DNA of 64,000 nt from Tetracentron sinense (taxonomy: Eukaryota > Streptophyta > Magnoliopsida > Trochodendrales > Trochodendraceae): NCBI GenBank assembly GCA_015143295.1, contig CM026570.1:28216445-28280444 (forward strand), given 5' to 3'. The notes beneath the pieces were generated by a model. It was not told the DNA's origin and did not search any database. It was given only the letters and a program-made list of their open reading frames with translations. The position numbers and the translations under genes were made by a program. Each line of letters opens with the position of its first letter. Positions within the stretch are counted from its first letter, which is position 1. Below are positions 1 to 64,000 of the stretch, one piece after another.

Positions 1-187
1 ACCGACCACCTTATATAGAAAAGAAAAAGTTAGTTCACGCTTCTGCATTTTATTTAAGCTTCCGCACTCTGATTCATGTTCTACTATTGTATGTTTTACC
101 CAATTCATCGCAAGATGGTTTGTCAGGTTAAGTATAGTTACAACTAAAGTATCCCTTAACTCCTAGGGGGTATTTTGGGGCATGACA
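1..187 (+). mobile_element. 3' tail of a Tekay-type gypsy LTR
   Basis: The end of this segment, a C-T-A-G-G-G-G-G run followed by TATTTTGGGGCATGACA, matches the 3' ends of the other Tekay-like LTRs here (for example the solo LTR ending at 48486). The upstream part matches the same LTR region near 48300-48480. The LTR ends with CA at 186-187. Its 5' part lies outside the window, so its TSD cannot be checked. Confidence 0.75.
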
Positions 188-1277
188 AATGTGGTAGGTT
201 TAGGCCAAAACATACTTGAGAAACATGGATTTCGGTTTTCTCGGTACCCAAATCGGGCACACGGCCTCAGAATCGCTAGAAACCGACTCAACACTTAGGA
301 CATATTCAAATACATGCACTGGAAGAAACAGGATCAAAATCCGACCGACGGTTTGGATTTGGTGGAAGGTGGTAGGTTTATGCCCGAGCGTATTTGAGAA
401 ACATGGATTTCGGCCTTCTCGGTCCCCAAATCGGGCACACGGCCTCGGAATTGCTCGAAACCAACTCCAACACTTAGGATATATTAAAATACGTACGTTA
501 GAAGAAAAAACATCGAAATCCAACCCCCAGTTTGGATTTGGTGGGCGTTTGTTGGTTTAAGCCAAAGTATACTTGGGAAACATTATGGATTTCGGCCTTG
601 CCCAAATCGGGCAAATGGGCTTGATTCCCTCAAAACCAACTCCAACACTTGGGATATAATGAAATACACGCGATAGAAGAAACAGGATCGAAATTCGACC
701 CCTGGTTTGGATTTTGTGGAAGGTGGTAGGTTTAGGCCAAACCATAGTTGAGAAACATAGATGTCAGCCTTCTCGGTGCCCAAATCGGTCACACGGCCTC
801 GGAATTGCTCAAAACTGACCCCAACACTTAGGATATATTAAAATTCATGTGTTAGAAGAAATGACATTGAAATCCGACCCCCGATTTGGATTTGGTGGGC
901 GTTTGTTGGTTTAGGCCGAAGTATACTTGGGAAATATGCATGGATTTCGGCCTTCTCGGTGCCCAAATCGGGCAAACGGCCTCGAATTCCCTCAAAACCA
1001 AGTCCAACATTTAGGATATATTGAAATACACACGCTAGAAGAAACGAGATCAAAATTTGACCCCCGGTTTGGATTTGGTAGAAGGTGGTAGGTTTAGGCC
1101 AAAGCATACTTAAGAAACATGGATTTCGGCCTTCTTGGTGCCCAAATCGGGCACACGGCCTCAGAATCGTTCGAAACCGACTGTAATACTTAGGATATAT
1201 TCAAATACACGCTCTAGAAGAAATGGGATCGAAATCCGACCCCCGGTTTGGATTTGGTGGAAGATGGTAGTTTAGGC
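188..1277. repeat. ~180-bp satellite-like tandem array, part 1
   Basis: Monomers begin at about 193, 371, 551, 725, 905, 1087 and 1266, a spacing of 174-182 bp. Each carries a 'GGTTTAGGCCAAAG' start, a 'GAAACATGGATTTCGGCCTT' block, 'CCCAAATCGGGCA' and 'GGTTTGGATTTGGTGG'. Two monomer types are mixed, one starting GGTAGG and one starting GTTGG (551, 905). Open reading frames here are by-products of the repeat and are not genes. Confidence 0.9.
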
Positions 1278-2788
1278 TGGAAAAATTCTGTGAACCTCAA
1301 ATCCGATGTTTGAGTTGAGAAATCACAAGTTCAAGGGGATGGTTAGGTTTCCTTACAATTTTTTCTACCTTTTTATGATTTAATAATTAAGTTATTAATT
1401 AAAGGGATGATGAATTTAAAGCGTGGAAATAGAAAGAAACATCCAAACCATAAAACAAAGATTTTTATGTGGAAACTCTTTCGGAAAAAACTATGGGACT
1501 TAGTCCAGCTATGAGAATCCACTAAGACAAAGTTAACAAGAACTTACAAGACTCGAACTTGACTCCTTCGGACTCGACACTACCATCCTTCAGTTCTTAA
1601 TCCTCCATGCCTCAAAAAGTCATTACGTACTCACAAGTCATGTGACCTACCGCATCCGCTCGTACTTCACTTTGTGTCTCGAAAACAGCCACGATCTTTT
1701 GATCGATCTCCGTCAATGATGGATTCGGATTCCACCAACCAAATCACACATCCACGATCTTTCTCGGATCGATCTCATTTGCAAAGGCTCCAGAACACTC
1801 CGGCCAAGTTTTCTATCCAGAACGGGTTGATGGTTTGATTAAAATCAACTCCTAGATGGACTCCTTCAATGGACAAGTCCAAGTAAGTTATAATGGAGCT
1901 TTTGGCTTGCAAACTCTAGGTTGAAAACAACTAACAAAGGGGAGGAGAATAATTAATTTCCAGAGTTTTTAAGAACTCCAGAGATAGTTAAAAACCCTCT
2001 CTATACTCTCCCAAAGTTTTTCTCCACGAACTAGAATGGTTCACCATAAATAGGGAACACAAAAACATGGTTTACAAGTTACTAAAATAGCTAGAAACCC
2101 AAAACATCATTAAAAAAATGAAAAAGGAAGTTTTCCCATATCAGGGTCGACCCTAGGAGACACTTGGGTCGACTCAACAAGGGAGTTCGGTCGACCAAAG
2201 TGTCCTCCAGGGTCGACCTTGAGTTTTCCTACTCTCGGCCTCATTTTCCCATATAAAAAGTTTTATACTCAGGGTCGACCCTAAGTGCCCAGGGTCAACC
2301 TTGAGGTGCAGACCTGATTTTAAAACTTCGTTTTTAGCTATTGCACCCTTCATGAAAGTTGTAGCTATTTTCGACTCGGTCGATGTGATATATTATGGAA
2401 CAAATTCTGAGCTACGGTTTGGGAGATATGCCACCTACATAAAACCTTGGTTTTTTGAGAAATTTCAGACTTTTGAACTTGTTTTGGACTGCATATCTCA
2501 TCTCCTTGGGTCCATATGATTAGTTTAGCACACTTACCACTTAAGGTATCATATTATGATTATTCTAAGTCAATTCCCACCTATGGTCATATGGTATCTA
2601 GGTCACTTACCATCCTATGAGTGAAACGAAGGAAATGATCAATCTAGTCGATCAACCGAGTCTTCAACGGTCTTCAACTTCACTTGTCATGGATGCTTAA
2701 AGGCAATGACATAAGATACACACCTAATTACCTAGACTCACTTGTTTTGACACCGGAATAAGCCAACACATAAAACATGGACTTTACA
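1278..2788 (-). mobile_element. solo LTR, diverged Sirevirus-like, TSD TAGGC
   Basis: This 1511-bp insertion begins with TG, ends with CA and splits a satellite monomer. TAGGC flanks it at 1273-1277 and 2789-2793. Its layout follows the 1220-bp Sirevirus LTR at 15091-16310: a 'TTTTTATGTGGAAA' block, a 'GGGACTTAGTCCAG' block (GGGACCTCGTCCAG in the Sirevirus), a palindrome-rich stretch, and an end in TTTACA. Its palindromes are GGGTCGACCC (about 2145-2300), not ACCGATCGATCGGT. No internal coding region remains. Confidence 0.85.
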
Positions 2789-3169
2789 TAGGCCAAAGCA
2801 TACTTGAGAAACATGGATTTCGGGCTTCTCGATGCCCAAATCAGGCACACGGTCTCAGAATTGCTCGAAACTGACTTGAACACTTAGGATATATTAAAAT
2901 ACACATGTTAGAAGAAACGGCATCGAAATCCGACCCCCAGTTTGGATTTGGTGGGTGTTTGTTGGTTTAGACCGAAGTATACTTAAGAAACATGGATTTG
3001 ATCATTCTCGGTGCTCAAATCGGGCAAACGGCCTCGGATTCCCTCGAAACCAACTCCAACACTTATGATATATTGAAATACAGGCGCTAAAATAAACGGG
3101 ATCGAATTCCGACCCCCGGTTTGGATTTGGTGGAAGATGGTAGGTTTAGGCCAAAGTATACTTGAGAAA
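2789..3169. repeat. satellite-like tandem array, part 2
   Basis: The monomer interrupted at 1277 resumes here at GGCCAAAGCATACTTGAG. Further monomer starts lie at about 2961 (GTTGG type) and 3139 (GGTAGG type), and the array ends inside the next monomer near 3169. Together with part 1 it holds about nine monomers or partial monomers. Confidence 0.85.
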
Positions 3170-3599
3170 TTTATTAATATTCTGAGATGAGTTTGGTTCT
3201 TAGCATATTTATTAATTATTACAATCTAAAATTTTTTCATTTCAAAAAAATTATTAATAAATTGCATTTTTTTTTTTTTGTTGAAGGGAGGCAGCACACA
3301 CCTATCGGGTTTCCGACCATCACCAAGAGAGAGCTAGGCGACTATTTTCTAATTTTATTTCCTTTGGGACTATGTACTTTTTATGATACTTCTTATGGGC
3401 ATGTATATATAATTTAATATTAAATGTTTGAGGCATTTTTTTTATTAACTTATATGAATTTTTTATTTTTTTATTGGAATTATATATTGTTTAAGGGTAT
3501 AATACGTGTTTATTGATTTTTATATTGCTCACAAGTACAAATAATACAGGGAAAAAAATGAATTTTTTTTAAAAATAAATTCTTTTTTTTTTATTTTTT
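3170..3599. other. AT-rich sequence, no gene seen
   Basis: AT-rich DNA with poly-T runs lies between the satellite and the CACTA-like subterminal repeats. It may be interior sequence of the CACTA-like element, because no left terminus (CACTA...) was found. A 76-residue frame at 3187-3417 has no recognisable domain. Confidence 0.4.
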
Positions 3600-4110
3600 A
3601 CAAGTAGCGGCGGTTATACCCGCCATTATATTGAATATTAATTTAATTTATTAAAACTTTGTGAGTGCAGTTCATAACCACCATAATATATCAGGGCAGT
3701 TTAAACCGCCGTCCTATTGTTATACATAACGGCGGTAGTAGACGCCGTCATATAATTTATAAAGGACGGCGGTCGTAGACACTGTCAAATAAATTCTAAA
3801 GAACGGCGGGTGTAACCGCCATCATATTGGTTAGATGTAACGGCAGTTACTTAACGACGGTCAATATACGACGCAACAGGTCGTTTTAATAATCATATTT
3901 AAAATAGAACTGCGGCAGTTCGTAACCGCAATCATTTCGTGATATAAGACGGCAGGTCATTGAAATCGCCGTCCATATCCACCACAACATGATACCCCAA
4001 TAAGATAATCGTCGATGGGTTACTCCATCGCCCTGATATACTATCACGATGGGTATTTGTAATGTAACAACGGGTTTTAACTGCCATTACAAATAAAGAA
4101 TTTTGTAGTG
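3600..4110. mobile_element. CACTA (En/Spm)-like transposon right end
   Basis: The segment ends in TTTTGTAGTG (4101-4110), the inverse of the CACTACAA terminus of plant CACTA elements. Upstream, from about 3605, are many short inverted and direct repeats of the type GGCGGTTATACCCGCC and AACGGCGG...CCGCCGT, the usual subterminal repeat pattern of this family. The 3-bp TSD would start with CAA at 4111. No matching left end or transposase was recognised, so the element is truncated or non-autonomous. Confidence 0.7.
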
Positions 4111-5006
4111 CAACAAAGCCAAACCTAGGGTTGACATTTCTAAGATCGGTTACCTCATGCTCACAAGGATCAAGTCTAAGATTTTGCATAAACTCCAAGG
4201 ATCATATGTCTCGCAAGGCTTTTAAGAACTCGTAAGAAATGCATAAGTCTAAGATCTTGCATGAGTCTCCAAGGATCAAAAGTTCACAAGAACAAGCTCA
4301 CAAGAAGCTCATAAGAACTCGAAGCTCATAAGAAAGCTCATAAGAACTTAAAAGCTGATAAGAAAGTCATAAGAATTTATGAGGCTTATAAGCATTCATA
4401 AGAACTCAAAAGCATGAACAAAGAGGTTTGTTTTACATGAAAAGTAAGTTGTGAGAAAAGATTTTCCATGACAGGTTTTAAGCATGAATTTTGCAATTTG
4501 TATTCTTTTAAATACTTGTATGTGATATTCTTGTTATCATAACACTGTTAGCTAGTAGTTTGTACTCGCTAAGTATTCTATGCTCAACCATACATTTATT
4601 TCGGCAGGTCAGTTTGACATCTCCAACCCAAAGCCATGGGTTAAAGAATATTACGAGGAAGAAAGGGATCCGCTTATCTTGTTGCAACTACAGGAGGATA
4701 GAGATCTAGATAGGTGGTCCTATCTGGACTATTGTTGACTGGAGTGATAGTGAGATTCATTTTGTATTTTGATAGGTGGGCATGTCCACCTTTACTTTTT
4801 GTTATGTATGTACAAACTTGGAATACCATCATATGTATAGAAAGAAAAATTTAGTTATCTTCCGCACATTGATTTAAGCTTCCGCATTATTTTATGATTT
4901 TGTTATGTTATGCCTTAGGTATTATTACAGGATGGTTTGGTATCGGATATGGCACATCACGAGGCAAAGTATGCCTAACTCCCAGGGGGTATTTTGGGTC
5001 GCAACA
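4111..5006 (+). mobile_element. truncated Tekay-type LTR (R/U5 part)
   Basis: It contains the conserved leader block shared by all Tekay-type LTRs here: a GTACTCGCTAAGTATTC segment near 4563, then TTTCGGCAGGT near 4600. It ends in CCCAGGGGGTATTTTGGGTC then GCAACA at 5006, a normal LTR 3' end. Short repeats of GCTCATAAGAACTC occupy about 4285-4415. The 5' half is missing and the CACTA-like end abuts it. Confidence 0.65.
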
Positions 5007-5089
5007 TGGTTACACTATTCTGGGTTGATTTGAGTATTTCTGGGCAATTTCATCCACAAAATTTGGTCCCCCGATGAATTTCGTCGAGT

Positions 5090-5718
5090 AAATTCAGTCC
5101 CCATAGAATTTCGTCACCAAAATTCTATTGGGCCTATTTTTTCCCCAATCTGGTGCTTTGATCATAGCTTTTGAATGGTTTATCAGATTTAGGCGATTCA
5201 ACTTGCGTTGGAATCAAAATTCAAAGGAGAACAAATTTGTGTCTAATGTATAAATCTTAATTCTAAATTGTTCATGGCCTAAATAGGCCCTAAAGTTGAC
5301 TGTTCAAGAATTACAGCAAACCTTCAAGAATTACAGTAGACCAATCTTCGGAAAACCTACATTTGACTTGACTTTGACTCAAAATCTAAAAAATGTTAAA
5401 TATGAACATCGAAGAGAGTTTCTATATCTTTTCAATGACTCAAGAATCATTCGATTCTAATCAACGGTGACAAAACTAGAGTTTCCTAAAATTGAGCGTA
5501 TGTTAAGACATTCCCCTTTTTGACACTTAGAGTATTTAATACTCTTATTCCTTTATCCCAAACACCCATAAATAATTTCCATACTTACTTGAATTCATTC
5601 AAAATACCTCATTTAATTTTAAAAAAATGAAACCATAATTATATTAATGCTTTAGGCCTTAAAAAACACTATTTACATCATTATTCTTAGTCTAGTGAAC
5701 TCGGTTCTGGGGCTCTAC
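5090..5718 (-). mobile_element. truncated gypsy LTR U3 fragment
   Basis: The stretch from about 5150 to 5530 aligns by eye with 41150-41480 of the solo LTR at 39205-41616, in the same order: GATTCAACTTG, CCCTAAAGTTGACTG, TTGACTTGACTT, and ACTAGAGTTTCCTAAA. GGGGCTCTACA at 5708-5718 is the inverse of a TGTAGAGCCCC LTR start. The element reads on the minus strand and its 3' part is missing. Confidence 0.6.
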
Positions 5719-5734
5719 ATCCTAGGTTCTAAGA

Positions 5735-6020
5735 CTAGCTAGGGTTAGGCTTGGACCTAGGGTTTGACTAGGGTTTTACTAGGGCTTGACTAGGGTTTGA
5801 CCTAGGGTTAGGCTAAGGTTGGACTAGGGTTTTGACCTAGGATTCAACTATGTTTTGACCTAGGGTTTAACTAGGGTTTTGACCTAGGGTTAGGCTAGTA
5901 TATGACCTAGGGTTAGGTTAGGGTTTGACCTTTGGTTTGACTAGGGTTTTGATCTAGGGTTCAACTAGGGTTTTGACCTAGAGGTTAACTAGGGTTTTGA
6001 CCTAGTGCTAGGCTAGGCTA
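5735..6020. repeat. telomere-like G-rich minisatellite
   Basis: About 280 bp of degenerate units of TTGACCTAGGGTT and TTGACTAGGGTTT, roughly 22-24 bp per pair. Each unit carries CTAGGGTT, resembling but not matching the plant telomere unit TTTAGGG. Confidence 0.8.
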
Positions 6021-6039
6021 ACCATGAAAGGGGTATAAA

Positions 6040-7000
6040 AATTGGGTACTTACAATAATATCATGAACAATAATCATCATTGTCTTCCAATCACAATCAT
6101 AATTTCAAAATATAAAAACCCAGCATTCGTCATATCATCTGAAATATTCATCATGACAACTCTCCTAAAAACATGAAATCTTATCCTTAACATGATCAAT
6201 AACCCATAATAGAATGTAAACATCGTTCTCATATCATAAAATACTTATCTCATAAATAATATTAGGTTAGAACAATGTATATATAGTATCTTCCTTCATC
6301 GTTTCCCAACGATTGAATCGCTTTAGAATGACTTGGATCTTCAATCTCCAAGATTTTCTTCTCATTGGAATAAAACCCCTTGAAAACCTTAGGTTTTTCT
6401 TTCTTTTGTTCTCTAATAAATCTTAGAATGATAAAAATCCTAAAACCCACGAGTTATTATCTTTATATAGGCCTAGGGTTAATTAGAAATCACTAATTCT
6501 CGGAGTTCTTTTAGAATTAGGAAGTGTCTGGGCAAAATCGTAGTCGAGCGGTCGACCAGTGGCCTGACGGTCAACCAGTAAGGTCCGGCGGTCAACCGGC
6601 TGAATGACCACTTTCTGCCAAAAAACTTCATACAAAATTTTCGACTAGACGGCCGATCGGGCTTGAGAGGGGTCGATCGGTGGGACTTGATTTCCCCTAT
6701 TTTGGTCTTTTTTTTCATTCTAATGTTTAACCCTTTTGTCACATAACATACTCAAACATAATTAGACATATAATGAAAAGTTTAGCATGAAATTCAAGAC
6801 TTGTATTGAGCTTTGCACAAGATTCAAGATAACCAAGTTTGGGGTCCCTATAATGCATAAAACAATAATAGAAGGACATACAAGAACATGTAATAGATGA
6901 ATATTCATCAAATTTCAAATTAAAGGAGATCGGATTTGGTCTAAGCTCTTGCCAGACCAAAATAATCGGGCCACTCACAAACCCTTATATTAACTTTGGC
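6040..7000 (-). mobile_element. degenerate LTR fragment carrying a diverged palindrome module
   Basis: On the minus strand, 6535-6690 contains GGTCGACC-type and CCGATCGG-type inverted repeats around a core that matches, imperfectly, the core of the U3 module seen in the intact elements (ATTTTGTATG followed by an AT-rich stretch and GAC/GTC arms). A TATATAGGCCTAGGG segment lies near 6463. Termini were not found, so the limits are approximate. The rest, to about 7000, is AT-rich without a gene. Confidence 0.45.
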
Positions 7001-7339
7001 TTAGAAATTTTAACTCCTAAAATTAAAAAAATAAATTTCTAAAAGCAAATGTTAACTACAATTAATGAGTTTAGAAAGACACACGGCGGCATGTAGAGGA
7101 TGTGCTAGACGGTTTTGGTCTGACAAGGGCCAGACCAAATCCCATTCCAATTAACGTATTAACGTGGGTAACCAGAAGCCCAACTCAAAAGCATGCCTCA
7201 AAAAACTGCACAACGATGTACATGGGGCAAAGCAAAAAAAACGCAGGAGTGAGTAGAGAGAAAAATGTCGGCGTGGATAACGAAAGGGAAAGAAATCCTG
7301 TAACGTTATAACCGGACTCGGGGAGCCGGTTACGCACCT

Positions 7340-7575
7340 AAGGTCGTCACTTGTCCCTTTTGACACCCCTGAACTTGGTTAAGATTCACCTACCCTTCAG
7401 ATTTTACTCACCTAAACCTTGGTCTTAAGAAAAAAAAATATGAAAAATATTTGAATCTTTTTCTAATCATAATTAATTTTTGTTAATCTAAAAAGCAAGG
7501 AAAGTTAGGTAAACCCTAAGGGTGAATAAATTTTAACCAGAGCTAAGAGTGTCAGAAAAAAGAGACACATGGTGA
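7340..7575. repeat. fold-back MITE upstream of the phospholipase gene
   Basis: The left arm (about 7345-7420, CTTGTCCCTTTTGACACCCC then GGTTAAGATTCACC) is the imperfect inverse complement of the right arm (about 7500-7575). The same arms recur at 38108-38335, and single-arm relatives occur near 12560-12670 and 43600-43700. It lies about 360 bp upstream of the TATA box of the gene at 8050. No transposase is encoded. Confidence 0.6.
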
Positions 7576-7936
7576 TCTCAGGGCGTAATTGGATTCCATG
7601 AGTCGGGTTATAATCGTAGAGGATTTCAGACGGAAAATCTCACTCTATTTTTTATTTTTTATTTTTTTTTAAGTCAAATACTCCACGGTGATTTTTAAAT
7701 GATGATCCCAAAAATTACGATCCTCGGCATTGAAGTCAACTACTATGGAACCATGAAAAAGGTGTTGGACCGTTCGTATTCTCGCTCTTTCAACACCGCC
7801 GCAACAACGAACCACAACAGCGTCCTTAACCCCAACCGACCACTAAAATTACACCCCTCAGAAAATGTCAGTCAATCCTCGCCAAACATGCTTTTGCTTT
7901 ATTTTTCTTAATCCTGAGGAGCACCCATCTTTCCCC

Positions 7937-7947
7937 TATTATATAAA
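7937..7947 (+). promoter_or_regulatory. TATA box of the phospholipase gene
   Basis: TATTATATAAA lies 103-113 bp before the start codon. It is followed by a strongly CT-rich leader with a (CT)n run at about 8010-8037, typical of plant 5' untranslated regions. Transcription would be expected to begin near 7970. Confidence 0.7.
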
Positions 7948-8049
7948 CCCAATCGCCTCTACTCTCTTTCTTACTTCTCTTCGTCTCTCCTTCCTCCTCA
8001 TTCTCCTTCCCTCTCTCTCTCTCTCTCCCTCTCGCAAACACACATATCA

Positions 8050-9390
8050 ATGGCTTCAACAGCCTTCATGCCAAATCTAAGTATAAAACCCTTAGAGGTT
8101 TCACCTCAAATTGGTGTGCATCGCCTAAGACAGCCTTCCTTCGGGCAGGTAACATTGCCCGAGAAGAGAAGCATGTCTTCAGGTAGGCGCTCTATGGCCG
8201 CTTCTGCGATTGCATCCACTGTCATGACAAATATTGCAGAAACGAGCTCTAGTTTGGCACGAATTTGGAGAGAGGTTCAAGGTTTGAACAATTGGGAAGG
8301 TCTTGTGGAACCCTTGAATCCTCTTCTCCGAGCTGAGATCGTACGGTACGGGGAATTCGTCACAGCATGTTACAAGGCCTTTGACCTCGACCCCAGCTCT
8401 AAGCGTTACTTGAATTGCAAGTACGGGAGGAAGAACATGTTGAGGGAAGTCGGCATGAAGGATTCCGGATACGAAGTAACTAAATACATCTATGCCACCC
8501 CGGACATCAGTATACCTATCCAGAACGGGACCTGTTGTGGCCGTTGGATCGGATACGTTGCGGTGTCATCGGACGACGAGGTAAGGAGGCTCGGCAGAAG
8601 AGATGTACTGGTAACATTCCGGGGAACTGTGACAAATCCCGAGTGGGTCGCGAACTTCATGAGTTCGTTGACTCCTGCGAGGTTAGACCCACATAATCCC
8701 CGGCCCGATCTGAAGGTGGAGTCCGGATTTCTGAGTTTGTATACTTCAGATGATAGCAATAGCAAGTTTGGGCTTGGGAGCTGTCGTGAACAGCTTCTCT
8801 CTGAGGTGTCTCGTATAATCAACAAGTACAAGGGTGAGGAAGTGAGTATTACCGTTGCCGGACATAGTATGGGGAGTTCCTTAGCTCATCTTCTTGCTTA
8901 CGACATTGCGGAGCTGGGGTTGAATAAAGATGGTTCAAACCGAGAGATACCCATCACAGTTTACTCATTTGGAGGTCCAAGAGTAGGAAATTCGGGCTTC
9001 AAGGAGCGATGCGAGGAGTTGGGAGTAAAGGTTCTAAGAATAGTAAATGTTAACGACCCCATCACAAAGCTACCTGGGGTTGTTTTCAATGAAAATTTTA
9101 GGAATTTCGGAGGGAGATATGAGCTCCCTTGGAGCTGCTCATGTTATGCTCATGTTGGAGTTGAACTAGTTCTAGATTTTTTCAAGATGGAGAACCCTTC
9201 ATGTGTTCATGACTTGGAGAGCTACATCAAGTTACTGAGATGTCCAAAGAGGGTGGAAGTTCAAAGGTATGGGGTTGATTTTATGAACCGAGCAAGGGAG
9301 TTGCTCTTAACTGCACAAAGTTTGGACACATGGCCATGGAAAGATGCTGCAAGAAACGTTGGAAACTTGCTTCAATCTCAAAGGACATGA
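8050..9390 (+). CDS. class I phospholipase A1 / DAD1-like lipase, plastid-targeted
   Basis: This intact, intronless 446-residue ORF is the only clear cellular gene. It belongs to the alpha/beta-hydrolase lipase class 3 family; plant class I PLA1 enzymes hydrolyse acyl groups, mainly at sn-1, of plastid galactolipids, phospholipids or triacylglycerol, and some release the linolenate used for jasmonate. Visible features: a Ser/Arg-rich, acid-poor first ~50 residues fitting a plastid transit peptide; the [11 protein letters not shown] and YIYATPDI motifs of the family; the GHSMG nucleophile elbow with Ser273; Asp336 in NDPITKLPG; and His368 in CYAHVG, giving a complete Ser-Asp-His triad. Length suits the family. 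The start was chosen for its position after the TATA box and CT-rich leader and for the transit peptide. It resembles the Arabidopsis PLA1-I alpha group (At2g31690-like) more than DAD1, from memory, so no symbol is given. Confidence 0.93.
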
Positions 9391-11548
9391 CTTATTAAGA
9401 CATCTTACAATAGATAAACCTCTTAGCCTTGTACATCTATTTTTTGGCATAGGGGCTTATCTACACTTCTTATTTTTATTTTATTTTTTGGGGGGGGCAG
9501 GGTTTACCATACATTCAACTTCACATACAGTAAATTATAATTGTACGTACACTGAAAAGAAGGGAGAATTTGTATTATGCGAATTCAAGTTGAATAACAA
9601 CCATTTTTATAACTAATTCAATTAGAATGGTCTATATGATTGATATCAGTAATCCTTAAACATTTTTTGCTTTTAGTCTTACTGAAATTGATATTAATGT
9701 TATTAATTGTTTATGGTAGTCTAACTGAATTTAATTCTTGAACTAGCAATTCGTACCTTATGTTATAAGGGGATCCTTCTTATTAAAGAGACAAAGGTAG
9801 TGTTGTTGACAAATGTTGATGTTGGTTGCTAACATCATTCACCTTGGAAGTTTTGCCACTCGTTCTCAGCGATTTCTTGGTGTGTAAATTAAAGCTACTA
9901 AAATCCGATTGCAAGGTCTGTGGTGGTTGAAGAAGCAACTGTTTCAAGTCCAACACTATTCATTTTAATACCTTCAAAAAAAGGACTATTGCTTAAAAAT
10001 GAGTTAGTTTAAAATTTTAATAATACAAAAGGAGAAAGGAGTATTGCTTAAGTCGACAGAAAAGGCTTAATTTCAAGTCCATAACTTCGTATTGGTAGTC
10101 TTCCATTGTCAATATTCAATTCAGATTTTGTTGGAGTTCTGACATTCTTTGGCATGAATAAATGTGTATTCATGTGAATCACAAAACCTTTGATTCTTAT
10201 ACACTAGGAGAGTTGAAAGATTGAATCCCTAGCTCTCAGTCAATTATTTGTTTAATAAGGATGCCATTATTTTCAACACTGAATAATGGTGCAAGTCTAC
10301 GGAAATATTTTCTCCTAAACAGCCTTGTACGAATCATACATGTTTCACCTCTTTGTTATCACATTAGAAAGCTAATTACCCTTTCGGCTAAGCATCAAAT
10401 GGCATTGATAAGACGAACATTAAAAAGTGAGTGTAATCTATTCTTAGGTATCAATAGAGACCATAATAAGAATAATTTTATTTAACATCTAGAGAGAAGA
10501 AAAAATAATTACTTTCTGGGTGAGAATGTGGTGACTAACAGATTTAGCTGAATTTATACTAAAAATACACAATCACGGTATTTGCTTATTTTGATGCTGA
10601 GTTCTTCAAGTTCTAATCTTTACTAGTTTGAGATTGCCTGCAACCACATTACAGTACTGTTATTTTCGGCTGGAAGAGACTATAAATAAGGGCCTCCTGT
10701 CCATCACATATGTAGTCTTGGAGGAAACCTTTTGCTCTATTGGCCACTGCTTTTTTCCAACAACAACCTCTCCATGCATCTCGATACGGAACATAACCAA
10801 CACTTTCAAATCTAGAATATGGGATTAGACACGAGAATAAAGGACAGTCAAAGAATGCCTACACTGTGTTGACTGAAATTACATTCATTTCCTTCATATG
10901 TTCCATGAAGCGCATGTGCCCATGTTGCTTGAGTTAGTGCTCCCTAATAATATTACATACACTACTATTTAATGCTTCTTCGGCGTAGATTATCTTTATT
11001 TCCTAAACGAGCTAGAACTATCTATTTTAACAGTAAAATTATTTTTAATGCAAGTATGGCCTTTTACTTTATGTTTTCTAAGGTTTTTTTTTTCTTTTTT
11101 TTTATTTGGATGCATAAGATGATCTAATGGCTTTATCAGGAGTTTAAATATGATACTGAGCTCCCAATTGCAAGATGGGGTGTGCTAGCCTCACTCTCCT
11201 TTCATTCAATTCACCCTTTAAGAATAATAAAAAATTATAACATTACTTGTGGGCCCATTTAATTTTTCTTTCGTTCTTTTTTTCATCTCATCACCTAGTA
11301 AAGGAGCGAAAACATTTAAGGAAGAACTAGTAAAATCATGAAAATATATACCCAACCCAACATTTTTTTTTATTGAAGCCATTCAGAGGGAGTGGGGGGT
11401 TTGGCACAGACATTTTCATATAAAAATTATGACATTTTTGTAATTATTAAAAAAACAATTATAAAAATCCTACTACTGCTAAATAATTAGAAAAATATCA
11501 CCTTAAGTTATATTAAAAAATAGAAGCCCAGCATGCACATACAAATAC
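9391..11548. other. intergenic, no gene seen
   Basis: AT-rich DNA with poly-T and poly-G runs (about 9480-9500). The phospholipase 3' untranslated region must lie at its start. Short frames at 10261-10485 and 10628-10828 have no domain and no codon signal. Confidence 0.6.
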
Positions 11549-11568
11549 ACATACACAAACACACATAC

Positions 11569-11609
<41 letters not shown>

Positions 11610-11612
11610 TAT
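11549..11612. repeat. compound microsatellite (CA)n-(TA)n-(GA)n
   Basis: An ACACACATACAT start runs into a pure (AT)n stretch at about 11570-11584 and then a (GA)n stretch at about 11585-11610. It is directly visible and likely polymorphic. Confidence 0.95.
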
Positions 11613-12018
11613 TGAACCTAATAATTTATTGTTAGTTGATTCTTTGGCACTAAATACTGTTAGAATGTTAGTAGATTCATAAATGAGGATGGTTCCAATT
11701 TGCCTCACTCCTAAGAAACTCAAACTCGAGCCTTCCCCTTGAGGGGATACACTTTCTCCACTCCAACTTATCATCATATTTAAACTCTTTATTGAAGGCT
11801 GCATTTGACTTTGGTCCTTTTATGGATTAAATCATCAAAATGATTAAAATGAATTTATTTCACTTAAACCTGTTTGGCTAACTAATTTAATCAATTCTAT
11901 CGATTCACTAACAATTTCACCATTTATATCTTAAACAAATGAGCCTTTTTTTTTTCCAATTAGAATTGAAATGCCTAAATCAAAACCCACCTGACTTTCG
12001 ATTGTCTGCTCTTCGTCT
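11613..12018. other. intergenic, no gene seen
   Basis: No repeat ends or coding signal were recognised. It ends with the probable 8-bp target site CTTCGTCT (12011-12018) of the following hAT-like element. Confidence 0.5.
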
Positions 12019-12811
12019 CAGGGGCGGAGATAGGATTTTCTAGTAGTGGGGGCACCCATCGTCGATTGAAAATAGTAGTAATTGTTGATGGATTTTGTAG
12101 AGAAATGTTAGGTGGGTACAAAATATTGTAGGTCTATGGGGATGGGGGGCTTGGGGCATAGCCCCTGAAATTTTTGTGGACAACTAATTTCTCAGATCGT
12201 TTCGTCCATACATTTTACACATATCTTATGAGTGTTGTTTCTTCTTGTTTACAGGCAGTTGTCCCCTTGCTTCATAGTTATGTCTAATTAAATAATTAAG
12301 TTACGTAGTATAAAAGATATATTTTGTTTTCAAAAGTTCAGAGGCAGTTGTTCCCATGCCCTATAATTATGTCATATTAAATAATATAGTATATTTTTTT
12401 TAGGAGACAATTGTCCATTGTCCTATGTATGCCCAATTAAATACTTAAACAACTTAGAATGAAAAATGAAAGTCCAGGTCATATTCAATTGCGATTTAAT
12501 TCAAACGGTTCAATCACACTTACATATCTTCCTTTAACTCTAGTTAAGAACTTTTAAGCCTTAGAATTAAATTTTTTTTTTCTAAAAAAAAGGTTAGATT
12601 GTTGAATCCTAAGGGTTAGTATATCTTAACCATAGTTAATAGGGGTTAAAAGGGACACGTGTGTGAACTCGAAACTCAAATAAAAAAATATTTTTTTTCC
12701 AAAGTTTTGTGGGCATTTCTCCCATTCCCGTGGTATACCCTAGAAAAAAGGGAAAAAAAAAAAATTCAAAAGTTGAGTGGGGGCACGTGCCCCCACCTGG
12801 CTCCGCCCTGA
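12019..12811. mobile_element. hAT-like non-autonomous DNA transposon
   Basis: It starts CAGGGGCGGAG and ends CTCCGCCCTG, a terminal inverted repeat of the kind found on many plant hAT-type elements. The flanks CTTCGTCT (12011-12018) and GTTCGTCT (12812-12819) match at 7 of 8 positions, suiting an 8-bp TSD. The interior (about 790 bp) is AT-rich, has no transposase, and includes a MITE-related arm near 12560-12670. The right subterminal GGGGGCACGTGCCCCC is a perfect palindrome. Confidence 0.7.
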
Positions 12812-12819
12812 GTTCGTCT

Positions 12820-14892
12820 TCTCCTCTCTTCCTCCCAACTCGGGACTATCTTCGCATCGTCTTTTCCTCAGTTCCTCCCTGAATGGAGTGGCAAACAGTG
12901 AGATGCAAACAAGGAGCATCGAGTGACAGAGGTATGCCGTTGTTCTTCCATCACCATCATCTTCATCTTCAAATCTAGAATTTGAGAAATCCAAAAGATC
13001 AACTATTCTTGGTGGTTTCCATGTTGCACATAGTTATTAGATTTGACTATGAATCAAACCCTCAAGTGTAAAGGAGGCTATCTCAAGTTAATTCGGCCAG
13101 ATTAGCAGGTGGAGCTTGATTCACAAGATAATTTTGATTTCCTGCTCTGTATCCGTTTTGATCATGGTCTATTTTTTCTGTTTTACATTGTGTTTTTGTG
13201 ACCGTGTTCTAATGGTTTCCTTATTCTTTTACAGAACGAGTAAGTAATTTGTCGGATATTCCCCCACAAAAAATTGGCTTTGAAGATACTATCTATCAGG
13301 GTTGGTGAGATTGCTGTGGGGGATTTACCAGATGTTCTACCTCTGGAAGCACTTTTCTAACCCCGGTTGACTGCAACAATTCCCCCTCAAAGTGTGACGG
13401 TCCTCCAATCTGCAAGGACGCTCCGACAGTCAAGTCAGTATTTGTTTAAGAAAAGAAAAGGATTAAGAATTAGAATGATGAGTTCGCTGTTTCAAAGAAG
13501 AACAGAGGTTCCCAATAGGGTTAGGGGGAGACCATTTATAGCGAGGCCATAATAATAGGGTTCGCTAGTTATCTTTCCATTTGAATTCCTCAACAGAATA
13601 GGAATCTCACACTTCTATCTCTCTAATGGTATGAGAATCTTAAACAAACTAGGTTTCCTATGCGGCCGTTAAAGGTTGGTCCACTCCTGTTCTGCTCGTG
13701 TTGTTTACACTGCCAGCTATCAATGTGCACAATTACTGATTCTTAACCTTACAATTGAGCTCCTTCCAAGATCAATTAAGTCCTTTTTGCCTTCATTAAT
13801 GGATTCTTCTTCCCACAACGGCAATACCAAATGTGTTGCAGCTGATACAGCTCATGTGACCTGCTTCTCCAACCTAAAGGAGGGCCAAAAAAAAGCAAGA
13901 AGAGATGATTGATTGCTTCAATCCTCATCTTCTAGCTGCTTCTTCTAACCCTTACGATATCTAATTTTCTCCAAAATCTCTCCTCGAAAAGAACTCACCT
14001 CCACTCAAGGTGCTCCAAATCTAGGCAATTTGCAATATCCAAATTAAGAAATTTATATTTTAATCTATTAAGTTAGAATTTTAAGCAAGTTAACCAAACT
14101 GATTTATTTATTTAGTATTTATTTTTTACTAATTATATTTTTAATGATTAGTTTTAAATGTTTGTGAAAAAATAATCAAAGACAAACGCAGCCTAAGCTT
14201 TAGGGTTTATGACTTAAACATTCCACACCATGAACTGGGACCCGTTTGAAAAGCAATAATGTTGACGAAGGTAAAACGAAACCCAACCTGGTGTGCATTT
14301 TGATTTGTGGGAGTCCAATCCACAGCGGGCCCAAATACAAATACGAGAGAAACGCAACTCGAATACAACCTTTGCTCCAAAGTGTCGACCCGAACCCGGA
14401 AATTGTCGGAATTGACACCTATACTAATGATATTTCCTGATGGTAGTCCTCCCATCATAGTATCGGCTATCAAGTGATCGTACCGATACACATAAAAGTT
14501 GAAAAGGGTGGAATCGTTTGCGATACGCGGGGTGCAACTACATATAAGTGATAACCGACCGACCAACTCAATCTGAATGAAACACGTGCAGATCCTGTCG
14601 TTGACCTCTCCTATCACTCTGTTTACGTGTGCATATATGTGCAGTTACATACATCTCTTTTCATCACTTTTGGACGCGTTGAGAAAACTAACAGGTCAAA
14701 ATTTTGAAAAGAAAAAACATTAAGAAAAAAAAAGAGTTTAAATTTGAGTTGGTGATCTTCATCGGGAAAACAAATCTCTTCCCTCTGGCAATGAGTGTTT
14801 AAACGACAGGGTCAAATCATTTGGATAGATCTAATTAGCAGCCCTAAACAGCCTTAGAAGAGATCTGGCCTTCAAATACCCAGGTCCTAGGC
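12820..14892. other. intergenic, no supported gene
   Basis: Contains short frames, including one of 136 residues at 14207-14617 on the minus strand, none with a recognisable domain. A TTTTACAG acceptor-like site near 13233 followed by a short open stretch hints at a decayed gene, but no family could be named. Confidence 0.4.
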
Positions 14893-15090
14893 AAGGGCGG
14901 AGCCATAAATTTATTGTAGGGGACAAATTATAGAAGATGGGTACACCTTCGATTTTTTTTTTGATAACTAAGTTTATGGGTCATTTCATCCATTTTGTAC
15001 AAATCCTATATGTATTGTTTCTCCTTATTTAATAGAGTAGCTATCCTCTTATCCTATGACTATCCCTATTAAATAATTAAATAACATTAG
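14893..15090. mobile_element. left part of an hAT/MITE-like host element split by retrotransposons
   Basis: It begins AAGGGCGGAGCCATAAATTT, close to the terminus of the element at 12019. It stops at the ATTAG target site (15086-15090) of the Sirevirus and resumes at 26295. Further pieces lie at 26300-26595, 36641-36880 and probably 38105-38335. 26540-26595 joined to 36641-36700 aligns by eye, in the same orientation, with about 12560-12650 of the element at 12019. Confidence 0.55.
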
Positions 15091-16310
15091 TGAAATTTAT
15101 CCAGATCAATGATCTCTAAGACCTAGAGGGGGGGTGAATAGGTCTATCTAATAATTTCTAACCAATTTTAATTTTTCAATTAATATGTTTAGAAATCAAT
15201 AAATAATTCACTCAGATAATCCACACAAATCAAACACAGAAGATTTTTACGTGGAAAACCTTAACGAGAAAAAACCACGGGACCTCGTCCAGCAACAAAC
15301 TTCACTATGAAAAGATTTTAAGTACAAGACAAGACTTTACCAAAACAGAAACGACGTTCCTAGGTATAGACTCTTACTCTTGATTTCCACGAACCAGTAG
15401 GTTCGATCTCCGCCGTAGCAGCTTCGGTTCCACACCGACCAAATCTTCTCAAGCTACTTCAAAACCACGATCACACACGATCGATCTCCTTCCACGAAGG
15501 CTCCGGATCAAACACCGGACACACACACAAGGTATAGGGTTGTGAATCAATTTTGGAAGTTTCAAACCTTAGAGGGATCTCATATAGATCTGAGATCACA
15601 CAATACAAGATCAAAGGTTTAGATCTATACTTGCATTCTCTAGGGTCAAAGAAAGAGGAGGGATCAACAAAGATCTAATAAGAACAATAGGAAAAACCCT
15701 AGAGGAGTTTCTCAGACCTCTACTCTTTCAAAATTAAACAAAGATACGAATTAGGTCTCCAAAAAGTTGTTTATATAGGGTTTAAAAAAGAATCCAGAAA
15801 AATAAAAATTCTTTTTACGGGGACCGATCGATCGGTGCACATTACCGATCGCTCGGTCCAAAACGGATCGATCGGTGCTCATAACCGATCGAGCGGTTGA
15901 AAATCATCTCTCTGGAAAAATACCTCATACAAATTTATTGTCCAGTCGATAGCCACCGATCGCTCGGTAGGCCACCGATCGATCGGTCTCAACACCGAGC
16001 GATCGGTTGAGACAGAATTTTTTCAAACCATGATTTATTTCATGTTTATTTGATTCAACTAAGATCAAACAACTTTATTAGGTTTAAAACTATCCTCCTA
16101 GGTATGTTTAGAGTTATCTAAGTCAAATCCAACCTAGGTAGGGGTCTCTAAGTCCATTACCTTTCTAGATCCAGAGTAGGAGCTTTTTCTTCACTTTCTT
16201 CAATCTTCTTGATGCTTTACCTCTTCTCTTCTGACAAGTTGAACACGACTCGACTCACATGACCTATCTAATGATCACGGAATTTGCCAACACCTACTTA
16301 GGGATTTACA
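15091..16310 (-). repeat. 3' LTR of the Sirevirus
   Basis: 1220 bp, read on the plus strand from TGAAATTTATCC to GGGATTTACA. The palindrome cluster lies at 15823-16007 and the TATA box (TATATAAA on the minus strand) at about 15770-15778. Same length as the 5' LTR. Confidence 0.95.
15823..16007 (-). promoter_or_regulatory. palindrome cluster in Sirevirus 3' LTR U3
   Basis: Seven copies of ACCGATCGATCGGT or near-palindromic variants (ACCGATCGCTCGGT and its complement ACCGAGCGATCGGT), in a group of four and a group of three around a non-palindromic core of about 65 bp. Neighbouring copies start about 19-21 bp apart. The cluster is 185 bp, as it is in the 5' LTR and in the solo LTR at 36881. Confidence 0.9.
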
Positions 16311-16323
16311 ATCTCCTCCTTTG
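16311..16323 (-). other. polypurine tract of the Sirevirus
   Basis: On the minus strand AAAGGAGGAGAT directly precedes the 3' LTR start TGTAAATCCC, the position required for plus-strand priming. Confidence 0.9.
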
Positions 16324-16984
16324 GCAATTCCGGGACAAAACAAGACTAACTCATATACTAGGTACAAATTTTCCCAAATGATTCAAAAATAAAAAATTGA
16401 CCTTTACATGACTCAAAAATAAATACATGACATTTGACATTTTAACTTGTCATGATTCACCAAACTTAGAACCTGTTTGCCTGCACATGCTAAATCAAAA
16501 ACCTGTGAAGCATGGGAAATAAAATATGGGAAGAAATAAAACATGTATAACATCCACATCTCCACAATACTATATCCATAACAGGTTAATCGTGTATAAC
16601 ATCCACATCCATCCACAATACTATATCTATAACAGGTTAATCATGTTTCCATAACATCATTCACAAAATCATCATCCACAAATTCATATCCATGTGTTAT
16701 GCACATATCATGCACTCTCCCCCTTTTTGGCTCGAAATGCCAAAGGCGGACAATTAACAATAAAATGAACGCATAAACACAAATGAGATGAGATATAAGA
16801 GAATGAGTATAAACCATCCAAATGCATACATCGATGACTAAGTCAATAACATCCAAAAGGTTTGTACTAAGTACAACCAAGACAAAATACATCGAAATGT
16901 CAAACTAAAATTAGGACTAAGATAAACTCCAAAATATACACAAGAACCAGAAGGAGTTTCTATCCTAGTACATCAATCTAACTA

Positions 16985-18273
16985 TCACTCCTGCTCATCA
17001 TCAGAAGTGAGCTGGGACTCATAATAAGTTCGAAAGTCACGAATATCTCTCTGTACGCCTAGCACTGCTGCATCCAGTGATCCAAGTCTGCCACGGATCT
17101 CTGTGGTGAACTCCTGGTGAGATGAAATATGTGTTGAGAGATCCATCTGCATCTCTCTCATCATTCTGGCTAGATCATCAATCGTGGCCGGAGGTGCATG
17201 AGAGGATCCTGTACCAAAATCAGCTTCTTCCTCAATATCTCGAACTGAAGCATGAGAGAAACTCTGAGCGATGGTCTTTTTGTTGATTGGACCTGTCGGA
17301 GTACGGGTAAGAACTCCAGGAGGAGCAATAATTCCTTGAGAACCAAGGAGTTTAGTAATCAGGGATCCAAAGGGAAGAGCTCCAACCACAGTTTGAGTTT
17401 GATGGGCTTGAATCATCAAATCAATTATGTGGGCTGCAAGGTCAATATCATGTCCACGAAGGAGACTGGATAAAAACGAGCTCTATCTTCCCTAAGGTCT
17501 GCAGTATGAACCTTTGGGTGGATATTTGCACTCATTACTAGGTTTACAAGTCTGGCATCCCTAGTGAGTTTTGTGACTTCGATTAAGGAACCAACCCAAA
17601 ATGTAGGAGCACCACAAAGAAATGTGACTACATTGTTCATAGATTCTTTAGCCTCATCTTTCTTGTATTTATAAGGATAATAGGCATCTGGAACTCGAGG
17701 ACAACCAAGAAATTTTGCAATGACATTTGGATTTATCAAAACTGATTGTTCTAAAGATCGAGATTTAAAAGACCAGGTTTTGAAATTTATTTCAGAGAAA
17801 TTTGAGTAAAATTCCTGGACTAACTGAATAGGAGCAGGACCGGATAAATTGAGAAGACCTTCCCAGTAACGATCAGTAATGATTTTAGAAAGGTAGTAAT
17901 CACCAAAATCTGAAATTTTAATGCTCCTTTCAACCATTATAACCTTTTTACTAAAATACTCACTATAAAGTTGAGCAGCATTAGGGCTAATGAAAGGACC
18001 CAATAGAACAATGGAAGATGAACTGGGTTTTCCCTTTTGTTTCCGGGTTTTATCTGCCAAAGCCTTTTGGCGATTTTCAGTAGTAGAATCCACCATTCTA
18101 CGAATTGGTCGATCCCCTATTGAAATCCCATGACCTATAGGAGTGAAGGAAAAGGGCTCTTGGATTTGCTCATCTTTAGGAGGGTCCTCTTGGTTGTTGA
18201 GGACCAACTTTCGGCGTTTGGGAATGCCTGACATGAGATAGGCTAGAAGGATTAAGGACAAAATGAAAGCCAT
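16985..18273 (-). pseudogene. Sirevirus env-like ORF (plant-transposon-protein domain), frameshifted
   Basis: A gene of about 430 codons downstream of pol, the place of the env-like gene in Sireviruses. The first part (18273-17425, 282 residues) has the features of the domain annotated as 'putative plant transposon protein': a GPFISPNAAQLYSEYF-type start region, a YWEGLL segment and RSLEQSVLINPNVIAKFLG. The second part (17419-16985, 144 residues) is acidic and helix-rich at its end and continues the gene in another frame, so a 1-nt shift lies near 17450. Two possible starts exist (18273 and about 18234). No signal peptide or fusion peptide is obvious, and envelope function is unproven for the family. 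A palindrome pair and TATA box lie just upstream (18465-18525). Confidence 0.75.
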
Positions 18274-18464
18274 GGACGAACAGACGATGCCCTAGATGAG
18301 AAATTCAACCTATACGCAAGAAAACGTACAAGGCTTACCTTTTTGATGCTTGGGAAACCCTTAGAGTTGAATGGAATGACCGTAGAAAGGATTTGGAGGA
18401 GAGGTAACCGAGAGATCGCTCTGGAGTTCGGAGAAGAAGTGAACAAAAAAAATAGAAATGAGGG

Positions 18465-18525
18465 TTTTATAACTCTGTTCACAAAAGACCAATCGATCGG
18501 TCTTTAACACCGAGCGATCGGTGGT
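18465..18525 (-). promoter_or_regulatory. palindrome pair plus TATA box upstream of the env-like ORF
   Basis: On the minus strand, one ACCGATCGCTCGGT and one near-perfect ACCGATCGATTGGT (18525-18488) are followed about 17 bp later by TATAAAA (18471-18465), some 190 bp before the first env-like start codon. The LTR has the same order: palindromes, then TATATAAAC. A donor-like AAAAG|GTAAGC lies at about 18340 and an acceptor-like TGTCAG near 18230. Promoter function is inferred. Confidence 0.5.
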
Positions 18526-19695
18526 CTGAAAAAATTTTCAAAAATTTTAAATTAAAACCATTTCTCCCCCTCAACCAATGGTATAGTAAAAACTCATTTT
18601 CACCTCAAAATAACCAATTCACTAAAAAATTTGCAATAATTGATTTCATTAAAATCATAAAGAATAATCACTTAAGAATTTATATATAAAGTATAGTCAT
18701 AAATAAGGATTATGTAAACAATAATTGATTTTCAAAGGTGATTAATTTTGGTATTTGCATCAAATTCACAATCAGAGTCAAGAAACAATTAGAAGTAATG
18801 TTAGTGTGAAATCAAAATTCATTACCTGACTCTTTGAATTGGTTTCCTTCCTTAAGCTAGATTTTGACATTATAGCCCAAATGGGACTCTAAAATTTTCA
18901 AAAACTAGTTTTAAAACCAATAAACATCCATACTTATATGATGAGCAATTTTTACCCCAAATTTGACTAACAAATTTATTTCATTTCTTTTTCAGTCAAA
19001 TTGTACTCATTGTGAAAATTCTTTTTGGAGTACACATATAAAGTTTTTAGCACATTGGTGACTTTCACACAAGTGAGAAGGTAGCTCTTTCTAATGACAG
19101 TGGGGGCAATCACACTAGCAATCCATATAGATACCTACTGTTTGTCTAGGTAGCCATTTCTCACTGTTTGCATTCACTAGTAGCTATCACACAAACTCAC
19201 AGGTAGTCCTCTCCATGTCAATAATTTTTATAACTAGGGGGCTCACCTTATGGAATTTTTTATTACATTGGTTATACTAGATTTGATTAATCTAGGGAAC
19301 CATATGGTATAATATCAGAACCTTTAAAATAGGAACTAATACCTTCTAAAGAATCAGTCAGAGTGCATGTGTAACATATAACATCTTTGTTTACTCAACT
19401 CTAACTGAGATTAGTTAGCATGACCAAATTCAATCACAAGATCGAACCAATAGTTGATCTATCCTAATTTATCCAATCCTATGAAATATTTATCCTTGTA
19501 TTATATGTTCAAATATGATTTCAAGGAAATAACTTTAAGCAAAATGATTGGAAAGAAGGTCATACAAACACATTATTTTTTGCAATATTTTTCAATTTTT
19601 TGAATGTTTTTGGATTTTTATTAATTAAATAAAAAATTAGCTCTATGACACAAATAGAACATGAAGAACACATAGGCTATGAAACAAGTAGATCT
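18526..19695 (-). other. Sirevirus non-coding spacer between pol and env-like region
   Basis: AT-rich, no long frame on either strand. Sireviruses usually have such a long untranslated stretch after pol. Confidence 0.6.
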
Positions 19696-22600
19696 TTACT
19701 CAACTCTGCACAAACCTATGGATTTCCTAAGGAGTTCAAACCTAAGGGAATCTAAGGGTTTTGTAAGAATATCCGCATATTGATTCTCTGTTTGGACATA
19801 CTCTATAGACACAATCTTTTGCTCAACAAGATCACAGATGAAGTGATGTCTAATGTCTATGTGCTTTGTGCGAGAATGTTGAACGGGATTTTTGGAAATA
19901 TTGATAGGACTTGAATTATCACAATACACAGTCATAGTGCTTTGTTCAATCCCGTAATCTTTCAACATCTGCTTCATCCACAGAAGTTGAGTGCAACAAC
20001 TGCCAGCTGCTATGTACTCAGCTTCTGCAGTGGACAATGAAATTGAATTCTGCTTTTTGCTAAGCTAAGCAACTAAGCAGTTTCCAATATAGAAACATCC
20101 TCCAGAGGTGCTCTTCCTATCATCAGCATTTTCGACCCAATCGGCATCGGAATATCCAACTATCGTGGCATTTGTATAAAAAGAATACAAGATGCCAAAT
20201 GATAAAGTTCCACTCACATATCGAATGATACGCTTAACTGCAAGCAAGTGAGACTCTTTTGGGCTCGCTTGATAGCGGGCACATGCACCAACACTAAAGG
20301 CTATGTCAGGTCTAGTAGCAGTTAGGTAGAGTAAACTACCAATCATGCTTCTATAAGAAGTTTGATCAACATCTTTGCCTGTAGCATCTTTACTAAGTTT
20401 TGTAGTAGAACTCATAGGAGTCCTTACATGCTTAGCAGAGCTCATGCCAAATTTCTTCACTAGATTTTTAGCATATTTGATCTGAGATACTGAGATCACA
20501 GAATCCAATTGCTTGATCTGAAGACCAAGGAAGAAACTTAGCTCACCAACCATGCTCATTTCAAATTCATTTTTCATTTGTTCGGCAAATGAAAGAGCAT
20601 GTAAGTCTAATGTGGAACCAAACACTATGTCATCAACATATATCTGGGCGATGACAATATCACCTTTCACATTCTTTATAAAAAGGGTTATGTCTACTCC
20701 CCCTCTCGAAAATCCATTTTCCAAGAGATAAGTAGTCAGCCTCTCATACCAAGCTCTTGGAGCTTGCTTTAAACCATAGAGGGCCCTTTTTAGCCGATAG
20801 ACTTGATCAAGGTGATGTGGATCTTCAAACCCTTTTGGTTGTTCCACATAGACTTCCTCATGTAGAATGTCATTCAGAAAGGCACTCTTAACATCCATTT
20901 GAAAAAGTTTGAATTTCATATGGCAAGCCACAGCTAGAAGAATTCTTATTGATTCTAGCCTGGCTACAGAAGCAAAGGTTTCATCGAAGTCAATACCTTC
21001 AATTTGGGTGTATCCTTGTGCAACTAACCTAGCCTTATTTCTTATGATAGTACCTTTTTCATCAGATTTGTTCTTGAAAATCCATTTGGTACCTATCACA
21101 TTTGTATTGTTAGGCCTAGGTACTAAATACCAAACATCATTCCTAGTGAACTGAAGTAACTCTTCTTGCATTGCATTTATCCAATTATCATCTGAAAGAG
21201 CTTCAGCTACATTCTTGGATTCAAAAGATGAAGTATAGCAAATATAGCTAACTTCATTTTCAATTTGTTTCCTCGTTCTCACTCCACTTTCAAGATCACC
21301 AATTATGTCAGTGGGGGTGTGAGGACTCATGACCCTAGAATGTGTAGGTTTTGATGGAGATGATTGCTTATTTATAGGTGGAGTTGAAACAGTTTCAACA
21401 TTTTCATTTTCAGCACTTTCATCATCCTCAAGTTGCACATTTTCAACACCGGAGTCATCCACAACTACATTTATGGACTCCATAATCGTAGAGGTTCTCA
21501 AGTTGTACACTCGATAAGCTCTACTGTTGGTGGAATATCCAAGAAATATCCCTTCATCACTCCGGGATTCAAATTTGCCCAGTTGCTCTCTATCCTTAAG
21601 GATATAGCATTTACTTCCGAATTCTCGAAAGTACTAAACACTGGGTTTCTTGTTATTCCACAACTTATATGGAGTTTTCCTTGTTCCAGGTCTTACAAAA
21701 ACTCTATTAACTATATAGCAAGCAGTGTTAACTTCCTCAGCCCAGAAATGAGAAGCTAGATTGTTGCTATGAAGCATAACTCTAGCCATCTCTTGGAGAA
21801 CCCTGTTCTTCCTCTCTACTACACCATTCTGCTGAGGTGTAATAGGTGCAGAAAATTCATGTTTGAAACCCGACTCATCACAAAAGTTGTTGTACTTAGA
21901 GTTTTCAAACTCCTTTCCATGATCACTTCGAATTCGAGTGATTGGGCATCTTTTCTCATTTTGAATTTTCAAGCAAATACTTTTGAAATTGTCAAAAGCA
22001 TCGGATTTCTCTCTTATAAATGCCACCCATGACATTCTTGAGAAATCATCAACCATAACTAGGATGTATCGCTTTCCACCTAGGCTTTCAGTTCTTGTAG
22101 GACCCATTAGATCCATATGAATTAATTCCAGTGGATATGAAGTAGCAATACTTGAAGTCTTCTTATGTGGGGTTCTAATTTGTTTACCAATTTGGCATGG
22201 CCCACACACAGTAGTAGAAGGCTTTCCTAGTTTGGGAACACCTCTTACAAGCTCTTGTTTAGAGATTTTACATAGGTCTTTGAAGTTCATGTGACCTAGT
22301 CTTCGGTGCCACAAATCAACCTCCTCAATTTTAGTCTTATAACAGACATTTGAGGGATTAGGATTGGGAATTAAGCCGTAGCAATTGTCAGTGGTTCTCA
22401 ACCCTTCTAGAACACACTTACCTTTACCATTAATGACTAAGCATTTATTTTGGGTAAAGGGCACAGCATGGTTATCATCACATAGTTGACTTATGCTAAT
22501 TAAATTAGCTTTCAGTCCTTCAACAAACAAGGCATCTTTCAATTTTGGTATGCCTGGAGAATCGATGATACCCTTCCCCTTTACTAAAGACTTGCTTCCA

Positions 22601-22806
22601 TCACCAAAAGTAACAGTCCCATCTGGACAGTCCTCAAATTGAGTAAATAAGGACTTGTTACCTGTCATATGCCGAGAACACCCACTGTCGAAGTACCACA
22701 TTTCTATGTTTTGGGCTTTCAAGGCAGTGTGAATGACGAAGCACTTAAGGTCATCCTTTCTTACATACACAGTCTTTAAACCTTGTTTAGATCTTTGATC
22801 ATTAAA
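19696..22806 (-). pseudogene. Sirevirus pol: protease, integrase, RT, RNase H
   Basis: Copia-order polyprotein in one frame. Visible in order: aspartic protease WYFDSGCSRHMTG, the pre-integrase zinc site (LWHRRLGH...C-x2-C), integrase with HMDLMGP, RSDHGKEF and NGVVERKNR carrying the D-D-E residues, reverse transcriptase with YVDD at 20629-20640, and RNase H with STAEAEYIA. In-frame stop codons split it near 22807 (between gag and pol), near 21631 (integrase C-terminal part) and near 20062 (start of RNase H; TAG where related elements have Trp). Catalytic residues that can be seen are retained, so decay is recent. It acts in the virus-like particle and nucleus in functional relatives. Confidence 0.9.
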
Positions 22807-25013
22807 CTATGTATTAGAAAACTTTTTCCTTTTTGTCCTCCTTGACCTTTTCCTATTTTGTTCAGTTCTAGCTTTTTGATTAGTCATTTTCTTTCCTATT
22901 GAATAATCATTTGGAATAAATTGACCAGTTCTTGTCATAGAGATTTGAGCAATTCTATTAACATCTTCGCTCAATATTCTAGACTTTTCAGCCAGAACCT
23001 GAATCTGCCTTTGAAGAGTCCCTTGACTTTGATTTTGGTTCCATGAACCATTTTGAGGAGCTCTCCTAAGAGCATTAAAATTTGGTCGAATGTGACCTCT
23101 TACACCACAAAAGTGACATGTGGGTATGAATCTTTGGAGATGAGGATTTCTTCTAAAAGGAATTTGATTCCTCATAGCATTCACTCTAGGAGCTGTATTT
23201 CTAGGCTTTACAAAATTTGTATAAGCCTTAGTACTTGATGTAGAAGGTAGATTCACTTTAGGATCAGAATGTATTGGCTCAAACACTGCACTAGCCATTG
23301 TACCAACAGCTAAAGGACTAGCTGGTGTGTCAGCATGTCCTATCCCAGATCTACTCGAATTTGACCCATATTTTCTAACTAATTCATCTAGGCAGCTAGT
23401 GTTACCAAACATTTTTACTTCTTTTTCAAGAGTATAGACCTTCTGAATCAAGTCAGTCTTGTCTTTAAGGGTAATTTGATGTTCTTTTTCAAGAAATTTC
23501 ACCTTATCAACAAGAGAGTCTTTAAAAGTTTCCAGCTCCATTTGCAGAGTTCTTAACTCTTCAATTTCTTTCATGGAAGTGTCTCTTTCAACTTCTAATT
23601 TTCTGATCACATTAGTCAGTGAGACATTTTCTTCCAAAAGACATTGAACTTTCATAACAAATGCTTCTTTTTCATTTTCCAACTGACTAACTAGAGCACT
23701 CTTCTCTTCTGCTACTAGTTTACAAGTATCTCTTTCATTTTGAATGATTTGAGTTTTTTGCTCAAGGAGATTTTTGTTTTAGTCAGCTTCAAACTTTCAG
23801 CATACAACTTATCATAAGTTGTTTTCAAATCTTCATCACTTTCAGAGTCAGTTTGACTCTTCTGTATGTCATCACTAGACTCAGTATGAACACTCTCATC
23901 ACTTCTATCATTTTCATCAACCGCAGAGGTAGTCTCAAGAATCCCAGAAAGGGAAACAGTGAAAGCCGTATGATTTCCAGTATCTTCACTTGAAGAGGAA
24001 TTGTCCGATTCTTCATTCTCGGAATCACTGTCATCCCAACAGGCATTCATTACCTTGCCCTTACTCTTCTTCTTGTTAGGGCAGTTAGGTGAAATATGAC
24101 CGAAGCCATGGCATTCATAACATTGAATACCTTGGGATTTCTTGTCGCCACTCTTGGAATTTTTCTTGTTTTCCCAGGGCTTAGACTTTGACTTCTCAAA
24201 AGATTTTCCTCCCTGTTTGGGATTGAACCTCTTTTTCGTTCTAAAAAATTTTTGAAATTTTTTAACGAAGAGAGCCATTTCTTCCTCATTCATATCTCCA
24301 TCACTGTCATCCTCATCCAAAGATTCCTTGATGGATTTCAAGGCTAAAGATTTGTTCTTCTTGGATGGACGGAGATTGAGTTCATAGGTTTGAAGTGAAC
24401 CAACCAATTCCTCAATCTTCAGAGAGTCAACATTTTTACTCTCTTCGATTGCAGTGACTTTGGGTTGAAATCTCTCCGGTAGAGATCTAAGGACTTTTCT
24501 AACTACTTTGGACTCAGATATTTTCTCACCTAAATTGAAACTAGCGTTGACAATGTCACTAAGTTTTGCATAGAATTCATCAAAAGTGTCATTGTCATCC
24601 ATGTTTAAATGTTCAAATTTGGTGGTTAACATTTGGAGTTTTGAGATTTTAACAGTGGTAGTACCCTCATGGGTAATTTCAAGAATGTTCCAAGCCTCCT
24701 TTGCTGTTTCACATGAAGAAATTCGTCTGAATTCCTCAGCAGTGACTACAGTAAAGATAGCATTGAGACCTTTAGTGTTCCATCCACTCGACTCAAGCTC
24801 TTCTCTGGTCCATTCATTATAATATTTGACGACAGTCAAATCACCTACAGTGTTTATGGGCGTAGTCCACCCATTCTGTATAGACATCCAAATTCTCTCG
24901 TCAATTGATTTGAGAAAGGCTCTCATTCTAGCTTTCCAGTATGCATAATTATTCCCATCAAAAAGTGGGGGACGAGAGACGGATCCACCTTCTCTTAGAG
25001 TACTCATGATCAC
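22807..25013 (-). pseudogene. Sirevirus gag, long form with two zinc-knuckle sites, frameshifted
   Basis: The N-terminal 432 residues (25013-23715) hold the copia Gag domain (PPLFDGNNYAYWKARM) and a zinc knuckle CYECHGFGHISPNC, then an acidic Ser/Glu/Asp-rich stretch. The remaining ~290 residues (23682-22807) read in another frame: a coiled-coil-like Lys/Glu-rich segment, then a second zinc-knuckle site CHFCGVRGHIRPNF in which the last Cys is Phe. A 1-nt shift in the A-run near 23755-23765 separates the halves. A long Gag with a second knuckle is a Sirevirus trait. The second half is in frame with pol, from which it is separated by one stop. Confidence 0.88.
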
Positions 25014-25060
25014 GGATAATACAGGATCACACTTAAGGGATTAGCCTTATCAGTGAACAA

Positions 25061-25072
25061 GCTCTGATACCA
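25061..25072 (-). other. primer-binding site, initiator tRNA-Met
   Basis: TGGTATCAGAGC on the minus strand, 2 bp inside the 5' LTR, complementary to the 3' end of plant initiator tRNA-Met. Confidence 0.95.
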
Positions 25073-25074
25073 AT

Positions 25075-26294
25075 TGAAATTTATCTAGATCAATGATCTC
25101 TAAGACCTAGAGGGGGGGTGAATAGGTCTATCTAATAATTTCTAACCAATTTTAATTTTTCAATTAATATGTTTAGAAATCAATGAATAATTCACTCAGA
25201 CAATCCACACAAATCAAACACAGAAGATTTTTACGTGGAAAACCCTAACGGGAAAAAACCACGGGACCTCGTCCAGCAACAAACTTCACTATGAAAAGAT
25301 TTTAAGTACAAGACAAGACCTTACCAAAACAGAAACGACGTTCCTAGGTATAGACTCTTACTCTTGATTTCCACGAACCAGCAGGTTCGATCTCCGCCGT
25401 AGCAGCTTCGGTTCCACACCGAACAAATCTTCTCAAGCTACTTCAAAACCACGATCACACACGATCGATCTCCTTCCACGAAGGCTCCGGATCAAACACC
25501 GGACACACACACAAGGTGTAGGGTTGTGAATCAATTTTGGAAGTTTCAAACCCTAGAGGGATCTCATATAGATCTGAGATCACACAATGCAAGATCAAAG
25601 GTTTAGATCTATACTTGCATTCTCTAGGATCAAAGAAAGAGGAGGGATCAACAAAGATCTAATAAGAACAATAGGAAAAACCCTAGAGGAGTTTCTCAGA
25701 CCTCTACTCTTTCAAAATTAAACAAAGATACGAATTAGGTCTCCAAAAAGTTGTTTATATAGGGTTTAAAAAAGAATCCAGAAAAATAAAAATTCTTTTT
25801 ACGGGGACCGATGGATCGGTGCACATTATCGATCGCTCGGTCCAAAACGGATCGATCGGTGCTCATAACCGATCGAGCGGTTGAAAATCATCTCTCTGGA
25901 AAAATACCCCATACAAATTTATTGTCCAGTCGATAGCCACCGATCGCTCGGTAGGCCACCGATCGATCGGTCTCAACACCGAGCGATCGGTTGAGACAGA
26001 ATTTTTTCAAACCATGATTCATTTCATGTTTATTTGATTCAACTAAGATCAAACAACTTTATTAGGTTTAAAACTATCCTCCTAGGTATGTTTAGAGTTA
26101 TCTAAGTCAAATCCAACCTAGGTAGGGGTCTCTAAGTCCATTACCTTTCTAGATCCAGAGTAGGAGCTTTTTCTTCACTTTCTTCAATCTTCTTGATGCT
26201 TTACCTCTTCTCTTCTGACAAGTTGAACACGACTCGACTCACATGACCTATCTAATGATCACGGAATTTGCCAACACCTACTTAGGGATTTACA
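25075..26294 (-). repeat. 5' LTR of the Sirevirus
   Basis: 1220 bp, followed by the TSD ATTAG at 26295-26299. The TATA box (TATATAAA, minus strand) lies at 25754-25761, about 46 bp downstream of the last palindrome in the cluster at 25807-25991. Confidence 0.95.
25807..25991 (-). promoter_or_regulatory. palindrome cluster in Sirevirus 5' LTR U3
   Basis: Same seven-unit arrangement and same 185-bp length as in the 3' LTR. Two unit positions differ by point change (for example ACCGATGGATCGGT at the plus-strand start). It sits directly upstream of the TATA box. Confidence 0.9.
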
Positions 26295-26299
26295 ATTAG

Positions 26300-26595
26300 T
26301 ATAAAAAGTATATATAGATTTCAAAAGTTTAGAAGTCTCCTTACACAATGGTTATGCCCTATTAAATAATATAATGTATACATTTTTTAAAAGTTGAGAG
26401 AGAAATTGCCCCTTGTCCGATGACTATGCCCTATTAAACAATTAATCAAGTAGTTTTTTTTTTTTGTAGTGGGACAACTGTCCCATGACTAATCCTCTTG
26501 GAATCCAAACACTAAAGCCTTTTAACTCTTGTGAACAACTTTAACCTTTAGAGTAAATATATATATATATTTTTTTTCTAAAAATCAAGGTTAGG
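26300..26595. mobile_element. middle part of the split hAT/MITE-like host element
   Basis: AT-rich continuation of 14893-15090 beyond the Sirevirus. It ends in TTAGG (26591-26595), the target site of the next retrotransposon, and continues at 36641. Confidence 0.55.
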
Positions 26596-26807
26596 TGTAG
26601 AGTCCTGGACCTTTTCACATTTAATGCATGACACTTTCGTTGCCATTTTGCCTTTAAAGAGGTATAATTAATAAATAAGGAAGAAATTGGAAATTCCAAA
26701 CTGTCAGAAATGTTCGTTTTCGAAGTACGAACCCAACACAAGTTGAATCGTCAAAATCGGACGAACGAGTCAAAAGTTATGGCCAAAACAGTTTGGACCT
26801 GCAGACC

Positions 26808-26952
26808 ACCGATCGCTCGGTCCAAAACCGATCGCTCGGAGGCTATCGACTGGTCAAGATTTTTGAATGGGGAAATTTTCCAGAGAGTGAAATTTTAACC
26901 GATCACTCGGTTATGAAACCGATCGATCGGTCATTAACACCGATCGCTCGGT
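26808..26952 (+). promoter_or_regulatory. palindrome cluster in 5' LTR U3 of copy 1
   Basis: Five units of ACCGATCGATCGGT or one-mismatch partners, two before and three after the non-palindromic core at about 26841-26895. The core matches that of the Sirevirus LTRs. 39 bp shorter than the cluster in the 3' LTR. Confidence 0.9.
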
Positions 26953-27884
26953 ACTCGCGTTTTTGCAGAAATTTCAGTAAGGGTATTATGGTCTTTTGGT
27001 CGGTTCACTCTTACCTTAAGAGTTTAACCCGAGCCATTAGGACTTCATTTTGACACTTAGAGAGATTGGGAGATAAGAAGAGAGGAGAGGGCGATTCCTA
27101 AACCTAGGGTTTCCATTTTGGAGAGAAATCAAGGGGTTTGTGAACCCACACTCAACTCAAGCCCATTTTTCTTCAAGATCAAGGCACAAGCTCGTGAGGA
27201 GCATCTCCTCAAGCTAGGGCAGCAACTCACGGTCATTTTTGGAAGGGGATTTCTTCCTCACTTGATCAAGGTCGGTACTTCTTGCTACCCTCCTAGTTAT
27301 AGTTCCTCTTTTCCCTTTATTTCTCTTTATTTTCCTTTATTTACACATGTGCTATGAGATGGATGGTTGTGAATGGTGAATGGAGATGGAATGGGCGATT
27401 GGATGCCAATGGTTTTGTTGTGATGATTAAAATGGGGAGGGCATTGTTCCAATAATGAACATACATGCATGATTTGAGTAAAATCCATCTAGAAAAGCAT
27501 GTTGTAGGGTAAATCAATAATGAACACACCATGTTTGATGAAATGCCAAATGAATGAAATGAATAATAAATAAAGAAATTGCATGCTTAAACATTCATGG
27601 AAATTGCTAGGGTTATGGTAGTGTGTTTTTGCGCTTTCCCTAAATTGTTTAATTTATTACTTGTATATATGGTGATGTGCAATGTATTGTGAATTCCCCA
27701 AAATGTCATAATTAATTTCCATTGCAAGTGTGTACACGATTACACGAGCACGGCATGAAATGACGTGATTTACCGATGTTTTCAAGGACGAGATGTAGAG
27801 GTGGGGCATATCCTACGATATGTTTCACTCCACTTTTGTCAAGGACAAGATGATCATGCATTGCATAGGGAAGGGTCTCCCATC

Positions 27885-28305
27885 CCATCGCATTACACGC
27901 ATGGTATGGCATCGCATTACACGCATGGCATAGCATCGCATGACACGCATAGCATAGCATTTCATGAAACTCATGGCATGACATGACACGCATGGATGCT
28001 AGTTGCGACGGACTATGAACGGCAACTAGGCATACCCATCTGCATATAGGGTATTGGTTGCGACGGACTATGAAAGGCAACTAGGCATATCATTCCGCAT
28101 GGATGCTAGTTGCGACGGGCTATGAACGACAACTAGTCATACACATTCTGCATGGATGCTAGTTGCGACGGGCTATGAACGGCAACTAGGCATGCCATTC
28201 TGCATATAATGTACTAGTTGCGACGGACTATGAACGGCAACTAGGCATATCATTCATCATATAGGATACTAGTTGCGATGGGCTATGAACGGCAACTAAG
28301 CATGT
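27885..28305 (+). repeat. tandem arrays in the LTR leader: CATCGCATTACACG repeats and six hairpin units
   Basis: 27885-27990 holds short repeats of GCATCGCATTACACGCATGG. 27991-28305 holds six units of 52-55 bp, each with an 8-bp inverted repeat CTAGTTGC...GCAACTAG around a loop of about 15 nt (GACGGGCTATGAACG). It lies about 1 kb downstream of the U3 palindromes, so it should be in the transcribed leader. Confidence 0.9.
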
Positions 28306-29038
28306 GAATATGTTTAAATTCCGAATAAGCAAGCATGATACAAGCATGACAAGCATGACACGGTAAATAAGTTCCCAATTACGCGAAGGGTATTTTAAGT
28401 CAAGTCAAGTGCATGGTGTTTTTCAAGGATTTTATCGGCTTTTCATGAACTGCAAGCATGATTATGAATTTCCTTATTTCTTTGTATGATATTAACTGTT
28501 CCTGATTCATATATATCTATATTGTTTCCTGGGTATGCATTGCTATCTCTTGCTATAACTGTTGGTTAGTAGTTAGTACCCGCTGAGTATTCCATGCTCA
28601 GCCGTACTTCTTATGTCGGCAGGTTCTGAGGGAGCTGCTGCTCCATTTGATGTTTGTGCTCCTGGTCCATGGGTGGAGGAGGAGTACGTCGAGGAGCCTT
28701 TGGAGGAACCTCCCGTAGAGGGTTATCAGTAGGTGGTGTTAGATTCTGAGTGGATTAGCTGTGGGTGAGCATGAGTGATTATATCCATGTATTTTGGCGG
28801 GCTTGTCCGCACTTTCTTTGTTTTGATTTCTTTGTGTTAAAACTTGGACCATGTGTATATACTTAGAGGTTTGTTAGACTTCCGCTGTGTCTTATAGTTA
28901 TGCTTCCGTTGTTATCCTCTATTGTATATGCCCTGTGGGTGTTTTGCAGGTGGTTTGTCAAGCAAGTCATGTAAGTCATGATTTAGTCGTCCACGATTAA
29001 CTCTAACTCCTAGGGTGGGTTTTGGGTCACAACAGAAG

Positions 29039-29050
29039 TGGTATCAGAGC
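29039..29050 (+). other. primer-binding site, initiator tRNA-Met
   Basis: TGGTATCAGAGC, 4 bp after the 5' LTR. Confidence 0.95.
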
Positions 29051-29395
29051 TTAGGCTTTAGGTCTCTAGGGTCACTTAAAATCTTATACCACGGCTTGAC
29101 AAGAGCATATGTTAAGAAACAAGTTAGGAAGGAAGTAAGTCGGGAGCGAGTCTAGTTCCAAGTGTAAGACTAAACTTTAGTCTTAGTCTAAAATGGTTGC
29201 TTTAACCAAGTACGGGTCCTAGGTACGCTAGAACACTAAAGTATAAGTATAATGTGATGAATACTCTGATGACTTGATGTGATGTATATTAGTATTATAC
29301 AACTAATACAAATTGAATTATTGTGAAATGGCATTGAAATAAACTGCGGTTTAAAGTTAGACTCATGTGGTGTTATTATTCTCAGGACTTTAGTC

Positions 29396-30587
29396 ATGAG
29401 ACGGAACACACGGGGTCGTGGGCCACATACCAGAGCTTCGTCTTCTTCACAGGATGAGGATGAGCAGCCGAACCTCTCTCAGGTCTTAGGCTCTATTGCT
29501 GAGACACTCGCCATCCTGGCGGCTCGACAAACTATACCAGCATCAGCGGCACCTACTCCACTGCCTGGAACTCCAGTACATCGTACAGCTGGAGTTGAGG
29601 CATTCCGGAGATTGAGGCCTCCCTCCTTCCATGTGAGTGTGGACCCTCTTGCTGTGGAGGCTTGGATCCTCCAGGTTGAGAAGATATTTGCGGTGCTCTC
29701 TCCTACAGAGGAAGAGAAAGTAGCATGGGCAGTTTTCATGCTAGAAGGTGAAGCCCACCATTGGTGGTTGTCCGCATTGAGGACACGGGACTTGACCATG
29801 CAAGGTCAACCGTGGACTTGGGAGGAGTTTAAGGATACGTTCTATAAGAAGTATTTCCCGGTTGGAGCTCGGGAAAAGAAAGAGAGAGAATTCATCAACC
29901 TTGAGCAAGGTTCGATGTCTGTGGCCGCTTATGAGGCCAAGTTCTCGGAGCTATCACGCTTCGCGACACATATGATTGCCACCGAGGCAAGGAAGGCGAG
30001 GAGGTTTGAGCAAGGACTCAAGGATGTCATCATGGAGAAAGTATCGGTCTTTAGGCATGCCACTTATGCTGAAGTGGTGGATAAAGTCTTGTTGGTTGAG
30101 ACCAACTCTGAGGCGGTGTCCAAGAAGAGGGAATTGACGAGAGGCCAATCCAATAGTTCAGCACCTCTAGAGAGGCGGGCTCGTACCGGCCCTTATCAGT
30201 ATACATGGCCAGCACCACCGATGAGGCCGACTTATACGCCTCCAGCACCACGGTAGTATGTACCACAGGCACCTCGACCTCAGGCACCTCCTACCCGCAC
30301 ACACGAGGCCTACCCTTCATGCGGCCGAAGGCACCCAGCAGGGGATTGCCTAAGAGCATCGGGTGGATGTTTTCACTATGGTCGCTAGGGCCACGTGATC
30401 AGGGATTGCCCTACCCGGCATTTACCAGGCCAGTCTCAGGGGATTAGGCCACCAGCACACCCAGCAGGATCATATCAGGCGTCATCTCAGACTACCCGGT
30501 CTACACCTCAGTCTCGCCAGGCGAACCAGGGGCGTGTATTTGCTTTGACAGAGGGTGATGCACTTGCATTTGATGATGTGGTGCAAG
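29396..30587 (+). pseudogene. gag of Tekay-like copy 1
   Basis: Begins MRRNTRGRGPHTR. The retrotransposon gag domain is clear (AWVFMLEGEAHHWW-type segment, FKDTFYKKYFP, EFINLEQGSM). It is followed by a Pro-rich linker and a two-part zinc-knuckle region: CGRRHPAGDC, then C-F-H-Y-G-R-stop-G-H. In the second knuckle the second Cys is Tyr (30377-30379) and a TAG follows at 30386-30388. Another TAG lies at 30254-30256 in the linker and is shared with copy 2. The frame runs to the donor-like site at 30587. Without splicing it continues to a TAA at 30713-30715, adding about 42 mostly hydrophobic residues. Confidence 0.88.
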
Positions 30588-30731
30588 GTACGTGTTTAGA
30601 GTTATTTTCCTTATTCGTGATTGTTATGTTATGTTTTATTCCTTGTGTACGTACTTGGTATGCTATATATATATATACCTATGTGTATACACTGTTGATG
30701 CTTGAATTGAAGTAACTAGTTAAAATTTCAG
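30588..30731 (+). other. putative spliceosomal intron between gag and protease
   Basis: CAAG|GTACGT at the 5' side and AAATTTCAG|GA at the 3' side enclose 144 AT-rich bp. Removal puts gag (29396-30587) in frame with pol (30732-34057), splitting a Gly codon in phase 1. Without removal a TAA (30713-30715) ends translation. The element at 49252-63499 has the same junctions around 146 bp (59666-59811). Splicing is inferred from sequence only. Confidence 0.7.
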
Positions 30732-33700
30732 GAACCCTACTAGTCAATGAGTATTTGGCTCGAGTATTGATTGATACCGGGTCTACTCATTCGTTTGTCT
30801 CGCCGAGTTTTTCAGAAGGCTTTTCTGTGGAGCCTAGTCAGTTAAAACTGGAGTTAGCCATTTCGACTCCTCTCGGCAAAACAGTATTGGCAGATAAAGT
30901 GTATAGAAATAGTGTGGTCCAAGTTGGAAGCCACGAGTTGGTGGTTGATCTCATCGTCCTTGGATTCCAAGACTTTGATGTTATATTGGGAATGGATTGG
31001 TTAGCAGCGCATCATGGGCATGTAGCTTGCTTTGAGAAGATGGTACTCTTCAAGCCAGTAGAAGGAAAACCATTTCACTTTCGGGGGTTGAAACGTAGAG
31101 ATATTGCTCGCTTTACGGCATTGTACCTAGCAAACCTCGAGGCAAAGGACTCTTCGACTATTCCGGTCGTGAGTGAATTCCTGGATGTATTTCCAGAGGA
31201 GTTGCCAGGATTACCTCCAGACAGGGAGATTGAGTTTGTGATCGAGCTTGCACCAGGCACAGCTCCCATCTTTCGGGCTCCGTATAGAATGGCCCCGGTT
31301 GAACTTAAGGAGTTGAAGACCCAGTTGGAGGAATTGCAAGGCCTTGGCTTCATTTGACCAAGTGTCTCACCGTGGGGTGCCCCAGTGTTGTTTGTTAAGA
31401 AGAAAGATGGCTCGATGCGGATGTGCGTCGATTACCGGTAATTGAACAAAGTCACTATAAAGAATAGGTATCCCTTGCCTAGGATTGATGACTTGTTCGA
31501 TCAGTTGAAGGGAGCGAGATTTTTCTCGAAGATAGATCTTCGATCGGGTTTTCACCAGTTGAAGATTAAGGTGGAAGATGTTCCCAAAACTGCTTTCAGG
31601 ACTCGATATGGGCACTACGAGTTCTTGGTGATGCCTTTTGGTCTCACGAACGCGCCGGCAGCCTTTATGGATTTGATGAACCGGGTGTTCCAGCCATATC
31701 TTGATATGTGCGTGATTGTATTTGTTGATGACATTTTGGTCTATTCCCAGACATGGGAAGATCACACACGCGATCTACGCCTTGCTTTGGAAATGCTAAG
31801 AGAGCACAAGCTATATGCCAAACTTAGCAAGTGTGAGTTTTGGTTCGAAGATGTGGTATTTCTAGGCCACGTTGTTTCCGCGGAAGGCATATCGGTAGAT
31901 CCAAAGAAGATAAAGGCTGTTATGAGTTGGGCAAGGCCCAAGAGTGTCACAGAGATACGCAGTTTTCTTGGGCTGGCAGGCTACTACAGGAGATTCGTAG
32001 AGGGTTTCTCCAACCTTGCAGCACCGCTCACTTACCTGACAAGGAAGAATGCCAAGTTTGTATGGAGTGATAAGTGCGAGATCAGTTTCACGGAACTGAA
32101 GAAGAGGCTTACTACAGCCCCTGTCCTTACTGTGCCATCTGGACCTTATGGGTATGAGGTGTATAGTGATGCCTCACACGTTGGACTTGGGTGTGTACTC
32201 ATGCAGCACAAGAAAGTCATTGCCTATGCATCAAGGAAATTGAAGGAGCATGAGAAGAATTATCCCACGCACGACTTGGAGCTTGCGGCAGTCGTGTTTG
32301 CACTTAAGATTTGGCGTCATTACCTTTATGGGGTGGAGTTCTATGTGTTCACCGATCACAAGAGTCTCAAGTATCTCTTTTCCCAAAAGGAGCTGAATCT
32401 AAGGCAACGGCGTTGGATGAAATTTTTGAAAGACTATGATTGTACCATTCAATACCACCCGGGTAAAGCAAATGTAGTGGCTGATGCTTTGAGTAGAAGA
32501 CCTCCAGGATTATTAGCATGCATGTTGGTGCAAGAATGGAAGCTACTTGAAGACTTGGCAAATCTGGACATTAGTGTGAATGACTCTGTCCGTAGTCCTA
32601 TCTTGGCAAATGTCACGGTTCGGCCATACATTATAGATTTAATCCAAGAATACCAAGCCACGGATGCTGAATTGTTGGCTTATCGGGACAAGGAAGTTGC
32701 TAAGGGTAGTGAGGACTTCTCTCTCACTAGCCAAGGTGCTATCACATTCAAGGGAAGGCTGTGTGTCCCAGCCAATGCAGATCTTCGGAGGGAGATTATG
32801 GATGAAGCCCACCGGGTAAAGTACACTGTGCATCCAGGGGGTACGAAGATGTACCGGAACCTCAAGAATCACTTTTGGTGGCGGAATATAAAGAGGGATG
32901 TTGCTGAATATGTGGCACGGTGCTTAGTGTGCCAACAGGTGAAAGCAGAACACATGCGACCCGCCGGTCTATTGCAGTCTCTTCCTATTCCCGAGTGGAA
33001 ATGGGAGAACATATCCATGGATTTCATAGTTGGCTTACCAAAGACGGCAAGAGGCTCAGATGCGATATGGGTAGTAGTGGATCGTGTGACAAAGTCCGCA
33101 CATTTCTTACCCTATCGAACTACTTTCAACTCTAGTCAGTTAGCCGCTTTGTACATCAAGGAAGTGGTGAGGTTGCACGGAGTGCCCGTCAGTATTGTGT
33201 CGGATCGGGATCCAAGATTCACGTCAAGATTTTGGAAAAGTTTTCAAGAGGCTATGGGTTCCCGACTTGATTTCAGTACCGCTTTTCATCCAAAGACGGA
33301 TGGACAAACCGAGAGAGTGAACCAAGTCATTGAAGACATGCTTCAGGCTTGTATGTTGGATTTCAGAGGCAGTTGGGAAGAGCACTTGCCTTTGGTTGAA
33401 TTCGCCTATAATAACAGCTATCAGACGAGTATCCAAATGGCACCATTTGAGGCCTTGTATGGGCGAAGTTGTAGGTCTCCTCTTTATTGGGATGAGGTAG
33501 GAGAAAGGAAAGTACTTGGTCTGGAGTTGATTGAGCAAACTGCAAACACAGTTAAGATCATCCGGGATCGATTGAAAGCCGCTCAAGATCACTAGAAAAG
33601 TTATGCGGACACGCGCCGTAGGGACTTGGAATTTCAAGTAGGGGATCAAGTTTTTGTGAAAGTATCTCCTAGCAAAGGGATCATGAGATTTGGCAAGCGA

Positions 33701-34057
33701 GGCAAGCTCAGTCCTCGGTATGTTGGGCCTTTTGAGATTATCACGCGAGTTGGTGAGGTTGCTTACAGGGTAGCTCTCCCACCACACATGGCCGCAGTTC
33801 ACAACGTTTTCCATGTGTCTATGCTTCGGAAGTATATTGCGGATCCTTCGCATGTCATAGACTTGGAACCGTTGGAGATTCGAGAGGACCTCACCTTGAT
33901 TGAAAAGCCGGTTCAGATTTTGGATCGAAGAGATCAAGTGCTTTGCAACAAGACAATCCCTTTGGTTCTTGTGCAATGGCAACACCATGCTCGGGAAGAA
34001 GCTACATGGGAGCGTGAAGCCGAAGTCAAAGTGAAGTATCCAGAATTATTTGAATGA
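30732..34057 (+). pseudogene. pol of Tekay-like copy 1: protease, RT, RNase H, integrase, chromodomain
   Basis: One frame with three stops. In order: aspartic protease with DTGS (30773-30784); RT with FVDD at 31721-31732, the usual plant gypsy form; RNase H ([22 protein letters not shown]); integrase with the zinc site (C-x2-C in RCLVCQQ), DFIVGLP, SDRDPRF and the DDE Glu in DGQTERVNQ; the GPFEI/HPVFHVS-type C-terminal region; and a chromodomain near 33880-34054 ending WEREAEVKVKYPELF. Stops: TGA 31355-31357, TAA 31439-31441, TAG 33593-33595. All can be explained by C-to-T change of CGA, CAA or CAG. Visible catalytic residues are intact. Confidence 0.92.
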
Positions 34058-34144
34058 GTTTTTGTATAAGTTTGTATATGACTTGTAATTTTCTTTTTTG
34101 TTGTAATGCAAGTAGCGTCTAAATTTCGAGGATGAAATTTTTGT

Positions 34145-34156
34145 AAGGGGGGAGGA
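34145..34156 (+). other. polypurine tract of copy 1
   Basis: AAGGGGGGAGGA directly precedes the 3' LTR. Confidence 0.9.
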
Positions 34157-34368
34157 CGTAGAGCCCCGGACCTTTTCACATTTAATGCATGACACTTTCA
34201 TTGCCATTTTGCCTTTAAAGAGGTATAATTAATAAATAAGGAAGAAATTGGAAATTCTAAACCGTCAGAAATGTTCGTTTTCGAAGTACGAACCCAACGC
34301 AAGTTGAATCGTCAAAATCGGACGAACGAGTCAAAAGTTATGGCCAAAACAGTTTGGACCTGCAGACC

Positions 34369-34552
34369 ACCGATCGCTCGGTCCATAGAGCGATCGATCG
34401 GTCCAAAACCGATCGCTCGGAGGCTATCGACTGGTCAAGATTTTTGTATGGGGAAATTTTCTAGAGAGTGAAATTTTAACCGATCGCTCGGTTATGAAAC
34501 TGATCGATCGGTAGGCAACCGATCGATCGGTCATTAACACCGATCACTCGGT
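34369..34552 (+). promoter_or_regulatory. palindrome cluster in 3' LTR U3 of copy 1
   Basis: Seven units, two more than in the 5' LTR. The extra units are a 20-bp piece near 34384-34403 and a 19-bp piece near 34500-34518. Confidence 0.9.
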
Positions 34553-35591
34553 ACTCGCGTTTTTGCAGAAATTTCAGTAAGGGTATTATGGTCTTTTGGT
34601 CGGTTCACTCTTACCTTAAGAGTTTAACCCGAGCCTTTAGGACTTCATTTCGACACTTAGAGAGATTGGGAGATAAGAAGAGAGGAGAGGGCGATTCCTA
34701 AACCTAGGGTTTCCATTTTGGAGAGAAATCAAGGGGTTTGTGAACCCACACTCAACTCAAGCCCATTTTTCTTCAAGATCAAGGCACAAGCTCGTGAGGA
34801 GCATCTCCTCAAGCCAGGGCAGCAACTCACGGTCGTTTTTGGAAGGGGATTTCTTCCTCACTTGATCAAGGTCGGTACTTCTTGCTACCCTCCTAGTTAT
34901 AGTTCCTTTTTTCCCTTTATTTCTCTTTATTTTCCTTTATTTACACATGTGCTATGAGATGGATGGTTGTGAATGGTGAATGGAGATGGAATGGGCGATT
35001 GGATGCCAATGGTTTTGTTGTGATGATTAAAATGGGGAGGGCATTGTTCCAATAATGAACATACATGCATGATTTGAGTAAAATCCATCTAGAAAAGCAT
35101 GTTGTAGGGTAAATCAATAATGAACACACCATGTTTGATGAAATGCCAAGATGAATGAAATGAATAATAAATAAAGAAATTTCATGCTTAAACATTCATG
35201 GAAATTGCTAGGGTTATGGTAGTGTGTTTTCGCGCTTTCCCTAAATTGTTTAATTTATTACTTGTATATATGGTGATGTGCAATGTATTGTGAATTCCCC
35301 AAAATGTCATATTTAATTTCCATTGCAAGTGTGTACACGATTACACAAGCACGGCATGAAACAACGTGATTTACCGATGTTTTCAAGGACGAGATGTAGA
35401 GGTGGGGCATATCCTACGATATGTTTCACTCCACTTTTGTCAAGGACAAGATGATCATGCATTGCATAGGGAAGGGTCTCCCATCCCATCGCATTACACG
35501 CATGGCATGGCATCGCATTACACGCATGGCATAGCATCGCATGACACGCATAGCATAGCATTTCATGACACTCATGGCATGACATGACACG

Positions 35592-35906
35592 CATGGATGC
35601 TAGTTGCGACGGACTATGAACGGCAACTAGGCATACCCATCTGCATATAGGGTATTGGTTGCGACGGACTATGAAAGGCAACTAGGCATATCATTCCGCA
35701 TGGATGCTAGTTGCGACGGGCTATGAACGACAACTAGTCATACACATTCTGCATGGATGCTAGTTGCGACGGGCTATGAACGGCAACTAGGCATGTCATT
35801 CCGCATATAAGGTACTAGTTGCGACGGACTATGAACGGCAACTAGGCATATCATTAATCATATAGGATACTAGTTGCGATGGGCTATGAAGGGCAACTAG
35901 GCATGT
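35592..35906 (+). repeat. hairpin-unit array in 3' LTR of copy 1
   Basis: Six CTAGTTGC...GCAACTAG units, the counterpart of 27991-28305, with a handful of point changes. Confidence 0.9.
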
Positions 35907-36640
35907 GAACATGTTTAAATTCCGAATAAGCAAGCATGATACAAGCATGACAAGCATGACACGGTAAATAAGTTCCCAATTACGCGAAGGGTATTTTAAG
36001 TCAAGTCAAGTGCATGGTGTTTTTCAAGGATTTTATCGGCTTTTCATGAACTGCAAGCATGATTATGAATTTCCTTATTTCTTTGTATGATATTAACTGT
36101 TCCTGATTCATATATATCTATATTGTTTCCTGGGTATGCATTGCTATCTCTTGCTATAACTGTTGGTTAGTGGTTAGTACCCGCTGAGTATTCCATGCTC
36201 AGCCGTACTTCTTATGTCGGCAGGTTCTGAGGGAGCTGCTGCTCCATTTGATGTTTGTGCTCCTGGTCCATGGGTGGAGGAGGAGTACGTCGAGGAGCCT
36301 TTGGAGGAACCTCCCGTAGAGGGTTATCAGTAGGTGGTGTTAGATTCTGAGTGGATTAGCTGTGGGTGAGCATGAGTGATTATATCCATGTATTTTGGCG
36401 GGCATGTCCGCACTTTCTTTGTTTTGATTTCTTTGTATTAAAACTTGGACCATGTGTATATACTTAGAGGTTTGTTAGACTTCCGCTGTGTCTTATAGTT
36501 ATGCTTCCGCTGTTATCCTCTATTGTATATGCTCTGTGGGTGTTTTGCAGGTGGTTTGTCAAGCAAGTCATGTAAGTCAAGATTTAGTCGTCCACGATTC
36601 ACTCTAACTCCTAGGGTGGGTTTTGGGTCGCGACATTAGG

Positions 36641-36880
36641 TGGTTGAATCCTAAGAGTTAGTGAATCTTAATTACAATTAAGAGGTATTAAAAGAGCCGC
36701 CTGTTGACCTTTGGGTTCTAACCAGACTCCAAGGAGTCTGATTATAACAATAGAGGATTCTAAGTCCTTATAGTAAACCATATTTAAACAAAAAAAAAAA
36801 AACACCTCTATGTCCCATGCTAAGATCAAATCACAACCAATTGCTATTGAACTCAGGAAGAGTTCAATTGCACCAATAAG
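36641..36880. mobile_element. further part of the split hAT/MITE-like host element
   Basis: GGTTGAATCCTAAGAGTTAG directly continues the host sequence interrupted at 26595. It ends with ATAAG (36876-36880), the target site of the next solo LTR. Confidence 0.55.
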
Positions 36881-38099
36881 TGTAAATCCCTAAGTAGGTG
36901 TTGGCAAATTCCGTGATCATTAGACAGGTCATGTGAGTCGAGTCGTGTTCAACTTGTCAGAAGAGAAGAGCTAAAGCATCAAGAAGATTGACGAAAGTGA
37001 AGAAAAAGCTCCTACTCTAGATCTAGAAAGGTAATTGACTTAGAGACCCCTACCTAGGTTGGATTTGACTTAGATAACTCTAAACATACCTAGGATGATA
37101 GTTTTAAACCTAATAAAGTTGTTTGATCTTAGTTGAATCAAATAAACATGAAATAAAGTATGGTTTAAAAAAAAATTCTGTCTCAACCGATCGCTCAGTG
37201 TTGAGACCGATCGATCCGTGGCCTACCGAGCGATCGGTGGCTGTCGACTGGACAAAAAATTTGTATGGGGTATTTTTCCAGAGAGATGATTTTCAACCAC
37301 TCGATCGGTTATGAGCACCGATCGATCCGTTTTGGACCGAGCGATCGGTAATGTGCACCGATCGATTGGTCCCCGTAAAAAGAATTTTTATTTTTCTGGA
37401 TTCCTTTTTTAAACCCTATATAAACAACTTTTTGGAGACCTAATTCGTATCTTTGTTTATTTTTGAAAGAGTAGAGGTCTGAGAAACTCCTCTAGGGTTT
37501 TTCCTATTGTTCTTATTAGATCTTTGTTGATCCCTCCTCTTTCTTTGATCCTAGAGAATGCAAGTATAGATCTAAACCTTTGATCTTGCATTGTGTGATC
37601 TCAGATCTATATGAGATCCCACTAGGGTTTGAAACTTCCAAAATTGATTCACAACCCTATACCTTGTGTGTGTATCCGGTGTTTGATCCGGAGCCTTCGT
37701 GGAAGGAGATCGATCGTGTGTGATCGTGGTTTTGAAGTAGCTTGAGAAGATTTGGTCGGTGTGGAACCGAAGCTGCTACGGCGGAGATCGAACCTGCTGG
37801 TTCGTGGAAATCAAGAGTAAGAGTCTATACCTAGGAACGTCGTTTCTATTTTGGTAAGGTCTTGTCTTGTACTTAAAATCTTTTCATAGTGAAGTTTGTT
37901 GCTGGACGAGGTCCCGTGGTTTTTTCCCGTTAGGGTTTTCCACGTAAAAATCTTCTGTGTTTGATTTGTGTGGATTGTCTGAGTGAATTGTTCATTGATT
38001 TTTAAACATATTAATTAAAAAAATTTGGTTAGAAATTATTAGATAGACCTATTCACCCCCCCTCTAGGTCTTAGAGATCATTGATCTGGATAAATTTCA
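36881..38099 (+). mobile_element. Sirevirus solo LTR, TSD ATAAG
   Basis: 1219 bp, TGTAAATCCC to AAATTTCA, nearly identical to the LTRs of the Sirevirus at 15091-26294 but in opposite orientation. ATAAG flanks it at 36876-36880 and 38100-38104, so it arose by LTR-LTR recombination of a full insertion. Palindrome cluster at 37186-37370 (185 bp), TATATAAA near 37419-37426. Confidence 0.95.
37186..37370 (+). promoter_or_regulatory. palindrome cluster in the Sirevirus solo LTR
   Basis: Seven units in the element-sense order. The non-palindromic core, GGCTGTCGACTGG through TTTCCAGAGAG (37239-37286), aligns with 26841-26887 of the gypsy LTR. Confidence 0.9.
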
Positions 38100-38104
38100 A
38101 TAAG

Positions 38105-38335
38105 TCAACACGTGTCCTTGTTAACCCCTATTAATTGTGCTTAAGATTTACTAACTCTTAGGGTTCAACAATATAGTCTTAGTTTTTAGGAAAAAGAATT
38201 TAAAAGATATTTAATTCTGATCAAGAATTTTTAACTCTTAGAATTAATATTTTTTTTTTCTAAAAACAAAGGTTTGATTATTGAACCCGAAGAGTTAGTG
38301 AATGTTAACTATATTTTGTTAACGGTTAGTCTAAA
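38105..38335. repeat. fold-back MITE-like segment
   Basis: The left arm (TTGTTAACCCC, ACTAACTCTTAGGGTTCAAC, TTTTTAG) is repeated inverted in the right arm ending about 38335 (AACCCGAAGAGTTAGTGAA). Same family as 7340-7575. Confidence 0.6.
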
Positions 38336-39199
38336 ATTATTCACAAATCAGAGCACAATTAGATACCATTAACAAATAAATAAAATAAATAACTATATAA
38401 TGAATCACTTGAATTGAGAGGCGCTCGAAGAGTCTTTTTTGAAGATAGTCGACGCCTCCCATTGTGCAAGGGATAAGGCAGCTCTATCTTCGGGATTCAA
38501 CTCAGCTCAGATTCATCCAATCTTTCCTTACAAGTTTGCACTACTTGGTGGAAGACGACTTGGTGGAAGACGACAGTACCCAACCTCCTTTAGGATGGCT
38601 GAATAAAATTAATTTTAAATTAAAATTTCATTCCTTCGTATACTTTAAATTTAACCATATATATAAAATTAATCAAATTAATTTTATTGCATCAAAAGTA
38701 ATTTCAATAAAATTAATTTAATCGCAGGATCAAAACATCTCATAATATGAGATTTTAAATCGGGTTAAATTATATTACCGATTAATTCAAAACACTTCTA
38801 AATTTAATTATTTAAGTGTTTGCAGATTGTCCAAAATTCGTCAGATTCTCCCCTTTGTATATGCGGTTCCAGGTCGATGGATTAGTCCAATTAAGGACCG
38901 ATCCAAAATTGACGATCCGATTAGAATATCTCAAGATACTAGTCAATTAGGATGGACCCGAAAGAGTATGTCCAATTAGTCTAGATAAGAGACGATCCAT
39001 TTGGATTGTCAAAAATTGATCTCGAGGTCTGTCTAAAAAGACAATCTGTTTAGATCAATTAAACGGGTCCGAACTAAATAGTTCGATCCTAAGAAAAATC
39101 AGTCCACATAATATGGTTGGTCAATCTGAATGAGAAGTATTTCTTGAACCCATCGGTGTATACCTCTATGATAGAGTATACAAGTTCTCGGTCTGATAT
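38336..39199. other. intergenic / unassigned, no gene seen
   Basis: AT-rich, then a stretch from about 38820 with many short GATCC-containing repeats (CAATTAGGATGGACC, GACGATCC). It could be part of an unrecognised LTR. It resumes beyond the solo LTR at 41622. Confidence 0.4.
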
Positions 39200-39204
39200 A
39201 ATCC

Positions 39205-41616
39205 TGTAACGACCCCAAAATCCTACTAAGGCTAAAATAGGACTTTGGAATCGCCACATTCACTTAAACTGCTTAAAACCATGCATACAAGGCTACTACA
39301 CGAGTCTCCAAAAATGAGAGTAATAAAATTCCGATATATAAACCCAATCCAACCTGCACAAGTCTAAGGTCTATATATACAACTCACAATGAACCAACAA
39401 GTCTGATACACAACTAACAAGAAGTCTACTGAGCAACATCCTCTAAAAGTCAAATACAAAACTCTCTCAATGAAAAGAAATGTAAACTAAGAAGTGTAGC
39501 CGCCCAAGTCTCCGGCTCCCTCCTCAGAAGGCTCACCTTCACCTCCTTCCTCGAGGTAAGTCTCCTCAACCCACGGCTCCGCCGTGTACTCCTGCTCTAT
39601 ACCTGCCAAGATAAAATCCGGCTGAGTACAAAGGTACTCAGTGTATATAAAATCCAATCAACAATAATAATATACCTGCACTTAGTCAGAAACATATCCA
39701 ATAGCATAATAACATAATCAGAGTGCGGAAGAACGTGTGTGCATATTCATCATATCATCACCTTAACTCGTGTACTTGTGAGAATCTTAGACTTGGAAGA
39801 CAATACACTTATGAGTTGCTTATGCTTATGAGACCACGTGCTTGTGAGATGCTTACACTTATGCTTATGCACTTATTCAGATCATACCAGGATGAGACAT
39901 GCCGTTCTTGGCGGATACGGACCACGCCTTATGCACTTATTCAGATCACACTGTAATAAGACATGCCGTTCTTGGTGGATACGGACCATGCCATGCTTAT
40001 GCTTATTCAGAATGTCATACGTATGCCATGTTCATGCTTGTAGTCCATATGTGTGACTTTTGAGACTCTTATCTTAACATACACGTGCATATGTGCTTAA
40101 GTGTCGAAATTAATATTCGAGTTGGTAATTGCTTAGGTTCCGATCTCCCACCATGGAAACTCCACTATATGTCCCATACCAAATAGTTAGAGAATTCCCG
40201 GTTTGAGAGATGTTCCTCTAAGTTCTTACCTTCCCGACTATCAATTTCCATGCAAATAATTAGACATACTTAACAAACCATTCACATATACATATCTTAT
40301 CATAATTCATATCGCAATTCATAATCAATTTACCACCATTTCATAAGAGTATAATAGCATTTATCCATTCAAGCCTTTTCACAAACACCTTGTGTACGTA
40401 TAATATGAATCCATATCTCCTCTATATTTTCAAGCATTCATCAAACCATAATTCATCCATACAATCAATATATTCATCCACATCCACAAATTAATCCCAT
40501 CCTCCATACATTCTATCCACATTTCCAATCCATATATCCATTCACATTCCCATCCATAATCAGCTTATTTCATAGAAAATTAGGGAAAATGCATCAACTA
40601 TCTATTTCTACAATTCTTAGCACATCAACATTCACAAAACCTTAAAATAGAGTTGATTAGGATAGTATATCGACCTTAGGAATCCTTCCCTTGGATTCAA
40701 AACGCTCCTGAGACGATTTGGAGAAGCTTCCCAAACTTTTCTTGCAATCTCCTATCAATCTCCTCCTTCTCCAAGAAAACCCTCTCTCAAAACCCTAGGG
40801 TTTCTCCCCCTTTTTGCCAAATTAGGTTAGAACTAGGTGGAGTATTTTAATATTTCGAGTAGGACCCCCTATTTATAGCCCCAAGGTATGAGAACGAAAA
40901 GACCAAAAAGCCCATACTAAAAATAAGCAAAAACACGAAGGACCGAGCGATCGGTGGTAATGACCGAGCGATCGGTTGCCTACCGATCGATCGGTGTTTA
41001 TGACCGGGCGATCGGTCAAAAACACACTCTCTGGAAAATTTCCCCATACAAAATTTTGGACCAGTCGATAGATACCGATCGATCGGTTTTGGACCGATCG
41101 ATCGCTGGTTCTGACCGAGTGATCGGTGCTCTATTTCGACTCATTTTACTGTTTTGGCCATAACTTTTTACTCGTTCATCGGATTTTGACGATTCAACTT
41201 GGGTTGGATTCGTCTTTCGAAAATGAACATTTCTGGCATTTTAGAATTTCCAATTTCCACTTAATTAATAGACTAAAATATCCCCAAAGTTGACTGATCT
41301 GTAATTCCATTAGACAAAACTCACTATTGACTTGACTTAAACTCAAAATGAGGAAAAACACTAACCATGAACCTCGAAGAGGGTTCCAACACCTTTCTAA
41401 TGGTTCAAGAATCACACAATTCCAGTAAACGGTGCTAAAACTAGAGCTTCCTAAAGTTTAGGGTGTGCTATGACATCCATCCGTTACAAGTTGATTAAGC
41501 CTAGTTTACATCACCATAATTAGATATAAAAAAAACAATAAACATCAAACATCACAAGGACTAAAATACCCTTAACACAATGAAATAAAAACATGAAAAA
41601 GATTCGGGTCTCTACA
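39205..41616 (-). mobile_element. diverged Tekay-type solo LTR, TSD AATCC
   Basis: 2412 bp on the plus strand from TGTAACGACCCC to GGGTCTCTACA, flanked by AATCC (39200-39204, 41617-41621). In minus orientation it has the Tekay-type order: U3 block with GATTCAACTTGGG, palindrome cluster (40942-41127), TATAAATAG at about 40869-40877, leader repeats near 39895-40000, and a leader hairpin near 39620-39640. Confidence 0.9.
40942..41127 (-). promoter_or_regulatory. palindrome cluster of the diverged gypsy solo LTR
   Basis: Seven ACCGATCG-type units around the shared core (ACCAGTCGATAG on the plus strand near 41060). TATAAATAG follows about 65 bp downstream on the minus strand. Confidence 0.88.
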
Positions 41617-41621
41617 AATCC

Positions 41622-43594
41622 TGTCAGAGCTTCCGCGCCTAAGGATGAACTCTCCAAGGCTCACTTTCTCATTCTCTATTTATAGAGTGTGAAGGGACCA
41701 AGCTTTGAGGCAAACCAATAGTCACACGGTTTGGCTTTAAAGCCCATGACACCATGATCATGATTATGGTATTAATTCACACCCATGAACACACCCATGA
41801 ACCCATACGTTATGGTGTTGAAATCTAAAGAAACTAATACTTCAATAACTGTTGGACAACAGAGAGTCTCAAGTTAATAACTCATGGATACATATGAGTG
41901 TTTGGTCTATGTATTTTCATCATGGCCATTAGATTCCAATATCCAATTGATCCAATGATCCATATGGATTGTATGGATCAAAATCCAAAAGACTAAGACA
42001 CACTAGCATGTGCCTCATAGACACATTAAATCATAATTTAATAATAATAAACACTAATAAATTTCTTATTTTAAAATCAAATTAAATCTAACATATTTAA
42101 TAGGAGTTAACATGGACACGTGTTGACTTGTGGGTGCGATTGAACTCTCCCTGAGTTCAATTGCAATTGACTGTGGATTCGATCTCCCCATACTATGCTA
42201 TAAATAAACAAAAAAAAATCTGTTTTTTTTTTTCTCTCAAAAGTTTAGGGGGGCATGTTGTCACGGGTAATTTACATTGCTAACCAAATCCCGTGCGGCA
42301 CTTGATCAATCTGTCGATCAAGTCAGCCTATTCGGTCAGTTACCTAAGAAACAAGAGGAAAGCACACCACAATGCACAAGAATGAAGCAAAGATCAATAT
42401 TATTGCAGAAAGGGAAAGGTTACAAGACACTATACAGGTAATGAAAATAAAAGACACTAGGGAAGCATGTGATCAAAGATGGTGCAAAGACAACTCACTC
42501 AAGTGAACTACCACCTCTCCTATAAGGTGGATGATAAACCTTTTACAAGTTAGCAGAATGAAGCATTCTATGTGCTGGTGAAGTCATACTCTCTTATTAC
42601 AAAAATGCCACTAAGACTTTGACGACTAAACTACCCTTTTACAAAAGATAAAAAGACACAAATAGTGTCACCACTAAGGCCATGCAAACATTACTTGACG
42701 AATGATTGTGACAACATGCCCCCAACCCTCCCTACCCCTTGGCCCGTCCCTGGTCCTTGGGAAGAAAACAGACGATTTGATTCCCTTGATGAGTTACATT
42801 TTGGCGAGCTTTTCTGTAAACCCCATCAAAACGCCTTAGAGCATTAACACCCTCTCATAGGATAATATACTACCGTTCATGTTCTACGTGAAGTGGGCAA
42901 CTTAATTTCATGTCTTTTTTTCACCCTCTCATTTTATTTTCAACTTATCTTATTTTGAAGGACAAAAAAGCTATTTTAATTTTTCTTTATTTCAAAATGG
43001 GGCAGCCTTGTCATTAAGGTGGAGCCTAAGAGGTTAAAATTGCACCCTTTGTTAATGTCAAGGACTCTTAATCTAGTGACAGTTTTATAAAATTGCCACT
43101 GCCTCGACATCACCTTCACGTAGTATGAAATGTGTTAACGTTTATTTTACGGAAGGAAAAAAAACGTGTGATGTCAAGGTGTTGACAGTTTTGGATGTTC
43201 TTTTCATAATTACAATGTTCTTACCGCCTTGAGTCCTTGACATTAAAAAGGAGTTCGTTTTTAACCGCCACGACATTAAAGCTTTGTCTTAATTACAAGA
43301 TTGCCACAACCTGTAATAAAAAAATGGATAAAATACATTTACAGTTCTTGAGGTTTGATGAAAATACATATAGACCCCCTCAGGTTTCAGAAAATACATT
43401 AGGTACCCCTTTTTTTTCAAAATATGGAAACTTACACCCTTCCCATCAATTGACCGTTAGTCAACTGATGGAATGATGATGTCATGGGAAAACATGGTAT
43501 GAACTACATAAATACCCTCTCTAAAGTTGTCATTTTCCATTTTTTTATATACCAAATTATCCCTTCATTTTGAAATGAAATCAAATCCTCTAGG
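41622..43594. other. unassigned repeats and intergenic DNA, no gene seen
   Basis: 41622-42260 continues the sequence interrupted by the solo LTR. 42090-42210 is the inverse complement of the sequence around 36800-36880 joined to 38105-38135. TGTCACGGGTAATTTAC at about 42259 may start another LTR. 42700-43590 has poly-A and poly-T runs and no coding signal. Confidence 0.4.
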
Positions 43595-43685
43595 ATGATC
43601 ACGTGTCCTTTTTGACACCCCTTGAGGTTGCCACGTGTCCTTGAAACCCCTTGAGGTAGCCACGTGTCCTTTTTAACACCCCTTA
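43595..43685. repeat. three ~31-bp tandem copies
   Basis: Units of CACGTGTCCTTTTTGACACC followed by CCTTGAGG; the middle copy is shorter. The same words occur in MITE arms at about 7345. Confidence 0.8.
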
Positions 43686-43738
43686 AACGGGGTTAGATTC
43701 ACTCACCCCTATGGTTCCCATGGGTCACGACTTGTGAC

Positions 43739-45343
43739 CCATGAGCAATCCATCTACTACATCAGTAAGTGCCTACTAGAATATGAAGAGAAGTATAGTC
43801 CGCTTGAGAAAACTTGTCTAGCACTGGTCTGGGTTACTCAGCGTCTACGGCACTATCTGCTTTCCTAACCGGCAATTCAGATCTCCCGGATGGACCTGCT
43901 CAAGTATCTACCGGAAAAGCTAGCTACTATCCAAAGGACAGCCCGATGACTTATGATGTTATCTAAACTCGACATTACGTACATGACTCAGAAGTCAATC
44001 AAGGGGCAGACAATTGCAGATCACTTGGCCCACAGTCTAGCACAAGACTACGTCTCAGTACATGATCAATTTCCAAATGAAGCCATCCTCCTGTATGCAG
44101 AGGCTGAAGAGCAAGAATATCTTGGCTGGGAGTTGTATTTTGACGGAGCCGCTAACAGTCATGGACATAGGGTAGGAGCAGTCCTGATCTCTCTCAAGGG
44201 AGCTCATCTCCTCATCTTAGTTAAACTGAAATTTAAATGTTCGAACAACGAGGCGGAATATGAGGCATGTATAACTGAACCGAAAAAAGCCCTAGGCATC
44301 GGGATTGAAGAAATAGACGTCTACGGTGACTCATCTATAGTAATCTGTCAAACAAACGAATCTTGGGTCATTCAAGAAGCCAAACTAGTCTCATACCTGG
44401 CCTATCTCAACATACTAATCACTCAGTTTAAAAGAATCACCTTCAGTTACAGGTTCAGGAACCATAACAGATTCGTAGACGCACTAGCCACTCTCACCTC
44501 CATGATACAGATTCCCAAGGGCATCATGCTCTAGCCAATTGAGATTCAGCAACATGATCAGTTTGCCTACTGTCTTGAAATAGAAGAGGTATCTAACAAC
44601 AAACCTTGGTATGTAGAATCAAGCAGCATCTCAAGGACGAGACCTTCCTACTTGATGCCACCAAAACGGACCATCGGACAATCAGAATACTGGTCATTCA
44701 GTTTGTTCTCTTAGGAGAATTCTTGTACAAGAGATCACCAAACCTAATCTGGCTCAGATGCGTCAATACTTGTGAAGTTGCACAAGTAGTCGAAGAAGTT
44801 CATGGAGGAACTTACAGCTCATATATGAATGGGTTAATGTTATCCAAGAAGATACTCAGACTGGGATACTATTGGTCCATAATAGAATCTAATTATTGCT
44901 AGCATGTACAAAAATGCCACCAGTGCCAAATTTATACTGATAAGATCAATGCACCATCAACCAGGCTGCACAATCTCATTGCTCTATGGTCATTCTCAGC
45001 TCGGGGCATCGACGTCATCAGACCTATACCGTCGAAAGCATCAAACGGACATCGATTCATCCTGGTAGCAATCGATTACTTCATGGAGAAAGGCCATTAT
45101 CTACCGGACATCGATTCATCTTTGTGGTTCAATGTTTTCTGAGAAAGGCCATTATCTACCGGTACGATGTCCCATTTGAGATTGTAACAGACAATGCTCT
45201 CAACTTCTACAACAGGGGGACAAAAGTTCAAGATACAACATCACAATTCCACGCCATATAGGCCATAGACCAATGGTGCAGTTGAAGCCGCCAATAAGAA
45301 CATGAAGAAAATCATAGAAAAGATGGCAACCAATTAGTCTGTC
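43739..45343 (+). pseudogene. Tat-lineage Ty3/gypsy pol remnant (RNase H, second RNase H, integrase start)
   Basis: The frames shift repeatedly, but the order is clear. 43770-43950 encodes the end of the RT-linked RNase H (YSPLEKTCLALVWVTQRLRHY). 43953-44534 (193 residues) starts with the QKSIKGQTIADHLA linker and holds the extra archaeal-type RNase H of the Tat lineage (LYFDGAANSHG, NNEAEYEACI, VYGDSSIVI). 44606-44902 has the integrase zinc-binding region (LRCV, EEVHGG, GYYW), and 44900-45340 has broken integrase core pieces. The old LTR at 45344 cuts it off. Confidence 0.85.
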
Positions 45344-46206
45344 TGTCGCAACCCAGAACCCACCCTATGAGTTAGAGTGAATTTTGGACGACCTATCAAG
45401 ACTTACATGACCTGCTTGACAAACCAACCTGCAAAATACTTGGAGCATATATAATAAAGGACAATAAAAGCAGAAACATAACCACAAAGCACAACGAAAG
45501 TCTAACCAAAACCTCTATGTATATATATACATGATCCAAGTTGCGCACAAAAGAAATCACAAAAAAAAGTGTGGACATGCCCGCCAAAAATACATGAGTA
45601 TACTCTCTCAAGCTCAGCCACAGCTCACTCACTCAGAATCTACCACCTAATAGTAGCCCTCTACAGGAGGTTCTTCTACAGGTTCCTCAACGTACTCCTC
45701 TTCTACCCAAGGGCCAGGAACACAGATATCAAAAAAGAGTAGCTGCTCCACTATCACTTGCCGACATGAGAAGTACGGCTGAGCATGAAATACTCAGTGG
45801 GTACCAAATACTAACCAACATTCATAGCATAACAATAACAATATATAAAGCTAGAAACAATTCATATGATAACAGGAAAGTAAAGTAGTTTATAGTCATG
45901 CTTGCATCACATAAAAGCCGATAAAACTCTTGAAATCATCGTGCACTTGACTTGACTTAAAATACTTGTTTTGTACTTGAAAACATGTCATGTTTGTCTT
46001 GTTTGATCTTGTCGAGCGTGTCATGTAATACGTGTCATGCGTGTTTGCTTGGAATTTAAACATGCTCATGTAACTTGTGAAATGCGCTTGTGAGATGCAC
46101 TTGTGAGATGCACTTGAGAGGAAAGGGAGGCCCTTCTTTCAATGAAATGTACTTGAGAGGGAAGGGAGACCCTTCTTTATATGACATGCACTTGTGAGTG
46201 AGGGGA
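45344..46206 (-). mobile_element. old Tekay-type LTR, first piece (host of nested insertions)
   Basis: Starts TGTCGCAACCCAGAACCC and contains the leader hairpin block near 45766-45815 and GAAGGGAGACCCTTC hairpin repeats near 46130-46210. It is interrupted at the GACCC target site of the solo LTR at 46212, resumes at 48492-49246, is interrupted again by the 14-kb element, and resumes at 63505. Confidence 0.85.
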
Positions 46207-46211
46207 GACCC

Positions 46212-48486
46212 TGTAGCACCCCGGACTTTTTTATATTTAATGAATGGTACTTTCGTAGCTAATTGGCCTTTCTCATAGTCTAATTAATAAATAAGGGAGA
46301 AATTGAAAATTATAAAATGTCAGAAATGTTTGTTTTCGAAAGACGAACCCAACGCAAGTTGAATCGTCGAAATCCAACGAGCGAGTCAAAAGATATGGTC
46401 AAAACAGTCGGTACCTACAGAGCACTGATCGCTCAGTCATTAGTAGCGATCAATCGGTCCAAAACCGATCGATCGGAGGCTATCGACTGGTTAACTTTTT
46501 TGTATGGGAAAATTTTTCAGAGAGCATGTTTTTGACCTGTCGCTCGGTCAAGAACACCGATCGTTCGGTAGGCAACCGATCAATCAGTCATAACCACCGA
46601 TCGGTCGGTCTTCGCGTTTTTGCAGAAATTTCAATAAGGGCTATTTCGTCTTTTGGGGGTTAAACCCTTTTTTATAAGGCTTTGCCCGAGCCTTTGGGCT
46701 TCATTCACTATACTTAGAAGGTTTTGAGAGATAGAGAGAGAGGAGAAGGAGATTCCTAACCTAGGGTTTTGCTTTTGAGAATAAATCAAAGGGGTGAAGA
46801 CCCTAGATCATCTCAAGTTCGTTTTCTTCAAGTTCAAGGCTCAAGTACTCGTGGAGCTCATCTCTCCAAACTAGGGCAGCGATCCTACGACCTTTTTGCA
46901 AGGATTTTTCTTCCCCACACCAAGCTTCCTTCAAGCAAATGTTTTCTTCTTTCAAGTTGGAGCTTCAATCAAGGTTTCTATAAAGATCAAGCCTTGATTC
47001 AAGGTTAGTACACCCTACTAACTTCCCTTAGCAATAATCTAGGTTTTCTATTGTGAAATGTGATTCTTGCTATTATGTTTTCCTTCCCTATGAAATGTAA
47101 CATCTCCAATAAATATAAATAAGATAAGAAAAGGGTATGGATGTGTATGGGGTGTTGATTGAGGCGATAAGATGCCGAATGTATGAAGTATGATATGTGT
47201 GGTGTGTGGAATAGAACATGGAGGATGGGCATTTTACCAATAATGAACTTACCTTGATGGTTGGATGGAAAACATGCACTAAAAAGAAGAAGATGAACTA
47301 TTAAGGAACCTTGTAGGTTTTGTGTTTGACAAAATGCCTAAACTATGAATAAATGGAAGTAGGTCTTAGGCATGTGTTCTTATGAATGATGAATTGATTA
47401 AATGCCATGTAGATTACTCAAGTTTGCCTATACTTATACTATGAAGTGGATTGTGATGCCATATTTCTCTTGTTATCCGTATTCCCATGATTGTCATCAT
47501 TGCCACGAACACGAGCACGCATGTATGCATGAACCGAGATTTCAAGAGCATATGCATATAATAATCAACAAGAAAACATTGCATGTCAAGGAGGTTGGTA
47601 GCTCAGGGAGATTTAGGTACTAGCCTCTGGCTCACAAGAAAACTGAAAATATTACATATCAAGGAGGTTGGTAGCCCAGGGTCATTCGGGTACTAGCCTC
47701 TGGCTCACAAGAAAACCATATATCAAGGAGGTTGGCAGCCCAGGGAGATTCGGGTGCTAGCCTCTGCCTCATAAGTTACAAGATCCAAGTTTACAAGATG
47801 ATGACAAGGCATTCATGCATGCACACATACATGATTTTCTCAAGCCATACCGAGACATGAAATGGATTTCCAAGCATGAGTTTATCGGAGTTTTTGCATT
47901 CATGCACGCACGTCAAGATGATTGTATCGAACCATGTTTAATATTGTTTCTTTTGTGATGTTTCCCTTATTGCTCTGTATTGTATTACCGTTATTGTGTT
48001 TTATTATTGTTATGGTTAGCTAGTGGCTTGTACTAGTTGAGTATTCCATGCTCAGCCGTACTTTCATGTCGGCAGGTACTGAGGGAGCCCTCGACCCGGA
48101 GCCTTGGGTCGAGGAAGAGTACATAGAGGAGAGAGAGCCGTCTATTCCACTACAGTCTCAAGTGGACCGAGACCCCAACGTGTGGCCGTACCTCGACTAC
48201 TGTTGAGGGGAGAGTACGAGAGGGTTTGTGTATTTTGATATTTTGATAGGTGGGCCTATCCACCTTAGGCTTGGATATGTTTTATGTATATTTTCACATG
48301 GGATACAAACTTATAAAGAAAAGAAAAATTAGTTTACGCTTCCGCAACCTATGTTTAGCTTCCGCGCTCTGATTATCATTGTGTTAGTATTATATTCACC
48401 TTATTCATTACAGGATGGTTTGGCAGGTACGTATAGTCACACCTAAAGTATCCCTTAACTCTTAGGGGGTATTTTGGGGCACGAGA
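46212..48486 (+). mobile_element. Tekay-type solo LTR, TSD GACCC
   Basis: 2275 bp starting TGTAGCACCCC and ending GGGGCACGAGA (the final CA is GA), flanked by GACCC at 46207-46211 and 48487-48491. Palindrome cluster near 46430-46610, TATAAGG at about 46672, hairpin array 47584-47775, leader hairpin block near 48025-48078. Confidence 0.88.
47584..47775 (+). repeat. three hairpin units in the solo LTR leader
   Basis: Each unit has CAAGGAGGTTGGTAGCCC, a loop, then GGGTACTAGCCTCTGGCTCA, two arms that are nearly complementary. In the third unit TA on the left arm is CA and the facing TAC is TGC, keeping the pair. Confidence 0.85.
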
Positions 48487-48491
48487 GACCC

Positions 48492-49246
48492 CTCATGGAA
48501 GGGAGGGAAATGTAAACTCCCTCCTATGCAATGCTTGTTCTTGTCCTCTTGTCAAAAGCGAGGTAAAACATATCGTAAGATATGTCCCACCTCTAAATCG
48601 TGTTCTTGAAAATACCGATAAACTATGTTATGCATGCCGTGCTCGTGGAATCGTGTGCATACTTTCATTTGGAATTAAATATGACATTTGAGGATTTCAA
48701 CAATACATAGAACATTATTAATTGAGCAAGTAATTATTCATGCAATTTAGGGAAAGCAAGTGATCACACTATCATAAGCCCTAGCAATTTCATAAGCATT
48801 TAAGCATGCATTCCTTGATTTACAACTCGTTTTCTTCACTTTGGCATTTCATCAAACACATGGTGTGTACATTATTCGTTAAAGCCTACATCATGCCTTT
48901 CTAGGTGGGTTTGTGTTCACAACACACACGTATGTTTATTATTGCTACAATGTCCTTCCCATTCCATTCATCACATCATCTAGACGACATCCATTGCCCA
49001 ACATTCACATCCACAACACCATCCATCTCCTATTATGTTCATACTTTAGGGACAACAATAAAGAAGGGAAGAAAATAAAGAAAATGAACTAGGAGGATAG
49101 CAAAAGGTACCGACCTTGTAGAAGCGAGAAAAATCCTCCAACACGTGCGTGGAATTGCTGCCCTAGCTTGGAGAATGTGTTCCTCAAGTGCTTGAGCCGT
49201 GAACTTGAAGAAATCCGAGCTTGTAATGATCTAGGGTCTTCAAACC
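48492..49246 (-). mobile_element. old Tekay-type LTR, second piece
   Basis: Continues the LTR begun at 45344, including the CCTCATGGAAGGGAGGG repeat remnant and the U5-R-U3 order of the family. It ends at CTTTG (49247-49251), the target site of the 14-kb element. Confidence 0.85.
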
Positions 49247-49251
49247 CTTTG

Positions 49252-51383
49252 TGTCGCAACCCAAAACCCACCCTAGGAGTTAGAGTGAACTTTGGACGAC
49301 TAATCATGACTTACATGACTTGCTTGACAAACCAACCTGCAAAAGCCCACAGTGCACATACAATAGAGGATAGCGGAAACATAGTCTAATATGGCACAGC
49401 GGAAAGCTTAACCAAACCTCTATGTATATATATGTGATCCATGTTTATACAAAAAAGTACACAAAAGAAAGTGTGAACAGGCCCGCCAAAATACATGAAC
49501 ATATATCTCTCAACTGACCCACAGCTATTCACTCAGAATCTACCACCTCTAACAATAACCCTCTACCGGAGGTTCCTCTACAGGTTCCTCGACATACTCT
49601 TCTTCTACCCAAGGGTTCGGAGCACAGATATCAAAAGGAGCAGTCGCTCCGCTATCACCTGCCGACATAAGAAGTACGGCTGAGCATGGAATACTCAGCG
49701 TGTACCAAATATTAACCAACAGTCATAGCATACCCATAGCAATATATAAAACAGAGAATAATTCATATAATAACACGGAAGTAAAGCAATTTATATTCAT
49801 GCTTGCATCACAGAAAAGCTGATAAAACCTCTTGAAATAGTCGTACACTTGACTTGACTTAAAATACTTGTTGCGTGTTTGAAATCTTGTCATGTTTGTC
49901 TTGCTTAGTCTTGTCGAGCGTGCCATGTCATGCGTGTCATGCTTGCGTGCTTGGACTTGTGAGACGCACTTATAAGATGCACTTGAGAGGGAAGGGAGAC
50001 CCTTCTTTATGATATGCCTTGAGAGGGAAGGGAGACCCTTCTTTATGAATGCTCGTCTTGTTCTTGCCAAAAGCGAGGTAAAACATATCGTAAGATATGT
50101 CCCACCTCTAATTCTCGTTCTTGAAAAACCTTGGTAAATCATGTCATGCATGCCGTGCTCGTGGAATCGTGTGCATACTTGCATTTGAATTTAAATATGA
50201 CAATTGGGTAATTCACAATACATATAACATCAATAATTTGAGCAAGTCAATATTCATACAATTTAGGGAAGACAAGACAGTACACTATCATAGGCCCTAG
50301 CAAGTTCCATAATTAATTAAGCATGCATTTCTTAATTTATAACTCATTTTATTCACCTTGTCATTTCATCAAACATGGGGTGTGTTCATTATTTATTAAA
50401 CCTACATCATGCTTTTCTAGGTGGGTTGATGCTCACATCACACAAGTATGTTTATTATGGATACAATGCCCTCCCCATTTCATTCATCACAACCATACAC
50501 ACGGCATCCAATCGCCCATTCACATCCAACAACCGTTTATTCATCCCATTTGGTTCATACATTAGGGAAACCATAAAGGAGAAGGAAAGAAAAGAGGTAT
50601 GAACTAGGAGGGTAGGAAAAGGTACCGACCTTGACAAATGAGGGAAGAAACCCCTTGCAAAAACGTGCGTGAGTCGCTGCCCTAGCTTGGGGAAAGTGCT
50701 CCTCACGAGCTTGAGCCGAGAACTTGAAGAAGAACGAGCTTTTGATGATCGAGGGTTCATAAAACCCTTTGATTTCTCCCCAAAAGCAAACCCTAGGTTA
50801 GAATCTCCTTTCTCTTCTCTCCTTAGCTCTCATATACTCTAAGTGTAGTAAATGGAGCCCTAAAGGCTCGGGCAAGCCTTAATAGGAAAGGGTTTAACGC
50901 CCAAAAGATGAAAACGCCCTTACTGAAATTCTGCAAAACGCGATATACTGATCGATCGGTGGTAAATACCGAGCGATCGGTTGGCTACCGAGCGATCGGT
51001 GTTCTTGAGCGAGCTCTTGGTCAAAATATGCTCTCTGGAAAATTTTCCCGATACAAAAAATTTAACCAGTCAATAGCTACCGATCGACCGGTTGTGGACC
51101 GATCGATCGCTACAATGGACCGAGCGATCGGTTGTGAACGGATCGATCCCTAGCGATTGGTGCTCTGTAGATTTTTAACCTGTTTTACTGTTTTGGCCAT
51201 ATCTTTTAACTCGTTCGTCGGATTTTGATGATTCAACTTGCGTTGGGTTCGTACTTCAAAAATGTTCATTTTTGACATTTCAGAATTCTCAATTTCTCTC
51301 TTATTTATTAATTATACTACGTTAAAGGCAAATTAGCTACGAAAGTTCTATGCATTAAGCACGAAAAATTCTGGGGTTCTACA
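49252..51383 (-). repeat. 3' LTR of Tekay-like copy 2
   Basis: TGTCGCAACCC to GGGGTTCTACA on the plus strand. GAAGGGAGACCCTTC hairpin repeats lie at about 49985-50042, the palindrome cluster at about 50950-51160. Confidence 0.93.
50950..51160 (-). promoter_or_regulatory. palindrome cluster in 3' LTR of copy 2
   Basis: Units of ACCGAGCGATCGGT, ACCGATCGACCGGT and variants around the shared core (AACCAGTCAATAG). It contains one 19-bp unit (TTGGCTACCGAGCGATCGG, near 50979-50997) that the 5' LTR lacks. Confidence 0.85.
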
Positions 51384-51396
51384 TCCTCCCCCCATT
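51384..51396 (-). other. polypurine tract of copy 2
   Basis: Minus strand AATGGGGGGAGGA, directly before the 3' LTR start TGTAGAACCCC. Confidence 0.9.
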
Positions 51397-51473
51397 ACAA
51401 GAATTTATTCCTTAAAATTTAGACGATACTTACATTACAAAACCAAGCAAAATTACATGGTAGACGCAAAAGT

Positions 51474-52128
51474 CTATTCAAACAACTCGGGGTACTTTGC
51501 TTTGACTTCGGCCTCACGTTCCCATGTAGCCTCTTCTCGAGCGTGATGTTGCCACTACACGAGGACCAACGAAATCGTTTTGTTGCGAAGGACTTGATCT
51601 CTCCGATCCAATATATGAACTGGCCTCTCAACTAAAGTGAGATCCTCTCGAATTTCTAACGGTTCCAAGTCTATGACATGCGAAGGGTCCGCAATGTACT
51701 TCCGAAGCATAGACACATGGAAAACGTTGTGAACCGCGGCCATGTGAGGTGGAAGGGCTACCCTGTAAGCAACCTCACCAACTCGCGTGAAGATCTTGAA
51801 TAGGCCAACATATCGAGGACTAAGCCTTCCTCGCCTGCCAAATCTCATAAATCCTTTGCTAGGGGATACCTTCACAAAGACTTGATCCCCAACCTGGAAT
51901 TCCAAGTCCCTATGGTGTGTGTCCGCATAGCGCTTTTGACGATCTTGAGCTGCTTTCAACCGATCCCGGATGATCTTGACTATACTCGTAGTTTGCTCGA
52001 TCAACTCCAGACCTAACACCTTTCTTTCTCCTACCTCATCCCAGTAGAGAGGAGACCTGCAGCTTCGCCCATACAAGGTCTCAAATGGCGCCATTTGGAT
52101 GCTCACCTGGTAGCTGTTATTGTAGGTG
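51474..52128 (-). pseudogene. copy 2 pol, integrase C-terminal part and chromodomain
   Basis: Continues the integrase interrupted by the solo LTR at 52134: [27 protein letters not shown], the basic HHRDLEFQVGDQV region, and a chromodomain ending KYPELFE at 51477-51497. An in-frame stop lies at about 51555 just before WQHHAREEATWE. Confidence 0.9.
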
Positions 52129-52133
52129 AATTC

Positions 52134-54317
52134 TGTTGGACATATATGCCCTCGAAAGCCAATAAGAGACTTTTCTATGTTGATTAGACAAGCATCATAT
52201 TCACACAACCAACTATAAAGGGTATTTATATTAATTACTGTCTCATATGATGATGACATAAAGTTCCATAGGTAACATTGTAGGAAAATCATGCAAAGGT
52301 TGCGAGGAGATATGATTTTCCGGTTCCTTGTAAACCTAATATTGTTCGAAGCCTCTAGAGTACTGGTTGGGCGCCGTACTTCATCATGGCTTGCACATGT
52401 GTAGTTCTATGAGATAGTGTGATGAATCTCATTCACAGAGAGTGGTGACTCTTGACTAACATGTGAGTATATGTAGCAAGTACATAATACTGAACGGGGT
52501 CACTAGTGGATACCCTATGGAATACACTGTCAGATTGTATTAGGGTTATCCATTTGACAAATTGTCCTTAGACCTGAGAGGTTAACATTTTCTCAGACAT
52601 TTGTCTATATGGCTTTGATGTGCCAATCGGCAATGTCCAATACACAGGACTAACTCCGGGTACGTTGGGTCATGTACACTATGTTTGGAGAAGTGTGTAA
52701 ACACTCAATAAGGAATCCACAACTCCTTAATTGGAGATAATGATATCAAGGTGATACTTGTTGAACTGAACTGTTAAATCCAGTACTGGTGCTTTTCGGT
52801 AAAATGGTCTTTATCGAAGTTGATATTTTTAATATGGAAAAGTATATATAAATATATATGTCAGTTCTTTTCTAATGTTTTCTTCAAAAATGTTTTGGAG
52901 GTTCAGTTAAATGAAAAGTAATCATGAGAAAGAGTTCTATTCATAAGCTAGGGACTAAGACAGTGGAATAGTTCCAATCCCGGAAGCTTACAAGTGATAT
53001 CGGAATGTGGAAGGATTTATTTGTAAATATATTGTGAGATGGTACTTACAAGCAATTCTCTAATTTCTGGAGGTTAATCACATTGTGTTAATGGACATTA
53101 ATTGTGATTGGTGGAAGTTCAGGGACTTAGATAACATTCTATGATCCTAATGGAGTTTTAGGAAAGGTGTTTCCTAGTAACAATGCTTCAACCAAAAAGG
53201 TGAAGTACTTGGTCCCACAACCGGAAATAGGAGATCCCTTTAGATCCCACACACAAGGACCTTCTTAAAGTATTTAATTTAATTTATAATTAAATTAATT
53301 AATTTCTCTAAGTAATCACTATATGGTATAGTGAAGCTCTAAAAGGTGGAATCACATTAGATGTGAAAAACCAAATGGGTAGGACCCATTGGGAATTATT
53401 ATAAAAGAATAATTCAAGTGACCAAGAGGGTTTTGGAAACCCTTTAGGCGTGTAGGATGAGACCCACCTAGGGTGGGATGCCCACTTTATGGAGGAAGTT
53501 TTATTTTAATTAGTTTCTAATTAATTAACACCTTATTGGATAAGGTTAGTTAGTTAGTTAGTTAATTAGTTACTAATTAAAGATTCCCTAATTGTTAGGG
53601 ATTCCATTAGTTAGTTACTAATTCAAGATTCCTTATTGGATAAGGATAAGATTAGTTACTAATGGATAAGGTTGGTTTCTTTTAAGATTAATCCTAATTG
53701 GATTAGGAGAATAATCAATAAAGGAAACTATTGAGGAATCCTAATTGGATTAGGATAAGGTTAATGAATTATAATTGGATTACAATTCAAGCAACCAAGA
53801 GGGAACTTATATAAAGGATTGGATGCCCAGCCCTTTAAGATATATATAATTCTCCAGAATTTTTTCTTCTCTCCCTCTCCTAAAACCTCACACCCTCCCC
53901 TCTCTCTCCTTGAGGTGTATGGTCACACCCATCTCTCTCTTCTTTTTGTCTTCTTGATTGGATCTTGAGGAAAAGCAAGACTTCATCTTGTTCATCAAGA
54001 AAGGTTCTTGATCAATAAAGATTGGATCTTTATTCAAGATTCCTAGAGCTGGAAATTTGGAAGGGCCATTAGCTTCCATTAGAGAAAGCTTTAAAGGAAA
54101 AAGAAGGTTCGTGTGAATCGACAGGAGACTTGACACTTGTGAAGTTTTGCGAGTACTATTCTAACGTGGATTTGACTTAACAATTTCAAAGTCGCAAAGG
54201 TGAATGTTATTCTAACCTTCATTGAATAAAATCAATTAGAATCTTAGTCAGATCTTGGGATTCGATGTATGCCCCCCAAGAACTGTGTTTCTAAAATTAA
54301 AAAGTGGCATACTTTCA
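52134..54317. mobile_element. solo LTR-like insertion (Angela/Tork-like copia?), TSD AATTC
   Basis: 2184 bp from TGTTGGACATATATGCCC to ACTTTCA, with AATTC on both sides (52129-52133, 54318-54322), splitting the integrase of copy 2. The start resembles Angela/BARE-type copia LTRs from memory (TGTTGGA, then ATGCCCTA). No coding region, PBS or second LTR was found, so a solo LTR or short non-autonomous element is most likely. Direct repeats of TTAGTTAGTTAG and GATTAGGATAAGG fill about 53540-53780. Strand is taken from the TGTTGG start only. Confidence 0.7.
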
Positions 54318-54322
54318 AATTC

Positions 54323-55105
54323 AACCAAAGAGAAGTGTTCTTCCCAACTGCCCTTGAAATTCAGCATACATGCTCGAAGCATGTCTTCGATAATTTGGTT
54401 CACCCTCTCAGTTTGTCCATCCGTTTGTGGATGAAATGCGGTGCTGAAATCAAGTCGGGAACCCATGGCTTCCTAAAAACTTTTCCAGAATCTTGATGTG
54501 AATCTTAGATCCTGATCTGACACAATACTGACTGGCACCCCGTGTAGCCGAACAACTTCTTTGATGTACAGTGTGGCCAACTGGCTAGAATTGAACGTGG
54601 TTCAGCAAGGTAAGAAATGCGCGGACTTTGTCAAACGGTCCACCACAACCCATATCGCATCTGAGTTCCTTGCCCTTTTTGGCAACCCAATAATGAAGTC
54701 CATGGATATGTGCTCCCATTTTCACTCGGGAATAGGGAGAGACTGTAATAGACCTGCCGGTCTCAAGTGCTTTGCCTTCACCTGTTGGCACACCAAGCAC
54801 CATGCCACATACTCCGCAACATCCCTCTTCATATTCTGCCACCAAAAGTGACTCTTGAGGTTCCGGTACATCTTTGTACCCCTAGGATGCACTGTGTACT
54901 TCAAACGGTGTGCTTCATCCATAATCTCCCTCCGAAGATCTGCATTGGCTGGGACACATAGCCTTTCCTTGAATGTAATAGCACCCCGGCTAGTGAGAGA
55001 GGTCTTCACTACCCTTGGCAACTTCTTTATCCCGGAAAGCCAACAAGTCAGCATCTGTGGCTTGATACTCTTGGATCAAATCTATAATGTACGGCCGGAC
55101 CGTGA
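54323..55105 (-). pseudogene. copy 2 pol, integrase N-terminal and core part
   Basis: Zinc-binding region ([27 protein letters not shown]) and the core up to [15 protein letters not shown], in several frames. It is bounded by the target sites of the two inserted solo LTRs. Confidence 0.88.
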
Positions 55106-55110
55106 CATTT

Positions 55111-57790
55111 TGTCACGCCCCAAAATACCCCCTAGGAGTTAGGATACTTTGGCAACGTGACCTACACTTAAACTCATCTGCAAAGAGTATACAAGGCATG
55201 CAAAATAGAGAACTAAAAATTTCTTTAATCACTTAACGGTATTCCAAGCACAAATTGTCTACAATAACTGAATATAAAATAAAACATGTACATGACTCCT
55301 TAACTTGAGTCCCAACTCAAGTGATACAATTATCCCCTAGACATAAGAACCCCAAAAATACATGTCTCTCACCCTCAACCCAACCGTAGGGTCACAGGCC
55401 AACCCTTAACATCTGGCTAACCATCTAAATACCCTCCTGCTCTCCCTCAACGACCTCGATCCAAGGGACAAGAGTCCACACCTCGTATAATGTACCAGCT
55501 GACATAAAGGTATGGCTGAGCATGGAATACTCAGCGAGTACAAGCTACTAGCTAACAATAATAATAACAAGAAAATAGCGTACATAATACAGTTCATCAT
55601 TTCATTTCTAAAATCAGAGTGCGGAAGCAATAACAAATAACAAGTATAATCTTAAACATCATATTTAAACTCATACCTAGGCTCATGCTTCAATTAAAAC
55701 ATATTTCACCTTCCTTGTGATTCTTGTAAATTACACTTTACATTTTATGCTTCTTGTGGGTTCCTTATATGTCTCGTAAGTATCATGCGTGTTTTCTTGT
55801 CGACTTGCTTGTGAATTTCCTTGTTTGCTGGGAACAGATGATAATTCCCGTACCTGGCCTTAGTACATTATCACCCTTCCATTATTTATTGATTCTTGTT
55901 TGGAGACAGATACTAGTACCCGTACTTGGTCTTAGTATACTAGTATCCTCTCATACTTGTTGGAAATAGATGTTAATGCCCGTACCTGGTCTTAGTACAT
56001 TAACACCCTTTCATACTTGCCTTGGAAACATATGCTAGTGCTTGTACCTGGTTTTAGTACACTAGCATACTTTCATATTATTCTTGTCTTGGAAACAGAT
56101 ACTAGTACCCGTACCTGGTCTTAGTACACTTGTATCCTTTCATGCTTGTTATTTTACTTGGAGACAGATGCTAGTATCCATACCTGGTCTTAGTATACCA
56201 GCATCCTCTCATACATGTTTGGGAACAGATGTTAGTGCTCGTACCTGGTCTTAGTACACTAACATCCTTCCATACTTCGTGATTCTTGCTTGTCATGTTT
56301 TCTTATGAGCCAGGTATGACATATCCTAGGGATATGCCATACCCTTGACATTCATGTTAGTTTAACTTGTGAGCCAGAGGCTAGCACCCCACATCCCTGG
56401 GCTACCAACCTCCTTGACATATGCTTATTTCTTGTTTCATTTATCATGTACCAATACCTATGAAAACCCAGTTCATGCCAACATGCGTGCATGTGTGTAG
56501 CAAGTGTAGTAGGCATGATGATATACTTGAGTAGGATGATCACATGAGCGTAGCATTTCAATTCTTAATATGAGCATATGGAAATATAAATAACATATAG
56601 TGCATTTGATCAAGGTAGACATTTAGAAAGAATAACTCAATGCATGCTTTCATAATTCAAGTTCACTCATTCAAATCGTCATTTAAACATTTTCTCAAAC
56701 ACTTGGTAAGCATCACAATTATAGCCTTTTGATTTAGGTTGCTTAGTGTATGTTTTTCATCCACCACAGAGATATGTTCATTATGTTTGAAAATGCCCTT
56801 CCACCATTATCCATCACACTACATACATCACCCCACATGGCATCCATTCGCCACAACCCACCATCCATTCACACATTCCCACACCTTTATCCATTTATCT
56901 TATTTATTATATGGATTATATCATAACTCAATAAAAGGGACAAACAACATATAAACTCATCATACTTGAGGAAGAAATCAAGGTTATTACTAATGAAGTT
57001 AGTAGTGTGTACTAACCTTGAGTCAAGACTTGATCTTGGGTGAAAACCCTTAATTTGAAACTCCAACTTGGAAGAAGGAGGACCCTTGCTTGAAGAATGC
57101 TTGAGGGGGAAAGAAACCCTTTTGAGGGAAGCCTTGAAGAACGCTGCCCTAGCTTTGGAAAACACTCCCCACGAGTTTGAGGCTTGCCTTTGAAGGAAAC
57201 CAACTTTGTGAAGATCCTTGGATGTTCAAACCCTTGATCTCTTCACCAAGGATGCCCTAGGAGAAAAACCCTCTTCTTCTTCTCTCACTCTCTCTCAAAT
57301 TTATGCCCTAAGGGTTTATGAAACCCTTAGGCTCGAGCAAGCCTTTATAGGCAAGGTGAAAATGCCCAAAAGATAAAAAAGCCCTTAATGAAATTTCTGC
57401 AAAACACGATAGACCGATCGATCGGTGGTCAGGACCGAGCGATCGGTGTTCTTGACCGGTCGATCGGTCAAAAGCACCCTCTCTGGAATTTTTTCCCATA
57501 CAAAAAAATTAACCAGTCGATAGCTACCGATAGATCGGTTTTGCACTGATCGATCGCTACAATTGACCGAGCGATCGGTGCTTTACAGGTCTCAGCTGTT
57601 TTGGCCATATCTTTCAACTCGTTCGTCGGATTTCGACGATTCAACTTGTGTTGGATTCGTCTTTTGAAAATGAACATTTCTGATGTTCAGAATTTCCAAT
57701 TTCTTCTTTATTTATTAATTAAGCTACGTGGAAGGCCAATTGGCTATGGAAGTGTTATTCATTAAAGATGGAAAAGTCCGGGGTGCTACA
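55111..57790 (-). mobile_element. Tekay-type solo LTR inserted in copy 2, TSD CATTT
   Basis: 2680 bp, plus strand TGTCACGCCCC to GGGGTGCTACA, flanked by CATTT (55106-55110, 57791-57795), interrupting pol between RNase H and integrase. Palindrome cluster near 57410-57580, TATAAAG at about 57344-57350, hairpin array 55834-56270, leader hairpin block near 55497-55547. Confidence 0.93.
55834..56270 (-). repeat. seven hairpin units with covarying stems
   Basis: Units of 55-72 bp share the loop-side words GTACCTGGTCTTAGTAC. The outer arms differ between units yet remain complementary: TGATAAT/ATTATCA, GATACTAGTA/TACTAGTATC, TGTTAATG/CATTAACA, ATGCTAGTG/CACTAGCAT and GATGTTAGTG/CACTAACATC. Unit 5 pairs only partly and unit 6 has one mismatch. 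Confidence 0.92.
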
Positions 57791-57795
57791 CATTT

Positions 57796-59665
57796 GCCAA
57801 AATAGGACTGCGGACAGAATCATTCACACTGATGTCTAGATTTGCCAAATCTTCCAATAATCTCCATTCTCGCACTAACATATGGGCCAACAACCCCGGA
57901 GGTCTTCTACTCAAAGCGTCAGCCACTACGTTCGCTTTGCCCGGGTGAAATTGGATGGTGCAGTCATAGTCTTTCAGAAATTCCACCCAACACCGTTGCC
58001 TTAGATTCAGCTCCTTTTGGGAAAAGAGATACTTGAGGCTCTTGTGATCCGTGAACACATAGAATTCTACCCCGTAAAGGTAATGATGCCAAATCTTAAG
58101 TGCAAACATGAATGCAGCAAGTTTCAAGTCTGCGTGGGGTAATTCTTTTCATGCTCTTTCAATTGCCTTGATGCATAGGCAATGACCTTGTGTTGCATGA
58201 GAACGAACCCAAATCCAATGTGTGAGGCATCACTGTACACCTCATACCGCCCATGTCTAGATAGCACAGTAAGGACGGGAGCCGTGGTAAGCCTCTTCTT
58301 TAGTTCCGTGAAACTGATCTTGCACTTGTCACTCCATACAAACTTGGCATTCTTTCTCGTCAGGTAAGTGAGCGGTGCAGCAAGGCTAGAGAAACCCTTT
58401 ATGAATCTCCGGTAATAGCCTGCCAACCCAAGGAAACTGCGTATCTCTGTGACACTCTTGGGCCTCGCCCAACTCATGACTGCCTCTATCTTCTTCGGAT
58501 CTACCGAAATACCTTCCGTAGATACAACGTGGCCTAGGAATGCCACCTCTTCCAACCAAAACTACACTTGCTAAGTTTGGCGTACAGCTTGTGCTCTCTC
58601 AGCAATTCCAAAGCAAGACGAAGGTCTCGCATGTGATCTTCCCGTGTCTGGGAATAAACCAAGATATTGTCGACAAACACGATCACGCATTGATCCAGGT
58701 ATGGCCGGAACACCCGGTTCATTAAATCTATAAAGGCTACTGGCACATTTGTGAGACTAAAAGGCATCACCAAGAACTCGTAGTGTCCATATCGAGTCCA
58801 AAAGTCAGTTTTGGGAACATCTTCAGACTTGATCTTCAATTGGTGGTAACCGAACCGAAGATCAATCTTAGATAAAAATTTTCTCCCTTCAACTGATCGA
58901 ACAAGTAATCAATCCTAGGCAATGGGTACCTATTCTTTAATGTGACTTTGTTCAACTGTCGGTAATCGACGTACATCCGTATCGAGCCATCCTTCTTCTT
59001 AACGAATAGTACCGAGGCACCCCATGGTGAGATACTTGGTTGAATGAAACCAAGGCCTTGCAATTCCTCCAACTGAGTTTTCAACTCCTTGAGTTCAATA
59101 GGGGCCATTCTATTCGGAGCCCTGAAAATAGGAGTTGTGCCTGGTGCAAGCTCGATCACAAACTCAATCTCCCTGTCTAGAGGCAATCCTGGCAACTCCT
59201 CTGGGAATACATCCAAGAATTCACTCATGACTGGAATAGTCGAAGAGTCCTTTGCCTCGGGGTTCGCTAGGCTCAACGCCGCAAAACGGGCAATATCTCT
59301 ACTTCTTAACCCTCGAAAATGAAATGGCTTACCTTCCACTGGTCGGAAGAGTACCATCTTTTCAAAACAAGCCACATGCTCATGATGTGTTGCTAACCAA
59401 TTCATTGCCAAGATGACATCGAAGTCTTGAAATCCGAGGATGATTAGATCAACCGTCAACTCGTGGCTCCCCACTTGAACCGCACTGTTTTAATACACTT
59501 TATCTGCCAATACTATCTTGCCGAGAGGAGTCGAAATGGCTAACTCCGGTTCCAACTGGCTAGGCTCGGAGAAAAAGCCTTGAGAGAAACTCGGCGATAC
59601 GAATGAATGAGTAGACCCGGTGTCGATCAATACTCAAGCCAAACATTCATTGACTAGTAAGGTTC
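57796..59665 (-). pseudogene. copy 2 pol, protease, RT and RNase H part
   Basis: Starts at the acceptor junction of the intron. Protease DTGS is present near 59610. RT is frameshifted near 58865 and 58550, and its catalytic motif reads F-V-D-N: the second Asp is Asn (58666-58668). RNase H ([22 protein letters not shown]) is shifted near 58125. A stop replaces Arg just before the protease and another lies near 59490. Confidence 0.9.
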
Positions 59666-59811
59666 CTGAAATTTTTGCTAGCTAAGTCAATCCATGCATC
59701 AACAGCGGATACATATCGGTATATATACATATAATCATGCCATATACGTACACAATCGAATAATACATAACAAAAATCTTAAGGATAATTAAATAAACTA
59801 CAACTACGTAC
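59666..59811 (-). other. putative spliceosomal intron between gag and protease, copy 2
   Basis: Minus strand CAAG|GTACGT ... AAATTTCAG|GA, 146 AT-rich bp. Without removal a TAG follows within two codons of the donor. Flanking exon words equal those of copy 1 (GTGCAAG and GAACC), while the intron interior has diverged, although a TTGATGC...GATTGA stretch near the 3' end is kept. Confidence 0.7.
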
Positions 59812-61055
59812 CTTGCACTACATCGTCAGATGCAAGTGCATCACCCTCTATCAAGGCAAAAACTCACCCCTAGTTCGCCTGGCGAGGCGGAGGTGTAGGC
59901 TGGGATGACGCCTGGTATGATCCTGCTGGGCGTGTTGGGGGCCTAATCCCCTAAGACTGGCCAGGCAAATGCCGACTCGGGCAATCCCTGATCACATGGC
60001 TCTGGCAACCACAATGAAAACATCCACCCGATGCCCTTCGGTAATCTCCTACTGGGTGCCTTCGGCCGCACAAAGTGCAGACCTTGTGTGTGTAGGTTGG
60101 AGGGGCCGGAGGTGGGGCATACCTCGTCACCTGAGGTGCAACTGGCCGTGGAGCTAGATGAGCCTGAGGACGTGGTGCCTGAGGTGCGTACTACCGTGGA
60201 ACTGGAGGCACATAAGATGGCCTCATAGGTGGTGCTAGTCACGCATACTGATAAGGGCCGGTACGAGCCCGCCTCTCTGGAGGTATTGAACTACTAGGTT
60301 GGCCTCTTGCCAACTCCCTCTTCTTGGACACCGCCTCCGAATTTGACTCAATCAATAAGGCCTTGTCTACTACTTCCGGATAAGTAGTGTGCCTAAAAGC
60401 CGATACTTTCTCCGTAATGACATCCTTGAGCCCTTGCTCAAATCTCCTCGCCTTCCTTGCCTCAGTAGCAACCATGTGAGGCGCAAATCTAGAGAGCTCC
60501 GAGAACTTAGCCTCATAAGCGGCCACAGTCATCGAACCTTGCTCTAGGTTGATGAACTCTCTTTCTTTCTTTTCCCATGTTTCAACAGGAAAGTACTTCT
60601 TATAAAAAGTATCCTTGAACTCCTCCCAAGTCCAAGGTTGACCCTGTATGGTCAAATCTCGAGTCCTCAAGGCGGACAACCACCAATGGTGTGCCTCACC
60701 CTCAAGCATGAAAACTGCCCATGTTACTCTATACTCCTCTGAAGGCGAGAGGACGCAAAGATCTTCTCCAACTAGAGGATCCAAGCCTCCGCGGCAAGAG
60801 GGGCCACACTCCCATAGAATGATGGAGGCCTCAATCTCCTAAATGCCTCAATTCCAGCTGTACGATGTACTAGAGCTGTCGGCGGTGGAGTAGGTGCCGC
60901 CGACGATGGTATAGCCTGCCCAGCCGCCAGTATGGCGAGTGTCTCAGCAATAGAGCCTAAGACCTAGGAGAGGAGAGGTCCGGCTGCTCATCCTCATCTC
61001 GTGAAGAAGAGGAAGCTCTAGTGTGTGGCCCACGATCCCGTGTGCCCCGCCTCAT
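59812..61055 (-). pseudogene. copy 2 gag
   Basis: Starts M-R-R-G-T-R at 61055. A frameshift near 60970-60985 and others near 60785 break the N-terminal part. 60784-60239 encodes the gag domain (GEAHHWW, FKDTFYKKYFP). A TGA near 60239 replaces the Trp of copy 1. The zinc region 59960-60090 keeps CTLCGRRH and a complete C-F-H-C...H...C knuckle. The TAG at 60193-60191 matches the TAG at 30254-30256 of copy 1. Confidence 0.88.
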
Positions 61056-61397
61056 GACTAAAGTCCTGAGAACAATAGCACCACATGAGTCTAACTTGAA
61101 ACCACAATTTATCGCATTTCCGTTTCACAATAATTCAAGTGGCAATATTTGTATAATATAATACTAATATACATCGCATCAAGCCATCAGAGTATTTATG
61201 ATATTATACTTTGGTGTTCTAGCGTTCCTAAGACTCGTACTTGGTTGAAGAAACCATTTTGACTAAGACTAAAGTTTAGTCTACACTCGGAACATGACTT
61301 GCTTCCGACTTACTTCCTTCCTAACTTGTATCCTAACATATGCTCTTGTCAAGCCGTGGTATTAGATTCTAAGTGACCCTAGAGACCTAAAGCCTAA

Positions 61398-61409
61398 GAT
61401 CTGATACCA
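61398..61409 (-). other. primer-binding site of copy 2 (one mismatch)
   Basis: Minus strand TGGTATCAGATC, one change from TGGTATCAGAGC, 4 bp from the 5' LTR. Confidence 0.9.
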
Positions 61410-61413
61410 TTTC

Positions 61414-63499
61414 TGTCGCGACCCAAAACCCACCCTAGGAGTTAGAGTGAACTTTGGACGACTAATCATGACTTACATGACATGCTTGACAAACCAACCA
61501 GCAAAAACCCATAGAGCACATACAATAGAGGATAGCGGAAACATAGTCTAACATGGCACAGCGGAAGGCTTAACCAAACCTCTATGTATATATATGTGAT
61601 CCAAGTTTATACAAAAAAATGCATAAAAGAAAGTGTGGACAGGCCTGCCAAAATACATGAACATATATCTCTCAACTCACCCACAGCTATTCACTCAGAA
61701 TCTACCACCCCTAATAATAACCCTCTACCGGAGGTTCCTCTACAGGTTCCTTGATATACTCTTCCTCTACCCAAGGGTTCGGAGCATAGATATCAAAAGG
61801 AGCAGTCGCTCCGCTATCACCTACCGACATAAGAAGTACGGCTGAGCATGGAATACTCAGCGTGTACCAAATACTAACCAACAGTCATAGCATACCCATA
61901 GCAATATATAAAATAGAGAACAATTCATATAATAACACGAAAGTAAAGCAATTTATATTCATGCTTGCATCATAGAAAAATTGATAAAACCTCTTGAAAT
62001 AGTCGTGCACTTGACTTGATTTAAAATACTTGTTGCATGCTTGAAATCTTGTCATGTTTGTCTTGTTTGGTCTTGTCGAGCGTGCCATGTCATGCGTGTC
62101 ATGCTTGCGTGCTTGAACTTGTGAGATGCACTTGAGAGGGAAAGGAGAACCTTCTTTATGATATGCCTTGAGAGGGAAGGGAGACCCTTCTTTATGAATG
62201 CTCGTCTTGTTCTTGCCAAAAGCGAGGTAAAACATATCGTAAGATATGTCCCACCTCTAATTCTCGTTCTTAAAAAACCTCGGTAAATCATGTCATGCAT
62301 GCCGTGCTCGTGGAATCATGTGCATACTTGCATTTGAATTTAAATATGACAATTGGGTAATTCACAATACATATAACATCAATAATTTGAGCAAGTCAAT
62401 ATTCATGCAATTTAGGGAAGACAAGACAGCACACTTTCATAGGCCCTAGCAAGTTCCATAATTAATTAAGCATGCATTTCATAATTTATAATTCATTTTA
62501 TTCTCCTTGGCATTTCATCAAACATGGGGTGTGTTCATTATTTATTAAACTTACATCATGCTTTTCTAGGTGGGTTGATGCTCACATCACACAAGTATGT
62601 TTATTATGGATACAATGCCCTCCCCATTTCATTCATCACAACCATGCACATGGCATCCAATCACCCATTCACATCCAACAACCATTCATTCATCCCATTT
62701 GGTTCATACATTATGGAAACCATAAAGGAGAAGGAAAGTAAAGAGGTATGAACTAGGAGGGTAGGAAAAGGTACCGACCTTGACAAATAAGGCAAGAAAC
62801 CCCTTGCAAAAACGTGCGTGAGTCGCTGCCCTAGCTTGGGGAAAGTGCTCCTTACGAGCTTGAGCCGAGAACTTGAAGAAGAACGAGCTTGTGATGATCT
62901 AGGGTTCTTAAAACCCTTTGATTTCTCCCCAAAAGCAAACCCTAGGTTAGAATCTCCTTTCTCTTCTCTCCTTGGCTCTCAAATACTCTAAGTGTAGTAA
63001 ATGGAGCCCTAAAGGCTCGGGCAAGCCTTAATAGGAAAGGGTTTAACGCCCAAAAGATGAAAACGCCCTTATTGAAATTCTACAAAACGCGATATACCGA
63101 TCGATCAGTGGTAAATACCGAGCGATCGGTGTTCTTAAGCGAGCTCTCGGTCAAAACATGCTCTCTGGAAAATTTCCCATACAAAAAATTTAACTATCGA
63201 TCGACCGGTTGTGGATCGATTGATCGCTACAATGGACCGAGCGATCAGTTGTGAACCGATCGATCCCTAGCGATCGGTGCTCTATAGATTTTTAACCCAT
63301 TTTACTGTTTTGGCCATATCTTTTGACTCGTTCGTCAGATTTTGACGATTCAACTTGCGTTGGGTTCGTATTTCGAAAATGAACATTTTAGTGTTTTAGA
63401 ATTCTCAATTTCTCTCTTATTTATTAAATGTACTACCATAAAGGCAAATTAGCTACGAAAGTGCTATGCATTAAGCACGAAAAAGTCTGGGGTTCTACA
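61414..63499 (-). repeat. 5' LTR of Tekay-like copy 2
   Basis: 2086 bp, TGTCGCGACCC to GGGGTTCTACA, then TSD CTTTG. The palindrome cluster (about 63098-63280) is one 19-bp unit shorter than in the other LTR and has lost part of the core; the leader also lacks about 14 bp near 62125. Confidence 0.93.
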
Positions 63500-63504
63500 C
63501 TTTG

Positions 63505-63865
63505 AATCCTTCTCAAATGCAAACCCTAGGTTTAGAATCCCCTTTCTCCTCTCTCCTTATCTCTCAAATACTATAAGTGTGTTGAATGAGGCCCTCAAGG
63601 CTCGGGCAATCCCTAATAGGCAAGGGTATAACACCCCAAAGACGAAAAAGTCCTTAATGAAATTATGCAAAAACGCGATATACCGATCGATTGGTCGCCT
63701 ACCGAGCGATCGGTGTTCTTGACCGAGCTCTCAGTTAAAAACATATTCTCTTGAAAATTTTCCCATACAAAAAATTTAACCAGTCGATAGCTACCGATCG
63801 ATCGGTTGTTGACCGATTGATTGCTGCAATGGATCGAGCGATCGGTTGCTCTGCAAATTCTATAC
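63505..63865 (-). mobile_element. old Tekay-type LTR, third piece
   Basis: AATCCTTCTCAAATGCAAAC continues the LTR broken at 49246. It includes the palindrome cluster (about 63680-63850) with the core CAGTCGATAG. Family similarity stops near 63865, before the expected U3 start, so the LTR is truncated there. Confidence 0.8.
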
Positions 63866-64000
63866 TGAGTCCATTTTTCATCCAATCCACTACTTGGACT
63901 TATTCCACTTCTATTCTAACATCTTCTAAGCATGCCTAGGATCCTTGTAAGGCTATAGTTTATTATTAAATGATTTATTTAATTTATTATAGCATTCTTG
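63866..64000. other. unassigned flank
   Basis: AT-rich sequence without recognisable features. Confidence 0.4.

Follow-up and report, generated by a model that had tools for sequence, protein, structure and literature searches.

Ty1/copia and Ty3/gypsy retrotransposons are regarded as distinct lineages, each with its own course of promoter evolution, and the locus described here raises the question of how elements of both superfamilies come to carry the same segment in their long terminal repeats (LTRs). The analysis covered one 64-kb window, the whole stretch of DNA that was analyzed, from one genome, that of Tetracentron sinense. Within this window, a homologous module of ~185 bp is common to the LTRs of Sirevirus-type Ty1/copia elements and chromovirus-type Ty3/gypsy elements. 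A sequence-only reading had claimed a single module in LTRs of both superfamilies, in the same sense, and this was confirmed in a form stronger than first stated, with the sense of the module being that of its element in 11 of 11 copies. On the Ty1/copia side, two Sirevirus-type insertions provide three LTRs with the module:

15091..26294, minus strand: SireA, a Sirevirus-type Ty1/copia element with target duplication ATTAG
15823..16007, minus strand: module of the SireA 3' LTR (LTR 15091-16310), seven boxes and core
25807..25991, minus strand: module of the SireA 5' LTR (LTR 25075-26294), seven boxes and core
37186..37370, plus strand: module of SireB, a solo LTR (36881-38099, duplication ATAAG), seven boxes and core
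37239..37295, plus strand: non-palindromic 57-nt core of the SireB module
37417..37423, plus strand: TATATAA of SireB, 46 nt past the last box

On the Ty3/gypsy side, six chromovirus-type insertions by our count provide eight modules:

26596..36635, plus strand: TekA, a Ty3/gypsy chromovirus-type element with duplication TTAGG
49252..63499, minus strand: TekB, another Ty3/gypsy element, itself interrupted by further insertions, with duplication CTTTG
26808..26952, plus strand: T27, in the TekA 5' LTR (26596-29034), 145 bp, boxes 2 and 6 missing
34369..34552, plus strand: T34, in the TekA 3' LTR (34157-36635), seven boxes and core
40942..41127, minus strand: T41, in a Tekay-like LTR piece, with TATAAAT 64 nt on
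46424..46609, plus strand: T46, in a Tekay-like LTR
50947..51132, minus strand: T51, in the TekB 3' LTR (49252-51383), box 4 degenerate
57413..57579, minus strand: T57, one box short, in a Tekay-like LTR nested within TekB
63096..63278, minus strand: T63a, in the TekB 5' LTR (61414-63499), rearranged, core start lost
63682..63846, minus strand: T63b, in the Tekay-like LTR hosting the TekB insertion, one box short

All copies in the earlier list were recovered, but it had missed those at 46424-46609 and 63096-63278, and the segment at 26808-26952, although indeed a module, lacks boxes 2 and 6.

The superfamilies were told apart by Pfam matches and gene order. SireA encodes, on the minus strand, PF14223, rve and then RVT_2 (1.1e-70), the copia order of gag and integrase before reverse transcriptase (RT). 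TekA matched PF03732, RVP_2, RVT_1, RT_RNaseH and Integrase_H2C2, with rve below the cut-off, the gypsy order of gag, protease, RT, RNase H and integrase; a candidate chromodomain following the integrase (PF00385, E 0.0011) scored 19.3 bits, below the cut-off of 25.1. We provisionally call the gypsy elements Tekay-like from their LTR length of 2.1-2.5 kb.

Complete copies of the module are 184-186 bp long (145-183 bp where boxes have been lost or altered) and consist of three boxes of 14 bp, a 57-nt core and four further boxes, with box starts 20-21, 19, 71, 20-21, 19 and 21 nt apart. The boxes are near-palindromic, while the core is non-palindromic and oriented. This layout is identical in all three Sirevirus modules and in four gypsy types. 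The modules are rich in CpG, with an observed/expected ratio of 1.6-1.9 compared to 0.7 in the remaining LTR. Exact-pattern scans of viral contigs for the core and for a box pair found nothing.

Self-BLAST returned 15 Sirevirus-gypsy module pairs of 71-76% identity over 165-196 columns, counting rows of at least 150 columns, among which T27 (145 bp) and T63a do not appear. The sequence-only reading had described a shared stretch of about 90 bp at about 80% identity; the core is homologous as it stated, but homology extends over the full 184-186 bp, and identity between Sirevirus and gypsy copies over the 78 nt formed by core, box 4 and linker is 66-79%, the best being 79% (T63a, which has no core start, was left out). 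Each of the four gypsy cores tested (T27, T34, T46 and T51) exceeded shuffled sequence, with 0 of 2000 shuffles as good, and all eight gypsy modules scored 33-61 compared to a best score of 27 among 4042 windows outside the modules. Likeness of the core beyond that of shuffled sequence, on which the earlier claim depended, is thus borne out. These statistics contradict convergence, under which palindromes answering to one host factor would have arisen in each lineage and the resemblance would owe nothing to descent. Different palindromes with similar cores occur in unrelated Sireviruses (PMC2829016), so palindromes do arise repeatedly, but the modules here also have in common a non-palindromic core, its length of 57 nt, the box spacings and the linkers between boxes, and we regard convergence as extremely improbable.

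The similarity is confined to the module. Between SireB and the TekA 3' LTR, the module scored 137 compared to a shuffled mean of 15.6, while the LTR upstream of it scored 18 (shuffled mean 18.3) and the LTR downstream 25 (shuffled 24.1), each with 200 mononucleotide shuffles; for this pair of LTRs, the statement that the remainder is unrelated therefore holds. Sirevirus and gypsy internal regions matched at boxes only (three matches). The edges are sharp, in that similarity ends close to the outermost boxes, with the ends of self-BLAST alignments falling within these boxes or ~5 nt from them. Sharp edges, along with ends made of box palindromes that resemble short terminal inverted repeats, are what a small MITE-like transposon inserted separately into each LTR would leave. 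A search at the module edges for direct repeats 4-9 nt long with at most one mismatch, however, found none in any of the 11 modules, so that this second ground for refuting the earlier claim did not arise, and sense and place are identical in all copies; even allowing that old duplications could have decayed, we consider insertion of a MITE very improbable. An insertion preference for palindromes was also considered and set aside, as it is described as slight (PMC6911290) and does not explain the shared core. Taken together, the sequence comparisons show that the modules are homologous across superfamilies, and the core, order, spacing, sense and edges support their common ancestry.

Common ancestry could reflect direct exchange or separate capture by both lineages from a third source, such as a host regulatory sequence, a transposon or a satellite. 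In a tree of the cores (T63a left out), the Sirevirus copies and TekA grouped together in 177 of 200 bootstraps; the tree is unrooted and therefore gives no direction of transfer, leaving room for such a source. That such sequences get about is indicated by one maize palindrome present in Copia elements and Helitrons (PMC10760457). On the other hand, the only boxes in the 64 kb searched are those of the 11 modules and of the Sirevirus env linker, no source copy was seen, and because the module occupies the same place before the TATA box in the same sense in both superfamilies, a third source would need two similar captures. We consider this origin unlikely.

The modules were next to promoter signals. 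Those of the Sirevirus LTRs begin at LTR position 304-306, within the upper half, and TATATAA follows 45-46 nt on in three of three copies. A TATA-like site is present 61-64 nt past the module in each of the eight gypsy copies, but it is a good one in only three (TATAAAT, TATAAG, TATAAA) and degenerate in five (TATTAA twice, TATTAG, CCTTAAG twice), so the placement just upstream of the TATA box proposed in the sequence-only reading holds fully for the Sirevirus side and partly for the gypsy side. Boxes also recur before the env-like ORF of SireA:

18488..18522, minus strand: two boxes upstream of the SireA env-like ORF, with a degenerate third at 18407-18420
18463..18471, minus strand: TATAAAACC, 16 nt past these boxes, upstream of the env-like ORF

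This extra ORF, located between pol and the 3' LTR (ATG 18273, 282 aa), has a Pfam match to Transposase_32, not to an envelope protein. A pattern search found polypurine tracts before the SireA 3' LTR, of which a Sirevirus has several; there are only two, one terminal and one upstream at -417.

Between gypsy types (six of eight modules: T34, T41, T46, T51, T57 and T63b), divergence was 0.12 in boxes, 0.27 in linkers and 0.35-0.39 in the downstream LTR, the value for boxes being the lowest of these three despite their CpG richness. Without T63b, the upstream LTR diverged by 0.16-0.18, relative to which the boxes are only modestly more constant, and homogenization between boxes could mimic constraint. 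The core (0.17-0.19) is no more constant than the upstream LTR, and box 4 varies freely (0.25). A claim that the core is conserved relative to its flanks (0.30 upstream, 0.35 downstream) was dropped, and that for the boxes weakened, because the upstream part of T63b is unrelated; without it, the upstream value of 0.18 equals that of the core.

As RNA, the module folds above the level of shuffles, yet not specifically: both modules folded did better than shuffled sequence (z -3.3 and -5.2, 0 of 200 as good), and the predicted pairings were unlike between the two. The cassette might accordingly matter as RNA, its boxes folding the 3' U3 of the transcript into a structure that supplies template switching or small-RNA silencing, in which case something other than transcription would preserve it. 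Maize Sirevirus palindromes are small-RNA hotspots (PMC10760457, PMC5311732). However, palindromes fold anyway, the pairings differ between modules, and the fixed spacing, the sense of the core and the place before the TATA box point to DNA binding, making a role as RNA quite unlikely in our estimation.

Comparison of the boxes themselves revealed that the box arms have exchanged places and orientation from one superfamily to the other, with no change in the sense of the core. In linker tests on the four types with all seven boxes, the arm linkers scored a mean of 14.6 when flipped compared to 4.9 in direct orientation, and 2 of 20,000 shuffles of the linkers did as well; this test was post hoc, run after the pattern had been noticed, and Sirevirus box 1 is an exception to the flip. 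In addition, what separates T27 from T34, the modules of the two LTRs of TekA, is precisely boxes 2 and 6, each with one linker. Swapped and inverted arms around a core of fixed sense appear to be new here, and would be expected if the palindromic boxes are recombination points; the box-precise deletions and the arm swap are compatible with recombination at palindromes. RNA template switching alone falls short for the inverted arms, because inversion requires a strand change.

We therefore favor, as the probable explanation, that a promoter-proximal cassette serving as an activating platform was passed between Sireviruses and Tekay-like chromoviruses by recombination. The cassette, an oriented core of 57 nt surrounded by seven near-palindromic boxes of 14 bp, would have become common to Ty1/copia and Ty3/gypsy elements when these recombined in the lineage leading to Tetracentron, with crossovers likely at the palindromic boxes. 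It would then have been retained for transcription, probably as a platform for activation from upstream. Boxes spaced by about two helical turns may be bound by dimeric host factors, the core may contribute a site close to the TATA box that depends on orientation, and the two lineages would draw on the same host input. The transfer route and direction, the host factor and the activating function, as well as the template switching and the retention for promoter function proposed earlier, are what we infer from this arrangement. More tentatively, clusters of palindromic boxes might make U3 promoters modular in general, with boxes acting as strand-switch points because each is its own reverse complement, and cassettes being lost, inverted or passed across any superfamily; arms might then flip while the core must hold its sense, and unrelated retrotransposons would share one host regulatory input via exchange, not convergence.

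These results suggest that retrotransposons can swap promoter parts. A shared cassette of common layout would show regulatory parts crossing the barrier between Ty1/copia and Ty3/gypsy and could explain joint activation of unrelated elements, and the role of Sirevirus palindromes would be open to testing, as the same parts persist in two unrelated LTR backgrounds. Among the titles and abstract beginnings of the matches listed, we found no report of one LTR module in both superfamilies.

Exchange by LTR mosaicism and template switching is familiar within a family or between close relatives; it is not known to connect Ty1/copia with Ty3/gypsy. The locus resembles such cases among related LTR elements (for example PMC3601003) in that LTR segments are exchanged between elements. 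It also resembles the maize CACCGGACNNNGTCCGGTG palindrome, present in Copia elements and Helitrons, in that one palindrome motif occurs in two unlike transposon groups; that case (PMC10760457) involves a single motif with a Helitron partner, whereas here an ordered cassette includes a core, and maize Ty3 elements generally show no obvious peak of such structures. The closest parallel is with the repeated-motif (RM) boxes of Sirevirus LTRs, called Sirevirus-specific within Ty1/copia (Bousios et al. 2010, PMC2829016). As in that description, many near-identical palindromes lie in the upper LTR half, 200-400 bp from the LTR start and upstream of the TATA box, are CpG-rich, and have extra copies before the env-like gene. 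Unlike the RM boxes, the cassette here, core included, is also found in Ty3/gypsy LTRs, and its ACCGATCGATCGGT-type box lacks the CGG..CCG order inside one box; the SireA box is ACCG..CGGT, with CGG..CCG occurring only across neighboring boxes. By our reading, the nearest RM box is ACAATCGATTGT of Tnd-1, which likewise lacks the CGG-CCG signature.

By our own count, 11 modules are present in the window, carried by two Sirevirus and six Tekay-type insertions. When complete, each comprises three 14-bp near-palindromic boxes, a 57-nt core and four further boxes, and precedes a TATA-like site in the LTR. These insertions and one gene are as follows.

7918-9387: lipase class 3 gene, named galactolipase DONGLE-like in relatives
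15091-26294, minus strand: SireA, Sirevirus, TG..CA LTRs of 1220 bp, duplication ATTAG
26596-36635, plus strand: TekA, Tekay-like, LTRs of 2439 and 2479 bp (modules T27 and T34), duplication TTAGG
36881-38099: SireB, solo LTR of the same family as SireA, duplication ATAAG
49252-63499, minus strand: TekB, second TekA-type element (modules T51 and T63a), duplication CTTTG, holding other insertions
T41, T46, T57 and T63b: four further Tekay-like LTRs with the module

SireA encodes a copia gag, an integrase ahead of RVT_2 and an additional 3' ORF, and has one terminal and one upstream polypurine tract, while TekA has a gypsy gag, a protease and the order RT-RNase H-integrase, with a weak chromodomain match. 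From such features we provisionally assign these elements to Sirevirus and Tekay. The TekA LTRs both contain internal tandem repeats (27886-28303 and 35487-35904; periods of 24 bp and 55/160 bp). Elsewhere, the ORF at 7918-9387 is 100% identical to Tetracentron sinense protein HHK36_027258 over 91% of the query, a satellite-like array with a 179-bp period occupies 191-1277 (6.1 copies) and 2789-3169 (2.1 copies), and a minisatellite at 5757-6005 consists of CTAGGGTTTGA-like units with a period of ~24 bp. Tetracentron sinense is an early-diverging eudicot tree. Its published repeat figures are 20.5% for Gypsy and 11% for Copia (PMC7709256).

The sequence-only reading had proposed that one module is common to Ty1/copia and Ty3/gypsy LTRs, and would have been refuted by a core no more similar than shuffled AT-rich sequence; the proposal was borne out. 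Among the self-BLAST pieces of at least 150 columns listed, 15 Sirevirus-Tekay module pairs were 71-76% identical over 165-196 columns, with ends inside the outermost boxes or within ~5 nt of them. Outside the module, the SireB LTR and the TekA 3' LTR scored at the level of shuffled sequence, and the internal regions shared three short matches, all between boxes upstream of the SireA env-like ORF and the T57 module inside TekB. The box-free 57-nt core scored 56 (T27), 56 (T34), 45 (T46) and 41 (T51), values equalled by none of 2000 dinucleotide shuffles per comparison; against all eight Tekay modules, in the element's sense, it scored 33-61, compared to a maximum of 27 in 4042 non-module windows. 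Box-like 14-mers (≤2 mismatches) numbered 72 in the window, in 12 clusters, one at each of the 11 modules and one in the env linker, and none occurred in five simulated sequences. Judged from these alignments, the module is real and homologous between Sirevirus and Tekay LTRs.

The layout is also shared. All three Sirevirus modules and the complete Tekay types T34, T41, T46 and T51 have the same box spacing, with starts at intervals of 20-21, 19, 71, 20-21, 19 and 21 nt, if a 4-mismatch box within the T41 core is disregarded and T51 box 4 is counted despite its four mismatches. Boxes are lost or altered in T27, T57, T63a and T63b; T27 differs from T34, in the other LTR of the same element, solely in boxes 2 and 6, each with a linker. 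Within the LTR, the module begins at position 304-306 for Sirevirus and at 213-252 for TekA and TekB, and the TATA-like site follows after 45-46 nt in Sirevirus and 61-64 nt in Tekay, being degenerate in five of eight Tekay copies. In T63b, the module (63682-63846) and downstream part match other Tekay LTRs, but the upstream LTR (63847-64000) is unrelated to them until ~10 nt before box 1, reflecting either another break near the module edge or an insertion, with only 154 nt left in the window.

The inter-box linkers of the two superfamilies show no direct match, but do match once the Sirevirus arms, the boxes and linkers on either side of the core, are exchanged and reverse-complemented: CCAAA ahead of the Tekay core corresponds to TTTGG behind the Sirevirus core, and AGGCA behind the former to GGCCT ahead of the latter. 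Averaged over four Tekay types, linkers scored 14.6 flipped and 4.9 direct, and in a test run post hoc, with the pattern already seen, the flipped mean was equalled in either orientation by 2 of 20,000 linker shuffles (per type, 2 for T34, 73 for T41, 8 for T46 and 328 for T51). Whole-arm alignments of the three types scored gave 59 vs 46, 56 vs 40 and 49 vs 36 (left, flipped vs direct) and 66 vs 60, 66 vs 57 and 61 vs 47 (right). The core, box 4 and its linker keep their sense between superfamilies; the order is therefore A-C-B in Tekay and B'-C-A' in Sirevirus. Two of three asymmetric Sirevirus arm boxes are consistent with the flip, box 1 being the exception. We infer that the arms may have been inverted by recombination between the self-complementary boxes, which would require both strands of DNA, as are present during plus-strand synthesis or when integrated copies are repaired.

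If rates were alike, the sharing would be approximately as old as the split between the TekA and TekB lineages, and far younger than the superfamilies, because core stretches differ by 21-24% between Sirevirus and TekA, about equal to the 23-25% between TekA and TekB, whose internal regions, where they align, share 83-88% identity. An unrooted core tree placed Sirevirus next to TekA in 177 of 200 bootstraps. As to direction, there are hints both ways: the boxes ahead of the env-like ORF and the genus-wide Sirevirus boxes (PMC2829016) hint at Sirevirus as the source, and the wider spread of the module among Tekay copies in the window hints at Tekay.

Between Tekay types, divergence is 0.12 in boxes, 0.27 in linkers and 0.35-0.39 in the downstream LTR, and the boxes diverge little despite CpG richness (CpG o/e 1.6-1.9, vs 0.7 in the remaining LTR). 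Without T63b, the boxes diverge only modestly less than the upstream LTR (0.16-0.18), the core (0.17-0.19) is no more constant than that stretch, and box 4 is variable (0.25). Module RNA folds better than shuffles, as expected from palindromes. Boxes precede the TATA in both superfamilies and recur before the SireA env-like ORF, with TATAAAA 16 nt further on; we read the boxes and their position as a putative activator platform. At 18273-18522 (minus strand) of SireA, the box pair, TATAAAA and the env-like ORF (Pfam Transposase_32) resemble an internal promoter of the extra gene, with a GTAAG splice-like site, noted by eye, between the box pair and this ORF.

Palindromic clusters are already known from Sirevirus LTRs and upstream of env (PMC2829016). 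None of the literature matches listed describes a module shared by Ty1/copia and Ty3/gypsy, most subscription papers lying outside the search. In maize, according to PMC10760457, Ty3 elements are generally without an obvious structure peak and one palindrome is common to Copia and Helitrons, whereas the module described here links Ty1/copia and Ty3/gypsy. The box cluster itself is known; its occurrence as a single ordered cassette shared by the two superfamilies is new, as far as the literature searched shows.
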